Shown here: in pieces, positions 1 through 64,000 of the stretch
Layout of the letters: each line of letters begins with the position of its first letter
Numbering within the stretch: the stretch's first letter is position 1
Origin: an uncultured Erysipelotrichaceae bacterium
GTDB lineage: Bacteria; Bacillota_I; Bacilli_A; RFN20; CAG-826
NCBI GenBank assembly: GCA_902791935.1
Contig: CADAXQ010000005.1
Coordinates: 1 to 64,000 of the forward strand
Reading direction: 5' to 3'
Length of the DNA: 64,000 nucleotides
Program-made: the position numbers and the translations under genes
Notes under the pieces: model-generated
What the model was told of the DNA's origin: nothing
Database searches by the model: none
What the model saw: only the letters and a program-made list of their open reading frames with translations

Positions 1-127
1 CTAAACAACCAATCCGAAGCGCCTCCCAATCTCCTTTGATTGTTTAGCAAGGGGATTATAGCACGACAGGGCTATCCTTTATTTGCTGGTATATCTAGGT
101 TTTGTGTGAAAACGCGCTAAAAGACGA
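1..127. other. Gene-free left edge with small inverted repeat
   Basis: No coding region is seen here. CTAAACAA at 1-8 and TTGTTTAG at 40-47 form 8-bp inverted arms with a 31-nt gap. This lies downstream of the minus-strand kinase gene and could be part of a terminator, but no T-tract follows on the minus strand, so no function is assigned. Confidence 0.3.
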
Positions 128-1711
128 TTATCTGTCTTTCTGCTTTAACGACGCTTTCTCAAGGCTGTGATTGAACCGTTTAATGTTACGATACAGCCCG
201 TGCAATCGTGGATAGACCTTGCGATAAACGTGGTTATAAAGATAGTTGTAACGGATGTGAACCGTCGCGCGAGGAAGAAACACTTTCCCTGGATGGACCA
301 TGTGTTTCACGGCCTCTTCAGGGGTTTGATATACGCCGATGGCGAGGAAACCCGCGATTGCCGCCCCTAAGCTGGAAGTTTCAAAAGTTTGAACTCGGCT
401 GACCGATTTTCCCATAATATCCGCCGTAATTTGACAAATTTCATCGGATTGAGAACCACCTCCACTAATGCGAATCTCCGGAATGCTATGGTGGATTTTA
501 TGTTCAAAATGCTCTAGTCCCTCGCGTAAGGCATAAGCGATTCCTTCAATAATGGCACGATAAAAATGTTCTTGGGTAATGGAATCAGAGAAACCAATGA
601 TCGCTCCTTTGGCCAAAGGACGGGAAAGGCCCGGACCCCAATAGGGTTGTAATACCAATCCATCACTTCCTGCCGGAACTTCTTTTAAATGACGATTAAA
701 GTCTTCAGCAGAGACATCGGAAATTACAATATCCTTTACATCTTTGCCACCAAATTCCTTTAAGAACCAGTTGATCATCCAATAACCGCGATATATTTGA
801 ATATCCATGTTGTAATAGCCAGGAATGCAAGAGGAATAACCTGGCAAGAATGGTTCAGATTCCGTATAACGAGTGCGTGTCGTTTCCACTGTAGATGCCG
901 TGCCATAAGAGATAGCGGCATGACGATCATCTAACACTCCGAGTCCCAAAGTCTCGCAAGATTTATCTGAGCCGCATGCATATAACGTCAGTCCTTCAGG
1001 AAGACCGGTTTCTTTTGCCGCTTCAGATGTGATAACGCCGATTTTATCCCCCTCTTTTACGAGTTCAGGCAACATCCTCGCTTCGACGGAGAAAATTTGT
1101 CCTTTAAAATGCTTTTCGGGGTGTTTATACCAGCAGCGTTTCTTAAAATCAATCGGATAATGGCCACCATAATCCGAAGCCGAATCTTTTAATTCTCCCG
1201 TTAGACGATAAATGAAATAAGTTGAGATGTTGATATATTTATCAACTTTGGCCCAGTTGTCCGGTTCGTTCTCTTTCATCCAATTGGCAATGCAGCGCTT
1301 GCGATTGAAATTGATGGCGTCCGTCATACCGACAAGACGAAAAGCAAGGCGATGATACCAAGGCAATGGTTTTCGGCATTCCGCGGTTCTTTGGTCGAGC
1401 CAAAGAATCATGGGACGAATGATTTGCCGGTTTTTGTCTAGCAAAACGGCGGAGTCACGGAAACAAGTTAACGTGGCGCCTTTAACATTCTTTAATAAGT
1501 CGGGATGCTCATTTGCCAAACGCTTTGTGCAAAGGCACAACGCTTGATAATAAAGCCGAGGATCTTGTTCAGCATAGTTTGGCTTTGTCGAAAAATAAGG
1601 AGGATTATATTTCTCTTTCTCCATGGCAAGTTCATTGCCTTCACGATCAAAAATGGCCACGCGTACGCTTTGTGTTCCAAAGTCCATGGTCAACACGGTT
1701 GCATCTTCCAT
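128..1711 (-). CDS. FGGY-family carbohydrate kinase
   Basis: A 527-residue protein with the two-domain FGGY kinase layout. An N-terminal phosphate-binding strand (MDFGTQSVRVAIFD) lies near residue 9, a central CGSDKSCETLGLG segment near 250, and the C-terminal ATP-site motif ISGGGSQSDEICQI near 415. Family members phosphorylate free sugars or polyols with ATP in the cytoplasm. The substrate cannot be read directly. The gene is divergent from a heptose-activation operon with only 86 bp between start codons. Since GmhA uses sedoheptulose 7-phosphate and known sedoheptulokinases are FGGY proteins, sedoheptulose is a reasonable candidate, but xylulose, ribulose or a polyol are equally compatible. 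A GGAG ribosome site lies 10 nt before the ATG. Confidence 0.88.
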   Translation of the reverse strand: MEDATVLTMDFGTQSVRVAIFDREGNELAMEKEKYNPPYFSTKPNYAEQDPRLYYQALCLCTKRLANEHPDLLKNVKGATLTCFRDSAVLLDKNRQIIRPMILWLDQRTAECRKPLPWYHRLAFRLVGMTDAINFNRKRCIANWMKENEPDNWAKVDKYINISTYFIYRLTGELKDSASDYGGHYPIDFKKRCWYKHPEKHFKGQIFSVEARMLPELVKEGDKIGVITSEAAKETGLPEGLTLYACGSDKSCETLGLGVLDDRHAAISYGTASTVETTRTRYTESEPFLPGYSSCIPGYYNMDIQIYRGYWMINWFLKEFGGKDVKDIVISDVSAEDFNRHLKEVPAGSDGLVLQPYWGPGLSRPLAKGAIIGFSDSITQEHFYRAIIEGIAYALREGLEHFEHKIHHSIPEIRISGGGSQSDEICQITADIMGKSVSRVQTFETSSLGAAIAGFLAIGVYQTPEEAVKHMVHPGKVFLPRATVHIRYNYLYNHVYRKVYPRLHGLYRNIKRFNHSLEKASLKQKDR

Positions 1712-1797
1712 ATTTTCAACGCTCCGTCACTATTTTAACACATGTCAATCTTCCTCGCTCATCGTGTTAGAATAGAAACGCCAACAAGGAGTTCCTT
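1712..1797. promoter_or_regulatory. Divergent promoter region, kinase / heptose operon
   Basis: Both strands carry an extended -10 motif of the form TGTTARAAT. On the plus strand TGTTAGAAT ends at 1773, upstream of the AAGGAG ribosome site of the heptose operon. On the minus strand TGTTAAAAT ends at 1732, serving the kinase. A -35-like hexamer is present (TGTCAA at 1743-1748; TTGACA on the other strand) but its spacing fits only the plus-strand promoter loosely (19 nt). Shared control of the two units is inferred from the geometry. Confidence 0.5.
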
Positions 1798-2775
1798 ATG
1801 ATTATTTCGCGAGCGCCCTTCCGTGTGAGTTTCTGCGGCGGAGGCAGTGATATTCCTTCTTTTTATGAAAAATATGGCGGATGCGTGTTGTCCACTTCGA
1901 TCCGCAAATACGTTTATCTGGCTGCTCAAAAAGCCTTCAATAAAGATACCATCATGTTGAAATATTCCCAAACGGAAGAAGTCCAAGATCCTAAAGACAT
2001 TCAACATCGCATTTTCCGGCAAGCTTTTTTAGACTTTCCTATTCGCGGAATTGAGATTGCTTCCATGGCCGATGTTCCTGCCGGAACAGGGTTAGGATCT
2101 TCTTCCACTTTCACTGTGGCATTGCTTCGCCTTCTCTATACTTGGGAGGGAAAGCACGCTTCCGCTTATAAAATTGCAAAAGAAGCATGCCAAATGGAAA
2201 TTGAGAAATTAGGAAATCCCATTGGCAAACAAGATCAGTTTGCCGCCTCTTTTGGTGGTCTCCGTTATTACGAATTTGAACCCGATGGCTTCGTTAAAGT
2301 AGAGCCGGTTGTTATGTCTGCCGATGCCAGAGATCGGTTAGAGCGTAACTTGGTGATGTTTTACACGGGCAAAGTTCGTTCTGCGAATGGCATTTTGGCT
2401 CAAGAAACAAAAAATTTAGCAAACGATGCCGACAAAATCGAAACGACCAAACAGCTTTGCGCCATGACCAAAGAATTGCGGGCAAAACTCGAAGATGGCG
2501 ATATCGACGCATTAGGCCCTATCTTAAGTCAAAGTTGGGAAATGAAAAAATCGTTGGCGCCGGGCATTAGTAATCCCATTATTGATGACGCTTATCAAAA
2601 AGCCATTAAGGCCGGGGCAAGCGGTGGAAAATTACTCGGTGCGGGAGGAGGAGGTTTCTTACTCTTTTATTGTCCGAATGAAACCATCAAAAACCGCGTC
2701 CGTGATGCGATGACGCTTTCCGAGATGCCATTTGAATTTGATCGCGCCGGCTGTTCCATTATTTTCATGGAGTAA
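1798..2775 (+). CDS. hddA: D-glycero-D-manno-heptose 7-phosphate kinase (GHMP family)
   Basis: A 325-residue GHMP kinase. The N-terminus ISRAPFRVSFCGGGSD is typical of the HddA branch, the phosphate loop PAGTGLGSSST lies near residue 95, and the C-terminal GHMP motif GASGGKLLGAGGGG lies near 280. HddA phosphorylates D,D-heptose 7-phosphate at C1 to the alpha-1,7-bisphosphate. It is the first gene of a three-gene operon; AAGGAG sits 7 nt before the ATG and the next gene starts 2 nt after the stop. The alternative is another small sugar-1-kinase of this family (fucokinase-like), but the flanking gmhB and gmhA functions make heptose the best reading. Confidence 0.88.
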   Translation: MIISRAPFRVSFCGGGSDIPSFYEKYGGCVLSTSIRKYVYLAAQKAFNKDTIMLKYSQTEEVQDPKDIQHRIFRQAFLDFPIRGIEIASMADVPAGTGLGSSSTFTVALLRLLYTWEGKHASAYKIAKEACQMEIEKLGNPIGKQDQFAASFGGLRYYEFEPDGFVKVEPVVMSADARDRLERNLVMFYTGKVRSANGILAQETKNLANDADKIETTKQLCAMTKELRAKLEDGDIDALGPILSQSWEMKKSLAPGISNPIIDDAYQKAIKAGASGGKLLGAGGGGFLLFYCPNETIKNRVRDAMTLSEMPFEFDRAGCSIIFME

Positions 2776-2777
2776 AT

Positions 2778-4109
2778 ATGATCGCAATCCTTCAAGCTGG
2801 CGGGGCAGGCACCCGTTTAAAAGCCATCTCCGGCAATCTTCCTAAACCGATGGTCCCCATCGGGGGAAAACCGATTCTCGAACACGAAATTAATAACCTT
2901 GTCGAGAACGGAATCACAGAACTCTATATCGTCATTTCGAAAAAAGGAAAATCCATCCCCCAATATTTTGGAGATGGTTCTTCTTGGGGCGCTCATATCC
3001 ATTATCTAATGGAGGAGGAACCTTTGGGGACCGGTGGAGTTTTGGCATTGCTACACGACGTCATTCAAGACGACTTTATTTTTTGTTTTGCCGATTTGAT
3101 GTTTCATCTCTCCTGGTCAAAATTCATCGCTTTTCATGAACAAAGCGGCGCGGCAATCACGGCATTCGCACATCCGAATTCTCATCCTTATGATTCTGAT
3201 GTCCTTGTTGCGGATTCCGCTGGTTTTATCTCGCGGATTGAGTCAAAAAACGAGCCAAGATTGTTGCCTTATGAGAATTTGACCAATGCTGGACTCTATG
3301 TGGCCAAAAAAGAAGTCGCGGATTTTGTGGTCGATCCCGTCAAGATCGATTTTGAAAAAGTGATTTTGCAACACTTCATTGAACAACAAAAAGCCAATGT
3401 TTATCGTTCTAGTGAATATGTGAAAGATTGCGGCACGCCCGAACGTTATGAAATGGTGTGCCAAGATTTAAAAGAAGGCATCGTTTTTCAAAAATCCCTT
3501 GATCATCCCCAAAAATGCATCTTTTTAGATCGTGACGGAACCATCAATCGTTATCAAGGCTATGTAACTCGCCTCGTAGAAATGGAACTCCTCCCAGGAG
3601 CGGCAAAAGCAATCCGTTCCATTAACCACTCCCCCTATTTAGCCATATGCGTGACGAATCAGCCAGTGGTCGCACGGGGAGAAGTCACAGAAACGGAATT
3701 GCAAATGATCCATCGCAAAATGGAAGATTTGCTTGGAGAAGAAGGCGCTTATTTAGATGATTTATATTATTGCCCCCACCATCCGGACAAAGGATTCCCC
3801 GGGGAACGAATCGAATATAAAATCGAATGTAGTTGCCGTAAACCTAAAATTGGTATGCTTCTAAAAGCCCAAGAACATTATCATATTGATTTCAAAGAAA
3901 GCTGGATGATCGGTGACACCTACCGGGACGTGGAAACGGGGTACAATGCCGGATGCAAAACCATCTTATTAACCAGCGGGGATCCCCATAAAGGAACACC
4001 GGATCATCACATCCAACCTGATTTTGTTTTCCCTACCTTAGAAGAGGCCGTATCGTTTGTTCTTTCAAAGGACGGCACGTCCGTGGACAAAAAGGAAAAA
4101 ACCAAATAG
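2778..4109 (+). CDS. Fused heptose-1-phosphate nucleotidyltransferase and GmhB phosphatase
   Basis: A 443-residue two-domain fusion. Residues 1-235 are a GT-A nucleotidyltransferase with GGAGTRLKAISGNLPKPM at the start and a GTGG loop near 84, like HddC (heptose-1-phosphate guanylyltransferase). Residues ~248-430 are a HAD phosphatase with DRDGTINRY near 251, a GmhB-type zinc site (CPHHP, then CSCRKPK), and MIGDTYRDVETG as the last acidic motif. Together it would remove the C7 phosphate from heptose 1,7-bisphosphate and then activate heptose 1-phosphate. These are usually separate proteins. GDP rather than ADP as nucleotide is inferred from the HddA/HddC pairing. Translation is probably coupled to hddA (GGAG overlaps its 3' end). 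Confidence 0.88.
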   Translation: MIAILQAGGAGTRLKAISGNLPKPMVPIGGKPILEHEINNLVENGITELYIVISKKGKSIPQYFGDGSSWGAHIHYLMEEEPLGTGGVLALLHDVIQDDFIFCFADLMFHLSWSKFIAFHEQSGAAITAFAHPNSHPYDSDVLVADSAGFISRIESKNEPRLLPYENLTNAGLYVAKKEVADFVVDPVKIDFEKVILQHFIEQQKANVYRSSEYVKDCGTPERYEMVCQDLKEGIVFQKSLDHPQKCIFLDRDGTINRYQGYVTRLVEMELLPGAAKAIRSINHSPYLAICVTNQPVVARGEVTETELQMIHRKMEDLLGEEGAYLDDLYYCPHHPDKGFPGERIEYKIECSCRKPKIGMLLKAQEHYHIDFKESWMIGDTYRDVETGYNAGCKTILLTSGDPHKGTPDHHIQPDFVFPTLEEAVSFVLSKDGTSVDKKEKTK

Positions 4110-4136
4110 AATGAGGCGATTAAAGGAGAATATCTT

Positions 4137-4742
4137 ATGGATTTTCGAAATGGGATTCACGATTATTACGAACGAGAAAAACAAGTCTTTGATGCGTTAG
4201 ATCCCAACGAATTTAACACTGCCTTGAATGCGTTGCTACGGCATTATGACAACGAAGATACAATCTATGTCATTGGTAATGGTGGTTCCTCCGCTACAGC
4301 AAATCATATGGTTTGTGACTTTAACAAAGGGATTTCTCTTTCTTTGTCTAAACCATTTCATGTCGTTTCTTTAACCGATAATATCCCTTCCGTCATGGCT
4401 TATGGAAATGATGTCGGTTTTGAAGACGTCTTTTATCTCCCGCTCAAGCAATGGTTAAAACCAAGCGACATGGTCATTGCCATTTCTGGCTCTGGAAACT
4501 CGCATAATGTCATTAAAGCCGTGACCTATGCCAAAAAGATTGGCGCGGAGATTCTTGGATTAGAAGGATATGACGGGGGCAAATTGAAAGCCATTGCCGA
4601 CATCAATATTCACGCCAAAGTCAATGACATGCAGATTGCAGAAGATGTACATATGACCTTTGTTCATGTCGCTATGCAGCTACTTTGGAAAGCTTTAATG
4701 GCAAGAGAAGGAAAAGAAGCCATTTATTCCATCAATCATTAA
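4137..4742 (+). CDS. gmhA: Phosphoheptose isomerase (SIS domain)
   Basis: A 201-residue protein, the normal length for GmhA. It carries the sugar-isomerase signature IGNGGSSATANHMVCDFNKG near residue 46 and a second SIS loop ISGSGNSHNV near 118. GmhA converts sedoheptulose 7-phosphate to D-glycero-D-manno-heptose 7-phosphate, which supplies the HddA kinase encoded two genes upstream. The start is supported by AAAGGAG upstream of the ATG. The gene closes the operon: a strong hairpin plus T-tract follows within 36 bp. The heptose probably ends up in a surface glycan or protein glycosylation, but no transferase is encoded nearby. Confidence 0.9.
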   Translation: MDFRNGIHDYYEREKQVFDALDPNEFNTALNALLRHYDNEDTIYVIGNGGSSATANHMVCDFNKGISLSLSKPFHVVSLTDNIPSVMAYGNDVGFEDVFYLPLKQWLKPSDMVIAISGSGNSHNVIKAVTYAKKIGAEILGLEGYDGGKLKAIADINIHAKVNDMQIAEDVHMTFVHVAMQLLWKALMAREGKEAIYSINH

Positions 4743-4756
4743 AAAATCGCATTTTT

Positions 4757-4778
4757 AACGGGGAAACCCCCGTTTTTT
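4757..4778 (+). terminator. Rho-independent terminator of the heptose operon
   Basis: ACGGGG at 4758-4763 pairs with CCCCGT at 4768-4773 around an AAAC loop, followed by a run of T. Confidence 0.85.
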
Positions 4779-4922
4779 ATTCCTTTTACTTTTTTGTTCC
4801 TTTATTTCTACGTTTTCTTTCCCGTATCTCTTTTTGGTCTTCTTTTCCCAAAAAGATGACAATCCGTCAAAATGGAATGTCTTTCTTTTTCTTTTCTTCT
4901 TCTAGGAAGAAAAAGCCTGAAG

Positions 4923-4981
4923 TGGTATAGTTTTCCCGTCAGGGGCTTATTTTCGTAAGCTCTCAAGATTGTCATAGGAGG
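4923..4981 (+). promoter_or_regulatory. ppdK promoter and leader hairpin
   Basis: An extended -10 (TG at 4923-4924, TATAGT at 4926-4931) has no clear -35. The short leader holds a 7-bp hairpin (4943-4949 with 4956-4962, one G-T pair) ending 13 nt before a strong AGGAGG at 4976-4981. The hairpin has no T-tract, so it may stabilise the mRNA rather than end it. Confidence 0.6.
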
Positions 4982-4986
4982 ACAAA

Positions 4987-7692
4987 ATGGCACAAAAGAA
5001 ATACGTCTACTCCTTCAAAGAAGCTCACGAGGCACACCTCGGGAAAGAGATTCTGGGAGGAAAAGGCTTCGGTCTGTGCGAAATGACGGCTGCGGGCATC
5101 AATATCCCTGCTGGCTTCACCGTGACCACCGAAGCATGCACCCTGTACTATGAGTCAGGCAAAAAGATCCCAGACTTTGTGTGGGATGACATCGTGGCAC
5201 ATGTCCACGCCATCGAAGAAAGCAGCGGCAAAGTGTTTGGCGGGGCGAAAGGAAAAACCCCGTTACTCGTCTCCGTCCGTTCTGGCGCTCGTCAATCCAT
5301 GCCAGGCATGATGGATACCATCTTAAACCTTGGTTTGAATGACGAAGCAGTCGAAGAACTCGCCGAAGCAGCAAACAATGAACGCTTTGCGTGGGACAGC
5401 TATCGCCGGTTCATTTTGATGTTCACCAACATCGCCAAAGGCTGGCCGAGAACCGATATGGACAAGATGCTCGATGAACTCAAAGAGCAAAACGGTTACA
5501 AACTCGACACGCAAGTCACGACCGAACAACTCAAAGATTTGGTTAAACGCTATAAGGAATATTATAAGAAAACCTTTAACGAAGACTTCCCAACCGATCC
5601 ATACGTTCAATTAAAAGAAGCTGTTGGCGCTGTCTTCAAGAGCTGGGACAACCCACGCGCGAACGTCTATCGTCAAATGAATGGCATCCCGTATGAATGG
5701 GGCACTGCTGTCAACGTTCAAACCATGGTCTTCGGCAACATGGGCGAAGATTCTGGCACTGGCGTTGCCTTCTCTCGTAACCCCTCAACTGGTGAAAAGA
5801 AGATCTACGCCGAATTCTTACAAAACGCGCAAGGCGAAGATGTTGTTGCCGGTATCCGTACCCCCGAACACATTGATTGGTTGAAAGACCACATGCCCGA
5901 TGTGTATAAGCAATTTGAAGAAACCATCAAACGGATGGAGAACTACTTCAAAGATATGCAAGATATGGAGTACACCGTCGAAAAAGGCAAACTCTATTTC
6001 TTACAAACCCGTAATGGCAAGCGCACTGCCGCAGCCGCTTTAAAGATCGCCTGCGACTTGGTCGATGAAGGCCTCATCGATGAAAAGACCGCAGTTTGCC
6101 GTGTTGAGCCGAAACAATTGAACGATTTGCTTCACCCGACATTCAATCCTGATGATTTAAAGAAACACAGCCCGATCTTCCATGGTCTCCCTGCTTCTCC
6201 AGGCGCTGGAACTGGCCACCTCGTCTTTGATGCCGATGAAGCCAAAGCCGAACATGATGCTGGGCGTAAAGTCGTTCTCTGCCGTGCTGAAACCTCGCCT
6301 GAGGATATCATCGGCATGGTGAACGCCGAAGCCATTGTCACCGCTCGTGGTGGTATGACTTCTCACGCCGCTGTCGTTGCTCGTTCGATGGGCAAATGCT
6401 GCGTTGCTGGCTGCACTGACGCCATCATTGATGAAGAAAAGAAGACCTTAACCGTCAATGGCAAGACCTACACCGAAAAGGATGTCTTCTCGGTGAACGG
6501 CACCACTGGTGAAGTTTACGAAGGTGCCATCGAGATGCAAGAAGCTTCGATGGGCGGCAACTTCGGTCGTATGATGGCTTGGGCCGACAAGTATCGTCGT
6601 CTCAAGGTTCGTGCGAACTGCAATACGCCAGAAGACGCGCTCAACGCCCGTAAGTTCGGTGCGGAAGGCATTGGCCTTTGCCGTACAGAACGTATGTTCT
6701 TCGCGCCAGAACGTATCTTGAATATGCGTGCGATGATTCTCTCGGATACGACCGAACAACGCACCGCTGCCTTGGAACGCATCCGTCCGTTCTTGATGGG
6801 TGACTTCTACGACATGTATATGGCGAACCCCGACACGAACGTCAACATTCGTTTACTCGATCCGCCGCTTCATGAATTCTTACCCGACATCCATGATGAA
6901 GAAAACATCAAGGAACTTGCCAAGCAATTGAACGTCACCGAACAAAAGGTCAAAGATCGTATCAATCAACTTCACCAAGCCAACCCAATGATGGGCTTCC
7001 GTGGTGTCCGTCTCTGCGTTGCCTATCCAGAAATCTATGCGGTTTTGGCCCGTGCCATCATCCAAGCTGCTATCAAAGCCAGCAAGGAACTTGGCCACGA
7101 TGTCGAACCCGAAATCATGATTCCGCTTTGCGGCGAATTCAAAGAATATGAATGGGCAAAGAAAGTCGTCGATGAGACCGTCCAAGACGAAATGAAACTC
7201 GAAGGCAAGACCCTCGTGTATCATGTCGGTACGATGATCGAAATCCCAAGAGGCGCTCTCCGTGCCGGGGATTTGGCGAAAGATGCTGAATTCTTCAGCT
7301 TCGGAACCAACGACTTGACACAGCTCACCATGGGCTTCTCCCGTGATGACTCCGGCCAATTCTTGCCTTATTACTATGATCGCAAGATTTACGAATTCGA
7401 CCCCTTCCAGACCATTGATGTCGAAGGCGTCGGCGAACTCGTTAAGATTGCTGTTGAACGCGGCCGTAAGACCCGTCCGGATCTCTTAATCGGGGTCTGC
7501 GGTGAAACCGGTGGCGATCCAGTTTCGATCGAATTCTACGATAAAGTTGGTCTCGACTACGTCTCCTGCTCTCCATTCCGTGTTCCTCTTGCTCGCTTAG
7601 CTGCTGCGCAAGCCGCCATCAAGCACGAAGCGGAAGCCGAAGAAGCTGATCCAGTCAACAAAGTAAAGAAATTCTTGAAGATCAAGAAATAA
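4987..7692 (+). CDS. ppdK: Pyruvate, phosphate dikinase
   Basis: A 901-residue full-length PPDK. The N-terminal ATP-grasp part starts KEILGGKGFGLCEM. The central swivelling domain holds the phospho-histidine in RGGMTSHAAVVAR (His460). The C-terminal PEP/pyruvate barrel ends with GVCGETGGDP near residue 838 and SCSPFRVPLARLAAAQAA. It interconverts pyruvate, ATP and phosphate with PEP, AMP and pyrophosphate in the cytoplasm, often in bacteria running pyrophosphate-linked glycolysis. Strong AGGAGG, regular codon choice and its own promoter and terminator suggest high expression as a single gene. Confidence 0.97.
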   Translation: MAQKKYVYSFKEAHEAHLGKEILGGKGFGLCEMTAAGINIPAGFTVTTEACTLYYESGKKIPDFVWDDIVAHVHAIEESSGKVFGGAKGKTPLLVSVRSGARQSMPGMMDTILNLGLNDEAVEELAEAANNERFAWDSYRRFILMFTNIAKGWPRTDMDKMLDELKEQNGYKLDTQVTTEQLKDLVKRYKEYYKKTFNEDFPTDPYVQLKEAVGAVFKSWDNPRANVYRQMNGIPYEWGTAVNVQTMVFGNMGEDSGTGVAFSRNPSTGEKKIYAEFLQNAQGEDVVAGIRTPEHIDWLKDHMPDVYKQFEETIKRMENYFKDMQDMEYTVEKGKLYFLQTRNGKRTAAAALKIACDLVDEGLIDEKTAVCRVEPKQLNDLLHPTFNPDDLKKHSPIFHGLPASPGAGTGHLVFDADEAKAEHDAGRKVVLCRAETSPEDIIGMVNAEAIVTARGGMTSHAAVVARSMGKCCVAGCTDAIIDEEKKTLTVNGKTYTEKDVFSVNGTTGEVYEGAIEMQEASMGGNFGRMMAWADKYRRLKVRANCNTPEDALNARKFGAEGIGLCRTERMFFAPERILNMRAMILSDTTEQRTAALERIRPFLMGDFYDMYMANPDTNVNIRLLDPPLHEFLPDIHDEENIKELAKQLNVTEQKVKDRINQLHQANPMMGFRGVRLCVAYPEIYAVLARAIIQAAIKASKELGHDVEPEIMIPLCGEFKEYEWAKKVVDETVQDEMKLEGKTLVYHVGTMIEIPRGALRAGDLAKDAEFFSFGTNDLTQLTMGFSRDDSGQFLPYYYDRKIYEFDPFQTIDVEGVGELVKIAVERGRKTRPDLLIGVCGETGGDPVSIEFYDKVGLDYVSCSPFRVPLARLAAAQAAIKHEAEAEEADPVNKVKKFLKIKK

Positions 7693-7706
7693 CCTTCTTG
7701 CTTTCT

Positions 7707-7739
7707 AGACCGTTAGGAAATTCCTAGCGGTCTTTTTCT
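7707..7739 (+). terminator. Rho-independent terminator of ppdK
   Basis: AGACCGTTAGGAA and TTCCTAGCGGTCT form an almost perfect stem (one G-T pair) followed by TTTTTCTTT. Confidence 0.88.
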
Positions 7740-7791
7740 TTGTGTTGATATCGAAAAAGGCGGCAAAGCCCCACCTAAGATGGGAATCGAT

Positions 7792-8040
7792 TCAAGGTTT
7801 TAAACAGCCCAGCGGCACCACGTAGACCCTGTCTTCTCTTTGATAAGTAACCTTATCTTTTGCGACGACTATCAAAAAGGCAGGTTTAGCGTCATGATTA
7901 GCGATGTCTTGCGACAAACGAAGAAGATTGTTGGCTGCGGCATCAATGTCAGTATTGGTCCCCAATTTCACTTCGATAAGCGCCCATGCGTCGTCGTTGA
8001 ATTCCATGACCTCATCGGTTTCACGGCCACACTTATTTTC
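7792..8040 (-). pseudogene. C-terminal remnant of a DUF4143-type ATPase
   Basis: The last ~80 codons read RETDEVMEFNDDAWALIEVKLG and end VYVVPLGCLKP, the usual tail of AAA_14/DUF4143 ATPases, where a PD-(D/E)xK-like fold ends with an IEVKLG strand. Nothing of the ATPase domain is attached. The upstream frame is interrupted by a TAG and runs into an unrelated AlbA_2 fragment. The middle of a DUF4143 protein lies at 10130-10585 on the same strand, so these could be two parts of one gene split by inserted DNA. Non-functional as it stands. Confidence 0.72.
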
Positions 8041-8610
8041 CTAACGGCCTGATTTTCCGCTTCCCACATAGCGGACGGACTTGATTCATGTATATCTAAA
8101 TCGTTCTCGGCGAAACGCCGAAGTACTCGGCCATTTCTTTCCTTGTGATTCTTTCGTTGCTCTTTATGAGCCTTTTGAGCTCTTCTTCGATGAAAGAAGG
8201 ATGAGTGCCAAACGGCTCTTACGACAACGAGGATTCATCCAAGAGACTATTTGACGATTTTCCAGCTCCCCTGCTTTTGATTCTTTCCTCTCGACGATTC
8301 CTTTGTCATGAAGCGATGCGACGATTCTCGAAGCGGCCCTTCTGGATATTCCCCTCCTGTCGCCGACGTCAGCTAAGGATATGCTCGGATTGGAAAGAAG
8401 GATGCCGAGCAAAGTAAGCTCATTGTTCGTCAGATTATCGTTTTTTAATGTGCCATTTATTGCACCATTTATTGTGCCACGGTTCTTCATGACCTTCTTG
8501 TTGAAGGGGATGGTGACCTGGATGAATCCGTCCTGGATGTCAAAGGCCTCCTTACCATAGGCGGAGACGATCTTAACGGTTCCATGACCAGTTTTCTCCG
8601 TGATTTCCAA
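8041..8610 (-). pseudogene. C-terminal remnant of an AlbA_2/RecG-like ATP-binding protein
   Basis: The minus-strand open stretch 8164-8610 reads TGHGTVKIVSAYGKEAF and VTIPFNKKVM, the end of the RecG-like ATPase module, then GTINGAINGTLKN and a winged helix. After a frameshift near 8220 a second helix-turn-helix follows (LKRLIKSNERITRKEMAEYF, then RYVGSGKSGR), broken by two in-frame stops, one at a position where relatives usually have Trp. The N-terminal AlbA_2 domain is missing. This is a decayed paralogue of the intact gene at 8739-10097. No promoter is seen. Confidence 0.7.
8444..8479 (-). repeat. Three 12-bp tandem repeats inside the AlbA_2 remnant
   Basis: Read on the plus strand: TTTAATGTGCCA, TTTATTGCACCA and TTTATTGTGCCA back to back. 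They encode the TING/AING/TLKN stretch between ATPase module and winged helix, the same place where the intact paralogue carries its own, different 12-bp repeat. Confidence 0.8.
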
Positions 8611-8678
8611 ATTCCGAATGAGGGCATGTCAGAACGGCAAAATAAACAAGAAAATTGCTGATTCACTAAGGATTATTG

Positions 8679-8720
8679 ATTTACAAGGTCATTTAAATTT
8701 TAATTAATATATAAATGACC
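8679..8720 (+). promoter_or_regulatory. Inverted operator-like site before the AlbA_2 gene
   Basis: GGTCATTTA (8687-8695) and TAAATGACC (8712-8720) form perfect 9-bp inverted arms around an AT-rich core that would hold the -10 region. The left arm extends to TTTACAAGGTCATTTA, which differs by one base from the reverse complement of the 12-bp repeat inside the gene. The right arm (TAAATGACCCCG) matches the repeat at 11 of 12 bases. Autoregulation by the encoded winged-helix protein is inferred. Confidence 0.62.
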
Positions 8721-8738
8721 CCGAAAGGAACATGCTTT

Positions 8739-10097
8739 ATGGAATACATCGAATCAAATAAGGTAGAACTCAAGGAAATGATGACGGATGAGATCAAGAA
8801 GGAGATTCTCGCTTTCCTGAACACCGAAGGCGGAGCCATTTACGTCGGCGTAAAGGATGACGGCATGGTTGTTCCTTATAAAGATTCCAAGGAAAGAGAT
8901 GAGATGGACGTTAGGATCTCCAATTGGATAAGAGATGTCTTCTACCCCAATGTCTCCAGCCTGCTTAGGTATCACTTCAATAAGGATGGCGTCTTCGTCA
9001 TCGAGGTCAACCAAGGAATCGAAAAGCCATATTATCTCAAGGAGAAAGGACCAAAGCCAAGCGGTGTATATGTCCGCATCGGAACGACATCAAGAATGGC
9101 GACCGAGAGCGAAATCCTGCTCATGCTTTTGGATTCCAAAAAATACAGTTACGAAGAGGATGTTTCTAATGAGCAGGATCTGACGTTCCGTTTCTTCAAC
9201 GACATCTGCGATGAGAACCACATTCCCCACGAAGAAAGAAATCTGCGCTCCCTCAGAATGATTGACAAGGACGGAAAATACACGAACCTCGGCTTCATGA
9301 TGTCGGATCAGTCCGATATCGTCGTCAAGTTCGCAAAATACGATAAGAGCTTGAATTTCATCGTAAAGAAGGAATTCAAGGGATCATTGCTGAAATGTCT
9401 GGAGAGCACTTTGGACAATGCCGCGAATTTCAATGACGTGTCCGCCGTCATCTCACCGGATTCGTGGCAGCGGAAGGAGACCGTTTCCTATCCCGGATCC
9501 TCACTCCGCGAAGCCATACTCAACGCTTTCTGCCATAGCAATTACTTTATTCGTTCGAACATCAAAATCGAATTCTTCGACGACAGGGTCAAGATAACCA
9601 ATCCCGGTGGAATCTATCAGGCTACTTTGGAGCAGATCATGTCAGGCGTCCAGACTTACAGGAACCCCGGACTGGTCAACATCCTCAGCAAGCTGCATTA
9701 CATCGAGAACTTCGGCACTGGCATCCCCAGAATCCTTCAGGCATATGAAGGAGCTGAAAGGCAACCTGTTTTCAATCCAAGTGGCAATTTCTTCATGCTG
9801 ACTCTGCCGAATCAAAACTATGCTGACCCTGTAAATGACCCTGTAAATGACCCTGTAAATGACCCTGTAAAAATCAAGGACGATAGACTCGGAGATCTGG
9901 AACTGATTATATTACAAACAATACAGCAAAACCCAGGAATTAGCACAAGAAATCTACTTAAGCTAATCAACGAAAAGCAGCCGGAAATAACGTTGGACAC
10001 ATTAAAGAACAACATAAAAAGAAAATTGCAGGACTATATCGAATTCAGAGGCTCTCAGAAAAAAGGCGGCTATTTCATCAAGGAAAGAAACCAATGA
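8739..10097 (+). CDS. AlbA_2/RecG-like ATP-binding protein with winged helix
   Basis: A 452-residue protein from the preferred start: the ATG at 8739 has AAAGGAA upstream, whereas an in-frame ATG at 8715 has none and sits inside the operator. An N-terminal AlbA_2 (Schlafen-like) domain spans ~10-115 (FLNTEGGAIYVGVKDDG). A RecG-like ATPase module spans ~255-365 (SLREAILNAFCHSNYF, ITNPGGIY, ENFGTGIPRIL). A repetitive DPVN linker follows, then a winged helix. Such proteins are common in accessory regions and are usually called transcriptional regulators; their biological role is poorly known. It sits beside a dead paralogue and DUF4143 debris, suggesting acquired DNA. Confidence 0.82.
   Translation: MEYIESNKVELKEMMTDEIKKEILAFLNTEGGAIYVGVKDDGMVVPYKDSKERDEMDVRISNWIRDVFYPNVSSLLRYHFNKDGVFVIEVNQGIEKPYYLKEKGPKPSGVYVRIGTTSRMATESEILLMLLDSKKYSYEEDVSNEQDLTFRFFNDICDENHIPHEERNLRSLRMIDKDGKYTNLGFMMSDQSDIVVKFAKYDKSLNFIVKKEFKGSLLKCLESTLDNAANFNDVSAVISPDSWQRKETVSYPGSSLREAILNAFCHSNYFIRSNIKIEFFDDRVKITNPGGIYQATLEQIMSGVQTYRNPGLVNILSKLHYIENFGTGIPRILQAYEGAERQPVFNPSGNFFMLTLPNQNYADPVNDPVNDPVNDPVKIKDDRLGDLELIILQTIQQNPGISTRNLLKLINEKQPEITLDTLKNNIKRKLQDYIEFRGSQKKGGYFIKERNQ
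9824..9871 (+). repeat. Four perfect 12-bp repeats within the AlbA_2 gene
   Basis: TGACCCTGTAAA occurs four times without a mismatch, encoding the DPVN linker. The unit keeps the frame, so copy-number change would only alter linker length. The same sequence is found in the gene's own promoter. Confidence 0.95.
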
Positions 10098-10129
10098 TCT
10101 GACTGCTGTTTGCCGAAGGACTTCATATG

Positions 10130-10585
10130 TTACGCTTGCCTTTCGTAGTCACTAGATATATTGACAGCGAATACTAGCGATTCAAACGAGAAACCAAAAG
10201 TATTCATTCCCATGAATAAACTTTCCGGAATGTCGCCTAAGGCAAAAACGACAATCGATGGGTCAACAAAGTAACGCGTATTGCTGGTGCGTATTGCGGT
10301 TTTGCTTATTAAATTCAGATTCCACGCTTTGAGTTCTTTCACGGCATAGCGTCTTTGCAAGGCCAAAAGATATTTATGCAACGTCTCTTTATCAATCGAA
10401 TCTCCGCTTTCACTTAGGTCTTGCATGGTTTTAGTATCGGGGGCTTGTGAATCAACCAATCGTGAATAAGAACGGAGTAATTTTCTAGCTCGACTCACAT
10501 TTCTTTTGATCGGCACGTCCTTCAGTTTCCCCGAAATTGCCTTTTTGATCACCGATTCGACATACGCGTCGTTGAGTCCGTTCAT
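10130..10585 (-). pseudogene. Middle part of a DUF4143-type ATPase
   Basis: From a conserved MNGLNDAYVES start (GGAGG upstream) the frame continues into the helical part of DUF4143: ARKLLRSYSRL, IDKETLHKYLLAL, LKAWNLNLISKTAIRTSNTR, YFVDPSI and NTFGFSFESLVF, then runs out of homology and stops. The AAA_14 ATPase domain is absent upstream and the final strands are missing. The missing tail resembles the fragment at 7792-8040. Likely non-functional. Confidence 0.68.
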
Positions 10586-10619
10586 GGTTCGATCCTCCGG
10601 CCAAATGATGGCACAGAGT

Positions 10620-10730
10620 GGAATTGGGGGGAAACAAATAACGGGATAATCGGATCCTCCATGGGGGATGGAAGGGTAGAAACGAATTACCGGATAATTG
10701 CCTAGAAACAAATTTGCGGATAACTACACT
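10620..10730 (-). repeat. Three iteron-like ~26-bp repeats, copy A
   Basis: On the minus strand the unit TTATCCGGTTATTTGTTTC occurs three times with variation; the last two are separated by a palindromic ATCCCCCATGGAGGAT stretch. A homologous array in the same orientation lies at 14540-14660, and both precede an MNGLNDAYVES reading frame. Probably a regulatory array. Confidence 0.65.
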
Positions 10731-10784
10731 CAAACGGAAATCCAGTTGAGCATCAAACAAACAAGCGATATATTCTTTGGCCAT
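10728..10784 (-). pseudogene. N-terminal stub of a DUF4143-type ATPase
   Basis: A 19-codon open start, MAKEYIACLFDAQLDFRLS, resembles the first residues of DUF4143 ATPases just before their P-loop. It ends exactly where the repeat array begins. Together with the fragments at 10130 and 7792 it suggests a rearranged ATPase gene. The match is short, so confidence is low. Confidence 0.4.
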
Positions 10785-10840
10785 TTCATTAACTCTCCAA
10801 TAAGATTAGATCGATAAAAAGCCAACTTTTGGTCTGAAAT

Positions 10841-10877
10841 CGAAGATTTGGCACATTTCTAACCGAAGATTTGGCAC
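10841..10877 (-). repeat. Two 14-bp direct repeats, 23-bp period
   Basis: CGAAGATTTGGCAC occurs at 10841-10854 and 10864-10877, upstream (on the minus strand) of the DUF4143 stub. Two helical turns of spacing suggest a protein-binding site. Confidence 0.65.
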
Positions 10878-10984
10878 TGAAGCATACATAGATGAATAGA
10901 AAAAGAATCAAGCTAGCAAAGGGAAAGTCAAATCATCCATCTCGTCTTTTCTTCTCATCGCTTCTTCGCTAGAATAAAGGCACA

Positions 10985-11893
10985 ATGTTGAGAAAATGGA
11001 ATTTTGCAATTCTAATCGGAATTGCGTTATTGGGCATTCTGCTTGGTTCTTTTTATGATTTGTCATTGGCGCAAGCGCTTTACCACGAACGAAATGGTTT
11101 TGGCGTCTTTGTTGCCTCGCTTGGTGAATTGCCGGCCTATGGAGGTGCTGGATTCTTGGCTGGTGCCTTACTTTTCCTTTCCATCCATCGCTATCCAAAA
11201 TGGTGGCAACGAGCTTTGCTTTATGTTTCAGCCGCCTTGCTATATGGCTTAGGAACGTATTTCCAAACGCTGACTTTCTTATCCGTAAATGCCTATAACA
11301 TGCCAGGTCATTGGGAGATTGGCTTACCAATCTGTGGAGGTTTGGTGTTACTTTTCGGTGTTGGTGGATTCTTTTTTGCCAAACACTCTGATCAGCAGCA
11401 CTTGTTACGCGTGATTATCACGATGGCCGCCGTTGTCATCGTTTCGGCATTGTTATTCGAAGGCATCAAACGAATCAGCCCGCGTCCCCGTTATCGTTGG
11501 CTAATCGGGGAGACATCTCTAACATACGAGTCTTCTTTAGGATATTTCACTCCTTGGTGGCAAAATGTAAAAGCGTTGCGTGATGCCGTCTTATTAAAAG
11601 ATCCCGGATTAAAAGAAGAATTTAAATCCTTCCCTTCTGGTCACACTTCCAACGCGATGGCTTGCGTTATGATTTTGTCTTATCTACCGGTATGGAAAAG
11701 CAGCCTTAAGAAATACCAAAATCTATTCTGTTATATCGGTTTTGTTTACGGAATGCTGGTCGCTTTCACACGGATGTTAATCGGTGCCCACTTCTTAAGC
11801 GATGTTTCTTGGGGTGCCGCTTTGTCGTTGTTGTGTTTCTATCTAGGTGATTTCGTGCTCACACAATGGGGAAAGCACGAAAAAACTGCATAA
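10985..11893 (+). CDS. PAP2-family membrane phosphatase
   Basis: A 302-residue multi-pass protein with about six membrane helices. It carries all three acid-phosphatase motifs: KRISPRPRY near residue 161, SFPSGHTSN near 217, and RMLIGAHFLSDV near 264. PAP2 enzymes remove phosphate from lipid phosphates such as phosphatidate or undecaprenyl diphosphate at the membrane. The substrate cannot be told from the sequence. A TAGAAT -10-like box and AAAGG lie just upstream. It is monocistronic, ending at a terminator shared with the convergent pseudouridine synthase gene. Confidence 0.9.
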   Translation: MLRKWNFAILIGIALLGILLGSFYDLSLAQALYHERNGFGVFVASLGELPAYGGAGFLAGALLFLSIHRYPKWWQRALLYVSAALLYGLGTYFQTLTFLSVNAYNMPGHWEIGLPICGGLVLLFGVGGFFFAKHSDQQHLLRVIITMAAVVIVSALLFEGIKRISPRPRYRWLIGETSLTYESSLGYFTPWWQNVKALRDAVLLKDPGLKEEFKSFPSGHTSNAMACVMILSYLPVWKSSLKKYQNLFCYIGFVYGMLVAFTRMLIGAHFLSDVSWGAALSLLCFYLGDFVLTQWGKHEKTA

Positions 11894-11914
11894 AGACGTA
11901 AAAGTTTTATTGTT

Positions 11915-11938
11915 GGGAGTCGCAAGATTCCCTATTTT
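11915..11938 (+). terminator. Terminator between convergent genes
   Basis: GGGAGTC (11915-11921) pairs with GATTCCC (11926-11932) around a GCAA loop, followed by TATTTTT. It overlaps the last codons of the minus-strand gene. Confidence 0.8.
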
Positions 11939-12852
11939 TGTTTTAACGCTTCTAAAACGCGTTCTAAGCGCGATGGAAGGGGCGCATGGAATCTCTTGCC
12001 AGCAAGGCTAGGATATGCCGTTAAAGACCCTGGGAGAGTCGTAACCTCACAATGCAGGAACGAATCATAGATGCCAAGTTTTGCTGCCTCTAGCACTTGC
12101 TCTTTTGAAGCGTAGACGAAATCGCCGACGATGGGATGGCCAATGGATGCAAGATGGACTCTGATTTGATGGTTACGGCCCGTATGAGGAATGCAACGTA
12201 CTAAAGTGTAGCCATCATACCTCTCTAATACAGAATAAGAGGTATAAGAAGGTTTGCCATTTGGCTCCACCGTCACTTTTCCTGAAATGATGTCCTTATG
12301 CAGAGGATGATTAATTTCACCTTTTGATTCATTCATGTTGCCGTAAACAAGGGCTAAATATTCTTTATGGATGGTGCGATCTTCCCAAGCCTTCGTTAAT
12401 GCGGCGCGAAAGGAAGAGTCACAACCAAATAAAACGACTCCAGAAGTATTGCGATCAAGACGGTTAATCGGAGAAGGAAGTTCTTCTCCTTTTTCTTTGG
12501 CGGCACGGCGCAAATATGAACTCAAGGATTGTCCATCTTCTTTACCGACCATAAGGAGGCCTTTTGGCTTGTTGCAAACAATCAAGTGCTCGTCTTGATA
12601 AAGAATCAGGGAATTAACGTTCTCGTGCGTCACAATAGGGAAGTAATCGAAATGTAGAAGATTGGGTTCTTCATCTTCAATTTCAATCATTTCTCCTTCT
12701 GTCAAAGCATCAGAGAGTTTAATCGGACGTCCATGCCAAAGAATACGCCCCTCATCAAAAAGAAGAACCAAGTAGCCGCCAGGAACACGAGGGTATGACT
12801 TTTGAAGATCGTGGAAGACCGATAGGTCATATCGAATGGAGTGCAAAAACAT
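11932..12852 (-). CDS. RluA-family pseudouridine synthase
   Basis: A 306-residue RNA pseudouridine synthase. The catalytic aspartate lies in PINRLDRNTSGVVLF (RLDR motif, near residue 132) and the family strand HTGRNHQIRVHLASIGHPIVGD is near 220. An N-terminal ~75-residue segment may be a degenerate S4-like RNA-binding part. It would convert specific uridines in rRNA or tRNA; the target within the RluA/RluC/RluD group cannot be named. The ribosome site before the ATG is weak, so the start is the least certain point. Confidence 0.9.
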   Translation of the reverse strand: MFLHSIRYDLSVFHDLQKSYPRVPGGYLVLLFDEGRILWHGRPIKLSDALTEGEMIEIEDEEPNLLHFDYFPIVTHENVNSLILYQDEHLIVCNKPKGLLMVGKEDGQSLSSYLRRAAKEKGEELPSPINRLDRNTSGVVLFGCDSSFRAALTKAWEDRTIHKEYLALVYGNMNESKGEINHPLHKDIISGKVTVEPNGKPSYTSYSVLERYDGYTLVRCIPHTGRNHQIRVHLASIGHPIVGDFVYASKEQVLEAAKLGIYDSFLHCEVTTLPGSLTAYPSLAGKRFHAPLPSRLERVLEALKQK

Positions 12853-13160
12853 CAGGAATAATTTAGAGGGTTAAGAACGAAAGTAAAAGCAAAAGATAGA
12901 GCAAGAAGAACGGAAGATGCGAATGTAGAAAACGATTAGAAATGCATGACGGACAGAAACTAGATTAAGCATATAAAAATCAGTCAATTTATTAAGCCAA
13001 CGGCAGAAGTAAAAGACGGAACCCCCATAAAGACCAGAAGACTAGAGGATAAAAAATCAGCGAAAAACAGCTAAAGAAAAGTAGAAAAAATCAAAGATTC
13101 AAAAACGATTTTTATAAAAAAGAAAGAACAATGAGACAAGTTTAAGAATAAATTGACTAA
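12853..13160. other. Gene-free A-rich stretch
   Basis: The plus strand is strongly purine-rich and both strands are full of stops. I see no reading frame, RNA or clear repeat. In particular no toxin gene follows the antitoxin at 13161, which would be expected here. Confidence 0.6.
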
Positions 13161-13436
13161 TTATAATTTCTCAATTGCTTTACGAATCGAATCATCTCCA
13201 TCAAGATCCAAATCAAAGAGATCATCATCGTCTTCAGGGCGAGAAGCCTTTTTGACAGTAGAAGCTGGAGCAGATTTTTTTACTTTTACTTCAAAGGGAA
13301 GACCCTTCTCTCGGACAATCATTTTCAAATAAATCGTGATGGCAGCAGACATTGAAAGCCCAAGCTCATCAATTACCTTTTCAGCATCCTTTTTTAGCGA
13401 TGCGTCAACCCGTAAATTCATCGTAGTTTTCGGCAT
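13161..13436 (-). CDS. RelB/DinJ-family antitoxin, orphan
   Basis: A 91-residue protein from the ATG at 13436. The N-terminal MPKTTMNLRVDASLKKDAEK and LGLSMSAAITIYLK form the ribbon-helix-helix domain that binds DNA as a dimer. The C-terminal half is acidic (DDDDLFDLDLDGDD), the part that normally wraps the toxin. An upstream in-frame ATG at 13472 is rejected because it lies inside the promoter/operator; AAGGA precedes the chosen start. No YafQ/RelE-type toxin gene is adjacent on either side, so it is an orphan or a stand-alone regulator. Confidence 0.85.
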   Translation of the reverse strand: MPKTTMNLRVDASLKKDAEKVIDELGLSMSAAITIYLKMIVREKGLPFEVKVKKSAPASTVKKASRPEDDDDLFDLDLDGDDSIRKAIEKL

Positions 13437-13462
13437 AGTCAAGATCTTCCTTAAGATATCTT

Positions 13463-13500
13463 TGTAACGCAATTGTAACGCATAATGCGTTACATGTTAA
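13463..13500 (-). promoter_or_regulatory. Antitoxin promoter with overlapping operator
   Basis: On the minus strand TTAACA (13500-13495), a 17-bp spacer and TACAAT (13477-13472) form a good sigma-A promoter. The spacer holds a perfect inverted pair TGTAACGCA/TGCGTTACA (13474-13482, 13486-13494), and a third half-site TGTAACGCA lies at 13463-13471. RelB-type proteins normally repress their own promoter through such sites. Confidence 0.82.
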
Positions 13501-14324
13501 TAAAAGGTCTAAAAATGTAATTTATAGCACTCTATATTATTTAGTGCTAATTAAGATAATATCTAATGAAAATAGGTTTTATCACACTTTTTCTTACCTA
13601 ATAATTAGGCTATATTAGTTTATTACATTGTATGAAAACGAACGTTTCTTCCTTTGAAAGTCGTTTTCATGGCTTTTTTCACATCGTTTTGGATGATGGT
13701 GTCGATGAGACTTTAAAACCTTTTCTGAGGTCATCTATAAATCTGGCTTCGTTCCCTGTCTGGCGAAGCTGTAATTTTGTTTTCCGACAAGCAAAGAGAT
13801 CAACTCGCCAAATTGACAAAATCGGCATCAACTTTCATTACAATTTGCCGTTTATGTTCTGTCGTTGACAAAAATGATTTGACTTATTTTTGATGTGCAT
13901 GCTCATTTTTGCGGTGATTCTTCTAACCCTTCTTCGGCACGATTAAAGTGACTGCCGTTTTGAACAATTTCTTTTAGGGTATTTTTCTTCCTATTTTTGA
14001 CTGTTCTAACTATTCATTGCCGTTCTTGAAATCGCTCCGTTCCATTTTTCTGACTTACTACTGATTGCTTATCGACACCTTTTTATGGCTTTTCGGCCCA
14101 TTTGTTTTATTTAATGCGACTTGAAAAATAGGGATTCAGTTAATAAACGGACTCTTCATTGTTGCAGCGAACGAAAATAAAACTGTCGTCATTTTATTTT
14201 GTTAACAACGTTATTAAAGTATCAGGTCGGAAACCTTTGTTTGAACCATTAAGAAACGAATCGCTTTATGCTAAGACGCTTGTATGACGCTTGTATTTTA
14301 CTGTCGTTATGGCGAAATTTGTTT
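13501..14324. other. Long T-rich stretch without a credible gene
   Basis: A 7-bp inverted repeat (TAGCACT 13525-13531, AGTGCTA 13543-13549) and a small palindrome CTAATAATTAG near 13598 lie upstream of the antitoxin promoter. The rest is pyrimidine-rich on the plus strand. A 78-codon open frame at 13632 has no ribosome site and no recognisable domain, so I do not call it. Confidence 0.55.
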
Positions 14325-14513
14325 CTACCATTTTTTGGGCCTTATGACGAACTTTCTCCAGGAGTGGTTGGGCCCAGGGACGAACTTTGGCCTTCCCACA
14401 GGCTCCGGCTTTGGCTCCCGCTGCCTTTTCTCGATTTCTGTGAGAGCCCGTAGCTTGCCGTCCCTCGCCTCCTTGATCGCAGATTCGACGTATGCGTCGT
14501 TTAGTCCGTTCAT
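14325..14513 (-). pseudogene. Short frame sharing the MNGLNDAYVES start
   Basis: A 62-codon frame whose first ~20 residues (MNGLNDAYVESAIKEARDGK) nearly equal those at 10585. It follows the same repeat array and a GGAGG site, but continues into unrelated, Pro/Arg-rich sequence and stops. Probably the truncated start of a second copy of the same gene type. Confidence 0.5.
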
Positions 14514-14539
14514 GGCATGTCCCTCCGACCTAATCATCC

Positions 14540-14660
14540 CAGTTGGCGAATTAGATGGAAACAAATCACCGGATAATCGGATCCCCTAGGGGGATAGTTG
14601 GATGGAAACAAATAACCCAATAAATACCTAGAAACAAATAACCCAGTAACTACAAGACGC
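14540..14660 (-). repeat. Three iteron-like ~26-bp repeats, copy B
   Basis: On the minus strand GGGTTATTTGTTTC occurs twice, then GGTGATTTGTTTC after the palindromic ATCCCCCTAGGGGAT. Order, spacing and orientation match copy A at 10620-10730. Confidence 0.65.
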
Positions 14661-14671
14661 TTGTATTTTGC

Positions 14672-14700
14672 TTGCATGCGCGTGCGAGAGAATTTATTAT
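14672..14700 (+). promoter_or_regulatory. Sigma-A promoter of the plus-strand fibre unit
   Basis: TTGCAT at 14672-14677, 17 bp, then TATTAT at 14695-14700. The predicted start of transcription near 14707 falls at the 5' edge of the riboswitch aptamer. Confidence 0.75.
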
Positions 14701-14705
14701 TATTC

Positions 14706-14795
14706 CCGTGAAGAGCAAAACCGGAGCAATCCGGCGACGCAAAGCTGTAGGGTCCATCTTGGATAGCCAGTTGCCCCAAATTTGATAGAGGCAAC
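14706..14795 (+). ncRNA. Cyclic-di-GMP-I (GEMM) riboswitch 1
   Basis: The aptamer core is clear: a 5-bp stem closed by a GCAA tetraloop (CCGGAGCAATCCGG), then CGACGCAAAGC, GGGTCC and ATAGCCAGTTGCC. After it, GGCAAC (14790-14795), next to the AGAGG ribosome site and directly before the ATG, can pair with GTTGCC (14770-14775) in the aptamer's conserved 3' strand. Ligand binding would free the ribosome site, predicting an ON switch acting on translation. The aptamer class is established knowledge; the switching direction is inference. Confidence 0.92.
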
Positions 14796-15572
14796 ATGGC
14801 TAATTTTTTATCTAAACGGTTAAAATTAATTCGCTTGCAAGCCATTTTGGCTTCCTGTTTTTTTGCCGTTTGCGTGGCTAGCGCTGGTACAGCGACCTTT
14901 GCATGGTTTTATGTGAATCGCAAAGTGTCTGCCGATTATCAAAGCATTGTTGCCACCGATGTTAAGTACATTAAAAGTTGCGAATATTATGCGATTGATC
15001 ACGTCACGGTGAACTCCGATAATACTCGTACTTATTCTTTCAATAACACTCCTTTATCAGCCGGTTATGCAATCGGTAAATATAGCCGTGCCTTTGCAAC
15101 AGAAGAGCATCAAATATTAATTAAAGTCACGTTAAATGAACTCTACTCAACCTTTATTTCGACCGCTACGGCTGATACTGATATCTTAAATGGCGGCCAT
15201 TCCTGGGATGCCGTCTCTTGGGCAACATCAAACAATCCGTTGAGTTCTATTGTCGCTTTTAACGTCTATGCGGTCGATCAAATCACAGCAAGTGGCAACT
15301 ACTTAGTTCTTTCCCCAACGGCAGATAACCCCACCACAAAATATTCCTTTGTATCGATGTCAGGAGAAACTCCGACATACACAAAATTCCTCCAAATTGG
15401 AAATGAATTTACGACCACCGCCGATTCCGTCATTTATTTCGTCATCGATTACAATCTTTCTGCGATTGATTCGATTTATTCTTATAACATCGGAAACGCA
15501 GCATTTGAATCGGATAGCGGCATTACTTATCAATGTGACTTTGCCATCCGTGTTCTTGGGGCAGGAGCATAA
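14796..15572 (+). CDS. Secreted TasA-like protein with SipW-type signal
   Basis: A 258-residue exported protein. An N-terminal membrane segment (residues ~12-37) ends ATFAWFYVNR, the T-[YF]-A-[WYL]-F pattern of substrates cut by SipW signal peptidases. The mature part is rich in Ser, Thr, Asn and Tyr with alternating beta strands and no Cys pair or LPXTG motif, as in extracellular fibre subunits. Its synthesis is directly under a c-di-GMP riboswitch. The next gene starts 3 nt after its stop, so the two are co-translated. A matching SipW is encoded at 25921. Fibre formation is inferred, not seen. Confidence 0.78.
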   Translation: MANFLSKRLKLIRLQAILASCFFAVCVASAGTATFAWFYVNRKVSADYQSIVATDVKYIKSCEYYAIDHVTVNSDNTRTYSFNNTPLSAGYAIGKYSRAFATEEHQILIKVTLNELYSTFISTATADTDILNGGHSWDAVSWATSNNPLSSIVAFNVYAVDQITASGNYLVLSPTADNPTTKYSFVSMSGETPTYTKFLQIGNEFTTTADSVIYFVIDYNLSAIDSIYSYNIGNAAFESDSGITYQCDFAIRVLGAGA

Positions 15573-15575
15573 GGT

Positions 15576-18500
15576 ATGAAACACAAATTCAGCTTACGTA
15601 CCTTCTTGCTCATTGTGCTAGGGTCTACCGCCTTAGCCACCTGCGCTGCCTCTGCGGCATACACTTTCACGTGGTTTAGCAACCAAGAAAGCCTAGGCAA
15701 GCGAATTAACGGTGAGACGGATGGTGCATATTTTGCACGCGGAACAGGGACTGCCGATGACCCTTATGTCATCAATCGTCCCTTCCATCTTTATAACCTT
15801 GCTTGGCTTCAGTATACCGGCTACTTTGGTGATAATGAATGCTATTTCATCATCGAAAAAGACCTGGATATGACAGGCTGGACGTTGCCACCTATCGGCA
15901 CCACCGATCATCCTTTCATCGGACATGTGAATGGTTATGACACAACCCATGCCCAAGGGCAAGAACATGCGGCCGTGGTTTCCAATTTGACCGTCTCCAA
16001 TGAATTTTCCGATTATAATCGCCATCCTGGCGCAATTACTTCAGTATCCAATGTGAATATCGTTGGTTTCTTTGGCGTTGTAGGAAAAATTGGCCAGGAT
16101 TATTCTTCCTCCGCTTCAAGCATTGTCCCAAGCGTCAAAAATCTATATTTGAATAACGTTGCGGTGAATGACAAAACATCGAATACCCTAATCGGCATTG
16201 CCGCCGGTTACGTGAATGGCGTTGTAGAAGGAGTAGGAATTACTGGCGATTCCAGCTTAAGCGTTCCTAGCGGTGGTGCAACCGCTTTCGGAAATTACAC
16301 TCAAAACGTTTCAGACTATACCTCGGTTGGCTATTGTGAAAAGGCGTTTCGTTCCAGTCTTTTTAACAAAGAAATCACATTGCAAGCTTCTACCCCGATG
16401 ACAGGAACAAAATCTGAGTCCGGCAGTGGTAGTGATACCGGTTGGGGCGGTTCCATCGACATGAAATCGATGTACGACCACATCAAACCTCTTTATGAGA
16501 ATTCCACAATTTATCAATATTCCACCGAAGAAAACGTCTCGCTTTCCTTTGATGCGTCTGGAAATGCCATTCCGAGTCAAAGCGCGGTGAGCGGAGCAAA
16601 TGATGATGTTCCCTACCGCACATCTTGGAGATATTGGAACGGCCATAATTACAACTATGATTACGGCTATGATTCTTATAACAATGAAAACGATGGCGGC
16701 AATACAACCGCACAATATTCTTTTGTCCAACGGCAGAGTACTTCACAATTCCTCTATCTTTCTGGCAGGGCAACCTATACAGTTCCTTCCTCCTCTCTAA
16801 CGCAAAACATCACGGCTCCTACTAGTCCTAACGGCACAACGCCTCGAGCCATTTCGGATGGGAATGGGAATTATCTTGCTTTGAGCAAAACGGGGCTAAG
16901 CAATAGCACATCCTCTTCCAATGGGAACACTGTTTGGTATTTTGAAAACGATGCTATATACACTCTGGATCCTTATCACAACTTCGCAAAAATCTATCTT
17001 TACGACGACAATGGAACATTAAGTACTTCTTCCACCGTTCAAACCACATGGCATTATTCATCTAACGACAGCGCATTAAGTTCTTCAAAGGGAAATTATT
17101 TATTGTGCTATCAAAGACAGTGGCTTTTAAGTAAGACGAGGCAAATCACGCAAACACAATACACTATCGGCTATTCTTCTTATTATCTCTCAATAAATAA
17201 CGGAAGACCATCGTCGACCAGAAGTTCTTCGACTGCCGCGAAATTCTATACCGACAGTAACGGATATTTTTACACAGTCATCAATGGAAATATAGCTTAT
17301 CTCGTCTTAGATTCACCCTCATCTTCAAGTTATCGTTCATCCGTTGCCTTTTCTTCCGACATAGATACCGCCGCTTTTAAGAAGAGTGGTAATTATCTAG
17401 TTGCTGAATATGGTGGAACAACTTGGTATCTTTATCAATATGGCGCTTCCGCGTATGAAGAAGAATACTATTACTACTACAGCAACCCTACAAGCTACAC
17501 TTTTACGACAAACTCAATACTTGTAAAAACCAATCTTTCATCTAACACGAATTATACCGTCTCTAATCTAGATGCAACATATGCCACACAAAGCACCTAC
17601 TACCCGTTAAGCTTTGATGCCACTTCAACTTCAAAAGTTTCAACCAAAAATACTGGATACGTTGTCTCTGGAGCTTACGAAGACAGTGGCATTAAGGCTG
17701 ATATCCGTGTTTCTCAATATCCCATCACGAATATCAACGGCAGCACTGCTTCGTCTTCATCATCATCTGTCGACCCAAACAAAGTCTATACCATCAATGC
17801 TTCCGGGTCGAATACGATAAGTGATGCCTCTGCTTATCAGAAATTCACGGACTCACTAAACTCTATGAATACTGTGCTTTCAACTTCGTCAAACGTCGTC
17901 TATGGCCTCCATTTTATGAATGCCAGCATCTCCAAGAATCATCTAATCACAGTTCCTTATGCTTCTATTAATGGAAAAGAGTATTCCCAATACGAGTTGC
18001 CGGAAGACGCGATTGACTTCCAACTTCGCGATAAAGGATATATTAATTTCTTTGCCGGCACTTATTTTTCGGGTAACGATTCCTTCTTCTCGTTGCATCG
18101 TATCTTCCGTGATAATAGCAATTCTATCGATGACATCAAAGAAATCAGCAAGATTTATCATTACACGGCCGATATGACGGCAGGAAAGCATTACGCTTAT
18201 GTCTATCAATACACGGACGGCACTTTCTCTTCTCCTTATTGGTTCCGAACCATTGATGGGAAGAGTACAAAATGCAAAATTGGCACCAGAACGCCAATGA
18301 GTGAGGATGAACTATCCGCCACTACAACCAGCGCTCCAGCCGGTTACACTTCTTATTTCGATACGGCGTGGATTAAAAAACAAAGCAGTTTAACCAAAAA
18401 TGCCGTTTATTATTTTGAGGTACCGGTTAACGAAGGAGAATATGCTTTAGGATCCGTCGACGGCGGGACTGGTGCTTATTTGATGTATTTGGATATCGGC

Positions 18501-19262
18501 GCTAACGCACAACGTACCGATCGTACAACCATCAATGAAATTAAAACCACAAATACCTATGAATATGCCTATCCGAATGGGGTGTCTTTCGTGGATTCTA
18601 CGACCGCGACTGTAACGGCCTCCGACAGCGTGGGCCTCACGTTATCCCCCTCTTCCTACCAAGGCGCCATCTCAGTGAAACGTACCGATACGACGGTTGC
18701 CTACACGAATACTTCCAATACTGGCATTTCTGCCTGTTTTATCGGGGATTCTGTCACCTTAACGGGCAACGGAACAACGATCACGACGGAAACCTATGTC
18801 TCTTTAGTCACGGAAACAGAGAAATCGCAGACCATATTGGATTACAACACCTCTACAGATGAAGAAACCAAGACGGTTTATAAAGAAGATAAAGACGGCA
18901 ATAAGACCACCCAGATTAACGATGGGAATGCCACATCTGGCTGGGGTGACGCCGATGTCGAGATTGAAGCTGGAACCGATGGCTGGCATACCGAAGCCGT
19001 TGTCAAGAATGTCTATGTCAACGGAAAATCCGTTACGGTCACAGTCAATTCAACCTATGCCTATACTCATGACGAGACCGCGAATACCTACTATTATTCG
19101 TTAACCGGTTATCAAGTCACAGTAAAAGGCGATGTCGAAGTCAAGGTAACGGCAACCCAAGTCGCTGACGGCATTGTGGTCTCCTTATTAACGGACGCTA
19201 CGAATAACACCTACACGACCCTCGTCATCAACGTGCCACAGACCATCGCGGCATCGAACTAA
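15576..19262 (+). CDS. Giant secreted surface protein, GLUG-like N-terminal region
   Basis: A 1228-residue protein with a SipW-type N-terminal signal (AAYTFTWFS near residue 28). Residues ~50-230 resemble GLUG-type beta-helix repeats of bacterial surface proteins: DPYVINRPFHLYNLA, DLDMTGWTLPPIGTTDHPF, IVGFFGVVGKIG and VKNLYLNNVAV. The rest is low-complexity Ser/Thr/Tyr/Asn sequence predicted to be beta-rich, with few Cys. No LPXTG, membrane anchor or choline repeats are present at the C-terminus, so retention could be by assembly with the smaller upstream protein. Translationally coupled to that gene. A terminator follows. Role as adhesin or fibre tip is inference. Confidence 0.78.
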   Translation: MKHKFSLRTFLLIVLGSTALATCAASAAYTFTWFSNQESLGKRINGETDGAYFARGTGTADDPYVINRPFHLYNLAWLQYTGYFGDNECYFIIEKDLDMTGWTLPPIGTTDHPFIGHVNGYDTTHAQGQEHAAVVSNLTVSNEFSDYNRHPGAITSVSNVNIVGFFGVVGKIGQDYSSSASSIVPSVKNLYLNNVAVNDKTSNTLIGIAAGYVNGVVEGVGITGDSSLSVPSGGATAFGNYTQNVSDYTSVGYCEKAFRSSLFNKEITLQASTPMTGTKSESGSGSDTGWGGSIDMKSMYDHIKPLYENSTIYQYSTEENVSLSFDASGNAIPSQSAVSGANDDVPYRTSWRYWNGHNYNYDYGYDSYNNENDGGNTTAQYSFVQRQSTSQFLYLSGRATYTVPSSSLTQNITAPTSPNGTTPRAISDGNGNYLALSKTGLSNSTSSSNGNTVWYFENDAIYTLDPYHNFAKIYLYDDNGTLSTSSTVQTTWHYSSNDSALSSSKGNYLLCYQRQWLLSKTRQITQTQYTIGYSSYYLSINNGRPSSTRSSSTAAKFYTDSNGYFYTVINGNIAYLVLDSPSSSSYRSSVAFSSDIDTAAFKKSGNYLVAEYGGTTWYLYQYGASAYEEEYYYYYSNPTSYTFTTNSILVKTNLSSNTNYTVSNLDATYATQSTYYPLSFDATSTSKVSTKNTGYVVSGAYEDSGIKADIRVSQYPITNINGSTASSSSSSVDPNKVYTINASGSNTISDASAYQKFTDSLNSMNTVLSTSSNVVYGLHFMNASISKNHLITVPYASINGKEYSQYELPEDAIDFQLRDKGYINFFAGTYFSGNDSFFSLHRIFRDNSNSIDDIKEISKIYHYTADMTAGKHYAYVYQYTDGTFSSPYWFRTIDGKSTKCKIGTRTPMSEDELSATTTSAPAGYTSYFDTAWIKKQSSLTKNAVYYFEVPVNEGEYALGSVDGGTGAYLMYLDIGANAQRTDRTTINEIKTTNTYEYAYPNGVSFVDSTTATVTASDSVGLTLSPSSYQGAISVKRTDTTVAYTNTSNTGISACFIGDSVTLTGNGTTITTETYVSLVTETEKSQTILDYNTSTDEETKTVYKEDKDGNKTTQINDGNATSGWGDADVEIEAGTDGWHTEAVVKNVYVNGKSVTVTVNSTYAYTHDETANTYYYSLTGYQVTVKGDVEVKVTATQVADGIVVSLLTDATNNTYTTLVINVPQTIAASN

Positions 19263-19279
19263 CGAAACATAATAAAAAT

Positions 19280-19302
19280 CCGCGTCTTCAAGGCGCGGTT
19301 TT
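19280..19302 (+). terminator. Terminator of the plus-strand fibre unit
   Basis: CCGCGTCT and AGGCGCGG (19280-19298, one G-T pair) close a 3-nt loop, followed by TTTT. Confidence 0.75.
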
Positions 19303-19309
19303 CCGATCT

Positions 19310-19925
19310 GGCCTATAAGGCCGATTACTGGCAGGGGCAATCATGCCCCTTTTTAAATCGCCCAATCGCCCTTGTCACCCTTACTTACCCGTGAACGGGT
19401 CCTTGTACTCCTTCAGGCTTCGACGATCCTCTATCCGGTCCTCGAGCTCCTGGTTCTTGATGTAGTTCTGAACCGTCTTCTTGTTCAGCCCGACGGTGCT
19501 GACGTAATACCCCTCGGACCAGAAGCGCCTGGCCCCGTAGTTGTATTTCAGGTTCGCGTGCTCGTCGAATATCATGAGGCTCGTCTTGCCTTTCAGGTAC
19601 CCCATGAAGCTCGAGACGGAGAGCTTCGGGGGTATGCGTACAAGCATGTGTATGTGATCGGGCATCGCGTGCGCCTCGATGATGTCGACGCCTTTGTACA
19701 TGCAGCACCTCCTGATGTATTTTCCGATGTCGGCGCGAAGTTTGGCGTAAATCGCCTTCCTCCGGTACTTCGGGGTGAACACGATATGGTATTTGCAGTC
19801 CCATTTGGTGTGCGACAGGCTCGACACTTCGTCGTTCTTAAGTGGCATAATATAAAAGTCCTCCTCGGATGCAAGGGCAACTGAGCATTGCAATTGTACC
19901 CCCTCGGAGGACTTTTTTTCATGAC
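19310..19925 (-). mobile_element. IS200-like insertion sequence
   Basis: One transposase gene bounded by subterminal hairpins, no terminal inverted repeats and no accessory tnpB. At the 3' side AGGGGCA/TGCCCCT (19333-19339, 19344-19350) closes an ATCA loop. At the 5' side AAGTCCTCC (19856-19864) pairs with GGAGGACTT (19906-19914). The 5' hairpin is followed by T-rich sequence on both strands and contains the transposase ribosome site. The exact ends are estimated. GC content and AGG-rich codon use differ from the neighbours, consistent with recent arrival. Confidence 0.82.
19381..19848 (-). CDS. tnpA: IS200/IS605-family Y1 transposase
   Basis: A 155-residue HUH single-strand transposase. Metal-binding histidines lie in AMPDHIHMLVRIPP, and the nucleophile tyrosine probably in VQNYIKNQE near residue 125. 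Start at 19848 (MPLKNDEVSSLSHTKWDCKY) chosen because an upstream extension would run through the regulatory hairpin. AGGAGG (19865-19860) lies in the left stem of that hairpin, so translation is probably held low, as known for IS200. The gene is intact. Confidence 0.92.
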   Translation of the reverse strand: MPLKNDEVSSLSHTKWDCKYHIVFTPKYRRKAIYAKLRADIGKYIRRCCMYKGVDIIEAHAMPDHIHMLVRIPPKLSVSSFMGYLKGKTSLMIFDEHANLKYNYGARRFWSEGYYVSTVGLNKKTVQNYIKNQELEDRIEDRRSLKEYKDPFTGK

Positions 19926-19994
19926 CGCCACGGCTTTTTATCGTCACGCCCGCATAGCAGGCGGTTTTAAGTTGTCCCTATCGGTCCACATAAG

Positions 19995-20030
19995 AAAAGG
20001 CGACCTCAATACATTTGATGGTCGCCTTTT
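19995..20030. terminator. Hairpin overlapping the 3' end of the deaminase gene
   Basis: AAAAGGCGACC (19995-20005) and GGTCGCCTTTT (20020-20030) are perfect 11-bp arms with T-runs on both strands. The stem includes the last codons and surrounds the TGA of the minus-strand deaminase gene. Confidence 0.75.
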
Positions 20031-20455
20031 TGGTACTCGGCAAATAACTTTTGTCCGGCCGCGTGATCAAGTTCTTGGAAGTTAAGATGATCTTTGTTTT
20101 CGTAGAACTGTTTATCCCGAAATCCAATCTTTTCGGCATCGCTGGTATTACACGCATAATAGACATGGGCAATATTCGCCCAAAGAATCGCGCCTAAACA
20201 CATAGGGCAAGGATAGCTGGTCGTATAAATGTCGCAGTTAGAAAGATCATAGGTCCCTAAATGGCGGCACGCGTCGTGAATCGCCATGACTTCGCCGTGG
20301 CACGTTGGATCTTGGGCCTTAATGACCTCATTATGGCCTCTCCCAACGATTTTCCCGTCTTTGACGACAATTGCCCCAAAAGGACCGCCATCGTGCGAGG
20401 AAATGCCTTTCTCGGCTTCTTTGATTGCTTCTTGCATGAAATCTTGTTGGGTCAT
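20006..20455 (-). CDS. Guanine deaminase-like cytidine deaminase-fold protein
   Basis: A 149-residue zinc hydrolase of the CDA fold. The zinc and catalytic residues are in PTCHGEVMAI (His, Glu) and PCPMCLGAILWA (two Cys). Length and the NEVIKAQDPT and GFRDKQFYE stretches fit GuaD, which turns guanine into xanthine. A tRNA adenosine deaminase is less likely because the C-terminal half matches GuaD better. The ATG at 20455 is preferred over an extension to 20527 with an unlikely hydrophobic start; its ribosome site is weak. It appears unrelated to the surrounding fibre genes. Confidence 0.8.
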   Translation of the reverse strand: MTQQDFMQEAIKEAEKGISSHDGGPFGAIVVKDGKIVGRGHNEVIKAQDPTCHGEVMAIHDACRHLGTYDLSNCDIYTTSYPCPMCLGAILWANIAHVYYACNTSDAEKIGFRDKQFYENKDHLNFQELDHAAGQKLFAEYQKGDHQMY

Positions 20456-20526
20456 TTCTTTTTTGCTTCTCTCTTGCTGCAAGGGCAGCCCGATAGAATA
20501 AACGAAAAAACAAATGGGTGCAAGCA

Positions 20527-20555
20527 AAAGAACGGATGGGCTCCATCCGTTCTTT
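20527..20555 (-). terminator. Terminator of the eight-gene minus-strand fibre operon
   Basis: Perfect 13-bp arms AAAGAACGGATGG and CCATCCGTTCTTT around a 3-nt loop, followed on the minus strand by TTGCTT. Confidence 0.85.
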
Positions 20556-20566
20556 GAGAAGATTCG

Positions 20567-23500
20567 TTAACGTTGATAGTTCAATGCCGTAATGAAGTCT
20601 TGCGTGCTTAAGCCATGCACCTTGCCGCCATCGATATAGTAAGGCACGGCCATGTCATAACAGAAGTCACGTTCATCTTGGCTCGCAACCCCATTCGCAA
20701 TCGTAATGAAGTTGTTCTCCTCTAAGGAAGTAGCCATCCGGATGAACGAAGAGGTCGAAGACGGTGACAACAACGAATCCTGCAAGAGGTCACGAGAAAT
20801 AGCGACCGCTTCAATGCCGAGACTCTTTAGGGCAGGAATACCAATACGTTCTGGCTGATAAGAACGAACCGCGAAACGAATGCCTAAGGGGCGAAGCATC
20901 GCAAGCACGGGACGTAATGTTTCTTCATGTCCTGCCAAATCCCCACATCCGAGCGATAAGAAGAACGAATCTTTCGGGAAACGATGTTGGGTCATGAAAT
21001 GCTTCATGAAGGGCAAGAACTGATCCGCCAATAAGGTGTTTGGCGAGACATAGACGAAGAAGGCACGAATCCCCGATGTCTTTAACGTCGTATCCCCATA
21101 GTTATCAAAGAATTGCCCGACGTTTTGAAGCACGGCTTCATCAAAGGAGGTGACTAATCCGCCTTCCACGGCAATCGGCATGAACTCACGGTCGGAAATG
21201 CGTTCGTGATAGAGGCCTTCTAAGCCAAGGCTAATCTGAATGCCAGAGATATGGGAGGTGGAGGTTTCGGTGACGGCACTAAGCGATAAGGCAACCGCAT
21301 TCGTCCGTAACGAGACGTCGAGCAATTGTCGGAGGTAGTCTTTCCGTAACGCTTTCCGAACGCGCGAACGACCGACTTCGAGTAAGAAGCCATCGCCGAC
21401 TTTGACGGAACGGTCTAACTCCGTCTTAATCATCGACATCATTTCGAAGTTGCTGGCCGCTTCGGTGGGGTAACCAATCGCACTATAGGCGAACGTGGGA
21501 GAGAAGAATGCGCCACTAAAGGCGATGGGGGCTTGAATCACTTCCGCCAAACTTTCGGCAAAGTACACCATGGCGCTCTTGGACGTTGAACGTAATAAGA
21601 ACGACAACGTATCTTCATCGTAACGATACGTAAAGTCGCCATAGCCGGCATCTTGGATCTTCCGTACTAAGACTTGCCGTAAGTTTTCTGTGTTTTCACT
21701 AGGGAATTTCACGGCAAAATCGCTGACGTTCGTCAAACGGACCGAGACGACATAACCCGTGCCACGATTTCGAATTTCTCTCCCGAGGTCATTCGATAAC
21801 GCCTTGGCATTAAAGACGCCAAACTTAGCATCAAAGAGATTCGAGGAGACGGCTGAAGCCGTTTGTTTTTCGATTAAAATCGTCGCGGCATCTTTCGATG
21901 AGGAACGGTAATTCACCATGGATAGTGTTTGTTCCGCCGGTCCAAGTGGTGCGATGACGCGTTTCACCGTACCCATTCTTAACGGACATTCCTCACAAGG
22001 CGTATCCCGCCCCATTAAGGCTTTGAAACAATATTCCCCGACTTTCGCGTCTGGGAAGTTCTTCTCGACTAAGTTGGAGAAATGTAATAGCCGATATGTC
22101 TTGGCATTCACTTGATAAGCCAAACGGCCATGACGAGACAACAAGGCTTCAACGAGATTATTCGTATCTAAGGCGTTCTCTTTTTCTTGGATGGTGACTA
22201 ACATCGAAGAAATCAAAGAGAACGATAATTCGGTTGCTTCGCGGTCCGCTAACGTGAATTCATCCCGCCGTTGCACCGATAAGTAATACATGAAGCCATA
22301 GAGCTGATTTTGATACATGACCGGGGCAAACACAGCAGAGGCGACGCCTAAAGATTGTAACATCTCACCCACTTCTGGTGGCAACATCGTCACATCATTG
22401 ATAAAGGTGGCTGCTTCTTGACGGCAATACGAAACCAACGGGGCGATCTCTTCGCTCCCGATTTGATCCTGCGTAGCCAATAAACGGAATCCTTCTTTGC
22501 CATCTTTGATGTTCTCTTCCATCATGATGCCATAACGGTTCGTTTTGTCATCACGCCGTAAGAAACCGCAAACGTCATAATGCATCTCGCCACACGCATA
22601 CGTCATATAATCCGTCACAATCTTCACGGATTGGGATAACGCATTCGCGGAACGGAATTCCCGAAGATAACGTTCACTGGCCGCCAAGGCAATGACACGA
22701 CGGGGTGTATTGCCAAAAGACGGGTCAGGTAAAGCGGGAGCGCTATCGGTGGGAACCATCGAAACGGGTTCCGCATCTTTTTCAAGTTGGTTCTTTGCTT
22801 CGCTTAATAATTTCGACCCAGCGACAAATGGAAAGACAGCAACCCCGATACGGGCCGAATAATACGTCACGGCATCATATTCTTTCTCAATGATGCTGGG
22901 GGAGAAAATCGCCACGAATTGACGGCACATCTCTTGGAATTCCGGGAAAGCAGGTAGCGAAGGCAAATACGCGTAATAGAAGCCGTTTTCTTGTTTGGCC
23001 ACTAACGTAGGCTGGAATTGCAGCCGTAACGTGCGAAGTAGCGTTTCATCCACGCGGTCTGGAATCGGATCCGAGCCATACGCCTTCACGGCCAAAACGG
23101 CAGAACGGTACGAAGAAGATTCGCGTAAAGCCGCTAACACCGCTTGGGTCATCTCTTCTGGGGCCATCATCTCAGAAGAAGAAATGTGATGTTGCACATA
23201 TTGCCGTTCTTCTTGACGGATGGCCAAGAGGTTATTGATACGGCTTTGTAACCGATTTAAGGTGGGAGAACGATAATTCGCATGTGACAAGCGAATTCGG
23301 CCTGCTTCAAAATTTTGTAACTGCTCGCTGAATTCTTGGGCAGCGGCCGATGTTTCATGGATGGATTTCCGGTAACTATGGAATAACCAACCCGTCATGA
23401 AAGCGGCGGCTAACACAAAGAACACCAATAAGCTTAAGAAAATCGTGAGATAAAGCTCATTCTCACGGTAGAAGAAAGACAGAATGGCAAAGACAATCAC

Positions 23501-23596
23501 CGCAACGCCCGAGAAACCAATGGCACTGACGACGCCAATCGCGTTCTTTAGCGCCTGTTCCATCTTTTCTACGTTAGTGTGTTCCGTGCTGCTCAT
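20567..23596 (-). CDS. Membrane GAF / degenerate GGDEF-EAL protein
   Basis: About 1009 residues. Two membrane helices lie within the first 75 residues, then a coiled region, a degenerate GGDEF-like module (~150-280), a GAF-like domain (~325-475), a PAS-like segment with CEECPLR (~495-560), a second GGDEF-like module (~590-735) and an EAL-like barrel (~740-1000). The EAL signature is replaced (GIQISLGLEGLYHE) and the usual downstream acidic and Lys residues are not found, so it is probably a c-di-GMP binder or scaffold rather than an enzyme. The start at 23596 has GGAGGAA upstream; an ATG at 23617 would lack one. It overlaps the preceding gene by 23 bp. Confidence 0.75.
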   Translation of the reverse strand: MSSTEHTNVEKMEQALKNAIGVVSAIGFSGVAVIVFAILSFFYRENELYLTIFLSLLVFFVLAAAFMTGWLFHSYRKSIHETSAAAQEFSEQLQNFEAGRIRLSHANYRSPTLNRLQSRINNLLAIRQEERQYVQHHISSSEMMAPEEMTQAVLAALRESSSYRSAVLAVKAYGSDPIPDRVDETLLRTLRLQFQPTLVAKQENGFYYAYLPSLPAFPEFQEMCRQFVAIFSPSIIEKEYDAVTYYSARIGVAVFPFVAGSKLLSEAKNQLEKDAEPVSMVPTDSAPALPDPSFGNTPRRVIALAASERYLREFRSANALSQSVKIVTDYMTYACGEMHYDVCGFLRRDDKTNRYGIMMEENIKDGKEGFRLLATQDQIGSEEIAPLVSYCRQEAATFINDVTMLPPEVGEMLQSLGVASAVFAPVMYQNQLYGFMYYLSVQRRDEFTLADREATELSFSLISSMLVTIQEKENALDTNNLVEALLSRHGRLAYQVNAKTYRLLHFSNLVEKNFPDAKVGEYCFKALMGRDTPCEECPLRMGTVKRVIAPLGPAEQTLSMVNYRSSSKDAATILIEKQTASAVSSNLFDAKFGVFNAKALSNDLGREIRNRGTGYVVSVRLTNVSDFAVKFPSENTENLRQVLVRKIQDAGYGDFTYRYDEDTLSFLLRSTSKSAMVYFAESLAEVIQAPIAFSGAFFSPTFAYSAIGYPTEAASNFEMMSMIKTELDRSVKVGDGFLLEVGRSRVRKALRKDYLRQLLDVSLRTNAVALSLSAVTETSTSHISGIQISLGLEGLYHERISDREFMPIAVEGGLVTSFDEAVLQNVGQFFDNYGDTTLKTSGIRAFFVYVSPNTLLADQFLPFMKHFMTQHRFPKDSFFLSLGCGDLAGHEETLRPVLAMLRPLGIRFAVRSYQPERIGIPALKSLGIEAVAISRDLLQDSLLSPSSTSSFIRMATSLEENNFITIANGVASQDERDFCYDMAVPYYIDGGKVHGLSTQDFITALNYQR

Positions 23597-24344
23597 AGAA
23601 GAGTTCCTCCGCGGCATTGAAGTCTTGACGGTTATCCATCAAGATCTTGGCTAAGATATGCCCTACCTTCGGCATGGCTTCTAAGCACTTGCGCCGCCAA
23701 GTTAAGAATTGATCTTCATGGTCTAGTTCATAAACCAAGACCCGAATCGACAATAAACTGACGTGACGGCTATAACAAGTAAAGGCAATGCCACCACTAG
23801 AGGTGTCATAGCCCATCAATAAGCTTTGTACCGACGCGTAATGTTTTTGTTTGATGGCGTCATATTGTTTCTTTGCCGTCATGACTTTGGTGCCTGATAA
23901 GAGGTAACCACGTTGCAAATACGCTTCGTTAAACGCATAACCGGCTTCTTCGGCTTTCTTGTTGAGGTCATTCGACGCCAAGAAATATGAGGGTTGATTA
24001 GGAAATTGCCCATAATTGGTGGCAAAGAATGGGCTGTAGCGCACATGTTGGAAGTAATAACGGTCAACGACGAGTAAGTCCCCTTGATGCATGTCGGGGC
24101 TTAAGGAAACCGCCGGTCCGATGTTCACCACTAAGTAGGGGTCATAATGATCGATTAACATGGCCGTGACGGCCGACGTAATCATATTGCCATAACCCGT
24201 CGCGGCAATCGCCATGTCTTCAATGCCAAACGAACCACGATAAACACGAATATTCCCCGGCAATTCATCCACGGAATTCGAAGTGGTAAACCGCGAGACA
24301 AAATAAAGGATGTCGTCTTCGCCTTGTCCTAAGATGAGAATCAT
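23574..24344 (-). CDS. Degenerate nucleoside-phosphorylase/Pfs-fold protein
   Basis: A 256-residue protein with the MTA/SAH nucleosidase fold: AIAATGYGNMITSAV near residue 50, VVNIGPAVSLSPDMHQGDL near 88, and YDTSSGGIAFTCY near 195. The last stretch aligns with the family's DMESAAIA motif, but the ribose-binding Glu is replaced by Ser. Catalysis as a normal nucleosidase is therefore doubtful; a nucleotide-sensing role is possible. Its ATG overlaps the stop of the EAL gene (ATGA). The position between two c-di-GMP-type proteins suggests a signalling function, which is inference. Confidence 0.65.
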   Translation of the reverse strand: MILILGQGEDDILYFVSRFTTSNSVDELPGNIRVYRGSFGIEDMAIAATGYGNMITSAVTAMLIDHYDPYLVVNIGPAVSLSPDMHQGDLLVVDRYYFQHVRYSPFFATNYGQFPNQPSYFLASNDLNKKAEEAGYAFNEAYLQRGYLLSGTKVMTAKKQYDAIKQKHYASVQSLLMGYDTSSGGIAFTCYSRHVSLLSIRVLVYELDHEDQFLTWRRKCLEAMPKVGHILAKILMDNRQDFNAAEELFYEQHGTH

Positions 24345-25918
24345 TCTTCTTTGCCTCCTTTCGGGTTCGTCCCTTCAAAGGGGTTATGCGCGAGTAACGC
24401 TTCAAAATTCGCTTTATCTAATGGTTTCGCGAAGTAATACCCCTGAATCGCGTCTAAGTCATGCGCCGAAAGAAGCGAAACTTGTTTGGGGTTCTCTACG
24501 CCTTCGGCAATGACCCGCATATGTAACCCATGCACCAAGTAAATAATCGAAGCCACAAGATCTTCAGACTCTTTGCTTAATTCAATGTCGTCAATAAAGG
24601 ACTTATCCAGCTTCAAAACATCAAAATCGATGTTCTTTAAAACCGACAACGAAGAATAACCAATCCCGAAGTCATCGATGGATGTCGATAAACCTAAGGC
24701 TTTGATTTTCCGAATGACGAACGAAATGAAGTTCGCGTCTTGGGCAGCCAAAGATTCGGTTAACTCGATTTCGATCTGATGGGGATCAATCTTGTATTTC
24801 TTAATCGTTTCGGCAAAGAAAGCGATTAAGCCGGGGTCGTAAACCGTACGACGCGATAAGTTCACAGAAATCACAAGCGGTCGTTGTCTTGTATCACGCC
24901 ACGACGCAATGTCACGGCACACCGCTTCAAACACATAATGGTCAATCGCGACAATCTGACCGCTGGCTTCGGCGTAGGGAACAAAGACCGAAGGCGGTAA
25001 GAAACCACGGCGCGGATGGCGCCAACGAATTAAGGCTTCGGCCCCGTAGAAACATTTTTTCTTCACGTCCCACTTCGCCTGGTAATAAATGATGAATTGG
25101 TTTCGTTTTAAACCTTCTTCGATGTCGGCGGATTGTTCGCGGTCGCTTAAGGATGCTTGCTTCATGGATTCGGCATAAAGCTGCAAATCCCCCGAAGGGC
25201 GGTTGGCCGCATGGAAACGCGCGGCAATCGAAGCCCGTTCAAAGTTTTGACTGGGCGTTTGTTCTTTTTGATAGGGGGTAGCGCCTAACATCACGAACGC
25301 CATCGGTAACGAAGGACGACCTGCCAAAACGGCATTGATGTCATCAGCAATCTTCCGTAGAGAAGCATAGAAATCATTCGCATTCGAAACTTCGGCATAG
25401 AACAAGAAATCGCCTTGTCCATTCACCGCATAGTTCCAGTTCGGTTTGTCTTGTAACTCTTTACGAACGGCTTCGACACAAATACGGTTCAGTTCTTGCA
25501 TATCCACCAACCGGAACGAGAATAACGGTTGGTTATTGAAGCCATGGAGATAAAGAATGCCACCATAAGACACCATGTTGTGACGGTTATGGATGGATTT
25601 GCTTCCGACCGTGTCAAAGAAGGTATCTTCGTCCCAAATGGTCACATCGAATTGTTCACCGAATAACGTATTGAGCCATGCATGGTGGCGAAGTAGTAAT
25701 TTACGGTTCGCGAAAAGTTGCACGATGAGTAGCGAGAATGCAATCGTTAAAAAGAAACAAACTAACGCAACGATGCCAAGCACCCAAGGACGATTTTGAG
25801 AAACGCCTTGGCAAAGCAACACCACCGAAACCACCACCGCGGCAGTCGATAATCCAAGTAACGCAAAGATCACCAAGATCCAAACCTTTAATTGTTCGAG
25901 TTGTTTTTGATATCTCAT
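24341..25918 (-). CDS. Membrane EAL-domain c-di-GMP phosphodiesterase
   Basis: A 525-residue protein with two N-terminal membrane helices (~12-36, 46-70), a degenerate GGDEF-like region (~80-245, GQGDFLFYAEV at the active-site position) and a C-terminal EAL domain (~265-510). The EAL motifs are intact: GAEALIRWRHP (Glu294), SVNLSRR, IELTES, IDDFGIGYSS, LKLDKSF, AEGVEN and QGYYFAKPL. It should hydrolyse c-di-GMP to pGpG at the membrane. Because the same operon is headed by a c-di-GMP riboswitch, it could provide negative feedback. AAAGGAG precedes the start. Confidence 0.92.
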   Translation of the reverse strand: MRYQKQLEQLKVWILVIFALLGLSTAAVVVSVVLLCQGVSQNRPWVLGIVALVCFFLTIAFSLLIVQLFANRKLLLRHHAWLNTLFGEQFDVTIWDEDTFFDTVGSKSIHNRHNMVSYGGILYLHGFNNQPLFSFRLVDMQELNRICVEAVRKELQDKPNWNYAVNGQGDFLFYAEVSNANDFYASLRKIADDINAVLAGRPSLPMAFVMLGATPYQKEQTPSQNFERASIAARFHAANRPSGDLQLYAESMKQASLSDREQSADIEEGLKRNQFIIYYQAKWDVKKKCFYGAEALIRWRHPRRGFLPPSVFVPYAEASGQIVAIDHYVFEAVCRDIASWRDTRQRPLVISVNLSRRTVYDPGLIAFFAETIKKYKIDPHQIEIELTESLAAQDANFISFVIRKIKALGLSTSIDDFGIGYSSLSVLKNIDFDVLKLDKSFIDDIELSKESEDLVASIIYLVHGLHMRVIAEGVENPKQVSLLSAHDLDAIQGYYFAKPLDKANFEALLAHNPFEGTNPKGGKEE

Positions 25919-25920
25919 GG

Positions 25921-26787
25921 TTACTCTTCTCCTTTCGTCTTGTTCTTCTTTTTGGCTTCTTTGTCGAGCTCTTTCCGGAGCCTAACCTTCTCTTTGGCCT
26001 TCTCTTTTTCCATCTGTTCACGGAGGTCTTTTTTGTAATTGTATTTCTCTTCGAAAAGCAATGCTGCTTTTTCGTCATTCGGATCGACACCTGCTTCTAA
26101 CATGGCGGCATGAAGTTCTTGCTCATAGGCCTTCTTTTCTTTGCGGTACTGCTTGGCCGTATCAATCGTCGAAGAAAGAATGATGCCAAGGATCGGAACT
26201 AAGATTAACACTGGCCCTAACCAAGCGGTACGTCCTGCGGCAGCACCCGCTTGCGGGGACACTAACGTCAAGAATGTCCCAAAGCCATCGGAATGCCATA
26301 CGACCGTCCCGATATAATACTTTTCATCCACCGATTCCCAAGCGGTTTCGGGGCAGGTGTTATTCGGTTGCCCCGCGCACGACCACGCGTGTAGGTTATC
26401 CCCGCGCGTAAGAAAAGTCCGCGTTCCGTCTTCATTCACCTGAATCGAAAGCACTCGGTGCGTATCGGGATTCTGAAGTCTTGGATAGTAAAACGTGATG
26501 ACGTCCCCTTCTTTGATTTGGGAGGGGTCGTCATGACGAATGATAATGCCCGTGCCTTGATTCAAGGAATCGGGATTATCCCCAACCATGGAATCCGTCG
26601 CGACATATAAAAACGAATGCCCAAAGGCGGAAGGTACGCCATAATTCCCGGCGTGATTGGCTGTCACCACAAACGAGACTTCGATATATAGCATCAAGGC
26701 GACGAGTAAGCCTAAGATGACATCGACAATCACCGACAGCGCGTTCTTTTTGCGCTTGGTCTTCGTCTCTTCTTGGGCCTCGTTCAT
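25921..26787 (-). CDS. sipW: SipW-type signal peptidase I
   Basis: A 288-residue membrane protease of the ER/archaeal-like type. After an N-terminal helix (~18-42) come the catalytic Ser66 in ATDSMVGD, His110 in NPDTHRVLS, replacing the Lys of ordinary bacterial SPase I, and the conserved Asp130 in TRGDNLHAW. A second helix lies near ~188-205, then a charged cytoplasmic coiled tail of about 75 residues, which is unusual. SipW enzymes process TasA-like fibre subunits, and several such proteins are encoded nearby. Its ATG overlaps the stop of the upstream gene by 4 bp. Confidence 0.9.
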   Translation of the reverse strand: MNEAQEETKTKRKKNALSVIVDVILGLLVALMLYIEVSFVVTANHAGNYGVPSAFGHSFLYVATDSMVGDNPDSLNQGTGIIIRHDDPSQIKEGDVITFYYPRLQNPDTHRVLSIQVNEDGTRTFLTRGDNLHAWSCAGQPNNTCPETAWESVDEKYYIGTVVWHSDGFGTFLTLVSPQAGAAAGRTAWLGPVLILVPILGIILSSTIDTAKQYRKEKKAYEQELHAAMLEAGVDPNDEKAALLFEEKYNYKKDLREQMEKEKAKEKVRLRKELDKEAKKKNKTKGEE

Positions 26788-28796
26788 GGACGTTTCCTCG
26801 GCGCATGGTTAGACAAACGAATCTTCTTTTGCCGTCTTGACGTGACCTTAATCCGCTTGGCTAAGGCAATTCTAGCCTTCTTTGGCGGTTGGACGCGAAT
26901 CCAAGCCACATCTTCTTTTGGATTGGTTTCTTTGCCTTTTAAGACCCGAATCTTCACGATGGGGGCAGGCGTTACGGCAATTGGTTTCATAATCTTAACG
27001 CGACGACGATCTTCGGGCATCGCTTCGGGTGCTTTCGAAACCGTCACGACTGGTGTTGGTTCTGTCAGAACGGGGGCAGTCGTAACCTGTGGCGCCGGGG
27101 CAGTCACAAATCTTGCCACATAAGGCGTGGCATCAAAGACAACAGACGGCAACAAAGGATCCGATGGTGCCGTCGGAGTAAATACGGCCGGTGTCACCAC
27201 GAAGGGCGTTTCTCTTGGCAAGGGGGTTGGCGCGGCCATTGGGGTCGGTTGTTTTTGATGCTCTAAGTTAGCCATAGTGGCGTTTAAGAATGGCGTTGCG
27301 CTGGGGAACGCTTCTTGGCCACGCGATAACATCTCTCCGGCTTTTTCTTCGGGGATGGAGGGATCTAACAAAGACATGCCGTCTTGGCGGTCTTCTTTGC
27401 CTTGTCTTCTGACGGCATAACGCATGGAATCCAAACGGGCTTCTTCTTCTAGACGATCAAAGTCTTGGGCTTTCCGTCTTTCCCATTCTTCACGGGCAAG
27501 TCGTTCGACTTCTTGGCGGATGGCTTCATCTCTGGCTTTCCTGGCCGCTTCTTCGGCCGCTTCGAGTTGCCGTTGTCTTTCTTCGGCTTCTTCGGCCATA
27601 TCAATTGCTTTTTGGGCGTTGATGGCTTCGTCTAACAAGAGCTTCTTAGCCACATCTTGCTTGTACTTCTCTTCCATCGCGAGCCGTTCCGCTTTCGCTT
27701 CTTCGGGCGTTAAGGCCATCGGATTTGGCTTCTCGTCTTTGTGATCCGGGAATTGATCATATAAGAATCGTCCATCATGGAATGTCTCGTCTTCCAAGGT
27801 GAATAGTACTTTCGGGCGGATGGTCTTTTGTCTTGTGACGGGGTGATCAATCTTCCGATTCGCGATGGCGTGGCTATGTAACGTCAACATATCGGCCACG
27901 ACCAAGCCATAGATTTCTTCAAAATAGGCGTCATCGAACTCTTGTTCGGTTTCTTTGACGTCATAGGTGATGCCTAAGTTCGTGTAGTTATCAATGAACG
28001 TCCAAAGCTTATAGGCGGCATGGTAGTCTGGATTCTTTAATAACAAGTTCGTTAAGTGAATGGGGTTAGAGACGTCTTTCGCGCCTTGCATCTGCTCCAT
28101 AAACGGGGAATGTAAGTAATAGGCGCAACGTTCGCGTAACGTCGCCAAACGAACGAGCAAGTTCGCGTTGGCTTCTTGCTTGCCTTGGTCTTCGGAAGGA
28201 ACGGATACTTTGACTCTAGTATCGACTTCATATTTCGCCCCATCAATTTCAGAGGTGGCATGAATGAGCAATAAATCCGAGTTAAACGTTTCGCCGTGCG
28301 ATTTGATGAATTGATAACGTTTTTCAATGAATAACGCGCATTTCTTCATCAACGTCATGACAAAACGGTTTTCATAGATTTGAACATCCGTTTCGGCATG
28401 GATCGTTAAAATCCGTTCCGGGGTGATGTTCCCGTTTATATCGACGGAGTGCACGAATTGGGTATGCGAAGCCAAATGCACCACGGATTCCGCGGTGATT
28501 TTCTTCGCTAAACCAGCATTCACGACTTCCGCTTCATCGCGAATAAATGTGCGCGGATTTAGAATAATCCGATCTAAGGCATCAAATCCTTGTTCAAGTT
28601 CCTCGACAAAGCGCGCATCAAAAGACTTGTCTTCCAGCCGTTCGGTTTGCCGGACGAAGTTCTTCCCTTCATCGGCGACTTGGCTGACAAGCGCTTGATA
28701 AGGCTTGGAAGCACTGGCCAAGGAATGCATCTTCTTGGCGTATGCTTTCTGAGCCGAAACGAGTTTTTGTTGCGCGGAAGGGGTTTTCTCTGCCAT
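26784..28796 (-). CDS. DUF2357-family protein with coiled-coil and Pro-rich tail
   Basis: A 670-residue protein. Residues ~60-330 resemble DUF2357, the McrC-associated domain, with HAETDVQIYENRFVMTLMKK near 127 as the best-known signature. From ~370 to 470 a charged coiled coil follows, then a Pro/Thr/Ala-rich stretch and a very basic C-terminus. I see no PD-(D/E)xK nuclease motifs, which McrC-type restriction proteins carry at their C-terminus. DUF2357 proteins pair with McrB-like AAA+ ATPases, and the gene directly upstream encodes one. A structural or regulatory partner of that ATPase is inferred. AAGGTG precedes the ATG. Confidence 0.72.
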   Translation of the reverse strand: MAEKTPSAQQKLVSAQKAYAKKMHSLASASKPYQALVSQVADEGKNFVRQTERLEDKSFDARFVEELEQGFDALDRIILNPRTFIRDEAEVVNAGLAKKITAESVVHLASHTQFVHSVDINGNITPERILTIHAETDVQIYENRFVMTLMKKCALFIEKRYQFIKSHGETFNSDLLLIHATSEIDGAKYEVDTRVKVSVPSEDQGKQEANANLLVRLATLRERCAYYLHSPFMEQMQGAKDVSNPIHLTNLLLKNPDYHAAYKLWTFIDNYTNLGITYDVKETEQEFDDAYFEEIYGLVVADMLTLHSHAIANRKIDHPVTRQKTIRPKVLFTLEDETFHDGRFLYDQFPDHKDEKPNPMALTPEEAKAERLAMEEKYKQDVAKKLLLDEAINAQKAIDMAEEAEERQRQLEAAEEAARKARDEAIRQEVERLAREEWERRKAQDFDRLEEEARLDSMRYAVRRQGKEDRQDGMSLLDPSIPEEKAGEMLSRGQEAFPSATPFLNATMANLEHQKQPTPMAAPTPLPRETPFVVTPAVFTPTAPSDPLLPSVVFDATPYVARFVTAPAPQVTTAPVLTEPTPVVTVSKAPEAMPEDRRRVKIMKPIAVTPAPIVKIRVLKGKETNPKEDVAWIRVQPPKKARIALAKRIKVTSRRQKKIRLSNHAPRKRP

Positions 28797-28806
28797 AGGT
28801 TACACC

Positions 28807-30372
28807 TTACGCGTTCGTCTTTAGGAGCGTCTTGATCTTCGCTTTAGAGCGTTTGAATTCCCCTTTGCCGAACAACTTGGTTAATTCGGCGTCTAAGGCG
28901 ATTAATTCATCGCGTAAGAACGCGACATTCAATACTTCGAACTTCTTTAAGATCTTGGATTCAAACATATAGTCGACCGCATCGAGTTCTGTGCCACCGC
29001 AGGCGACATAGCAAGGCACAAACAATCCTAACTGCTTCATGATACGGTTACCAAAGGCAAGACGGAAGTGGGCAATAACAAACGTATCGAGTTGTTGGAA
29101 CTTTTCTAGCGTCTTGGCCGATAACGGATAGTCTTGCATCGCGTTTTGATAGAGCTTCATCAAATAATCAAACGGCAATGGCAAAGACTCCGTGAATGGG
29201 GCTTGGAACGCAATACCTTTGTTATCGAAGAATAACGACATGGCACGGTCATAGACCTTATCGGTGATGGTAAAAGTAGAATCATCATTATTGGCGGTGC
29301 CGACAAACCAAATGTTTTGCGGAATTAACAAACGGCCGTCTTTCACGTGCTTTGGATCGTTTGGCTGCGGAGCAGCAACCAAATTGATATTCCATTCGGC
29401 CACGTTTGGCATTTCCATGATGGATAAAAATTCCGCGAAATAGTATTCAATACGGGCCAAGTTCATTTCATCGAGTACGATTAAGTTCACGTCATCGCGG
29501 TAGGTGGCTTCGTAGACGGCGCGTAAGAATTCCGTTTCGGTGAATTTGTGGGTGAAGTCGTTATAGTAACCGAGTAATTCAGACCGGTCTCTCCAAGATG
29601 GTTGCACCGAACAGATGGTCGCGTTATGTTGGAAGAAACGTCCTAAGGCATAGGGCAAAGAGGTTTTACCCGTGCCAGAGATACCTTCGAGAATGATGAT
29701 TTTGCCCGTGCCCATTGCCGCAAAGAAGACCCGAATCGTATCAATCGTGTAATAAAGGCCCATTTGGGAGGCAGCAAAGTTCCGGAACCGTTCGCAGATG
29801 CCTTTTAAGTCAATCGTTTCGGCATCGGCAGGAAGTTGGGTATGTAACGAATATCCTTCGTATTTCTGATCAACCAAGGTAAGACGTGGAAAACGGATTT
29901 CGTCAGATTCTGGTTTCTTTTCTTCTTCGGCATTCGTGTCGACGACTTCTCCATTGGCTTCGGCCACGTTCTCAGGGGCGCCAGCAACGCCCATCGAATG
30001 CACTTGTAATCCTAAAATCCGATCTTTTTCTTGAATCGTTTGGTATAACTCAACATTTAATTTTTCGACTTCTTTGCGTAACTTTTCTTCATTCGCGCCA
30101 GCTTTCCGGAAGCGCACATACTTCCGGATGACCCAGAATAACAAGAAAAGCAAGCCGCCAATTAACGCGATAAACAAAATGGCGAATAACACGAAAAAGA
30201 ACCAACCCGCACCCCCGAATTTCGGAGAATATTGGCTATATAGCGAATGATAATAGCTGAATTCATTCGGAACGGGTGCCCATGGCATTGCCCAACGCAT
30301 GTTGAACCATAAGCCAAGGTTTTGGAAAAAGGCGACAATCATCTCCTTTAAATATTCAAAATAAGCAGACAT
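28807..30372 (-). CDS. Membrane-anchored McrB-like AAA+ ATPase
   Basis: A 521-residue protein with one strong membrane helix (~57-82) and a short coiled region (~93-120), then an AAA+ domain. Walker A is GISGTGKTS at 230-238. Walker B is LIVLDEMNLARIEYYFAEF from 297, the typical McrB form. Then comes WFVGTANNDDSTFTITDKVY near 355, with an Arg just after it. McrB proteins drive modification-dependent restriction with McrC, but they are cytoplasmic; membrane anchoring and the operon with SipW and fibre proteins point elsewhere. It could power assembly or export of the fibre. AAGGAG precedes the start. Confidence 0.85.
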   Translation of the reverse strand: MSAYFEYLKEMIVAFFQNLGLWFNMRWAMPWAPVPNEFSYYHSLYSQYSPKFGGAGWFFFVLFAILFIALIGGLLFLLFWVIRKYVRFRKAGANEEKLRKEVEKLNVELYQTIQEKDRILGLQVHSMGVAGAPENVAEANGEVVDTNAEEEKKPESDEIRFPRLTLVDQKYEGYSLHTQLPADAETIDLKGICERFRNFAASQMGLYYTIDTIRVFFAAMGTGKIIILEGISGTGKTSLPYALGRFFQHNATICSVQPSWRDRSELLGYYNDFTHKFTETEFLRAVYEATYRDDVNLIVLDEMNLARIEYYFAEFLSIMEMPNVAEWNINLVAAPQPNDPKHVKDGRLLIPQNIWFVGTANNDDSTFTITDKVYDRAMSLFFDNKGIAFQAPFTESLPLPFDYLMKLYQNAMQDYPLSAKTLEKFQQLDTFVIAHFRLAFGNRIMKQLGLFVPCYVACGGTELDAVDYMFESKILKKFEVLNVAFLRDELIALDAELTKLFGKGEFKRSKAKIKTLLKTNA

Positions 30373-30392
30373 GGTGAACTCCTTTTTCGTGT

Positions 30393-31508
30393 TCAGTCAA
30401 TCAGTGGTTGCACAAGGCCTTTGAAGCCTAATCCTAACGTAAAATGGCCTTCGCCAATGTTGTCGACCATATCCAAATCCCAGCCTTCGAGATAAATGGT
30501 GACAACAAGACGTGTCGGAACGCCTGCCGATAAAGCCAATAAAGGATGCATGGTGGAGGGATCATATTGCCCCACGCCGTCGGGAAGCGATAGTTCTTGT
30601 AACGTATACGTAGTTTCGTGCGCAAACGATAAGCCGGCTGCTTCGCTTTTGGCTAAATTAAATGGGGCAATGCCAGCGCGATGGCTTGCCTTAAAGGCGG
30701 TGTGGTTCTCGTTATAGGCGGGGGTATCTACGTCGTATGCTTCGTCATACACAAGCGGAGCATCATCGGCGTATTCGCCATACACGACTTCTTTGCCGTT
30801 ATTATCATCATAATAACCATCGCCATTTAAGTCGAGCACACCCCCAAAGACGGTGGTGGATCCGACGTCCGTGTTCGGTTCCCAGATGGTGAAACCCCGG
30901 GAAGAATAGAACGACACACGGCAAGCATGAACGATGTTGTCCAGATCTTCGGCCGTGATGCTTTTATGGAACGCTTCCGCGGTGGCGACATTCAAATCGT
31001 GTAATGGTTTGGCATAACAGCTTTCCGGGTCTAAGAAGAGATACATATCCCGGTTGGCTTTGAGAAAGAACTCAAATTGATAGTAACCCGTTTGGGCCAC
31101 ATAAATTTGATGGGGTTTCTCTTTATCGGCATACGAGCGACGTAACACCGGAAAATCTGTTTCCGGGTTGGTTTCCTCGTTTAGCCAAAGACTTTGGTAA
31201 TTCGAAGATAAGTCATGTAGTGTCGAATTGGGTTGATACCGCGCGAAGTGCGATTCTAAGATTTCATCATTCACTTCATGGTAGTAATCATAACCATCAT
31301 TATTATTTTTTAAGCCGATTTCAAAATCGGCTTCGTCGTGAATTGAGAAATCAAGTTGCGATACTTTCGCGTGTTCGGATACTTCAAACCAAGCATAGGT
31401 GCTGGTCACCGAAGCGGCAAACGTCAGGGCAAAAGACAAAACGCCAGCCAGAAATAGATTCCGGTTGGACATGATGGTTTTTGCTTTCTTGTGGTGACGA
31501 TATGCCAT
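30393..31508 (-). CDS. Secreted TasA-like protein with SipW-type signal
   Basis: A 371-residue exported protein. The N-terminal helix (~14-36) is followed by TSTYAWFEVSEHAKV, a good SipW substrate pattern. The body is beta-rich, with LDFSIHDEADFEIGLKNN after the cleavage region and a C-terminal VVTIYLEGWDLDMVDNI that resembles the VWLEG strand of the other fibre candidates here. No anchor motif. GAGGA precedes the start. Probably a fibre or accessory subunit of the operon. Confidence 0.75.
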   Translation of the reverse strand: MAYRHHKKAKTIMSNRNLFLAGVLSFALTFAASVTSTYAWFEVSEHAKVSQLDFSIHDEADFEIGLKNNNDGYDYYHEVNDEILESHFARYQPNSTLHDLSSNYQSLWLNEETNPETDFPVLRRSYADKEKPHQIYVAQTGYYQFEFFLKANRDMYLFLDPESCYAKPLHDLNVATAEAFHKSITAEDLDNIVHACRVSFYSSRGFTIWEPNTDVGSTTVFGGVLDLNGDGYYDDNNGKEVVYGEYADDAPLVYDEAYDVDTPAYNENHTAFKASHRAGIAPFNLAKSEAAGLSFAHETTYTLQELSLPDGVGQYDPSTMHPLLALSAGVPTRLVVTIYLEGWDLDMVDNIGEGHFTLGLGFKGLVQPLID

Positions 31509-31517
31509 GAAGTGTCC

Positions 31518-32591
31518 TCAATTGGTGGATTCGGAAGTAAACGTCATCGTAAACGTGAAAGAAGACCCTTCCGGGGGTTGCCCATAGCAATCCGGGTCGG
31601 CGCCTTCTAGCCAAACGACAACGGTATAACGCATGGTTTGTAGCGGTTCGACAGTCACGTTCTCTCGATCGAAGATCTGCATGTTCCCGACAAACTCATC
31701 GCAATAACCATGATTGCCATCATAGTCATAACGGGCCAACCGTAAGTTATCGACCATTGAGAAGTCACTAAGGCATTCACGGTAGTCGCTATCGCCGCCT
31801 GGCTTCGTTCCATGCCCTTGCTGATTCGCATTGGCATAAACGGTAAAGGCGTGCGTTTCTTCTTCCCCTTCCGCGGCACAGGCATTTTCATACAAGGCAA
31901 CGCGTAAGTAAGAATATGGTTGAACGGCTGAGTTTTCTGGAGAAGTGTAACTGTCTATCGCCATCGACAAGCGATAGGTGACGGGATCAGATGCCGAAGA
32001 GTTAATGGCATAGAAGGTGTATACCAACGCCAGATTGACTGGGGAGGCATCACTTTGGCCCGACATAGCGCGGGAATAATTGTGAGAGCCACTTAAGTCT
32101 TCTTCATCTTTAAGACTGTCAACATAACCAAACACATCTTTGGCCGTTGTGGTATAGGCATTGTCTAAGCCGGCAGCCAAGAGAACATCACTCATAGAGC
32201 CAGAAGTACGGTTTTCACTGAGCTTCAGGTTTTGGGAGATGGTGTGTTGGTCTAAACGGATGGTAAATTGTCCCGAAACGCGTCCTAAAAAAGCAATGAT
32301 GCCAAGCATCAAGGTGCCTACGGCGCCGACTGATGTCACGATCAGAGCAATACGCTTCTGCTTTTGCCGACGGGCATAGCGACGGGAAGTATCGCTCGGC
32401 GTCGAAGTATCCGGTAAAGGATCTTTCGGCTTTGCGTTTTGCTTCGGGTTGTCGTTAGGCTTCGTAGACGATGAAGCTGGTGACGGTTCAGAGGGATTCG
32501 TAACGGATTCGTCGATTTTTGGATTTTCCGATTCTTCCAAGCGAAAAGGCCTCCATTCGGGTGAGTGGATACGAAGAAAAAACCACTTCAT
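31518..32591 (-). CDS. Membrane-linked TasA-like protein with long cytoplasmic N-terminus
   Basis: About 357 residues from the ATG at 32591 (GGGGAAAAG upstream; a 15-codon longer start lacks a ribosome site). A Ser/Pro/Asn-rich cytoplasmic part of ~75 residues precedes a membrane helix (RIALIVTSVGAVGTLMLGII). The outside part is beta-rich and ends TVVVWLEGADPDCYGQ followed by a TFTMTF strand, like the other fibre candidates. It lacks the clear AWF cleavage pattern, so it may stay anchored and act as a base or nucleator. First gene of the eight-gene operon, behind riboswitch 2. Confidence 0.7.
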   Translation of the reverse strand: MKWFFLRIHSPEWRPFRLEESENPKIDESVTNPSEPSPASSSTKPNDNPKQNAKPKDPLPDTSTPSDTSRRYARRQKQKRIALIVTSVGAVGTLMLGIIAFLGRVSGQFTIRLDQHTISQNLKLSENRTSGSMSDVLLAAGLDNAYTTTAKDVFGYVDSLKDEEDLSGSHNYSRAMSGQSDASPVNLALVYTFYAINSSASDPVTYRLSMAIDSYTSPENSAVQPYSYLRVALYENACAAEGEEETHAFTVYANANQQGHGTKPGGDSDYRECLSDFSMVDNLRLARYDYDGNHGYCDEFVGNMQIFDRENVTVEPLQTMRYTVVVWLEGADPDCYGQPPEGSSFTFTMTFTSESTN

Positions 32592-32703
32592 GTCTGACTT
32601 TTCCCCGCCCGTTCGAAGTGTTTCTTCGCACTTCATCAGAATCCAGTTGAACGAGTAAGTTATGCAGACGAGCAGCCCTAAGGAACAAAAAATGATGTCA
32701 ACT

Positions 32704-32820
32704 CAGTTGCCCACAAAGCAGAATCATTTTTGCTTTGTTCCGCGGTAACTGGCTGCCATCTCTTAGGGGAAGGCCCTTTAGCTTTGCGTCGCCAGATTTC
32801 TCTGACTTTGCGTTTCTCGT
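32704..32820 (-). ncRNA. Cyclic-di-GMP-I (GEMM) riboswitch 2
   Basis: On the minus strand a GAAA-tetraloop stem (CAGAGAAATCTG), CGACGCAAAGC, AAAGGGCC and ATGGCAGCCAGTTACC make up the aptamer (about 32820-32742). Downstream, GGGCAACTG (32712-32704) can pair with CAGTTACC (32751-32744), enclosing a nested 8-bp stem ACAAAGCA/TGCTTTGT. This looks like an anti-aptamer arm. How it reaches the start codon ~110 nt later is not clear. Confidence 0.92.
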
Positions 32821-32826
32821 GAGTCT

Positions 32827-32855
32827 ATTATGAAATCCTTAGACAACCTTGTCAA
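32827..32855 (-). promoter_or_regulatory. Sigma-A promoter of the minus-strand fibre operon
   Basis: TTGACA (32855-32850), a 17-bp spacer and CATAAT (32832-32827). Transcription would start near 32820, at the 5' edge of riboswitch 2. Confidence 0.88.
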
Positions 32856-32856
32856 C

Positions 32857-32882
32857 AAAAAAACGCGGCTTTTTACAGTCGC
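32857..32882 (-). terminator. Terminator of the 136-residue membrane protein gene
   Basis: GCGACT and AGCCGC pair with one mismatch around GTAAAA, followed by seven T. It ends only 2 bp before the -35 box of the next promoter. Confidence 0.7.
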
Positions 32883-32911
32883 ATTAGGTAAGAAAAGAGA
32901 ACGAAGAACCT

Positions 32912-33319
32912 TTATTTTTTCTCAGAATCGTCAGGATTCTTTTTTGCCGTCTCTTCCGCCATCATTTCCCGCATCAATTCTTCCCGGGCTTCTTTCTTGG
33001 CTTGAGCGGCGATTTCTTCTTGCTCTTTGTCGCTTAAATTCGATTGACGACGCGCTGCAACAATCACCAAGTAGATAATGTCTAAGGCTAAGATTAAGAA
33101 AATTGGGATTAATACGATTAATAAGAAGTTAGTAGGATTATTTTGTAACCAGCCAATAAACGGACCATTCTTTTCTAAGTTGGCTTCGGCAGAGTTAGGA
33201 ACCGTATTGGGATCATTGAAGGTGACGATCACTAAAATCGATGTCACCAAGACAAAAACAACAATCGCTAATTCCACGATGCCAGCAATAAGGATGCCAA
33301 TCTTCTTCTTTTTACTCAT
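32912..33319 (-). CDS. Small two-helix membrane protein with charged coiled tail
   Basis: I do not recognise this family. From the ATG at 33319 it is 135 residues: a short Lys-rich start, two membrane helices (~7-34 and ~61-83) separated by a polar loop, and a C-terminal charged coil (EEIAAQAKKEAREELMREMM). The longer frame starting at 33415 would read through the promoter (TATAAT-type -10 at 33356-33351). It sits immediately upstream of the fibre operon on the same strand but with its own terminator. The coiled tail resembles in style the SipW tail; a partnership is speculative. Confidence 0.65.
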   Translation of the reverse strand: MSKKKKIGILIAGIVELAIVVFVLVTSILVIVTFNDPNTVPNSAEANLEKNGPFIGWLQNNPTNFLLIVLIPIFLILALDIIYLVIVAARRQSNLSDKEQEEIAAQAKKEAREELMREMMAEETAKKNPDDSEKK

Positions 33320-33442
33320 ATCCGGATAACAATTTTGCTTAACTGTGCCGATTATAACGCGCATAAGCCAAATAGAAAAGGGCTTTTCTAGTTTGAGTTT
33401 CCCCACTTTTAACAATGTCTATAGAAATTAGGAGAATTTTAT

Positions 33443-33462
33443 AGCCCAGGTAGGGCTTTTTT
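33443..33462 (+). terminator. Terminator inside the IS left end
   Basis: AGCCC, a 5-nt loop and GGGCT followed by TTTTT, upstream of the transposase start, so it screens the transposase from read-through. Confidence 0.75.
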
Positions 33463-33552
33463 GCCTATTTCGTGTAGGATGCCGCGCATTTGTGCTAGAT
33501 TTTGATTGTCCAGAAAAAATCTAAAGGCCACAAAGAATGCGAGGCAACCCAC

Positions 33553-34803
33553 ATGAGTAATTTTAGCAAGTTAATTGACAGGTTCGATAGGCTTTTCATG
33601 TACTACCTGGAAAAGGCCATAAGCACGTTCGACAAGCCGACAAGGAAGTTCTACATAGATACAATATACGGAATGCTGAAGGGCCAGAGCATAATACTAA
33701 GCGACATCGCGCATTCCCTTAACGAGAAGATAACCCCCAAGAAAACGATAGAGAGGATTTCCAGGTTCCTTTCCAGGGAGTATGACCTGGATTTCAGGAA
33801 TGGCTTGCTGTCGCTTGCCATCTCCATGATGCCAAAGAACGAGCTCAAGGTCTTCTCCGTCGACGACACCGATGTCTCGAAGCCGTATGGAAAGTGCTTC
33901 GAATCGCTCGGGAAGGTCAGGGATGCGTCGTCCATCGACGGCGCGATCGGCAATGGCTACAGGGTGAGCTGCATTACAGCGCTGACCGCATCGAGCAAGC
34001 ACCCGATGCCCATTTACGACGTCTTCCACTCGGAGACGAAACCAGGGTACCTCTCGGCAAACGCATATACGTTCGAAGGCATAGAGTTCGTGTGCTCGCG
34101 GATTGGCAAATGGGAATCCGTCTTCGTCTTTGACCGCGGGTACGACGACTACAAGGTAATCGATTTCGTTGCGTCCCATCTGCAGTATTTCGTCATTAGG
34201 GCGAGAAAGAACAGGAAGATAGTGGTGAAAACGAGGAAGGCGGGCCTGATCAGCGAGGGAAAGAGGAAGAAGGGAAAGATACTCATACCGTTTACGTACA
34301 AGGGGAGCAAGCTTGTCGCCAAGGCATCGCACCTAAGGGTCAGACTGCTCGACGGAGGCGAATACTTTGCCGTCTATTGCTACCTTGGCGAATCGAGCGA
34401 GCCGATGACACTGCTCACAAACAGGCCAATCAACTCAAAGTCGGATGTGGTGTCCGTGGTCATGAACTATGTATCGAGATGGAAGATAGAGGAGCAGTTC
34501 AGGTTCAAGAAATGCGGGTTCAACTTCGAGGATTTCAGGGTAAGGTCGCTCAATAGGATAAACAACCTTACGATGTGCCTTGACGCGGCAATAACCATAA
34601 TGTCGTGCCTCATCGAGGGGAATTCGGAACTGTACAAGCGCCTGATATCGATGTCAAAGCACCTGAAGGGCGACGATGCATACATAAAATTCTACCAGCT
34701 CCTCTCGGGGATAAAGACATTGCTGGGCCACAAGGAAATGGGGATAAAGTCAAAGCAGCAGATCGAGCACAGGAAAAAGGCCAGGCAACTAACCCTATTC
34801 TAA
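33553..34803 (+). CDS. IS4-family DDE transposase
   Basis: About 416 residues from the ATG at 33553 (MSNFSKLIDRFDRLFMYYLE, GAGG upstream). The catalytic aspartates lie in SVDDTDVSKPYGK and FDRGYDDY. The glutamate lies in YVSRWKIEEQFRFKK, which fits the Y-(2)-R-(3)-E-(6)-K signature of IS4-type transposases. The gene is complete, so the element is probably active or recently so. The sub-group is not assigned; a 5-bp duplication is shorter than the IS4 norm and would fit an IS1634-like branch. Confidence 0.92.
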   Translation: MSNFSKLIDRFDRLFMYYLEKAISTFDKPTRKFYIDTIYGMLKGQSIILSDIAHSLNEKITPKKTIERISRFLSREYDLDFRNGLLSLAISMMPKNELKVFSVDDTDVSKPYGKCFESLGKVRDASSIDGAIGNGYRVSCITALTASSKHPMPIYDVFHSETKPGYLSANAYTFEGIEFVCSRIGKWESVFVFDRGYDDYKVIDFVASHLQYFVIRARKNRKIVVKTRKAGLISEGKRKKGKILIPFTYKGSKLVAKASHLRVRLLDGGEYFAVYCYLGESSEPMTLLTNRPINSKSDVVSVVMNYVSRWKIEEQFRFKKCGFNFEDFRVRSLNRINNLTMCLDAAITIMSCLIEGNSELYKRLISMSKHLKGDDAYIKFYQLLSGIKTLLGHKEMGIKSKQQIEHRKKARQLTLF

Positions 34804-34983
34804 TTTATTAGAATAACTTTTCGGTTGACGCAATACAAAGCAATTCATGACGACCACCAAATAGACAGGAAAATCAATTTTTATGACGTAAAATGGGGAA
34901 ACTCAAACTTTTCTAGCCGTTTCACTGTACTTTTCGTGAAAAATCACTGAATCATAAAATGAACTTTTTCTCAAAATTCATAG

Positions 34984-35131
34984 TTGCAATCGATTTTCAG
35001 GTCGTTATAGAATAGTGACATCTCAGGAATGCCTGCCCGGCATCGAATGTTCTTGAGATATTGCCCCATAGATCAATCAGAATCCATTGAAGGATGTTAT
35101 TTGATGACATCCAGAAAAGGATTCATTTTTT
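34984..35131 (+). promoter_or_regulatory. Promoter and structured leader of the 309-residue fibre protein
   Basis: TTGCAA (34984-34989) and TATAGA (35006-35011, 16-bp spacing) form the likely promoter. The ~110-nt leader folds into two elements: ATCTCA/TGAGAT (35020-35025, 35054-35059) enclosing ATGCC/GGCAT, and GGATGT/ACATCC (35092-35097, 35107-35112) just before AAAAGG. It does not match the GEMM consensus. Function unknown. Confidence 0.55.
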
Positions 35132-36061
35132 ATGAAAAACAAAACAAAATTAGTGCTTGGCCTTTCCATTCTCACTGCTGCCGCTTTAACTGCTGGCGCA
35201 ACCGGAACCTTCGCTTGGTTCACCACCAACCGTAAGGCCACTGCTACCTTCAACCATATCACCGCGAAATCCGTCGAAGGATCTCTTACCATCGCGATGG
35301 GTTCGTTAACCGAACCAGGGTTGGGTGAAAACGGCAACGACTACAAGCAGACGACCGCCTCTTTAACCGGTTCCACTTCTGCTATGACCGATGTCAGCTC
35401 TGCCGATGGCATCACTTTCGCGCATCCAAACTGGACCGATAAAGCTGGAAATAAAGAAAAAGTCCACGGAATCACTGATGTTTCCGGCAAAACCGAAGCA
35501 AATTTGAAAAAATATGGTACTGGCGGATACTGGACTGCATATTACATCGGTTTAAAGAACAACGGCGGCGCAGCGGCTAATGTTTATCTCAATGCTGAAT
35601 CTACTATTAGTGGCGCTAGCACCGAAGCAGGCGATCAAAAAACAAAAGATGACTCTGCTGCAAGCTGGACGCGTGTTGCTATTAACACCGTCGGCGAAAC
35701 CAAACCGACCTCCACTCTTACCACCTCAGCGAGCACTAAAATCATCCAAAACGCCACTGACGATGCTTCTAAAAAATATGTTGCGCCAAACGATACCGCA
35801 GAAACGCTCGCTTTAGCTAATCTTCCTGATTCTTCGACATTGTTCAATGGCAGCACCACCAACAGCTTAAAAGAGGTCACCACTGCTGATAGCGATGATA
35901 AAGTTAAAAATCAATTGGTTTGCACCATCCCTGGCAATGGCGCAGTTCGCTATCTCACTGTTTCTGTTTGGCTCGAAGGTACGATGTCGGACAATCAAGA
36001 TGCAGCAATCGGTGGCGTTGTGAACATTGTGCTCAACTTTGCTGCTCGCACTGCTGCTTAA
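35132..36061 (+). CDS. Secreted TasA/camelysin-like major fibre candidate
   Basis: A 309-residue exported protein with a SipW-type signal: helix at ~5-24, then ATGTFAWFTTNRKATATFN. The mature part is Thr/Ser/Ala/Asn-rich, Cys-poor and beta-rich, ending with TVSVWLEGTMSDNQDAAIGG and a final VNIVLNFAAR strand, as in TasA-like subunits. Regular codon choice and a strong terminator suggest high expression. It has its own promoter and leader rather than a GEMM riboswitch, which would suit a main subunit regulated separately. It was separated from the fibre operon by the IS insertion. Confidence 0.8.
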   Translation: MKNKTKLVLGLSILTAAALTAGATGTFAWFTTNRKATATFNHITAKSVEGSLTIAMGSLTEPGLGENGNDYKQTTASLTGSTSAMTDVSSADGITFAHPNWTDKAGNKEKVHGITDVSGKTEANLKKYGTGGYWTAYYIGLKNNGGAAANVYLNAESTISGASTEAGDQKTKDDSAASWTRVAINTVGETKPTSTLTTSASTKIIQNATDDASKKYVAPNDTAETLALANLPDSSTLFNGSTTNSLKEVTTADSDDKVKNQLVCTIPGNGAVRYLTVSVWLEGTMSDNQDAAIGGVVNIVLNFAARTAA

Positions 36062-36083
36062 TCCTCTTCCCTAATTCGTAACA

Positions 36084-36110
36084 AACGCTCTCTCACGGGA
36101 GCGTTTTTTT
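36084..36110 (+). terminator. Terminator of the fibre protein gene
   Basis: AACGCTCTC and GGGAGCGTT (36084-36092, 36097-36105) with a TCAC loop, followed by a T-run. Confidence 0.88.
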
Positions 36111-36125
36111 CATACCCAATCATCA

Positions 36126-36148
36126 AAAAAGGCGGGTTTCCCCGTCAA
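36126..36148 (-). terminator. Terminator of ispE
   Basis: On the minus strand GACGGG, GAAA loop, CCCGCC (one mismatch) followed by six T. Confidence 0.75.
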
Positions 36149-36169
36149 AAATACAAAAATGAATCGATA

Positions 36170-37039
36170 TTATTCCATGGTTCTCGTAAGGCCTACGAAG
36201 TCCATGGTTTTAGAAAGCTGACGATACGATTCTTTGGCTTTCTTGAGATCTTTGGTTAAGGCAAAGCAGCATGATCCACTTCCTGACATCCCCACAATCG
36301 AGAAGTTCATTGAATGTAAGGTATCTAAGATGTCTTTGATCGCAGGAACAATCTCCATGGCTGGCGCTTCTAGGTCATTGCCTCGTGCCGAAGAGATGAG
36401 ATGGTCATCCCCTTGCACTAAGCCTTGAATGACTTTGTCGTTGTCGATAGATAGACGGGAGAATCGGTCACAGATTTGATAACACTCCTTGGTGGATACG
36501 CCTTCTTTGGGTTTCACAAGTAAGCAGTAATAAGAAGGATGGCAATCTAAGGGTTGAATGATATCCCCAATACCTTGTAATCGTGCAGGACGATTCAAAA
36601 AGAAATAAGGGACGTCGGCTCCAATTGATAAGGCAATTTGATGCAGCGTTGTCGCATCCGCCCCAAGATGTAATAACTGGTTCACGGCATAAAGCACGGC
36701 TGCGGCATTGCTACTACCACCCCCTAATCCAGCGGCAAAGGGGATTTCTTTATGAATATGGATATTAAAGTTATCAGAGAATTGATAACGATCCCGTAAT
36801 GCTTGAACGGCTTGGCCACAAAGGTTATGACGCATGGCATTAAGCAAGGGATCATCCGCGGTGATGTAGGTATCTTGTGCCCCAGGCATGAGATTGACTT
36901 CGACAATGTCATGAAGCTCTAACGGCAAATTGACCATGTCTAAAAGATGGTAGCCGTCAGGACGTGTGCCGACGATTTTCAAAGACAAATTCAGTTTTGC
37001 GTAGGATTTTATGACTAAGGAATGTTTCCGAAAAAGCAT
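36170..37039 (-). CDS. ispE: 4-diphosphocytidyl-2-C-methyl-D-erythritol kinase
   Basis: A 289-residue GHMP kinase of normal IspE length. The N-terminal KSYAKLNLSLKIVGTRPDGY is diagnostic, the phosphate loop PFAAGLGGGSSNAA lies near residue 90, and the C-terminal MSGSGSCCFALT near 255. It phosphorylates CDP-methylerythritol at the 2-hydroxyl in the MEP route to isoprenoids, so this organism makes isoprenoids without mevalonate. AAAGG precedes the start. It is unrelated to the sugar operon upstream and may be transcribed with it by read-through, as no strong terminator separates them. Confidence 0.96.
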   Translation of the reverse strand: MLFRKHSLVIKSYAKLNLSLKIVGTRPDGYHLLDMVNLPLELHDIVEVNLMPGAQDTYITADDPLLNAMRHNLCGQAVQALRDRYQFSDNFNIHIHKEIPFAAGLGGGSSNAAAVLYAVNQLLHLGADATTLHQIALSIGADVPYFFLNRPARLQGIGDIIQPLDCHPSYYCLLVKPKEGVSTKECYQICDRFSRLSIDNDKVIQGLVQGDDHLISSARGNDLEAPAMEIVPAIKDILDTLHSMNFSIVGMSGSGSCCFALTKDLKKAKESYRQLSKTMDFVGLTRTME

Positions 37040-37107
37040 AGCAGCCTTTAAGAATTCTAGTCGTTCATGAAGGGCAATACAATCGGTTTTCGCGGGGTAT
37101 CGCGGTT

Positions 37108-37701
37108 TTAAGACGACTTTGGTTCCGTTCCGATTTGACCCATGAAACGTAATGTGATGGAACGGATATAAATAGGATCAGGCGATGAAGCATAAAGTTT
37201 GAAGTATCCTGGGTCTTGATCGTAGAAGTCAAAGGATACACCGCTAGAAAGAGGGATGGCTTCTTGCGAGTAATCCTCGCTCCAACCATACGACAACCAT
37301 AAGGATTCGCCAGGAACGGCGTCATATTCCACAACAATATTCTTGATACCAGGAAAGGCATTATGGGTGCCATAGTTTTGATGGGGGTTATAAAGGCAAC
37401 CCTGATTTTTGATGGCCAGGAATCCATCGTCATAACGACCGATGTTTTGATAGGCTAAGAACCATTCTTCCGAAGTGACACGCGGTAAAGGAAGATAATG
37501 CACCTCGGAAGCATCGTAAACGAGAGTTGTTTTCGAAAAGGAGGAGTCGAGTTGCAATAACCGTGCATTCTCGGGAGGAAGAGAGATGTTGGTATCAATA
37601 GAGAAAGATGAAGATGATTCATGAGAAGACGAAGAAGGAACCTCACTCGCGCAAGAAAAGAGGAATAAGGGTAATAAACACCATAAGCATTTCTTTTTCA
37701 T
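37108..37701 (-). CDS. Small lipoprotein of the sugar ABC operon
   Basis: A 197-residue lipoprotein with signal helix and lipobox LFLFSC near residue 16, then a Ser-rich linker (~20-40) and a beta-rich globular part that may be a carbohydrate-binding-like fold (NIVVEYDAVPGESLWLSYGW, ITLRFMGQI). I do not recognise the family. It is the last gene of the operon, 15 bp after the permease gene, with AGGAGGG before the ATG. It could be a surface sugar-binding accessory of the transporter, which is inference. Confidence 0.65.
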   Translation of the reverse strand: MKKKCLWCLLPLFLFSCASEVPSSSSHESSSSFSIDTNISLPPENARLLQLDSSFSKTTLVYDASEVHYLPLPRVTSEEWFLAYQNIGRYDDGFLAIKNQGCLYNPHQNYGTHNAFPGIKNIVVEYDAVPGESLWLSYGWSEDYSQEAIPLSSGVSFDFYDQDPGYFKLYASSPDPIYIRSITLRFMGQIGTEPKSS

Positions 37702-37716
37702 GATCGTTATGCCCTC

Positions 37717-38631
37717 CTACTTCACTGCGCTATCCATGCTTGTGCCTTGCAAAATCTGCTTCTGGAACACCAGATAGAGAATCACCATTAAGGCGGTTGT
37801 CATGAAGAAACCCGCAAAGACGGTGCCGTATTCTCCATAAGTCGCCCCTTGCACTTGCATTTGTTGAAGACCAATAGACAAGGTATAGGTTGCGGGATCT
37901 TGCAAGAATAACAAGGCGACCGTGTATTCGTTAAAGTTACCCATAAAAGACGTTAAAGCGATGAAAGTAAGAATCGGCTTAATCGTCGGCATGATGATGC
38001 GAAAGAAAATTTTAAATTCGTTGGCGCCATCTAGCCGCGCCGCTTCTAGGAGCACGTCATCGATTTTATTGACGAATCGCGTCAGCAAAAAGACCTGCAC
38101 AGGCAAGGATTGGTTGGCGTAAATAATGGCAACAACAATCAAATTATTTCGAAAATAAGGGCTAATAGAAATCAACTGAGTATACAAAGGAACAATCAAA
38201 AGGATAGAAGGAATAACCATTGCCATCATCAAGAATCCCTTGAAGAAGTTTCTGCCAGGAAAGGAATATTTGGAAAGAATGAAGGAAATGGCGGCAGACA
38301 TGATGACTAAAAGACCTGAACCCAATAAAGAGGTAAAGAGAGTGTTAGCTAATAATTTGAGGATTCCAACATCATTCCCATTCCAATCCCGCAGGATAGA
38401 GGATTGAATGGCGTTAACATAATTTTCGGGATGCCAAGAAGGAGGAAGATTCCAACGACTTCGCATGTAATCGCCGCTCGATTTGAAAGAGTTGTAGAAA
38501 TACCAGACCAACGGAAACAAAACGGTGATCAAGCAAGCGACAATCAAAAGACGGGTCACAAGGCGCAAGGCAAAAGGCCCGGCGCGGAATCTGCCATTTT
38601 GGCGTGTTAATTCCAATTCCTTTTGCTTCAT
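37717..38631 (-). CDS. Sugar ABC transporter permease, MalG type
   Basis: A 304-residue inner-membrane permease with six helices. The EAA loop that contacts the ATPase reads EAARLDGANEFKIFFRIIMP near residue 205. The N-terminus shows LFPLVWYFYNSFKSSGDYM, typical of CUT1 MalG-like subunits. The start at 38631 overlaps the stop of the MalF-like gene (ATGA) and has AGGAG upstream; a 15-codon longer frame is rejected. Works with the MalF-like subunit, the binding protein at 39529 and the ATPase at 49015. Confidence 0.92.
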   Translation of the reverse strand: MKQKELELTRQNGRFRAGPFALRLVTRLLIVACLITVLFPLVWYFYNSFKSSGDYMRSRWNLPPSWHPENYVNAIQSSILRDWNGNDVGILKLLANTLFTSLLGSGLLVIMSAAISFILSKYSFPGRNFFKGFLMMAMVIPSILLIVPLYTQLISISPYFRNNLIVVAIIYANQSLPVQVFLLTRFVNKIDDVLLEAARLDGANEFKIFFRIIMPTIKPILTFIALTSFMGNFNEYTVALLFLQDPATYTLSIGLQQMQVQGATYGEYGTVFAGFFMTTALMVILYLVFQKQILQGTSMDSAVK

Positions 38632-39551
38632 GATTGCTCTTCTCCTCTTGTTAAAGCTTGATTGAGTGAATAACACACAACAAAGGAAATCACCATCAAA
38701 ATGACAGCTGCCGCGTTTGAATAACCCAATTCATTATAATCGTTCGCATAATGATAAATATAAGTGCCCATCACCATGTTGTTTTCGTTTCGATTGGCGA
38801 AGAAAGGAAGCGTTAAGTTCATATTTCCCGCAAACGAACCAGAAATAATGGAAACGATCATATAGACAATTTGATTTCTAACTTCTGGCAGGGTGATGCG
38901 GAACAATTGCTGCACTTGATTGGCACCATCTAGTCGCGCCGCTTCATATACGGATTGAGGTATGCCGTTAATGGACGAAATCAAAACGATCACAAAATAG
39001 CCGATGCCTGCCCAACTGGCAATAAACGTGATGATGGCAATAGGATGCGTCGAAATCAAATTGTTGCTTTGCCCACTGAGTAAGGCAAAGAAACCATAAT
39101 TTCCATCGAAGAACGATTGCCAAAAATAGGTAATTACCACGACTGAAAGGATGGCCGGTAAATAACAAAGGAAACGATAAATTCCAGACTCGACTCGATT
39201 CAAACCGAATTTTGTGAAGGACACGGCAAAGAAAACAGAAACGATGCTGATCAATACTACCTTTCCTAAAATAATCAGCAAATCGTTACGAAAACTCATC
39301 CAAAATTCACGGTCGTGAAAGATGGCGCCATAGTTGGCATATCCAACGAATTTGCCTCCTGCGATATCCCCTGTAGAAACATCAAAGAAACCATAACCAA
39401 TAGAGGTAATTACTGGGGCAACACAAATAAAAAGGTAGACCAGAAAGATAACGAGGCCGAACGTCAAAATAAAAGAATACTTCCCACCAAAAGAGAAACG
39501 CCGATGGGGTCTTGTGAGATTGATTTGTTTATTGTTTTTTTGCTTCATTGA
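38628..39551 (-). CDS. Sugar ABC transporter permease, MalF type
   Basis: A 307-residue CUT1 permease with six helices, the first near 23-45. Its EAA loop is YEAARLDGANQVQQLFRITL. It starts at 39551 within the 3' end of the binding-protein gene (GAGAG upstream), so translation is coupled. Forms the heterodimeric channel with the MalG-type partner encoded next. Confidence 0.92.
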   Translation of the reverse strand, partial: SMKQKNNKQINLTRPHRRFSFGGKYSFILTFGLVIFLVYLFICVAPVITSIGYGFFDVSTGDIAGGKFVGYANYGAIFHDREFWMSFRNDLLIILGKVVLISIVSVFFAVSFTKFGLNRVESGIYRFLCYLPAILSVVVITYFWQSFFDGNYGFFALLSGQSNNLISTHPIAIITFIASWAGIGYFVIVLISSINGIPQSVYEAARLDGANQVQQLFRITLPEVRNQIVYMIVSIISGSFAGNMNLTLPFFANRNENNMVMGTYIYHYANDYNELGYSNAAAVILMVISFVVCYSLNQALTRGEEQS

Positions 39552-40857
39552 TGATTCTCTCAATTCCTGCATCGATGCTTAAACTTCCATCGACAATGCC
39601 GTTGATGACGGTGTTAAAAATATCGCCAACCGTTCCCCAGTCGTAACGGTGATAAACCAGATTCTTTGCTGAACGAATCGTTTCAAAGGACTGTCTGGCG
39701 CACGAAGTCAAATCGCACTCCGAATAGTCAAAGCCTCTTAAAGAAGACAAGTATCCATAAGCTTCCGTCAATCGGGCTTGATTATCTTCTCGCAATAAAT
39801 AAGCGGCAAATTTCAACGCGTTTTCCTGGTGTTTTCCATAACGAGCAATCGCGATCGTGTTGCCATCCATAACAGCAGTAGACGGTTGTGACGCTAGATG
39901 CAATGGTGAAAGGGTGTAATACATGAGAAAATCGGGATTGCTTTGAAGAGAAGAGGCAATTTCGCCTTCTAACCACATGCCGTTGGCAATGGCGGCCGCT
40001 TTATGATTAAACCAAGCCGCTTGCGATTGAGAGTGCGAATAATTCACCGTGTCGTTTAACAAATAATTGGCATCAACCATAGTCTTGAAACGTTCCAAAA
40101 CTGCTTTGAAACGCTTATCGCGATATATTTCGGGGTCTTTGGCAGAACAGATAGCGTTAAAGAAATCGTTGTCTTCATAAGCCGCGTAAGCCGGCATCAA
40201 ATAAGACCAAAGCAAATAAGACGCATATTGTCCTGGATAAGTTAAGGGAGCAACGCCTTGCTCGAGCATTTTCTTTCCTTCTTCCATTGTTTCTTCGTAA
40301 TTGGAAGGGATAGAGAAGTTGTTTACGGTCATGAAATTCTTGTCATAAAAGACGCCACCAGCATGGCTCATGATGGGGAGCGTATACATCTTTCCGTCCG
40401 CGAATTGGGCAATGAGATTCTTATCGACGATAACAGAAAGTTTATCTTCACCCCCATAAACCGTTGCGTCTTCAAACCATTCATCGAGCGCTAAAAATTT
40501 CCCGTCTTTCACCATGGCGGCATCGCTAAGACCACTGCCATCCACGAAAAGAAAATCGGGTGGCGTGTTGGCATCCCATTGCGCTTTGAGCTGTGTATTG
40601 ACGTTAACGCCGGTATAGGTCTTTACATCAATATTTGTTTCATCCATGAAGTTCGAGATGATGGTAGTCCAAACTTGCTCCACCTTTGGGGCGCCGTTGG
40701 TGTGAATTTGAACCGTCAAATTTAAATCTTCTTCGCCACTATTGTTGCTTTGATTACGATTGTCTGCGCCAGTAGAAATGATGGTGGCATTCATAGCGAT
40801 AAAAGGAATGAGGATAGCAGCAGCCGTGCTGGCGATGATGATGTTTTTCTTTTTCAT
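39529..40857 (-). CDS. Sugar ABC transporter substrate-binding protein
   Basis: A 442-residue extracellular solute-binding protein (family 1). A hydrophobic N-terminal helix (IIIASTAAAILIPFIAMNA) has no lipobox Cys, so it is either an uncleaved anchor or an ordinary signal, unlike the lipoprotein at 59503. The fold signatures MYTLPIMSHAGGVFYDKNF and AAWFNHKAAAIANGMWLEGE are typical. ATG overlaps the stop of the giant hydrolase gene; GGAGG lies 8 nt before it. Ligand unknown, probably an oligosaccharide. Confidence 0.9.
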   Translation of the reverse strand: MKKKNIIIASTAAAILIPFIAMNATIISTGADNRNQSNNSGEEDLNLTVQIHTNGAPKVEQVWTTIISNFMDETNIDVKTYTGVNVNTQLKAQWDANTPPDFLFVDGSGLSDAAMVKDGKFLALDEWFEDATVYGGEDKLSVIVDKNLIAQFADGKMYTLPIMSHAGGVFYDKNFMTVNNFSIPSNYEETMEEGKKMLEQGVAPLTYPGQYASYLLWSYLMPAYAAYEDNDFFNAICSAKDPEIYRDKRFKAVLERFKTMVDANYLLNDTVNYSHSQSQAAWFNHKAAAIANGMWLEGEIASSLQSNPDFLMYYTLSPLHLASQPSTAVMDGNTIAIARYGKHQENALKFAAYLLREDNQARLTEAYGYLSSLRGFDYSECDLTSCARQSFETIRSAKNLVYHRYDWGTVGDIFNTVINGIVDGSLSIDAGIERIINEAKKQ

Positions 40858-43800
40858 CACGGAATCCTCCTTTTTTCTTGATAGCGTTTCTTCAGACGCG
40901 TGAAAGAGAACTTGCCAAAGGCCAATAAGCCGATGCCAGCAAAGATGGCGAAGGTAATGCCGATAAACTGCCCCATATTCACTCCGTCGGTTGCGTTTTG
41001 ATTTGGATCGACAGGCGGATTCGGGTGGGGCACTCCTCCTACCGGTTCAAGACGGAAAATCTTAGTATCGCCCGCTTCATGATGGTAAGAGAAGTGATCA
41101 CAATCTAACGAAATATATTCCTCTGCGAATTCATCATAAACGGCATAGCGTCCTTTGAGATAGATTGTTTTATCTTCTTCGTAAGCGGAATGAAGCGCAA
41201 TATATTGTGAATTCGAATAAATGACATCGTTGTTGTTTTTGGAATATTGATGCGTATTCGATGCGTCTAGGATGTTGCGCAGTAAATTAACCGGAAGAGC
41301 GGGCGCGGCTGAATAAATGGAAGTATAGCGATGGATCGTCTTCACCCCTAATCCCGCTTCGCCGCCGTGGTTTAATCTCCCTAATTTTTCGCAAGAGTCA
41401 CTGTCTTTGATATAGATCTGCGGAGAAATGGTTCCACTCCCGCCGTGTGTGCCATAACGTTTGTTGGCTAAACCTTTCACTAGAGGATTGCTTGAGGCAT
41501 TAGAAATCTGCACTTCTAAAGAGGAACGCTTGTTGTTGATGCCGAGCTCAAATCCCGTAACGGCAAGTAAGTTTCCTTCTGGATTTGCATTCGTTGTCCC
41601 GTCACTTATTCCGGAAGCGTAAATCCAAACGGCATAAGCGTTGTCCATCTGGTTTAAATAAGATTGAATGGCATGATTGTCTTCCGCAGTGATTTCAAAA
41701 GGCGAAAGGAAGATATTCACCTTGTGCGGTTTGACAAACCCATTGGTCAATGATGATAGAGCGTATACATCATATCCTGTGCCCATCCGATTGAGGTACT
41801 CTCTTTGTTCCAAAAACAAAGCATTCAATAAAGTATAGCTGGAATTGTATTCCGTGTCGGCGGCGATGTAAGAATAAGTGGAATCGCCGACGAACACCGC
41901 GACATCGTTCGTGTAATCAATCGATTCGAAGGAATAGGAGTGATCGTAAATTCGCTTTTCAGCAGCCATGAACTGATAAATTTGATCATCGTCTAGCCAG
42001 CCGCCATACATGTCATAATGCCAATAGCCTGAACCATTGACAAAATTGTTCGCAAAATCGCGCTTGAAATTATAAATAGTCCCGTTGATGCTATGTTGTT
42101 CGCCAACGGAATCATCCCAACTAGCATCCCAATTCACCCCAGAATAACCATCAGAATTAAAGGTGCGGTTGTCTTGTTCGAGCAAATAAAGTTTGCCATA
42201 AGATTGCACGGTTTCTAAGGCCGACATGAACGTGGATGACATGCCAAGAATTCGTTCATTATAGTTAATGGGAGATGCGATGAAATCGATGTCAGGAGAA
42301 GAAAGCACCTTTTCAAGATTCCCATGGAATTTTGCTGTTCCATCATAGGAGCCAAACGTCCAAAGATATCCGTAATAGGCACCGACAACACGCGTACGAT
42401 TCGTCTTCTCTTTGCAGGTTTTGGCCCAAGTGAGCAAAGCGTTGCCAGATTCTTCGCTTAAAAAACGGTTATAATCGATTTTCCATGCTTGACTACGAAT
42501 ATCATATATCGTCACGAAGTCGCCACCATACGTACGTTCTTGCATCGAAGGAATTCGAATGGATTCAAATGTCACCGTTTCATCTTTCCACGCTTCTCGT
42601 AAAGCCGTTACCGTTTGATATTTCTCTTTTGCCCACGCTTTGAAACGCGCCAAGGCAACGGGGCTATAATCCGGAAGATAATCGCCACCCGCTCCAACGT
42701 TCATAAATTCATACGTTTGTCCGGCAGTCAATCGCAATCCAAAAATACGAGAATAATATTTTTGTCCTTTCATATGGTCAATCAATTTGCCAAGCAATTC
42801 ATTCGAAGTTTGGCGCCACTCTAAAGAAGAAAAGGAAACGTCGGTTGCGTTCGCGACATAATTGCTTCCCTTATTGGGATCCGGAATCACCCCACCCTGG
42901 GTGTCATAAGAATAAACCAGGTCATCCAAATGATTGGCTTTCCACCAATTGGGGGCGAACATGCCAAAATTCACCATCACATAGCCATTTCCTGACGCGT
43001 TTACCATGGAAATGATGGCATCATCAAATGCTTCATAATCCAAAGTGCCATCTTGACGATAAAGAATATCTTGCCCATTTTTTCCTAAGCAGCCTTGATA
43101 AGTCACATACAGTTCATATGTTGAATTAGAGATTCGATCTTCGGCATCGGTTTGGCGATACACGTTCAGGTCCGGTCGTAAATAAAGAACGGGGCTATAG
43201 GGTTTTCCGTTGATCATCAAGGTGGGAGCGCCATTATAGTTGGAAACAGAAGCAGTAAGATCCTCGTTCTCTTTTGTGCTTTCCAATACTTTAAAAGATA
43301 GGAAACGATTGTCCGCTAAATCCGCGTTGGTAAAAGAAACAACCGACGATTCCAGCCGCAAGTCGTATCGCCCTGTATCTAACAACGAAGATAAGGGGAG
43401 TTCAAAACGAACGACGATGTCTTCATTTACCGGCCAAGAAGTTTCGTCCGCATTATCAGAAATGATTTTGAGATTAGACTTCTGCACGCTTTTGGTGGAT
43501 GCGGAAGTTGCGCTTTTCACCAAACCAACGGTGAAATCAAAAATGTTTGTCAACGGTTCTTCGATTCGAAAGGTCGCTTCAAAATCGATGGTCGTTCCAG
43601 CTTCCACCGTTTTTTGCGCATGGACCGAAACCACTTCTACCTTGTTATCTACATATAAAGAGGCATCATAGAAAACCGGTCCCCATGGAGAAACAGGTGG
43701 CATCCCGTATTCTTTGCAGTTTTCCCATGTGGAATCGTCATAGTCGGGCTTTGCCCAAAGCGGAACTTCGGTTGAACCTTCTACAAAATCGCCTTCACCA

Positions 43801-46319
43801 GTAATTGAAACTTTCACATCACGAGAAGATACACACGAAAACTCCTTTCCGTTCGCCAATGTGAATTTTCCATCGAATAACAAGCCTGCATCCGAAACCA
43901 AGTTATAACATTTAAAAGCGAAAACGTTTTTCCCTTTCACCAAATAATCTTGCAAGAAATATTTCATGATATTGGCCCATGAATCGCTTCCTGCATCCCA
44001 GTTGTAATCAACGAAGATGCCGTTCACATAAAAGGCGTATTTATCATCCACCGAAAGCTGAAGAGGGGCGTAAGTAGCCACATCTTCTAATTCAAAGGTG
44101 TAACGGAAATAACGATACTGCTCTGGATTCTTAGAAGGATTTTCATTCAGCCAAACCCATTTGCCACTCCACGAGCCTTTCGAACTTGGTTGCTTTGTTT
44201 GCTCAATCAAAACCGAATTGGCGTGAAGTGTGCCTTCCCCATTCAATCCGAGAGATATGATGGCATAAGTCGCGCTAGGAGCGAAAAAGGAAGTGTCAAC
44301 AGGGTTGCTATCTACCGATAAAGGAACTTCCACCGAATAACCGGTGCGTAGTTTTTTGGCGCTGTCGTAAAAATCAATGCGAAGATAGCCGTCAGCAGAG
44401 GCATTATAGGAAAAACGAAGACGATAATAATAATTAGAAATAAAACAGTCAAGTTTACGATAAACGGCGTTTTCACCGCATGCAACCGCAATCAATTCCG
44501 CTCCTTCTTGCCCCGCAACCCACATGGCCTTGCGATCATCCTTTAAACGCCACTCGTCCACGACCCCATCGGAATCGTTATGGTCAAACGCGCTATGAAA
44601 GACAATTTTCGCATCTTCAAGTTCCGCTGCTTCTACTTTCTTAAGCCTTAAGTCATCAAACCACATTTCAGCATGGCCGCTTGTCACTTCAATATGATAG
44701 GAAACATAACGGGCAATGCTGGGAATCGCGGAACGGGTATACATCCTTGTCCAGGAAGAAACACCGGAAGAGCAGGAAGCAACATAAGTTTCTCCTTGGA
44801 GATAGAGCTTGTCCCCATATTCGTTATAAATGTTCCCGCCATCTTCGTCATAATAGGTCAAACAAAGTCTTGTCTTGACGGTCGGATCACAATTTCGTGA
44901 CGAGAAATAGCCTTCGAATTCATAGATGTCGCCAGGAGTGACCGGTATTCTAGCAGAAGAATCAAGGATGGACTTTTCAATCATGGTATCGTTTTCAAGA
45001 TACAAAGAGCGGCGGCCAGAATGAAAATAATTATCGTCGCTAGTAAGAATTGTGTCGTGACTCCTTGAACTAGAAAGGGTCCAGTTTATCGGTTTGCGAT
45101 ACGAATCAATATATTCAAAATCGGAATTGGGATCGACTTGAGCCCAAGCTTTTAGGCTAGAATCCGCATCTTTTTTTCGTTTTGCCTCGATTAAAGTAGC
45201 TTCATCGAAATAAGCGACACATTCACCGCTTGCCACAATAAAGCGACACTTCAAGTAATGCGTATCCTTGCCAGTTGTAAATGACCAAGCGACTCGTCGC
45301 CAAGCAGAATCACCATAAATATGGTAGTTCCAGGTTGGGTTGATGAATTCTGTTCCGTGGTCCGAGCCATTTCCAGTGCTTCGATAATAGTTCTTTGCGT
45401 TGCTCGCATTAAAAGAAGGAGAATACGCTACGGCGGAGCAAGCTTCGTCTTGGTATTGAATAAACATCGAATAAGAGTCGGCAAGATAATCCCCCTCCAA
45501 CCGACAATCATACGAAAATTCGTAAGTTGTATCGGGATTCACCGGAATGGCCGTTGAAGTGATGTAACTGCTTGCATTCGCATCGGGATTCACGATTTTG
45601 GCCGCATAAGAACCTTCGTGCTTTTCAGGCAGCACGTCACTTTGGCTTTCAAACGTTCCTTGCCCAGAAAAAGACCAGTTGATCGGTGTGCCTTCATATT
45701 GGCTTTCAAAGCTTAAGTTGGGCCCGATTCCTGCGGCAGACATGACTTTGACCAAAGAGATATTGTCTAAATAGACGACACCGGTGCCTTTGGAATCATC
45801 ACTGGTGTTGTTATAGAAACGGAACCCAATATAGATGCCTTGAGTGGCACTTTCGGAGACAGGAACCGTCAATAAAGCGCTGATCTTTTGCCAGCCATCC
45901 GTGACGGAGGTGACGATGGTGGAACTAAAATCCACCCAGCCTAAAGAACCCCCAGTGAAATACGTGGAAAAGGTGAGGTTATTCGCTTCCGTGACATTAA
46001 TGTAATACGTGAAGCCATAAACGGTGTTCGAGGTTAAAGGAACCGATCCGTGTTGGATGTATTGCCCACTTTGTCCAACGAGTTTTAATGCATTGCCATC
46101 CATGGCGACCGTATCTTGAATTTCTGCAGAGGGGCAACTATCTAAGTCCCAACCACTGCCGCTAGGATCCGAGAAGTCGCCATTTGAAAGCACGTTCGTG
46201 GCTGTGCTTTCGGCATGGACGGCAACCACGGGTTTGATACTCGACTCTGCCATGCCGAAAATCGTGGCAAGCAAGATGCCCCAAAGCACACGCGTATGAT
46301 TTCGCTGGATGGTGTTCAT
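40857..46319 (-). CDS. Giant membrane-anchored glycoside hydrolase, GH42-like barrel
   Basis: An 1820-residue surface enzyme. After a signal peptide (AVHAES near residue 38) come three or four CBM4/9-like jelly rolls (~45-200, 205-375, 395-560, 570-720), a rhamnosidase-type Gal-binding domain (~725-860), an immunoglobulin-like region (~880-1020) and a barrel (~1030-1500) resembling GH42 beta-galactosidases: TLMINGKPYSPVLYLRP, FARFKAW-like ARFKAWAKEKYQTVTALREA, and IDFIASPINYNER. A C-terminal helix and basic tail (~1785-1820) anchor it. Catalytic residues and substrate are not fixed. It would release sugars at the cell surface for the adjacent transporter. Confidence 0.75.
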   Translation of the reverse strand: MNTIQRNHTRVLWGILLATIFGMAESSIKPVVAVHAESTATNVLSNGDFSDPSGSGWDLDSCPSAEIQDTVAMDGNALKLVGQSGQYIQHGSVPLTSNTVYGFTYYINVTEANNLTFSTYFTGGSLGWVDFSSTIVTSVTDGWQKISALLTVPVSESATQGIYIGFRFYNNTSDDSKGTGVVYLDNISLVKVMSAAGIGPNLSFESQYEGTPINWSFSGQGTFESQSDVLPEKHEGSYAAKIVNPDANASSYITSTAIPVNPDTTYEFSYDCRLEGDYLADSYSMFIQYQDEACSAVAYSPSFNASNAKNYYRSTGNGSDHGTEFINPTWNYHIYGDSAWRRVAWSFTTGKDTHYLKCRFIVASGECVAYFDEATLIEAKRKKDADSSLKAWAQVDPNSDFEYIDSYRKPINWTLSSSRSHDTILTSDDNYFHSGRRSLYLENDTMIEKSILDSSARIPVTPGDIYEFEGYFSSRNCDPTVKTRLCLTYYDEDGGNIYNEYGDKLYLQGETYVASCSSGVSSWTRMYTRSAIPSIARYVSYHIEVTSGHAEMWFDDLRLKKVEAAELEDAKIVFHSAFDHNDSDGVVDEWRLKDDRKAMWVAGQEGAELIAVACGENAVYRKLDCFISNYYYRLRFSYNASADGYLRIDFYDSAKKLRTGYSVEVPLSVDSNPVDTSFFAPSATYAIISLGLNGEGTLHANSVLIEQTKQPSSKGSWSGKWVWLNENPSKNPEQYRYFRYTFELEDVATYAPLQLSVDDKYAFYVNGIFVDYNWDAGSDSWANIMKYFLQDYLVKGKNVFAFKCYNLVSDAGLLFDGKFTLANGKEFSCVSSRDVKVSITGEGDFVEGSTEVPLWAKPDYDDSTWENCKEYGMPPVSPWGPVFYDASLYVDNKVEVVSVHAQKTVEAGTTIDFEATFRIEEPLTNIFDFTVGLVKSATSASTKSVQKSNLKIISDNADETSWPVNEDIVVRFELPLSSLLDTGRYDLRLESSVVSFTNADLADNRFLSFKVLESTKENEDLTASVSNYNGAPTLMINGKPYSPVLYLRPDLNVYRQTDAEDRISNSTYELYVTYQGCLGKNGQDILYRQDGTLDYEAFDDAIISMVNASGNGYVMVNFGMFAPNWWKANHLDDLVYSYDTQGGVIPDPNKGSNYVANATDVSFSSLEWRQTSNELLGKLIDHMKGQKYYSRIFGLRLTAGQTYEFMNVGAGGDYLPDYSPVALARFKAWAKEKYQTVTALREAWKDETVTFESIRIPSMQERTYGGDFVTIYDIRSQAWKIDYNRFLSEESGNALLTWAKTCKEKTNRTRVVGAYYGYLWTFGSYDGTAKFHGNLEKVLSSPDIDFIASPINYNERILGMSSTFMSALETVQSYGKLYLLEQDNRTFNSDGYSGVNWDASWDDSVGEQHSINGTIYNFKRDFANNFVNGSGYWHYDMYGGWLDDDQIYQFMAAEKRIYDHSYSFESIDYTNDVAVFVGDSTYSYIAADTEYNSSYTLLNALFLEQREYLNRMGTGYDVYALSSLTNGFVKPHKVNIFLSPFEITAEDNHAIQSYLNQMDNAYAVWIYASGISDGTTNANPEGNLLAVTGFELGINNKRSSLEVQISNASSNPLVKGLANKRYGTHGGSGTISPQIYIKDSDSCEKLGRLNHGGEAGLGVKTIHRYTSIYSAAPALPVNLLRNILDASNTHQYSKNNNDVIYSNSQYIALHSAYEEDKTIYLKGRYAVYDEFAEEYISLDCDHFSYHHEAGDTKIFRLEPVGGVPHPNPPVDPNQNATDGVNMGQFIGITFAIFAGIGLLAFGKFSFTRLKKRYQEKRRIP

Positions 46320-46334
46320 AACGAGAAGAGGTCC

Positions 46335-49022
46335 TTATTTGGTCTTCTTATGTTTATGATGTCTCACAAGGAAGTAAACACCGACGCCGATGCCAATCAC
46401 GGCAACGCCGACACCGACGCCTACCCCAATCGCGACGCCAGGATTCGAACCATTATTGGTCGGTTCTTGGCGATCGCTGGAGCTTGGCGTGATATCCGTG
46501 CTATCTTCCGAGCTTGGTTCTGGTGTTACCGCATGATAAACCGCATAGATTTCGATGTTGTCTTCATATTCAAAAACCGTATCTAAGGTGACTTCTTGAC
46601 CATCACATTCCCAATGGTCGAATGCATAACCATCTTTCGCAGGAAGTGTTGGCCAAGACGTAATCACATCGCCTAGTTTTTGGCCATAGGTGATTTGGGT
46701 GTAAGACAGCACTTCACCATATTGGCTGGCTTTGATGGTCACGAAATAGTGATTGGCCTCATAGACGGCGTGGATGGTGATATCGCTGGCTTGTAATTCG
46801 TAGGATTCCCAATGAGCGCTATAGCCTTTCTTGGCCGGGATCTCTGGTTCTTCAATAGTTGTGCTTTCAACGGTGAAAGGAACGACTGCAACGACTTTCC
46901 CATCAGCTTCAAAGGTGGCGTGATACGTAATCGGGGTGAAAGTTAAAACGGCAACCGTGTCTTCATGATAGTTAAAGAGACTTTCTGAGGTGGCTTCGAC
47001 CCCATTAATCATCCATTTTGCTTCATAGCCTTCTCTGGCTTCATAGGTGGGGAATGTTCCGATGGGGTCACCATAGGCTACTTCTCTGGTTTCTACAATG
47101 GAATCTCCGATTTGGAACGATAAGTTATGCGATTCACTTTCAAAGGAGAGGATGGCAATGGAATTGCCAATCGTTTCATAGACGGAGTTTTCAGAAAGTT
47201 TCGTTCCGTTTAAGCGCCAAGTGACTAACTTGCCTTCTGGCACCGTCTCAAACGTTGGTAGGGTACCAATCTTGGATTGATAAGTAACGGTCATGTTCTT
47301 GCTTAAATCCAAAAGGTAGAATGAAGCGAAAGACGCTTCTCCTTTGGCGCTTAAATTAACCGTGAAGGAGAAATCGGTCGCTTCTGCTAATGAGAAGTCC
47401 ACCGCAAAGGAGGATGCCGTTAAGGGAGTTTCAGTGCCTTTTAAAGTAATCGAAGCGCTACTTCCTTCCTTTAAGGTGACATTGCCCACGAGTTGATATT
47501 GGCTTCCGGCAGGTAAGCGGAAGGTGGGGGTTTGATAAGACGCGGTTGCTTCTAAGGTATTCGTTAACATTAACCCATCCGTATCCGTGGAATAGGTAAG
47601 TTTTGGATCTGAAACGGAAGCACCCGTGGTATTCGAACCATAATCGAAGTAGGCGAATGACAACGTATATTCGTTGGCGGCATATTCGACAGTCGGAGTC
47701 TTATTCTCGTCCCATTTCCAGGCGGTGCTAGCATTGATGGCTTCTCCGTCGACGAGCCAAGAAGAACCATGGTATCCTGCTTTCGTAGGAAGCGTAGGTA
47801 ATGCGCCAAGCAAATCGCCATCCGCGTAGTAACGAACGTTCTTTACGAGTTCGAGTTTGGCGTTGTCGAGATAAACGGTCCCGGCGCCGGCATAGAACTT
47901 AAAGCCAACAAAGAAGCCGGATGTTTCTAGATTCGTGCCGGCATTGACTTGGAATTCCGCACTGACGGTGGTCCAATCACAATTCGCGGTGACGGATGCC
48001 GTGAAATAGTCTTTCCACGAAAGATAGCCCTCTTCTCCGGCAATAAAAGTCGAGAAATCAAGACCTGATGCGTTTTCTACTTTGATGGAGAAAGAAAGGC
48101 GATACGTGGAGTTAGAGAATAACGTATAGCCTTGCGATTGGAAGTAACTCGTTCCATCGGCATTGGTCTTGTTGTATTTCAAGGCCGAGCCTTCCACGGC
48201 GACATCGCTTTGAATGGAAATCAAATCGGAGGCGCTAGAAACGTTCCAACCATCTAGCGTATTGAAGGCGCCATCATCGTAGAAAAGATTCGGGTTCGTG
48301 ACGTCGTCCGGATACTGGAACGTTAAAGAATGGAGTTGCGAATAATGCGGCAAGGCCAACTTATCTTCCGTGTAAGAATAAACGGTGCTGGCATTGATTT
48401 GGGTTCCGTCGATGGTCCAATAGTCATAACGTTTATCCGCCGTATTTGCCGGTAAAGAAGGAACGATGGATCCGATGGCAGAGCCTTCGGTGACATCGTA
48501 TTCTTTGGCCAAAAAGAGATGACGGAATTTAAATACCCCTTGCGAAGGCGTTTTGGTGACTTGAAGGATGATTTGATCCGTGGATGCCGCGGTTGGAGTA
48601 TAGGTCACAGAGAACGTGTTATAGACATTTGGCGTGACAGATTCCGAATATAACGAAGTGGTAGTTGGACCCCAAACTTTGTTTAAGGCAATATTTAAGC
48701 CACCTCCAGTTTCTGGCATCATGACTTCGCCGGTAAAGAGATAGGTTACCCCTGCTTCTAAGGAGATTTCATTGGAATAGTAACTGCCCGTATTCGTGGT
48801 GGTTAAAGTCAAGGTGGTTCCGTCGCTACTTGCTTTTAAAGAAGAAGCGCTTTGTGCCGCCCCGTTTGGATTATACAAAACGGCATGATCTACTTCGCCG
48901 AAAGCTAGATGATGGGTGTCGCCAGTTTCTGCTTTGACGGCAAGAGGTTGATGTTCGGTTAATCCCATGGCCCCTAAGCCAAGAACCGAGATCCATAAAA
49001 TGGGTGTGAGATGTTTATTCAT
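46335..49022 (-). CDS. Surface protein with CBM and InlB-type repeats
   Basis: An 895-residue membrane-anchored surface protein. Signal peptide (AVKAET), CBM-like jelly rolls at ~35-160 and ~225-395, several InlB B-repeat-like units in the second half (YGDPIGTFPTYEAREGYEAK, LPAKDGYAFDHWECDGQEV), a Pro/Ser/Thr spacer and a C-terminal helix with basic tail (YFLVRHHKHKKTK). The start at 49022 has AAGGAGG 6 nt upstream and overlaps the ATPase gene by 8 bp; the longer frame from 49130 is rejected. Probably a glycan-binding partner of the hydrolase encoded next. Confidence 0.75.
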   Translation of the reverse strand: MNKHLTPILWISVLGLGAMGLTEHQPLAVKAETGDTHHLAFGEVDHAVLYNPNGAAQSASSLKASSDGTTLTLTTTNTGSYYSNEISLEAGVTYLFTGEVMMPETGGGLNIALNKVWGPTTTSLYSESVTPNVYNTFSVTYTPTAASTDQIILQVTKTPSQGVFKFRHLFLAKEYDVTEGSAIGSIVPSLPANTADKRYDYWTIDGTQINASTVYSYTEDKLALPHYSQLHSLTFQYPDDVTNPNLFYDDGAFNTLDGWNVSSASDLISIQSDVAVEGSALKYNKTNADGTSYFQSQGYTLFSNSTYRLSFSIKVENASGLDFSTFIAGEEGYLSWKDYFTASVTANCDWTTVSAEFQVNAGTNLETSGFFVGFKFYAGAGTVYLDNAKLELVKNVRYYADGDLLGALPTLPTKAGYHGSSWLVDGEAINASTAWKWDENKTPTVEYAANEYTLSFAYFDYGSNTTGASVSDPKLTYSTDTDGLMLTNTLEATASYQTPTFRLPAGSQYQLVGNVTLKEGSSASITLKGTETPLTASSFAVDFSLAEATDFSFTVNLSAKGEASFASFYLLDLSKNMTVTYQSKIGTLPTFETVPEGKLVTWRLNGTKLSENSVYETIGNSIAILSFESESHNLSFQIGDSIVETREVAYGDPIGTFPTYEAREGYEAKWMINGVEATSESLFNYHEDTVAVLTFTPITYHATFEADGKVVAVVPFTVESTTIEEPEIPAKKGYSAHWESYELQASDITIHAVYEANHYFVTIKASQYGEVLSYTQITYGQKLGDVITSWPTLPAKDGYAFDHWECDGQEVTLDTVFEYEDNIEIYAVYHAVTPEPSSEDSTDITPSSSDRQEPTNNGSNPGVAIGVGVGVGVAVIGIGVGVYFLVRHHKHKKTK

Positions 49023-50565
49023 TGCTAACCTCCTTAGCATTGATTCTGACTTCATCCGCGCTTTCTTTCTCAAAGAAATAAAGTTTATTTTGATCGAACC
49101 GAAGAGAAAGGGGAGCGCCGCTTTCGGCATCGATCTTCTTTTCTGTTTTCAAGACGAACGGTTGACTGCCTAATAAGCCATAAACGTTATATTCCGATCC
49201 TAAGAGTTCAAAATAATCCAGTTTGGCAGAGAAGGGATTTGAGAGATCGGTCATCGGTCCGTCCGCTCCAAGATGAATATGTTCTGGGCGTACTCCTAAC
49301 GTGATGGTCTTTCCTTGATAAGAATGAAGTAATTTCTGATTGGCTTCGTTCAATTCCAAAGCCGTTTCTGGTGCGGAAGCAAAGATAAATTTCCCATCGC
49401 GATAAATTCCTTCAAAGAAATTCATTGCTGGAGAGCCGATGAAAGAAGCGACAAAGCGATTGGCGGGGTCGTTATAGAGTTCTTCTGGAGTTCCGGTTTG
49501 TTGAATTTTTCCGTCCTTCATACAGACGATTCGATCCGCCATCGTCATTGCTTCTGTTTGATCGTGCGTGACATAAATCGTTGTCGCCCCAACTTGTTTA
49601 TGAATTTTGATGATTTCACCGCGCGTTTGGACTCTTAACTTGGCATCTAAGTTAGAAAGAGGCTCATCCATCAAGAAGACCTTGGGTTGTCTTACGATAG
49701 CTCTTCCTAATGCCACACGTTGTCGTTGACCACCCGACAATGCGCTAGGCAGGCGGAAAAGATAACGAGTCAAATCAATCGAAGAAGCAACGCGGTTGAT
49801 CCTTATATCCATCTCTTCTTGACTTAAATGTCGAAATTCAGTTAAAGGAACTTCATTATGCTCAAGATAATCAATCCGCAATTTCGCCTCTTGGATTTGA
49901 ATACGTTTTTGTTCAATCAATTCTTGCCCGCGCGTTTGCACTTCTTCCTCTTGGTGGCGGTTCATCTTTCTTTCTGCGTAGGCGATGTCTTTGGCTAAAG
50001 ATTCGATGTCTTTCTTTAATCTTTTGATTTCATCGTGATCGATGCCAACCACAGGCTGATATAAAGATTGGATTTGATCTTCGATGGCAAACAGACGGCG
50101 ATAAAGTTCTGTGTACTGCGTTAATAAGGTGTGTGAGTTTTGATTCTTTGTGAACAAAGAAACGACTTTCTTGATTTCTTTTCGAATCGGTTTTTCTTGT
50201 TCTTTTAGAGAAGAGATTTCGGCTGATTCTTGGTAAATGGGGCAAGACAGCTTCCTTAATTCCAATGCAAATTTTAAATTCTCATAAACCGTCATGTGGG
50301 GATAGAGCGCATAGTTTTGGAATACCATCGCGATATTCCGGTCCTTTGGCTCAACGTTGTTCATATAAACCCCGTCGATATAAAAACGACCGCTGCTGAT
50401 GGGTTCAAAACCCGCAATCATTCTTAACGTGGTGGACTTCCCACAACCAGAAGGGCCAACGAAAACGATAAACTCTTTATCCTTCACTTCGAGGTTGAAG
50501 TCATAAACGGCTTGGACGTGATTGGGATAAATCTTGTCGATATGCTGTAACGATAAGGTCGCCAT
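49015..50565 (-). CDS. Sugar ABC transporter ATPase with large helical insertion
   Basis: A 516-residue MsmX/UgpC-type ATPase. Walker A GPSGCGKST (37-45), Q-loop VFQNYALYPHMTV, signature LSGGQRQRVALGR from 276, Walker B VFLMDEPLSNLDAKLR, and a C-terminal OB-type regulatory domain (GVRPEHIHLG). Relatives are ~370 residues; here ~140 residues (~107-247), mostly charged coiled coil, are inserted in the helical subdomain that faces the permeases. First gene of the operon. It may also serve the transporter at 57708-60747, which has no ATPase gene of its own. Confidence 0.92.
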   Translation of the reverse strand: MATLSLQHIDKIYPNHVQAVYDFNLEVKDKEFIVFVGPSGCGKSTTLRMIAGFEPISSGRFYIDGVYMNNVEPKDRNIAMVFQNYALYPHMTVYENLKFALELRKLSCPIYQESAEISSLKEQEKPIRKEIKKVVSLFTKNQNSHTLLTQYTELYRRLFAIEDQIQSLYQPVVGIDHDEIKRLKKDIESLAKDIAYAERKMNRHQEEEVQTRGQELIEQKRIQIQEAKLRIDYLEHNEVPLTEFRHLSQEEMDIRINRVASSIDLTRYLFRLPSALSGGQRQRVALGRAIVRQPKVFLMDEPLSNLDAKLRVQTRGEIIKIHKQVGATTIYVTHDQTEAMTMADRIVCMKDGKIQQTGTPEELYNDPANRFVASFIGSPAMNFFEGIYRDGKFIFASAPETALELNEANQKLLHSYQGKTITLGVRPEHIHLGADGPMTDLSNPFSAKLDYFELLGSEYNVYGLLGSQPFVLKTEKKIDAESGAPLSLRFDQNKLYFFEKESADEVRINAKEVSNE

Positions 50566-50651
50566 GGTGATAGCCCTTTCTAAATTGATACCTTCCGCTG
50601 TAAGAAGAAGGGATTCCGCCTTTTTCTTAGAAAAAACGCATGCTTTAACTA

Positions 50652-50698
50652 AAGTTTATCAAGTTGAGTAGATATGAAAATAGAATAGAGATAAACTT
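50652..50698. promoter_or_regulatory. Inverted operator between AraC gene and sugar operon
   Basis: AAGTTTATC (50652-50660) and GATAAACTT (50690-50698) are perfect 9-bp inverted arms with a 29-bp gap in the divergent intergenic region. TAAAAT at 50707-50712 may be the -10 box of the AraC gene and would give a nearly leaderless mRNA, fitting the absence of a ribosome site before its ATG. AraC binding here is inferred. Confidence 0.55.
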
Positions 50699-50721
50699 AA
50701 TTGTCTTAAAATGACATTTTT

Positions 50722-51621
50722 ATGGATAAGAATCGCACTATAGAACCAACAAAAGTCTTTACGGAAGATGAGTCTCTTTATCCTTATGAGCAAGCTAGAA
50801 GTTACATCATTGCCTATGAGTTTAGCCCTCTGCATTGCCATGACTTTATTGAGTTTTTCTATGTGATAAGAGGCAATTCCGATCATTTGAATAACGGAAA
50901 AGAGCAGACCATTATGCCTGGAGATGCGTTTCTTTTCCCGCTAGGAATCAGCCATCGCTTTCTGTCTCCCGATCAAAACTTCTTACATCGTGACATCATA
51001 TTCCGAAAAGACTTTTTCAAGCAGATGTGTGATTTCTATCAGCCTGGGCTATACGAGAAGTTTTCCACCAGCAAAGAAGTCTTTTATTCGCGGATTTCTT
51101 CTCATCGAATCTCTCAATTCGAGTATTTTGGAACTCGGTTGTCTAAATTTGACCAAAGCGAGGGAAGAAGAGGGATAGAGAAGATGTTGGCGTCTTTGGT
51201 GATTGCCTTGTTGCTTGAAAAGGGGAATGATGCGTTTTCCACTTCTTCTCATAATCCCAATTGGATTAACTTGCTGATTACGGTTTTGTCCACCGCTGAA
51301 AACTTCAATGTGCCCTTATCCGTTCTTCTAAAGCACTTTGACTATTCGCCTCAATACATCATGCGTACCTTTAAGAAGTACACAGGGGTAACGTTAACGG
51401 AGTTCTTTAACAGCCAAAAGTTGTTACAAGCTCATTTCTTATTAGAGAATACCGCGTTGCCAATCAAGGCGATTGCCGAGCAATGTGGTTTTGATGATTT
51501 GGTCTATTTTTACCATCGTTATAAGCGGGAATTCGAAGAATCCCCCAAGCAAACGAGACTTGCCATCAACGGGAAAATTTCTAAAACTTACGTGAAAAAC
51601 GGATCGAATGAGCAAAAATAG
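50722..51621 (+). CDS. AraC-family transcriptional regulator
   Basis: A 299-residue regulator: N-terminal cupin sugar-sensing domain (~25-110, FSPLHCHDFIEFFYVIRG, PGDAFLFPLGISHRF) and C-terminal double helix-turn-helix (~190-285, DYSPQYIMRTFKKYTGVTLT and AIAEQCGFDDLVYFYHRYKR). It is divergent from the sugar transporter/hydrolase operon and is probably its regulator, responding to a sugar. No Shine-Dalgarno site is visible. Confidence 0.9.
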   Translation: MDKNRTIEPTKVFTEDESLYPYEQARSYIIAYEFSPLHCHDFIEFFYVIRGNSDHLNNGKEQTIMPGDAFLFPLGISHRFLSPDQNFLHRDIIFRKDFFKQMCDFYQPGLYEKFSTSKEVFYSRISSHRISQFEYFGTRLSKFDQSEGRRGIEKMLASLVIALLLEKGNDAFSTSSHNPNWINLLITVLSTAENFNVPLSVLLKHFDYSPQYIMRTFKKYTGVTLTEFFNSQKLLQAHFLLENTALPIKAIAEQCGFDDLVYFYHRYKREFEESPKQTRLAINGKISKTYVKNGSNEQK

Positions 51622-51681
51622 CTAATGGTTTAAATGCAATCGTGCTGTTTTTGTCGCCTCATCAAATGATATTTTATTATG

Positions 51682-52153
51682 AGTATCTATATTTGATACT
51701 TTAAGCAAAGTTTTCTTATTTTTATTCGATAAATGGCTTGTTTTGTTTTTTATTTTTTGCCACTTTTTCAATGAAATGACGTTGTTTTTATGCAGGCAAA
51801 CGTCGCTGTTTTTTAACAGTATCTATTTTTGATACTTATATAAAAGTTTGCGTGATTTCATTCGATGAAACGCCGACTTTTATTTTCGCTTTTTGCCATT
51901 TCTAACCAAACAATTCATTTGCGGGTACATTCGTTATTCAATTCAGAAAAAGACTATGTAAGACTCCTACTTTAAACTTAGTCCATATATTGAGTAACTT
52001 TCAAATAGGATTTCCAAGCGGATTAGCATGCAATGAGATACGCTGCGATTTATCACATATTTTTATCGTATCTATTTTTGATACTTATCTAAAAGTTATG
52101 CTTTATTTATTCGATAAATAGCCGTTTTTAATTTTGTATTTTCAGTCATTTTT
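51682..52153 (+). repeat. Three direct copies of an ~85-bp repeat upstream of the DUF4143 ATPase
   Basis: Copies at about 51682-51765, 51818-51901 and 52068-52153. Each starts with a small palindrome GTATC-TATTTTT-GATAC, then AAAAGTT-like sequence, a second palindrome TTTATTCGATAAA, and ends TTTTATTTT then TTTTTTGCCATTT (with variation). Two more copies lie downstream of the gene. Spacers of 53 and 166 bp differ in length and sequence. No coding content. Confidence 0.85.
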
Positions 52154-52275
52154 ATGGAAAACAACCGAAAGATAATCCCGTATGTATCACTGATATATTG
52201 GGTCCAAAAAGTTCAAATTAATTCATCTAATTTTAAACTTAGTCCATATATTGACTAACTTTCAAGTAGAATTTA
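51971..52275 (+). repeat. Second repeat: two ~37-bp copies
   Basis: TTTAAACTTAGTCCATATAT and the following TGA-TAACTTTCAA-TAG segment occur at 51971-52010 and 52232-52272 with three or so differences. The second copy ends just before the ATPase ribosome site. Each copy follows one of the ~85-bp repeats, so a larger ~260-bp segment may have duplicated. Confidence 0.75.
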
Positions 52276-52302
52276 AAATTCAAGCAAAGAAGGAATTGCT
52301 CA

Positions 52303-53595
52303 ATGAAGATAAAAAGAGATCGGTATCTGAAGCAATTGATTGCCAAACAATGGAACGGTCAGATCAAGATTATCACCGGCATTAGACGATGCGGGAAAAG
52401 CGTCCTGCTTTTTGATTTGTTCCGAGATTATCTCCTTCAAAATGGTGTGAAGGGAACGAACATCATCTCCCTCGCGCTCGACGATAACGCCAATAAGAAT
52501 TACCGCAATCCAGACGTCCTCTCTCAATATGTCTTAAATCTTTGTTCGGACCAAAGCCAGAAATATTACGTTCTGTTGGATGAAATCCAATACGCAATTA
52601 CCAAGGAGGAGCTCCGAAATACGCAAACTCCGGTAGAGCTTTATGGTGTTCTTGTCGGTTTTCTGAATCGGAAGAATATTGATGTCTATATTACCGGCAG
52701 TAACTCAAGGCTCCTTTCGTCAGACATCCGAACCGAATTCCGTGGCCGCGGGGATAAAATCCACGTATATCCCCTTTCTTTCCAGGAATATTTTGAAGCA
52801 TCCGGGCTCGATAAATGGGATGCCTACAATGAATATATCCTTTACGGCGGGATGCCAAGACTCCTTCAACTTGGCGACGACACTGAAAAATACAATTACC
52901 TGGATGGGCTTTTTGAAGAAATCTACTTTAGAGATATTGAAGAACGATATCAAATCAGACTGCCAAATGTATTAAGAAGCTTAACGGATGATCTTTGCTC
53001 TTCTGTTGGTTCTCTCACGAATGCGGCCAAGATTGCTGCCTCCGTGAATACGCATTTCAAAGTGAACACCAATAGTATGACGATATCCCAATACCTCTCT
53101 TATTTAGAAGACAGCTTCCTCTTTTCCAGAGCGCAGCGTTACGACGTGAAAGGAAAGAGATATTTTGAGTATCCCTCCAAATACTATTGCACCGATATCG
53201 GATTAAGAAATATTCGCATCGGCCTTCGACAACAAGAAGAAAGCCACATTCTCGAAAATCTTATTTATAACGAACTTTGCATTCGCGGCTACGCCGTTGA
53301 TGTGGGGTTAGTCACCGTAGTAGAGACAAACCAAGAAGGCAAGCAATCGCAAAAAGGACTAGAAGTTGATTTCATCGCTCACCTGGGCCCGAAACAGTAT
53401 TACATCCAAGTTGCGTTAAATATGGATGACGAGGAAAAGCAGAGAAAGGAACTCAGACCACTGTTAGCAATTCACGATTCCTTCCGCAAAGTTGTGATTT
53501 CCAAATCCTATGGCAAAAGCTGGGTGGATGAACAAGGGATCCTACGTTTAAACGTCATTGATTTTCTCTTGGATGAGCACGCCCTTGATCGGTAG
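52303..53595 (+). CDS. AAA_14/DUF4143 ATPase
   Basis: A 430-residue intact protein. AAA_14 ATPase domain with P-loop GIRRCGKSVLLFDL near residue 26, Walker B YYVLLDEIQY near 88 and sensor VYITGSNSRLLSSDI near 128. A helical middle part leads to the C-terminal DUF4143 fold with LEVDFIAHLGPKQYYIQVAL (PD-(D/E)xK-like strand order, Asp and Gln in place of a full nuclease triad). Function of the family is not established; such genes are common, often in accessory DNA. AAGGAA precedes the ATG. Flanked on both sides by the ~85-bp repeats. Confidence 0.92.
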   Translation: MKIKRDRYLKQLIAKQWNGQIKIITGIRRCGKSVLLFDLFRDYLLQNGVKGTNIISLALDDNANKNYRNPDVLSQYVLNLCSDQSQKYYVLLDEIQYAITKEELRNTQTPVELYGVLVGFLNRKNIDVYITGSNSRLLSSDIRTEFRGRGDKIHVYPLSFQEYFEASGLDKWDAYNEYILYGGMPRLLQLGDDTEKYNYLDGLFEEIYFRDIEERYQIRLPNVLRSLTDDLCSSVGSLTNAAKIAASVNTHFKVNTNSMTISQYLSYLEDSFLFSRAQRYDVKGKRYFEYPSKYYCTDIGLRNIRIGLRQQEESHILENLIYNELCIRGYAVDVGLVTVVETNQEGKQSQKGLEVDFIAHLGPKQYYIQVALNMDDEEKQRKELRPLLAIHDSFRKVVISKSYGKSWVDEQGILRLNVIDFLLDEHALDR

Positions 53596-53710
53596 ATTTG
53601 TTTTCTTGCGGCCATAAAAGCGATATTCCAGCAACAGCAATGCTTGCTGGGTGCTTTTCCTGTCGTCTTTCGTTTGATGGATGGTTCATTTTTTTGACGT
53701 CTTATTTCAT

Positions 53711-53931
53711 AGTATCTAATATTGATACTTTATTATAAGTTTTGACTTATTTATTCGATAAATAGCCATTTTTTATTTTCTTTTTTTGCCATTTATTTAG
53801 ATATGATGACTGAAAATAATTACTGCCAAAGACAATTCATTTTCATAGTATCTATTTTTGATACTTATCTATAAGTTTATATATTTTTATTCGATAAACA
53901 GCCAACTTTTATTTTTATTTTTTGCCATTTT
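53711..53931 (+). repeat. Two further copies of the ~85-bp repeat downstream of the ATPase
   Basis: Copies at about 53711-53793 and 53847-53931, same orientation and internal order as the three upstream (GTATC/GATAC palindrome, TTATTCGATAAA, TTTTTTGCCATTT). The palindrome of the first reads AGTATCTAATATTGATACTT. Confidence 0.85.
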
Positions 53932-53947
53932 TTGACAAATTCAGTCA

Positions 53948-53996
53948 TAAAAAGAGGCACGAATCAAATGAATCGTTCCATTCAACTCGTGCCTCT
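53948..53996 (-). terminator. Terminator of the GH5 operon
   Basis: AGAGGCACGA and TCGTGCCTCT are perfect 10-bp arms (53953-53962, 53987-53996) with a further internal stem, followed on the minus strand by five T. Confidence 0.82.
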
Positions 53997-54012
53997 AATG
54001 GGGGGAGCGACC

Positions 54013-56169
54013 TTACGCGTTCACATTACGCCAAAGGATGTTTAATTCACAAATGGACCACCAGTTATTGGTCTCATGAGGACCTTTTAAGGTGATTTTG
54101 ACATATCGGGCTGTCTGAGGGGTGCTTGGTAAGAGCACCATCTTTGTCCCAAAGCCAATGCCTACATTATTGAGCTCAATTGTACTGAAATTCACTCCGT
54201 CAAAAGAGGAAGACACTTCATAGGATCCCGGATAATCCTCTTGATAACCAAGCATCTCAATCTTGTCGAAGTTCTCGTTTTGGCCGAAGTCGACCATCAG
54301 CCATTGCCCGGCCGCTTGAGCCACGCCACTGCTCCATCGTGTAGAAGCAATGCCGTCTTTTAAGAACGAAAGGGGATAGATATAAGGAAGAGATGCTGTA
54401 TTTGATGCACTAAGCTTCCAACCGCTCCGGTCTAGCGCAACATAAGGATGGTTAGTACTGCCATCAGCCCTCGCTGAAACAAGACGAACTAAGGCAGCGT
54501 TTTCTTGGAAATGCGAAGTTTGGCATGCGCCCCATAAGGATTGAATCCGGCTATAAGAGTCATGCAATAAATCTGGTTCTTCGCCATCAAACGTATTGTA
54601 GTAACCCCAGTTTCCGCCGCCAGAGTCATAAATCGTCCCGCGAACTTTGTACGCCCAATTTGTCCAGGAAATACCATTCCGATTTAAATCCGATAAAAAG
54701 TCGTCCCATACGTCGGAGAAGTAATAAAGACAGAATTCACCAACCAGCAAAGGAACGTTCCACTGGGTTTGAATCTGGCTCATCGTAGAAACCGTATTGT
54801 TCGCGAGCTGTTTTTGAGAGGACCAGTCTTTTGGATGATCCATGTCATAGGGATGTTTTTCAAACATATAGTTCGTCCAAGTTGCCCGTTCTGGCCGATT
54901 GGTGGCAACGCTCCAGTCCATAAATTCTTCGAAAATCACGATATGGTTGGTATCAATCGCACGGACAGTTTGATAAATGCGGTCGTAGAATCCGTATTTC
55001 AAATCTTCATAGGCAGCATTGGTATCAAAATTCAAGACGGGTTCATTCAACAAGCCATAAGCACCTACGGTTGGGTTGTCTTTATAACGTGTTGCCAAGG
55101 CGCTCCAAATGTTTAACACCACGTTTTGGTTCCAAGCTACGGTTGCGGTATCCCCGGCGTATAACTTGGTGGGCACTGGGCTTGCTTCGCCACAACTTGC
55201 CCAGCAATTATCGCCACCCGGTGCCCCATGGAAATCAATCAAGACATAGATGCCGTATTGTGCGCATTGTTGAATCGCCCAATCGAGTTTGGCAAAGCCA
55301 TTGTTGCTGTCGGTACGGAACGTTCCGTCTGGGTGCATAAAATCCATCCAATACACAGGAACCCGCACAAAATTCATGTTCATGGAGGCAATCTTGGCGA
55401 TATCGCTGGCTTGGATCCATGCGTTTTGATAGGTAGCAAACAATTGATTCGTTGCGTCCTCTCCGAAACGTCTAAATAATGTGGTACGTACGTGATATTC
55501 ATCGCCCATACACAAGCTGATGTTCGCAACCGTCCACCATTGACCGTCCTCAGAAGATTGCGAAGGACGTATCGCAAAATATTTCGCAAGCTGTGGGCCC
55601 ATATCCAGCACGACGATGCCTTCGCTAGAACGCGAATCATCAATTTTTAAGCTGGAAGGAGAAAACCAATTGGTCCAATCCTGACTAAGCCATACCGTGC
55701 CGCCGCGAAGATAATCGCCAACGTGATTGGGGCCGGTTTCCACGACGATTTTTTCAACGTAACGAGCTTCGTCAAGTTCAATCAATAACTCAGAGCCGTC
55801 CGCCGTTTGGGCAACCCCAGACTGCCAATAAGTAGATAAGTCATTGACGGTGTGGCCATCGACAACTTTTGTGTCAATCGCATTTGAAGCGCTTAGATCG
55901 CCATAGGTGGAGGAAGGAGTAATTTTTGTGTACTGCTGATGGTCTAGTTCACCATAACCAACAGGACCCATCCACCCTTCTTGCATTAACCATCCACCAA
56001 AATTGGTGCCCCGGAATGTGATGGCGTTTCCGTTGGCATCTTTAATTTGACTGCCGTCGGTATGTAACATGGTTTGGGTGGCGCTGGCAACTACTTTTTG
56101 AGGTGCGGGTACTTCATAGGAAAGGAGAGGGAAAATCATCAACGCAAGCGCTTTTAAGATTCTTTTCAT
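54013..56169 (-). CDS. Secreted GH5-type glycosidase with two discoidin-like domains
   Basis: About 718 residues from the ATG at 56169 (AAGGA upstream; longer frame to 56307 rejected). Signal peptide, then a BglC-type GH5 barrel starting ITFRGTNFGGWLMQEGWMG. An F5/8 type C (discoidin, CBM32-like) domain of ~130 residues interrupts the barrel after its first segment (ASNAIDTKVVDGHTV to NISLCMGDE). The catalytic pair appears in YGLLNEPVLN (acid/base) and LLVGEFCLYY (nucleophile). A second discoidin domain closes the C-terminus. No membrane anchor. A beta-glucan substrate is inferred from the family. Confidence 0.88.
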   Translation of the reverse strand: MKRILKALALMIFPLLSYEVPAPQKVVASATQTMLHTDGSQIKDANGNAITFRGTNFGGWLMQEGWMGPVGYGELDHQQYTKITPSSTYGDLSASNAIDTKVVDGHTVNDLSTYWQSGVAQTADGSELLIELDEARYVEKIVVETGPNHVGDYLRGGTVWLSQDWTNWFSPSSLKIDDSRSSEGIVVLDMGPQLAKYFAIRPSQSSEDGQWWTVANISLCMGDEYHVRTTLFRRFGEDATNQLFATYQNAWIQASDIAKIASMNMNFVRVPVYWMDFMHPDGTFRTDSNNGFAKLDWAIQQCAQYGIYVLIDFHGAPGGDNCWASCGEASPVPTKLYAGDTATVAWNQNVVLNIWSALATRYKDNPTVGAYGLLNEPVLNFDTNAAYEDLKYGFYDRIYQTVRAIDTNHIVIFEEFMDWSVATNRPERATWTNYMFEKHPYDMDHPKDWSSQKQLANNTVSTMSQIQTQWNVPLLVGEFCLYYFSDVWDDFLSDLNRNGISWTNWAYKVRGTIYDSGGGNWGYYNTFDGEEPDLLHDSYSRIQSLWGACQTSHFQENAALVRLVSARADGSTNHPYVALDRSGWKLSASNTASLPYIYPLSFLKDGIASTRWSSGVAQAAGQWLMVDFGQNENFDKIEMLGYQEDYPGSYEVSSSFDGVNFSTIELNNVGIGFGTKMVLLPSTPQTARYVKITLKGPHETNNWWSICELNILWRNVNA

Positions 56170-56191
56170 ACGTTTCCTTTCTTGGATCCAA

Positions 56192-57703
56192 CTAATGCGG
56201 TTTATTGAGTTCCACCGACATGAGTCGTGACCCATCTTTTTCACTTTGGATGCGGAGGAGATGTTTAACGCCGCGAGATAAAAAGAATTGGTTTCCTTCC
56301 TTTCCATCGACGGTCACACGGAAGACGCCATCTCCATGAGGGACGATATCAACAAAGACTTCGGTTGGAGTGGATAGATGATAGATCAGTGCTTCTCCTG
56401 CTTCTAACGACACACACATCGCGTCTTCGGATGCAAAAGGTTCGCCGGCAGGGCAATGGAAGTTGGGTGCTCCTTGGTGGCCATCCAGGAAAGCAATCGA
56501 AACGGGGTCGGTTTCGCGGAAGAGGACGCCGCCATGACGCGGAGTATGGACTTCCCAGTCATCATAAGAGACGGCAGGAATCGTGGTGGATGGCAAACGA
56601 AGGCAGGCGGATGCGGTTTTATCTTGATATTCTGCGTGTTGAATGGAATCTAGAAGACCTTGTAATGCTTCTTTGCCATGCCTAGGAAATGGACCGCCTT
56701 GGGAATAGGATTCCATCTCGTTCCAATATGGCGGAACAGAGAAACACGAAAATCCATTGCGGTTCTCCATTTTCTTATAGGCCCAGAAGCACCACCCAAT
56801 CCCCTCCCTTTCTAGTAAAGGGAACGTTAAGGCATACCAATCGCGGTTGTTTTCTCCCGTCTCACCACACCATAAAGGGATGTTGAATTGTTTTTGAAAG
56901 GCAAGATAGTGGCTTAAGGATTCGCGGTCAGGGGCGTTCCAATACTTATGGAATTGAAATAATAGGTTGTCGTGCATTTCTTCGGGGCTAAGGCCACTTA
57001 ACGGCGCCAAATTAGTTGCCCAATGGCTGCCTTCTAATACCAACATGTGATGGGGATCAACCTCACGAATGGCGTGAACAAGCCTGCGGTATAACGGTAA
57101 TAACCGCGCTTCATAGGGGGAATACTCAGGTTTTAGTGGCTCGTTCAACAAATCGTAACCACCAACCCATTCTTCGGATTGATAACGTTCGGCCAAAGCT
57201 ACCCAAAGATGAACCAACTCGTCCTGATATTTCGGTTCCGTGAAAAGATGAGGAAAATCATCTGCCGTATCATCAATGTTGGCTCCGGTTTGCCCACCTG
57301 GTGCTGCATGACAGTCTAGAAACACAAAGAGATGGTGTTTCTTACCCCACTTTACGGCATCGTCTAAATGACGAATTTCTTCCGGAACCAAAGCACCATT
57401 CTTCCATAATCTTCGACTATTAAACGGAACTCGAACCGAATTTAGGCCCAAGCTAGCTACGTAACGGAAATCCTCTTCGGTGATAAAACAATCCTCATAA
57501 TGATGGAGAAAGGCTTCTTTTGCTTCTTCGCTACCCAGAATCTCTTGTATTAATGACTCGATGGTTCTACTTCGGTCATAAGGAGTAACCAAATTCCAAA
57601 GATACCCTTCTAAGTTTAACCAACCACCGAAACCGACCCCACGAAGGAGAACGGGTTGGTTTTCAAAATAGAGTCGTTTTTCTTTGGTGACCAAATATCC
57701 CAT
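56192..57703 (-). CDS. Cytoplasmic GH5-type glycosidase
   Basis: A 503-residue enzyme without signal peptide. BglC-type GH5 start LLRGVGFGGWLNLEGYLW, acid/base Glu188 in YDLLNEPL and nucleophile Glu281 in LWCGETGE. A ~140-residue beta-sandwich follows the barrel (~365-503). It would hydrolyse oligosaccharides brought in by the transporter encoded upstream, complementing the secreted relative encoded next. The two share the RG.(N/G)FGGWL opening, suggesting a common origin. Exo-beta-glucanase or beta-glucosidase activity is plausible but not shown. Confidence 0.88.
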   Translation of the reverse strand: MGYLVTKEKRLYFENQPVLLRGVGFGGWLNLEGYLWNLVTPYDRSRTIESLIQEILGSEEAKEAFLHHYEDCFITEEDFRYVASLGLNSVRVPFNSRRLWKNGALVPEEIRHLDDAVKWGKKHHLFVFLDCHAAPGGQTGANIDDTADDFPHLFTEPKYQDELVHLWVALAERYQSEEWVGGYDLLNEPLKPEYSPYEARLLPLYRRLVHAIREVDPHHMLVLEGSHWATNLAPLSGLSPEEMHDNLLFQFHKYWNAPDRESLSHYLAFQKQFNIPLWCGETGENNRDWYALTFPLLEREGIGWCFWAYKKMENRNGFSCFSVPPYWNEMESYSQGGPFPRHGKEALQGLLDSIQHAEYQDKTASACLRLPSTTIPAVSYDDWEVHTPRHGGVLFRETDPVSIAFLDGHQGAPNFHCPAGEPFASEDAMCVSLEAGEALIYHLSTPTEVFVDIVPHGDGVFRVTVDGKEGNQFFLSRGVKHLLRIQSEKDGSRLMSVELNKPH

Positions 57704-57707
57704 ACCC

Positions 57708-58550
57708 CTACCCTTTTAATGCCCCGCTGGTAATGCCGGCAAGAATTTTCTTTTGGAAGAAAAGATAGAAGATAATGACGGGTAATGCGCTTAATATCAA
57801 CGCGCTTAAGATGCTTGTCCAGTCGTTGCTATATTGCCCAAATAACGTATTGGTCGATAACAACAAGGTGTAGGTCTTACGATCGGATAACACGATTAAA
57901 GGAAGTAAGAAGTCATTCCAAATCCATAAGGCATTCGTAATGACAACCGTGGCCGTGATTGGCTTCAGCAACGGAAAGACAACATGGAAGAAGACTTGGA
58001 ACTTATTGCAACCGTCCACCAATGCTGCTTCTTCGATTTCGTAAGGAATGCCCTTCACAAAGCCATGATATAAGAAGATGGCCATGCTGACCCCTAAACC
58101 AGCATAAATCAAAGAAAGGCCGGCGAGAGAGTTCCGGAAATGGAATGCCGTCACGATCTTATAAAGCGGAATCATAATGGCACTAAAAGGAATCAGCATG
58201 GAAAAGATAAAGAATTTCAGGATGATGTTACTTAATTTGGTCTTGGTGCGGCATAGTGCCCACCCCGCCACGGAAGAGAAGGCAACAATCAAGAAGACGC
58301 CTAGCGCAGTTAAGAAAACCGTGTTGAGAAGACTACGACCATATTGCATCTTTTGATAGGCACGAACGTAGTTATCAAAGGTGGGGTGTTCGGAGAACGC
58401 TAAGATGTTGGTAAACAATTCTCCGTTGGTTTTGAAGGAATTGAGCAAAGCCATGTATAACGGGAAGAGCCAAAGCAGCAACGCGAGAACCAAAAAGACA
58501 TCAACTAAGACATAGCCCACACTAACGTGACGATAAGTGCGCCGTCTCAT
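57708..58550 (-). CDS. Sugar ABC transporter permease, MalG type
   Basis: A 280-residue CUT1 permease with six helices: LLLWLFPLYMALLNSFKTNG at the N-terminus and EAA loop EEAALVDGCNKFQVFFHVVF near residue 173. Overlaps the MalF-type gene by 4 bp (ATGA) with AGGAGG upstream. Part of the beta-glucan-type operon. Confidence 0.93.
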   Translation of the reverse strand: MRRRTYRHVSVGYVLVDVFLVLALLLWLFPLYMALLNSFKTNGELFTNILAFSEHPTFDNYVRAYQKMQYGRSLLNTVFLTALGVFLIVAFSSVAGWALCRTKTKLSNIILKFFIFSMLIPFSAIMIPLYKIVTAFHFRNSLAGLSLIYAGLGVSMAIFLYHGFVKGIPYEIEEAALVDGCNKFQVFFHVVFPLLKPITATVVITNALWIWNDFLLPLIVLSDRKTYTLLLSTNTLFGQYSNDWTSILSALILSALPVIIFYLFFQKKILAGITSGALKG

Positions 58551-59431
58551 AGGTCTTCCTCCTGCTTCTGCATGATGGAGAGTTGGACTAAGGTAACGAG
58601 CAGCACAATGAGGAAAAGCACCATGGATTTCGCGGTGGAATAACCAAACCGCGTATTCCCTTTAAACGCTTCTTCGTAAATATTGATGGCCACAGACTGC
58701 GTTGCCGTGCCTGGCCCACCACCCGTTAAGGTGTAAATAACGTCAAAGACCTGGAAACCGGAATTTAACGTCCAGAAGACGCAAATGGTGGCAGCCGGGC
58801 GAATTAAGGGCCGAACCACGTACCAAAACGTTTGAAAACTATTGCAGCCATCTAATTTGCTCGCTTCTTTTAAATCGCTTGGCACGCCTTGTAACCCGGC
58901 AATGTAGATGATCATCAGATAACCAACCGCGCCCCAACAACTCACGATCAAAATAGACCAAAACGAGTAATTGGGATCGCCCGTCCAAGAATGATCTAAG
59001 AACGTCCAATGCCAATTATCTGCCAAGTAATAGACCACTTTGGTGAAGATAAACATCCACATATAGCCCCCAATGACCATGGAAATCATGTTGGGCATAT
59101 AGAAGATGGTGCGTAACGCGCCGCGTAAATGGCGGCGGCTTTCAATCGCGACCGCCAGGATTAACGCCATCACATTCGCCATGACGACAAAAGCCGCAAC
59201 ATACTTTGCCGTGAAGCCAAGTGACCGCCAGAAATCGCTGTCAGACGCCATTTTTTGATAATTCGCAAAGCCAACAAAATCAAACGTCGGATTTAAACCA
59301 TTCCAGTTCGTTAACGAGTAATAGAACCCGGAAATCGCAGGGAAAAGCTTAAAAATAATGTAAACGGTGAGGGCAGGCAAGCAAAAAAGGAGAAGCATGA
59401 GGTTCGCTTTCCGTTGCATTTCTCGGTTCAT
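58547..59431 (-). CDS. Sugar ABC transporter permease, MalF type
   Basis: A 294-residue CUT1 permease with six helices and EAA loop KEASKLDGCNSFQTFWYVVR near residue 190, followed by the typical TGGGPGTATQS loop near 230. AAGGAGG precedes the start. Pairs with the MalG-type subunit; no ATPase gene in this operon, so a shared ATPase such as the one at 49015 is expected. Confidence 0.93.
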   Translation of the reverse strand: MNREMQRKANLMLLLFCLPALTVYIIFKLFPAISGFYYSLTNWNGLNPTFDFVGFANYQKMASDSDFWRSLGFTAKYVAAFVVMANVMALILAVAIESRRHLRGALRTIFYMPNMISMVIGGYMWMFIFTKVVYYLADNWHWTFLDHSWTGDPNYSFWSILIVSCWGAVGYLMIIYIAGLQGVPSDLKEASKLDGCNSFQTFWYVVRPLIRPAATICVFWTLNSGFQVFDVIYTLTGGGPGTATQSVAINIYEEAFKGNTRFGYSTAKSMVLFLIVLLVTLVQLSIMQKQEEDL

Positions 59432-59459
59432 ACTTCTCCTCCTTTTTGATATTGAGAAA

Positions 59460-59483
59460 GGGCCAGGCAGAATTGCCTGCCCC
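59460..59483 (-). promoter_or_regulatory. Intercistronic hairpin after the binding-protein gene
   Basis: GGGGCAGGCA and TGCCTGGCCC form a stable stem on the minus strand followed by TTTCTC, between the binding-protein and permease genes. Such hairpins commonly let the binding protein be made in excess by partial termination or by protecting the upstream mRNA. Confidence 0.65.
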
Positions 59484-59502
59484 TTCTATTTCGGTGATGA
59501 TG

Positions 59503-60747
59503 TTATTTCGCGATCGCGTCTTTATAGGTTGCGTCCATCGTTGTGATGAACTGCTCTTTCGTGACCGTCTTTTGATAGTATTCTTGTAACAACTTGCCTT
59601 GTTTGTCCGTTACGGCAGACGGAAGGACTAAGTCTTTATAGCTGCGGCCTTTTTCAACATATTCCATGGCTTCAGAGACATAGGCGGCCGCTTCATAGTG
59701 ATGGCAGGTGGCAATCGGATTAAACTTGCAAGCTTCAAATAAGCTTGAGCTGTCATTGTCATCGAGAACATAGTTTGCGAACTTTAAGGCCAAGTCCTTG
59801 TTCTTCGAATTGGGATGAACCGCTAACGTAGTGGAAACCGATAGGTTAATCCGCGTGCAGTTTTCATCGTCATTGACGGGCATAGCCAAGACACCAAGAT
59901 TGAAGTTTGGCTTGGTTTCAAAGATGGTTCCCGCTGACCAGGTGCCATTCACATACATGGCAGCTTTGCCGTTAGCAAAGTCGGCAGAACCCGCTTCTGC
60001 GCCTTCCTCCATCGCCCGGTCAGTGCCGTGCGCCATAATGAGGTCAATAGCATCGAAGATAGCTGAAACTTCATTGTAAGAGCCGGTGCCAGCATTCATC
60101 CGTTCGACCCAACCGGTGACTTTGCCAGAGACTAAGCCACCCAAGGTGACGGCGGTCATTAACTGCGGTACCCAAGAATCATGGAACGCCAACATGAACG
60201 GCGTATAGCTCTTCGCTTCCAGGGCAGTGACGATGTTTCGAAGATCCGTTAAGGTCTTAGGAAGAGCAGTGATGCCGGCATCCTTAAACATATCCTTGTT
60301 ATAAAGGACACTCCAAGCTTGGCTTTCTAAAGGAACGCCAAGAACTTTGCCATCTAACGACACCATGGCTTTAACGTCATCGTAGATTTTGGCGGCCAGC
60401 GGCTGACTCGTTAAATCCGTTAAATAACCGGCAGTGTTGTATTCGGCAATGTTGTTGGAATGGAGGGTGTAGAGATCCGGTGCATCCGTGTTTTGAAGCC
60501 TCGCTTTAAGGACGGTTTCATATTGGTCGGATGTCGGCATTTCCAAATTCACTTTGACTTTAATGTTCTCATCTTTGAGCATCTTGTCTTCGAATTTGTG
60601 GCAATACGCTTCCCACTGCTCCATGTATTGTGGGAAGCTCATCATGATGTTGAGTTCCTTGGTTTCACCGCCGCTTTGCGTATTGGTGCATGCGGTTAAC
60701 GGAGCTAACAGGACGAGGGTGGCAAGCATAGCAAAAGATTTTTTCAT
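59503..60747 (-). CDS. Sugar ABC transporter substrate-binding lipoprotein
   Basis: A 414-residue family-1 solute-binding protein with lipobox LTAC near residue 20 (LLAPLTACTN), then PQYMEQWEAYCHKFEDKM and ADFANGKAAMYVNGTW, typical of CUT1 binding proteins. Start at 60747 chosen for AAAGGAG 5 nt upstream; the longer frame would read across the operator. First gene of an operon of five: binding protein, two permeases, two GH5 enzymes. Ligand probably a beta-gluco-oligosaccharide, by context only. Confidence 0.93.
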   Translation of the reverse strand: MKKSFAMLATLVLLAPLTACTNTQSGGETKELNIMMSFPQYMEQWEAYCHKFEDKMLKDENIKVKVNLEMPTSDQYETVLKARLQNTDAPDLYTLHSNNIAEYNTAGYLTDLTSQPLAAKIYDDVKAMVSLDGKVLGVPLESQAWSVLYNKDMFKDAGITALPKTLTDLRNIVTALEAKSYTPFMLAFHDSWVPQLMTAVTLGGLVSGKVTGWVERMNAGTGSYNEVSAIFDAIDLIMAHGTDRAMEEGAEAGSADFANGKAAMYVNGTWSAGTIFETKPNFNLGVLAMPVNDDENCTRINLSVSTTLAVHPNSKNKDLALKFANYVLDDNDSSSLFEACKFNPIATCHHYEAAAYVSEAMEYVEKGRSYKDLVLPSAVTDKQGKLLQEYYQKTVTKEQFITTMDATYKDAIAK

Positions 60748-60793
60748 AGGGACTCCTTTCTGCTTACGCCTTTTGATTGTCTTTAGATTACAA

Positions 60794-60807
60794 TGTAACC
60801 GCTTACA
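60794..60807. promoter_or_regulatory. cre-like operator upstream of the GH5 operon
   Basis: TGTAACCGCTTACA fits the catabolite-responsive-element consensus TGWAANCGNTNWCA at every position, and the palindrome extends to AATGTAA/TTACATT. It overlaps the likely promoter (TTGCCA, 16 bp, TACATT on the minus strand). Repression by CcpA or another LacI-family protein is inferred. Confidence 0.75.
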
Positions 60808-60837
60808 TTTCTTTGGCAAGCGTTGACTTCTCGCTTG

Positions 60838-61908
60838 TCATTTTTTGACTTCCGTGAGAGATCCAGGCGGTACGCCGTAGCGTTTTTTAAAGGCGCGATA
60901 AAAGTTTGGCAAATCATCATAACCAACATACAAAGCAACTTCTTTTAACGGCATATTTCCTGCTTCGATTAACTCTTTTGCTTTCTCTAATCGCAACGAA
61001 ATCACCGTTTCACCAAAATTGGTTTTGTATTCTTTTTTATAAGCGCGTGATAAGTATTCCTTGCTTAAACCAAATTGATCAGCAACGCTTTCTAGGCTGA
61101 GGTTGTGGTCACGATAATTCTCTTCTAAGTATTTCTTAATGGATTCTAACGGGAATTTTCGTTGTCCTTGCATGGATTCACGGTAAGCGTCCATCGTTTC
61201 GTCAAACCAAACTTTAGCAAAGTCTAGTAAGGCGCCCATGCTGCTTCCTTCCCCAAAGGGGTAGCAAGGAATTTCGTTTTGGTCGGACAATGTGGAACGT
61301 AGCAGTAACAAACGGTCCATCCACAAGGAATAGATATAGATTTGGGCGCTGATGCCCTCACGCTTCAGCGCGATGGAGCGCAAGGTAGCAAAGTCTTGTT
61401 TTCCTTTTTCTTGGCTCCCGGTTCGGATGTCATTTTCCAAAAGAAGCAAGACATCACTGACATCTTTCGCCCATTCGTGGTCGGGGAACACGAAGTCAAA
61501 CCGTTCTTTCGGGATTACGTTCTGGGTTTCTCTTAGGTTCTTTGCTGCCTGAGATAAGGCACGGTTCAGTTCTTCTTGCTTCACGGGCTTTAACAAATAA
61601 TCCGCCGCCCCGGCTTGTAGTGCCCGATGCACGTATTCGTAGTCATCATAGCCGCTCACAAAAATAAGTTGGGCATGCGATCCTTCTTTTTGTAACTCTT
61701 CAGCCAAATCTAAGCCGTTCATCTTTGGCATTCTAACATCCGTCAGAATGATATCAGGTTGGTTTTGATGAATGAGCTCCAAGCCAAACGCACCATCCGA
61801 AGCCTCTCCCACGATGTCGATGTCGTTCCCGGCAAAATTCCCTAAGGAACGTAATGCCTGAATCGTCCACTTCTCGTCATCAATCAAGACTGCCCGTAAT
61901 CGCCTCAT
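60838..61908 (-). CDS. YesN-type response regulator with AraC output
   Basis: A 356-residue regulator. N-terminal receiver domain with the phosphoacceptor Asp in IILTDVRMPKMNG and conserved FVSGYDDYEYVHRA and DYLLKPV. C-terminal AraC helix-turn-helix (~260-355, SVADQFGLSKEYLSRAYKKE, EVALYVGYDDLPNFYRAFKK). The ATG overlaps the stop of the kinase gene (ATGA) with GGAGGA upstream; a TTG five codons earlier is part of the ribosome site. Probably activates the adjacent GH5 transporter operon and the GH30-like gene. Confidence 0.93.
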   Translation of the reverse strand: MRRLRAVLIDDEKWTIQALRSLGNFAGNDIDIVGEASDGAFGLELIHQNQPDIILTDVRMPKMNGLDLAEELQKEGSHAQLIFVSGYDDYEYVHRALQAGAADYLLKPVKQEELNRALSQAAKNLRETQNVIPKERFDFVFPDHEWAKDVSDVLLLLENDIRTGSQEKGKQDFATLRSIALKREGISAQIYIYSLWMDRLLLLRSTLSDQNEIPCYPFGEGSSMGALLDFAKVWFDETMDAYRESMQGQRKFPLESIKKYLEENYRDHNLSLESVADQFGLSKEYLSRAYKKEYKTNFGETVISLRLEKAKELIEAGNMPLKEVALYVGYDDLPNFYRAFKKRYGVPPGSLTEVKK

Positions 61909-63689
61909 CGATGTTCCTCCCAATGTTTTTTCACTTTCACCGTCACGGATGTTCCTTCGTTTGGTGTACTTTCGATATGGATTCCGTAGGAGGGGCCATA
62001 AAGTAATCGGGCGCGAAGGTTGACGTTGGCTAAGCCGATGTGCTTGCTGGCGCGTAAGCTCCGTTCTGGATCGTTCGTTAGACTCTCCCGTAACGATTGC
62101 AGGGTTTCTTGACTCATTCCTACGCCGTTGTCAGACAACGTTAATGAGAGATCGTCCCCTTCTCCTTTCGCCGCTAAGCAAATCTTCCACGGACCCGATT
62201 TTTCGGACAAGCCATGTGAAAAACTATTTTCCAAAATAGGTTGTAAGATAAGTTTCGGCACTAAGGTGTCCATATCTTCTGAATTCACTTGATTTTCAAA
62301 GGATATCCGGCCAGAAAAGCGTTGATTCTGAATGGAAATATATTTTTCCAAATAACGGATTTCTTCTTTTAGCGGCACGACTTCTTGGTCAAAGCTTAGC
62401 GAATAATGAAGGATATCGGAGAAGGTGGTGGTTAAGTCATAGATACGATGATCGCCAGTTTCGAGTGACATGCCGCCGATTAGTTGAAGCGTGTTATAAA
62501 CAAAATGGGGGTTGATTTGACTTTGCATGGCCCGAAATTCAGCATCTCTTGCCGCTAACTTGCTTTTATATTCAGAATCGATTAGATCGGCAATGTCGTC
62601 ACTCATTTGGTTAAAGCTACGTTGCAACACGCCAATTTCGTCGTGGTTGGTTTCTTTGACTTTCGGACGTTTGGTGAAGTCACTGCCCCGCATGGTGCTG
62701 GCTAAAGTACCAATGGGTTGGCTTAAACGCGACGCCAAGAAAGCACTTAGCACGGCCGAAACAATAACCGAGATCAGCGCGACAAGAATACCCATCATGA
62801 TTTCACGGGCTTGAGCCTGACGAATCGGTGCTTTAGAAGCGGCCATCAAAATTTGTAACTTACCCCCGCTGACCGAAGAAGCAAACCAAAAAGAATGCTT
62901 TCCTTCCCGGCCATTGGTAAAAGACAACTCGTTTCCTTGGGCTACTAATGCGTTTGCTTCCGCTTCGAATTCTCCCATCGAGTCGTCCCGCACGGAACAA
63001 ACCGTTTGATTCCCGTCATTGAGTAGCATCGTTCCGTAAAGACCTGAAAGCTGAATTTCTCCAATGACGCGCGGGAAGAAGTCTTTTCTCCAATGAAACG
63101 AAGCATAGGCAAACAAAGTGCCGTTCGATAAGTTCATGCCGTGGTTGATAGAGGCTTCGTTTTGTTGCCACAAGAAATAGGCATTGGTTTGTAACCCACT
63201 TTCGCGTTCATATGAGGCGGCCTCTCCTTCTTTGCTTTCCGTAAAAGAAGCGCCAGTCGGGGTGACATCAACGGAATGCCCGTTCTTCGTTCCCACCAAA
63301 GTAATGTGAGAAAGGTCAGCATTCGCACTTAAGTAGCCATTCAGCTTTCCGATGATCGCTTCCCGCTTGTCATAAGCAAGAGACGTAGGGTCATCATTCC
63401 ACGAAAGCAAGGCATCATGAAATGTCGTATCCGTTTCTAAGTCATAGAAGTTACGAGTGTAGGCAACCACAAGATCGTTGAGTTTGTTTCTGAGCCAAGA
63501 AACGCTGGCTTCCGCGTTTTGAATGGCCTCTGACTTTTTGCTTTGTGACACCGATACGGTGGAATAAATCGTTAAGGCGGTGGTAGGAAGTAACGTTAAT
63601 AACAACATCGCAAGAAATAATTTCTTCCCGATGGACAAGAAGCCTTTCTTTTTCGTACGATAAGGCTGGCTAGTATCCGTTTTCTTCAT
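61905..63689 (-). CDS. YesM-type sensor histidine kinase
   Basis: A 594-residue membrane kinase: helix at ~22-45, extracellular sensor (~46-285), second helix (~288-312), HAMP domain (~313-365), His_kinase domain with phospho-His in MQSQINPHFVYNTLQ near 395, and an ATPase domain with SDNGVGMSQETL and GLANVNLRARLLYG. This is the standard partner of YesN and typically senses extracellular polysaccharide products, often through a neighbouring binding protein. GGAGGG precedes the start. Confidence 0.93.
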   Translation of the reverse strand: MKKTDTSQPYRTKKKGFLSIGKKLFLAMLLLTLLPTTALTIYSTVSVSQSKKSEAIQNAEASVSWLRNKLNDLVVAYTRNFYDLETDTTFHDALLSWNDDPTSLAYDKREAIIGKLNGYLSANADLSHITLVGTKNGHSVDVTPTGASFTESKEGEAASYERESGLQTNAYFLWQQNEASINHGMNLSNGTLFAYASFHWRKDFFPRVIGEIQLSGLYGTMLLNDGNQTVCSVRDDSMGEFEAEANALVAQGNELSFTNGREGKHSFWFASSVSGGKLQILMAASKAPIRQAQAREIMMGILVALISVIVSAVLSAFLASRLSQPIGTLASTMRGSDFTKRPKVKETNHDEIGVLQRSFNQMSDDIADLIDSEYKSKLAARDAEFRAMQSQINPHFVYNTLQLIGGMSLETGDHRIYDLTTTFSDILHYSLSFDQEVVPLKEEIRYLEKYISIQNQRFSGRISFENQVNSEDMDTLVPKLILQPILENSFSHGLSEKSGPWKICLAAKGEGDDLSLTLSDNGVGMSQETLQSLRESLTNDPERSLRASKHIGLANVNLRARLLYGPSYGIHIESTPNEGTSVTVKVKKHWEEHR

Positions 63690-63775
63690 ATAGTTCCCTC
63701 CGTTTTGTTACGGTGTCGGTAAAAAGGCGACGAACTCAGAATGCGAATCGGACGAATTAGATAAGGGTTTAAGAA

Positions 63776-64000
63776 TTATTTTGAGACCACCAAGGTACCG
63801 AAGTTATCTTGATCTAAATGACAGGCAATGGTATTTCCGTGAATCTGGAACGCAACGGTAGTTGCCGGTCCTTGGTTCAGCATCTCAATGACAATCGATC
63901 CATCTAGATTGAGGAAGCCAACCACCTCTATCGTCTTCGGGTTAGGAATATCCAGCACTACCGCACCTGGTCTTACAAAGTGAGAAAAATGCTTAATCGC
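63776..64000 (-). CDS. C-terminal part of a GH30-like glycosidase (continues past the window)
   Basis: The frame is open to the right edge. It begins AIKHFSHFVRPGAV at the edge, which is the typical junction to the C-terminal beta-sandwich of GH30 enzymes (glucosylceramidase-type), and continues with beta strands (EVVGFLNLDGSIVIEMLN, FGTLVVSK) to a TAA. The catalytic barrel is outside the window, so the assignment rests on this short motif. It lies directly upstream of the YesM/YesN genes on the same strand and would extend the beta-glucan theme. Confidence 0.68.
   Translation of the reverse strand, partial: AIKHFSHFVRPGAVVLDIPNPKTIEVVGFLNLDGSIVIEMLNQGPATTVAFQIHGNTIACHLDQDNFGTLVVSK

Follow-up and report, generated by a model that had tools for sequence, protein, structure and literature searches.

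The closest described relatives of the locus analysed here are the CoCoPALM systems, named by Bell et al. (eLife 2024; PMC11090510), in which an NxD McrB-like GTPase is joined to an FtsB-like membrane and coiled-coil domain. Their signal peptidases were taken to be pilus-assembly factors; the main text of that paper devotes a few sentences to CoCoPALM, gives no function for it and leaves the details for a later paper. The same main text describes the CoCoNuTs, which, when their McrC homologue has no nuclease, are reported always to carry a HEPN or other nuclease nearby (PMC11090510). Our literature search found nothing on CoCoPALM or on a SipW/McrB combination beyond this paper and its preprint, and some of the loci treated below may already be listed in its supplements. 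As for secreted fibres, known TasA fibres form through donor-strand exchange, assisted by a chaperone (PMC9674648, PMC10151520).

The window, by which we mean the whole stretch of DNA that was analysed, comprises 64,000 nucleotides from an uncultured Erysipelotrichaceae bacterium (contig CADAXQ010000005.1 of assembly GCA_902791935.1, positions 1 to 64,000). Its minus strand carries an eight-gene operon running from 32636 down to 20567; its genes are spaced by no more than about 20 bases, and in several places a stop overlaps the next start. Genes three and four, whose ORFs were both confirmed, encode an AAA+ protein and a DUF2357 protein (the pair). We think it likely that this pair works as a membrane-anchored module, driven by NTP, in the production of SipW-type surface proteins that c-di-GMP induces and that are probably fibre subunits. 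The leader elements and the genes, in operon order, are:

32827–32855, minus strand: sigma-70-like promoter TTGACA-17-CATAAT (11/12) from a consensus scan, ending 5 nt before the aptamer; suggestive only, as the scan of the region found 3 sites against 1.6 expected
32741–32822, minus strand: c-di-GMP-I riboswitch aptamer at the operon head (Rfam RF01051, 59.8 bits against a gathering score of 35)
31518–32636, minus strand: ORF372, a 372-aa secreted protein with a SipW-type signal region followed by GQFTIRLDQ
30393–31508, minus strand: ORF371, a 371-aa secreted protein with a hydrophobic helix ending in TYAWF and then a strand-rich domain
28807–30372, minus strand: AAA+, a 521-aa, membrane-anchored McrB-like NTPase (PDB profile search, hhalign, motifs)
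26784–28796, minus strand: DUF2357 protein of 670 aa, of the McrC N-terminal type, without a nuclease (PF09823)
25921–26787, minus strand: putative SipW/ER-type signal peptidase I of 288 aa (TDSM and DTHRV, a Ser/His dyad; TIGR02228 and SipW models)
24341–25918, minus strand: membrane EAL-domain c-di-GMP phosphodiesterase (PF00563, 1.4e-65)
23574–24344, minus strand: MTA/SAH nucleosidase-like protein (PF01048, 3.9e-14)
20567–23617, minus strand: membrane protein with GAF and a diverged EAL-like domain (PF00563, 2.6e-18; GAF_2, 2e-5)

The MTA/SAH nucleosidase-like gene, between the EAL and GAF-EAL genes, is kept in most loci of the group.

The AAA+ protein and its DUF2357 partner

Judged by its sequence, the 521-aa protein is a McrB-like AAA+ protein with one predicted membrane helix, as the first-pass annotation had proposed from the Walker B motif and a helix at residues ~57–82; it is of the NxD type as PMC11090510 defines it. 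A PDB profile search with 15 AAA+ homologues returned McrB as the only match (6hz4, E = 3e-5), and the AAA+ core aligned with E. coli McrB at E = 4e-9 in hhalign. The elements of the protein are:

30127–30204, minus strand: membrane helix, residues 57–82 (hydropathy; 90 of 90 homologues)
29659–29688, minus strand: Walker A, EGISGTGKTS, residues 229–238
29461–29475, minus strand: Walker B, LDEMN, with D301, E302 and N304 invariant in the alignment
29281–29292, minus strand: NxD signature N-N-D-D, N361 to D364 (NxDD in 90 of 90 homologues)

The Walker B region reads LDEMNLARIEYYF (residues 300–312), and sensor-1 is N361 in 'NNDD'. Walker A, Walker B, the sensor-1 asparagine and the arginine after it are invariant across an alignment of 15 diverse AAA+ homologues. 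The helix is strongly hydrophobic (Kyte-Doolittle mean of 3.07 over 19 residues from residue 60) and is followed by a net charge of +5, from which an N-outside/C-inside orientation is predicted. The comparison across homologues that the annotation had proposed found a single strong hydrophobic helix before the AAA domain in all 90, with positive charge behind the helix in every one, so that the AAA domain should be cytoplasmic.

Behind this helix, residues 98–122 form a heptad-like conserved stretch in the 15-homologue alignment, and the N-terminal part of the protein as a whole consists of membrane helix, coil and linker. MrcB_N did not match in this part, while it did match in the E. coli McrB control. 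Alignment of the helix/coil domain with E. coli FtsB reached E = 0.18 in hhalign, and the predicted topology, with the coil inside, would be the reverse of that of FtsB. A 1111-residue AAA frame in a related genome (G304), considered as a possible AAA-DUF2357 fusion, turned out to be an open frame running upstream and not a fusion.

The 670-aa protein is a DUF2357 protein without a nuclease. PF09823 (DUF2357) matched it at 6.7e-8, above the curated cut-off, with IYENRFVMTLMKK at residues 140–152 as the signature already noted at first pass. An AlphaFold2 model made with 73 input sequences divides the protein as follows:

27861–28775, minus strand: folded DUF2357 domain, residues 8–312, of high confidence (mostly pLDDT > 90)
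27378–27707, minus strand: single 110-residue helix, probably a coiled coil, residues 364–473
26787–27377, minus strand: disordered Pro/Thr-rich stretch and basic tail, residues 474–670 (mostly pLDDT < 50; disorder at 474–638, then the basic end)

The last 30 residues have a charge of +12, and the model agrees with the coiled coil, the Pro/Thr-rich stretch and the basic tail that had been recognised from the sequence. The same annotation had seen no nuclease here, and indeed no nuclease family in Pfam was matched among the 73 DUF2357 sequences (the window protein and 72 homologues), while E. coli McrC, the positive control, was recognised at 2e-27; nor does any folded domain follow residue 312 in the model. 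A hidden nuclease was likewise rejected: a PDB profile search gave just a 30-residue similarity to PvuII, with no nuclease fold after it, and coiled coils. Foldseek with the model yielded no significant match, McrC being absent among the 50 matches listed, and a direct alignment with E. coli McrC was not reached, so that the label 'McrC-like' rests on PF09823 and the literature.

DUF2357 homologues range from 401 to 2331 aa, differing mostly in their coiled-coil or repeat tails, and some matched coiled-coil families in Pfam. Such variation would suit a pair that serves as anchor or scaffold, with the ring and its variable coiled-coil tail forming a cytoplasmic hub that fixes a surface fibre and NTP being used for hub assembly only; the system is moreover common in the wall-less Acholeplasmatales, whose surface structures need a cytoplasmic anchor. 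However, the invariant catalytic motifs exceed the needs of a static anchor, and Pfam searches of the DUF2357 homologues gave no cytoskeletal homology besides generic coiled coils. We consider a purely scaffolding role rather unlikely.

Giant DUF2357 homologues are encoded at L049 3270–10265 (2331 aa), L041 2210–8932 (2240 aa) and L148 11578–16788 (1736 aa). The giant tail of L148 is a repeated domain, and that of L049 ends in Ig-like repeats, which are usually extracellular and hence odd for a DUF2357 protein predicted to be cytoplasmic.

Conserved neighbours and secreted proteins

Operon order is largely kept over 20 loci from the genus and order. Relatives numbered at least 371 in a scan of 84,980 species' genomes, and the 80 best come from rumen Bacilli, Acholeplasmatales, one complete Mycoplasmatota genome and Clostridia. 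The operon core is thus shared by Bacilli, Acholeplasmatales and Clostridia, and the carriers include the cultured Acholeplasma granularum and Paracholeplasma vituli; because these hosts are culturable, the function is directly testable. Within 6 kb of the AAA+ gene, the 77 loci with a readable AAA+ (many on incomplete contigs) contained a DUF2357 gene in 72 cases, SipW in 69, an ORF371-like gene in 55, an ORF372-like gene in 47 and EAL in 42, where the ORF371-like and ORF372-like calls may at their low end reflect the shared signal region only. The core order is SipW / AAA / DUF2357 / SipW with AWF-signal proteins upstream, the second SipW-like peptidase, on the other side of the pair, being found in Acholeplasmatales and Clostridia. 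Of 61 related genomes, 27 carry the AAA gene, and exactly these 27 carry the DUF2357 gene too; since their order is conserved in dozens of genomes, the pairing is not due to chance.

Among 114 other neighbours, a pool that leaves out genes already labelled as diverged GAF-EAL, EAL (26) and GGDEF (18) were the leading Pfam families, every other family having at most 3 members. PADLOC matches in this pool were scattered, with at most 2 members each, and no restriction genes recurred. The first-pass annotation had held that homologues lying mainly in defence islands would point back to restriction, and the neighbourhood is evidently of another kind. These data bear directly on whether the pair could be a membrane CoCoNuT-like restriction or abortive-infection system whose nuclease is supplied elsewhere. 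The AAA+ core does match the PADLOC candidate family PDC-M26A (2.7e-38, central part), and the main text of PMC11090510 treats related NxD systems as predicted RNA-targeting defence. That match is, however, confined to the AAA core, with no partner family matched, the operon contains no HEPN or other nuclease, and the conserved neighbours are a c-di-GMP riboswitch and secretion genes instead. A defence function thus appears very unlikely.

The likely role in making surface proteins directs attention to the secreted products. ORF371 and ORF372 both start in a hydrophobic stretch like that of SipW substrates, and the ORF372 family recurs at the operon head in related loci. AlphaFold2 modelled ORF371 with a mean pLDDT of 87 as a helix (residues 16–42) followed by strands, and an EGWD motif near its C-terminus is conserved in the alignment. 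Neither protein matched Pfam or NCBIfam, TasA and camelysin included, and a Foldseek search of the PDB with ORF371 turned up nothing significant (the top match, at E = 0.11, was to something other than TasA), by which a TasA fold was rejected. Because ORF371 matches no solved fold, the term 'fibre' is taken from the linkage to SipW. The signal peptidase scored 2e-12 with TIGR02228 (47.3 bits against a cut-off of 51.85) and 2.5e-8 with the SipW model, far below its cut-off, so that both scores lie under the curated cut-offs. The TDSM/DTHRV pair was found by eye. Every copy of the motif found in the family has His at this position, and none has Lys.

A further AWF-signal secreted protein (GTFAWFTTNRKATATFNH) is encoded at 35132–36061 on the plus strand, downstream of a DDE transposase gene (33502–34803); it matches the ORF371 alignment weakly (7e-8) and in the signal region only. 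At 40857–46319 on the minus strand, a gene adjoining an ABC sugar-transport operon encodes a secreted, beta-galactosidase-like protein of 1820 aa, which has carbohydrate-binding domains as well as a membrane anchor at its C-terminus.

The close company of the peptidase also raises the possibility that the pair is a regulator or quality-control device, extracting jammed precursors or toggling the signal peptidase in the manner of FtsH- or MoxR-type AAA+ proteins. The pair adjoins one or two SipW-like peptidases in a fixed arrangement, the AAA/DUF2357/SipW core is fixed while the numbers and sequences of subunits vary, and other AAA_5-type proteins act as chaperones (NorQ/NorD; PMC9976466). On the other hand, neither protein of the pair has a protease domain, and the loci of two related genomes (L154, L163) combine the pair with a giant surface protein but lack SipW, so that the peptidase cannot be its only target. 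We judge this role unlikely.

A tie to surface proteins, as supposed for the window pair, extends to relatives with other layouts, which are likewise membrane-anchored and likewise stand beside surface proteins. In a 600-aa class the neighbours of the pair are an ABC transporter and two proteins with AWI/AWV signals; in a tandem class AAA-DUF2357-AAA lies beside surface proteins of 950 to 1676 aa; and in a further class the pair is joined by an EAL-like protein and a surface protein of 1671 to 1908 aa. In the tree, members of the 600-aa class cluster together, as do those of the tandem class, and the loci lacking SipW fall within the 520-aa class, so that a loss of SipW need not break the link to surface proteins.

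Several of these relatives show peculiarities of their own. The operons of the 600-aa class (L055, L060 and others) combine a paralogous AAA/DUF2357 pair, an ABC ATPase and a large permease with the two AWI/AWV-signal proteins; some DUF2357 members have a zinc-ribbon-like end, and the class is present in genomes without a SipW-type system. In two tandem loci (L157 5999–10659 and L158 4964–9598) the motor cores of the two AAA copies are identical and their membrane N-termini differ, as if by gene conversion, possibly giving one ring with two kinds of anchor. The genome under study itself encodes a further AAA/DUF2357 pair on contig C30 (L070 8866–11822), which is likewise membrane-anchored and shows zinc-ribbon-like motifs; it lies outside any SipW operon and clusters with lone pairs of a 900-aa class.

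The c-di-GMP-I riboswitches

Besides the riboswitch of the operon, the window contains a second one that precedes two more genes for secreted proteins:

14704–14778, plus strand: second c-di-GMP-I riboswitch (Rfam, 51.4 bits against 35; genome-wide search)
14796–15572, plus strand: 258-aa secreted protein with an AWF signal, under the second riboswitch (from sequence)
15576–19262, plus strand: 1228-aa secreted protein with an FTWF signal and then a GTG..DPY domain, under the second riboswitch (from sequence)

Both riboswitches are full-length aptamers (positions 1–87 of 87 of RF01051), and they were the only two of their kind detected genome-wide. Two of the three EAL proteins of the genome sit in this operon, and the only two GGDEF proteins found lie outside the window.

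In most related loci Rfam likewise identified a riboswitch ahead of this operon, and a model built from 13 related-locus copies finds 62 copies in 80 wider loci. Specifically, a riboswitch lies upstream of the AAA+ gene on the same strand in 41 of the 77 loci, or in 41 of 52 when the 25 loci that lack one and have less than 4.5 kb of upstream sequence are left out. Across 61 related genomes it was present in 22 of 27 with the AAA+ gene versus 5 of 34 without it (p = 3e-7, uncorrected for kinship); two genomes (G046 and G056) have the AAA+/DUF2357 pair with no detected riboswitch.

In 18 of the 62 copies, compared with 2% of shuffled leaders, the 3′ arm of the aptamer can form 8 bp or more with a stretch further downstream that precedes a T run. 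Such a terminator would form only when the aptamer is empty, so the ligand should turn the operon on. As the main leader of the window showed no clean terminator overlapping the aptamer, this ON mechanism is extrapolated to it from the family. At the second riboswitch, pairing of the 3′ arm is possible instead with GGCAAC, immediately ahead of the start codon. A small and a large secreted protein resembling those at 14796–19262 directly follow the AAA/DUF2357/SipW core in Acholeplasmatales, where this small and large pair is often preceded by a riboswitch of its own, single or in tandem (L136, L139, L141, L147).

Proposed role and described systems

The functional argument proceeds by guilt by association throughout, and it is from the association of genes that we infer an action of the pair on the secreted cargo. 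With its nuclease lost, its seat in the membrane and an operon of surface-protein, peptidase and c-di-GMP genes, the pair probably serves to build the cell surface and not to destroy DNA. The suggestion of the first-pass annotation, that of a motor reused at the membrane, is largely supported by the missing nuclease, the helix present in every homologue and the non-defence neighbours, for what would by its sequence be a putative motor; the riboswitch, the SipW-type substrates and the EAL genes had found no place in that annotation.

Going by the terminator geometry of the family, high c-di-GMP would bind the riboswitch and allow the operon to be transcribed. Sec would then export ORF372 and ORF371, and the SipW-like peptidase, to judge from motifs and linkage, would trim their signals. 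By homology, the membrane-seated AAA+ protein would have its N-terminus outside and its motor inside and would probably form a McrB-like ring, and the DUF2357 protein would be bound to it as an activator, as McrC is to McrB. In the weakest step of the scheme, cycles of NTP in this ring might act at the inner face to move, gate or anchor subunits or peptidase, and the tail with its long coiled coil and basic end might tie the ring to cytoplasmic partners. The EAL proteins of the same operon could finally bring c-di-GMP back down.

In its most specific form, which we offer tentatively as a possibility we do not yet favour, this would mean that a nuclease-stripped McrB/McrC-type GTPase motor powers or gates the assembly of SipW-type fibres on c-di-GMP command, its engine having been recruited from restriction systems and its variants working with an ABC exporter or giant anchored surface proteins. 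If the proposed role is confirmed, a machine of the cell surface would have arisen from a restriction-type motor, and an energised step would be added to the biogenesis of SipW-type fibres. A point against the proposal is that, to our knowledge, no ATPase belongs to the TasA fibre assembly pathway. These results also call for caution against regarding every McrB/DUF2357 pair as defence.

Compared with McrBC of E. coli, the window pair shares the AAA+ core and the paired DUF2357-type partner, and it differs in having neither the DNA-recognition domain nor the PD-(D/E)xK nuclease of McrBC, and in its membrane anchor and matrix-type operon. The TapA-SipW-TasA operon of Bacillus and the BsaA/SipW operon of Clostridium perfringens resemble this one in their SipW-like Ser/His peptidase and their secreted subunits, which here as there have a hydrophobic leader and a W/F motif. 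Unlike in the TasA operon, the window subunits have no sequence or fold match to TasA, and neither operon is known to us to contain an AAA+/DUF2357 pair or a c-di-GMP-I riboswitch.

With the CoCoNuTs the locus has in common the NxD signature, the coiled coils and a McrC homologue that often has no nuclease, the difference being that Pfam and NCBIfam reveal no HEPN or other nuclease among the window operon genes. Of the CoCoPALM features given in the main text of PMC11090510, the NxD signature (as opposed to NxxD only), usually followed by D/E, the membrane helix with a coiled coil and the neighbouring signal peptidase are all present here, as is a coiled coil in the McrC homologue (helix 364–473), while the FtsB homology was not reproduced in the alignment described above. 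That main text is without c-di-GMP riboswitches, EAL/GGDEF genes, SipW-type cargo or group-wide nuclease loss. The window locus therefore fits CoCoPALM and its architecture is not wholly new; the c-di-GMP regulon and the cargo are added content, and a system that had been named without a function is now tied to c-di-GMP control and a defined secreted cargo.
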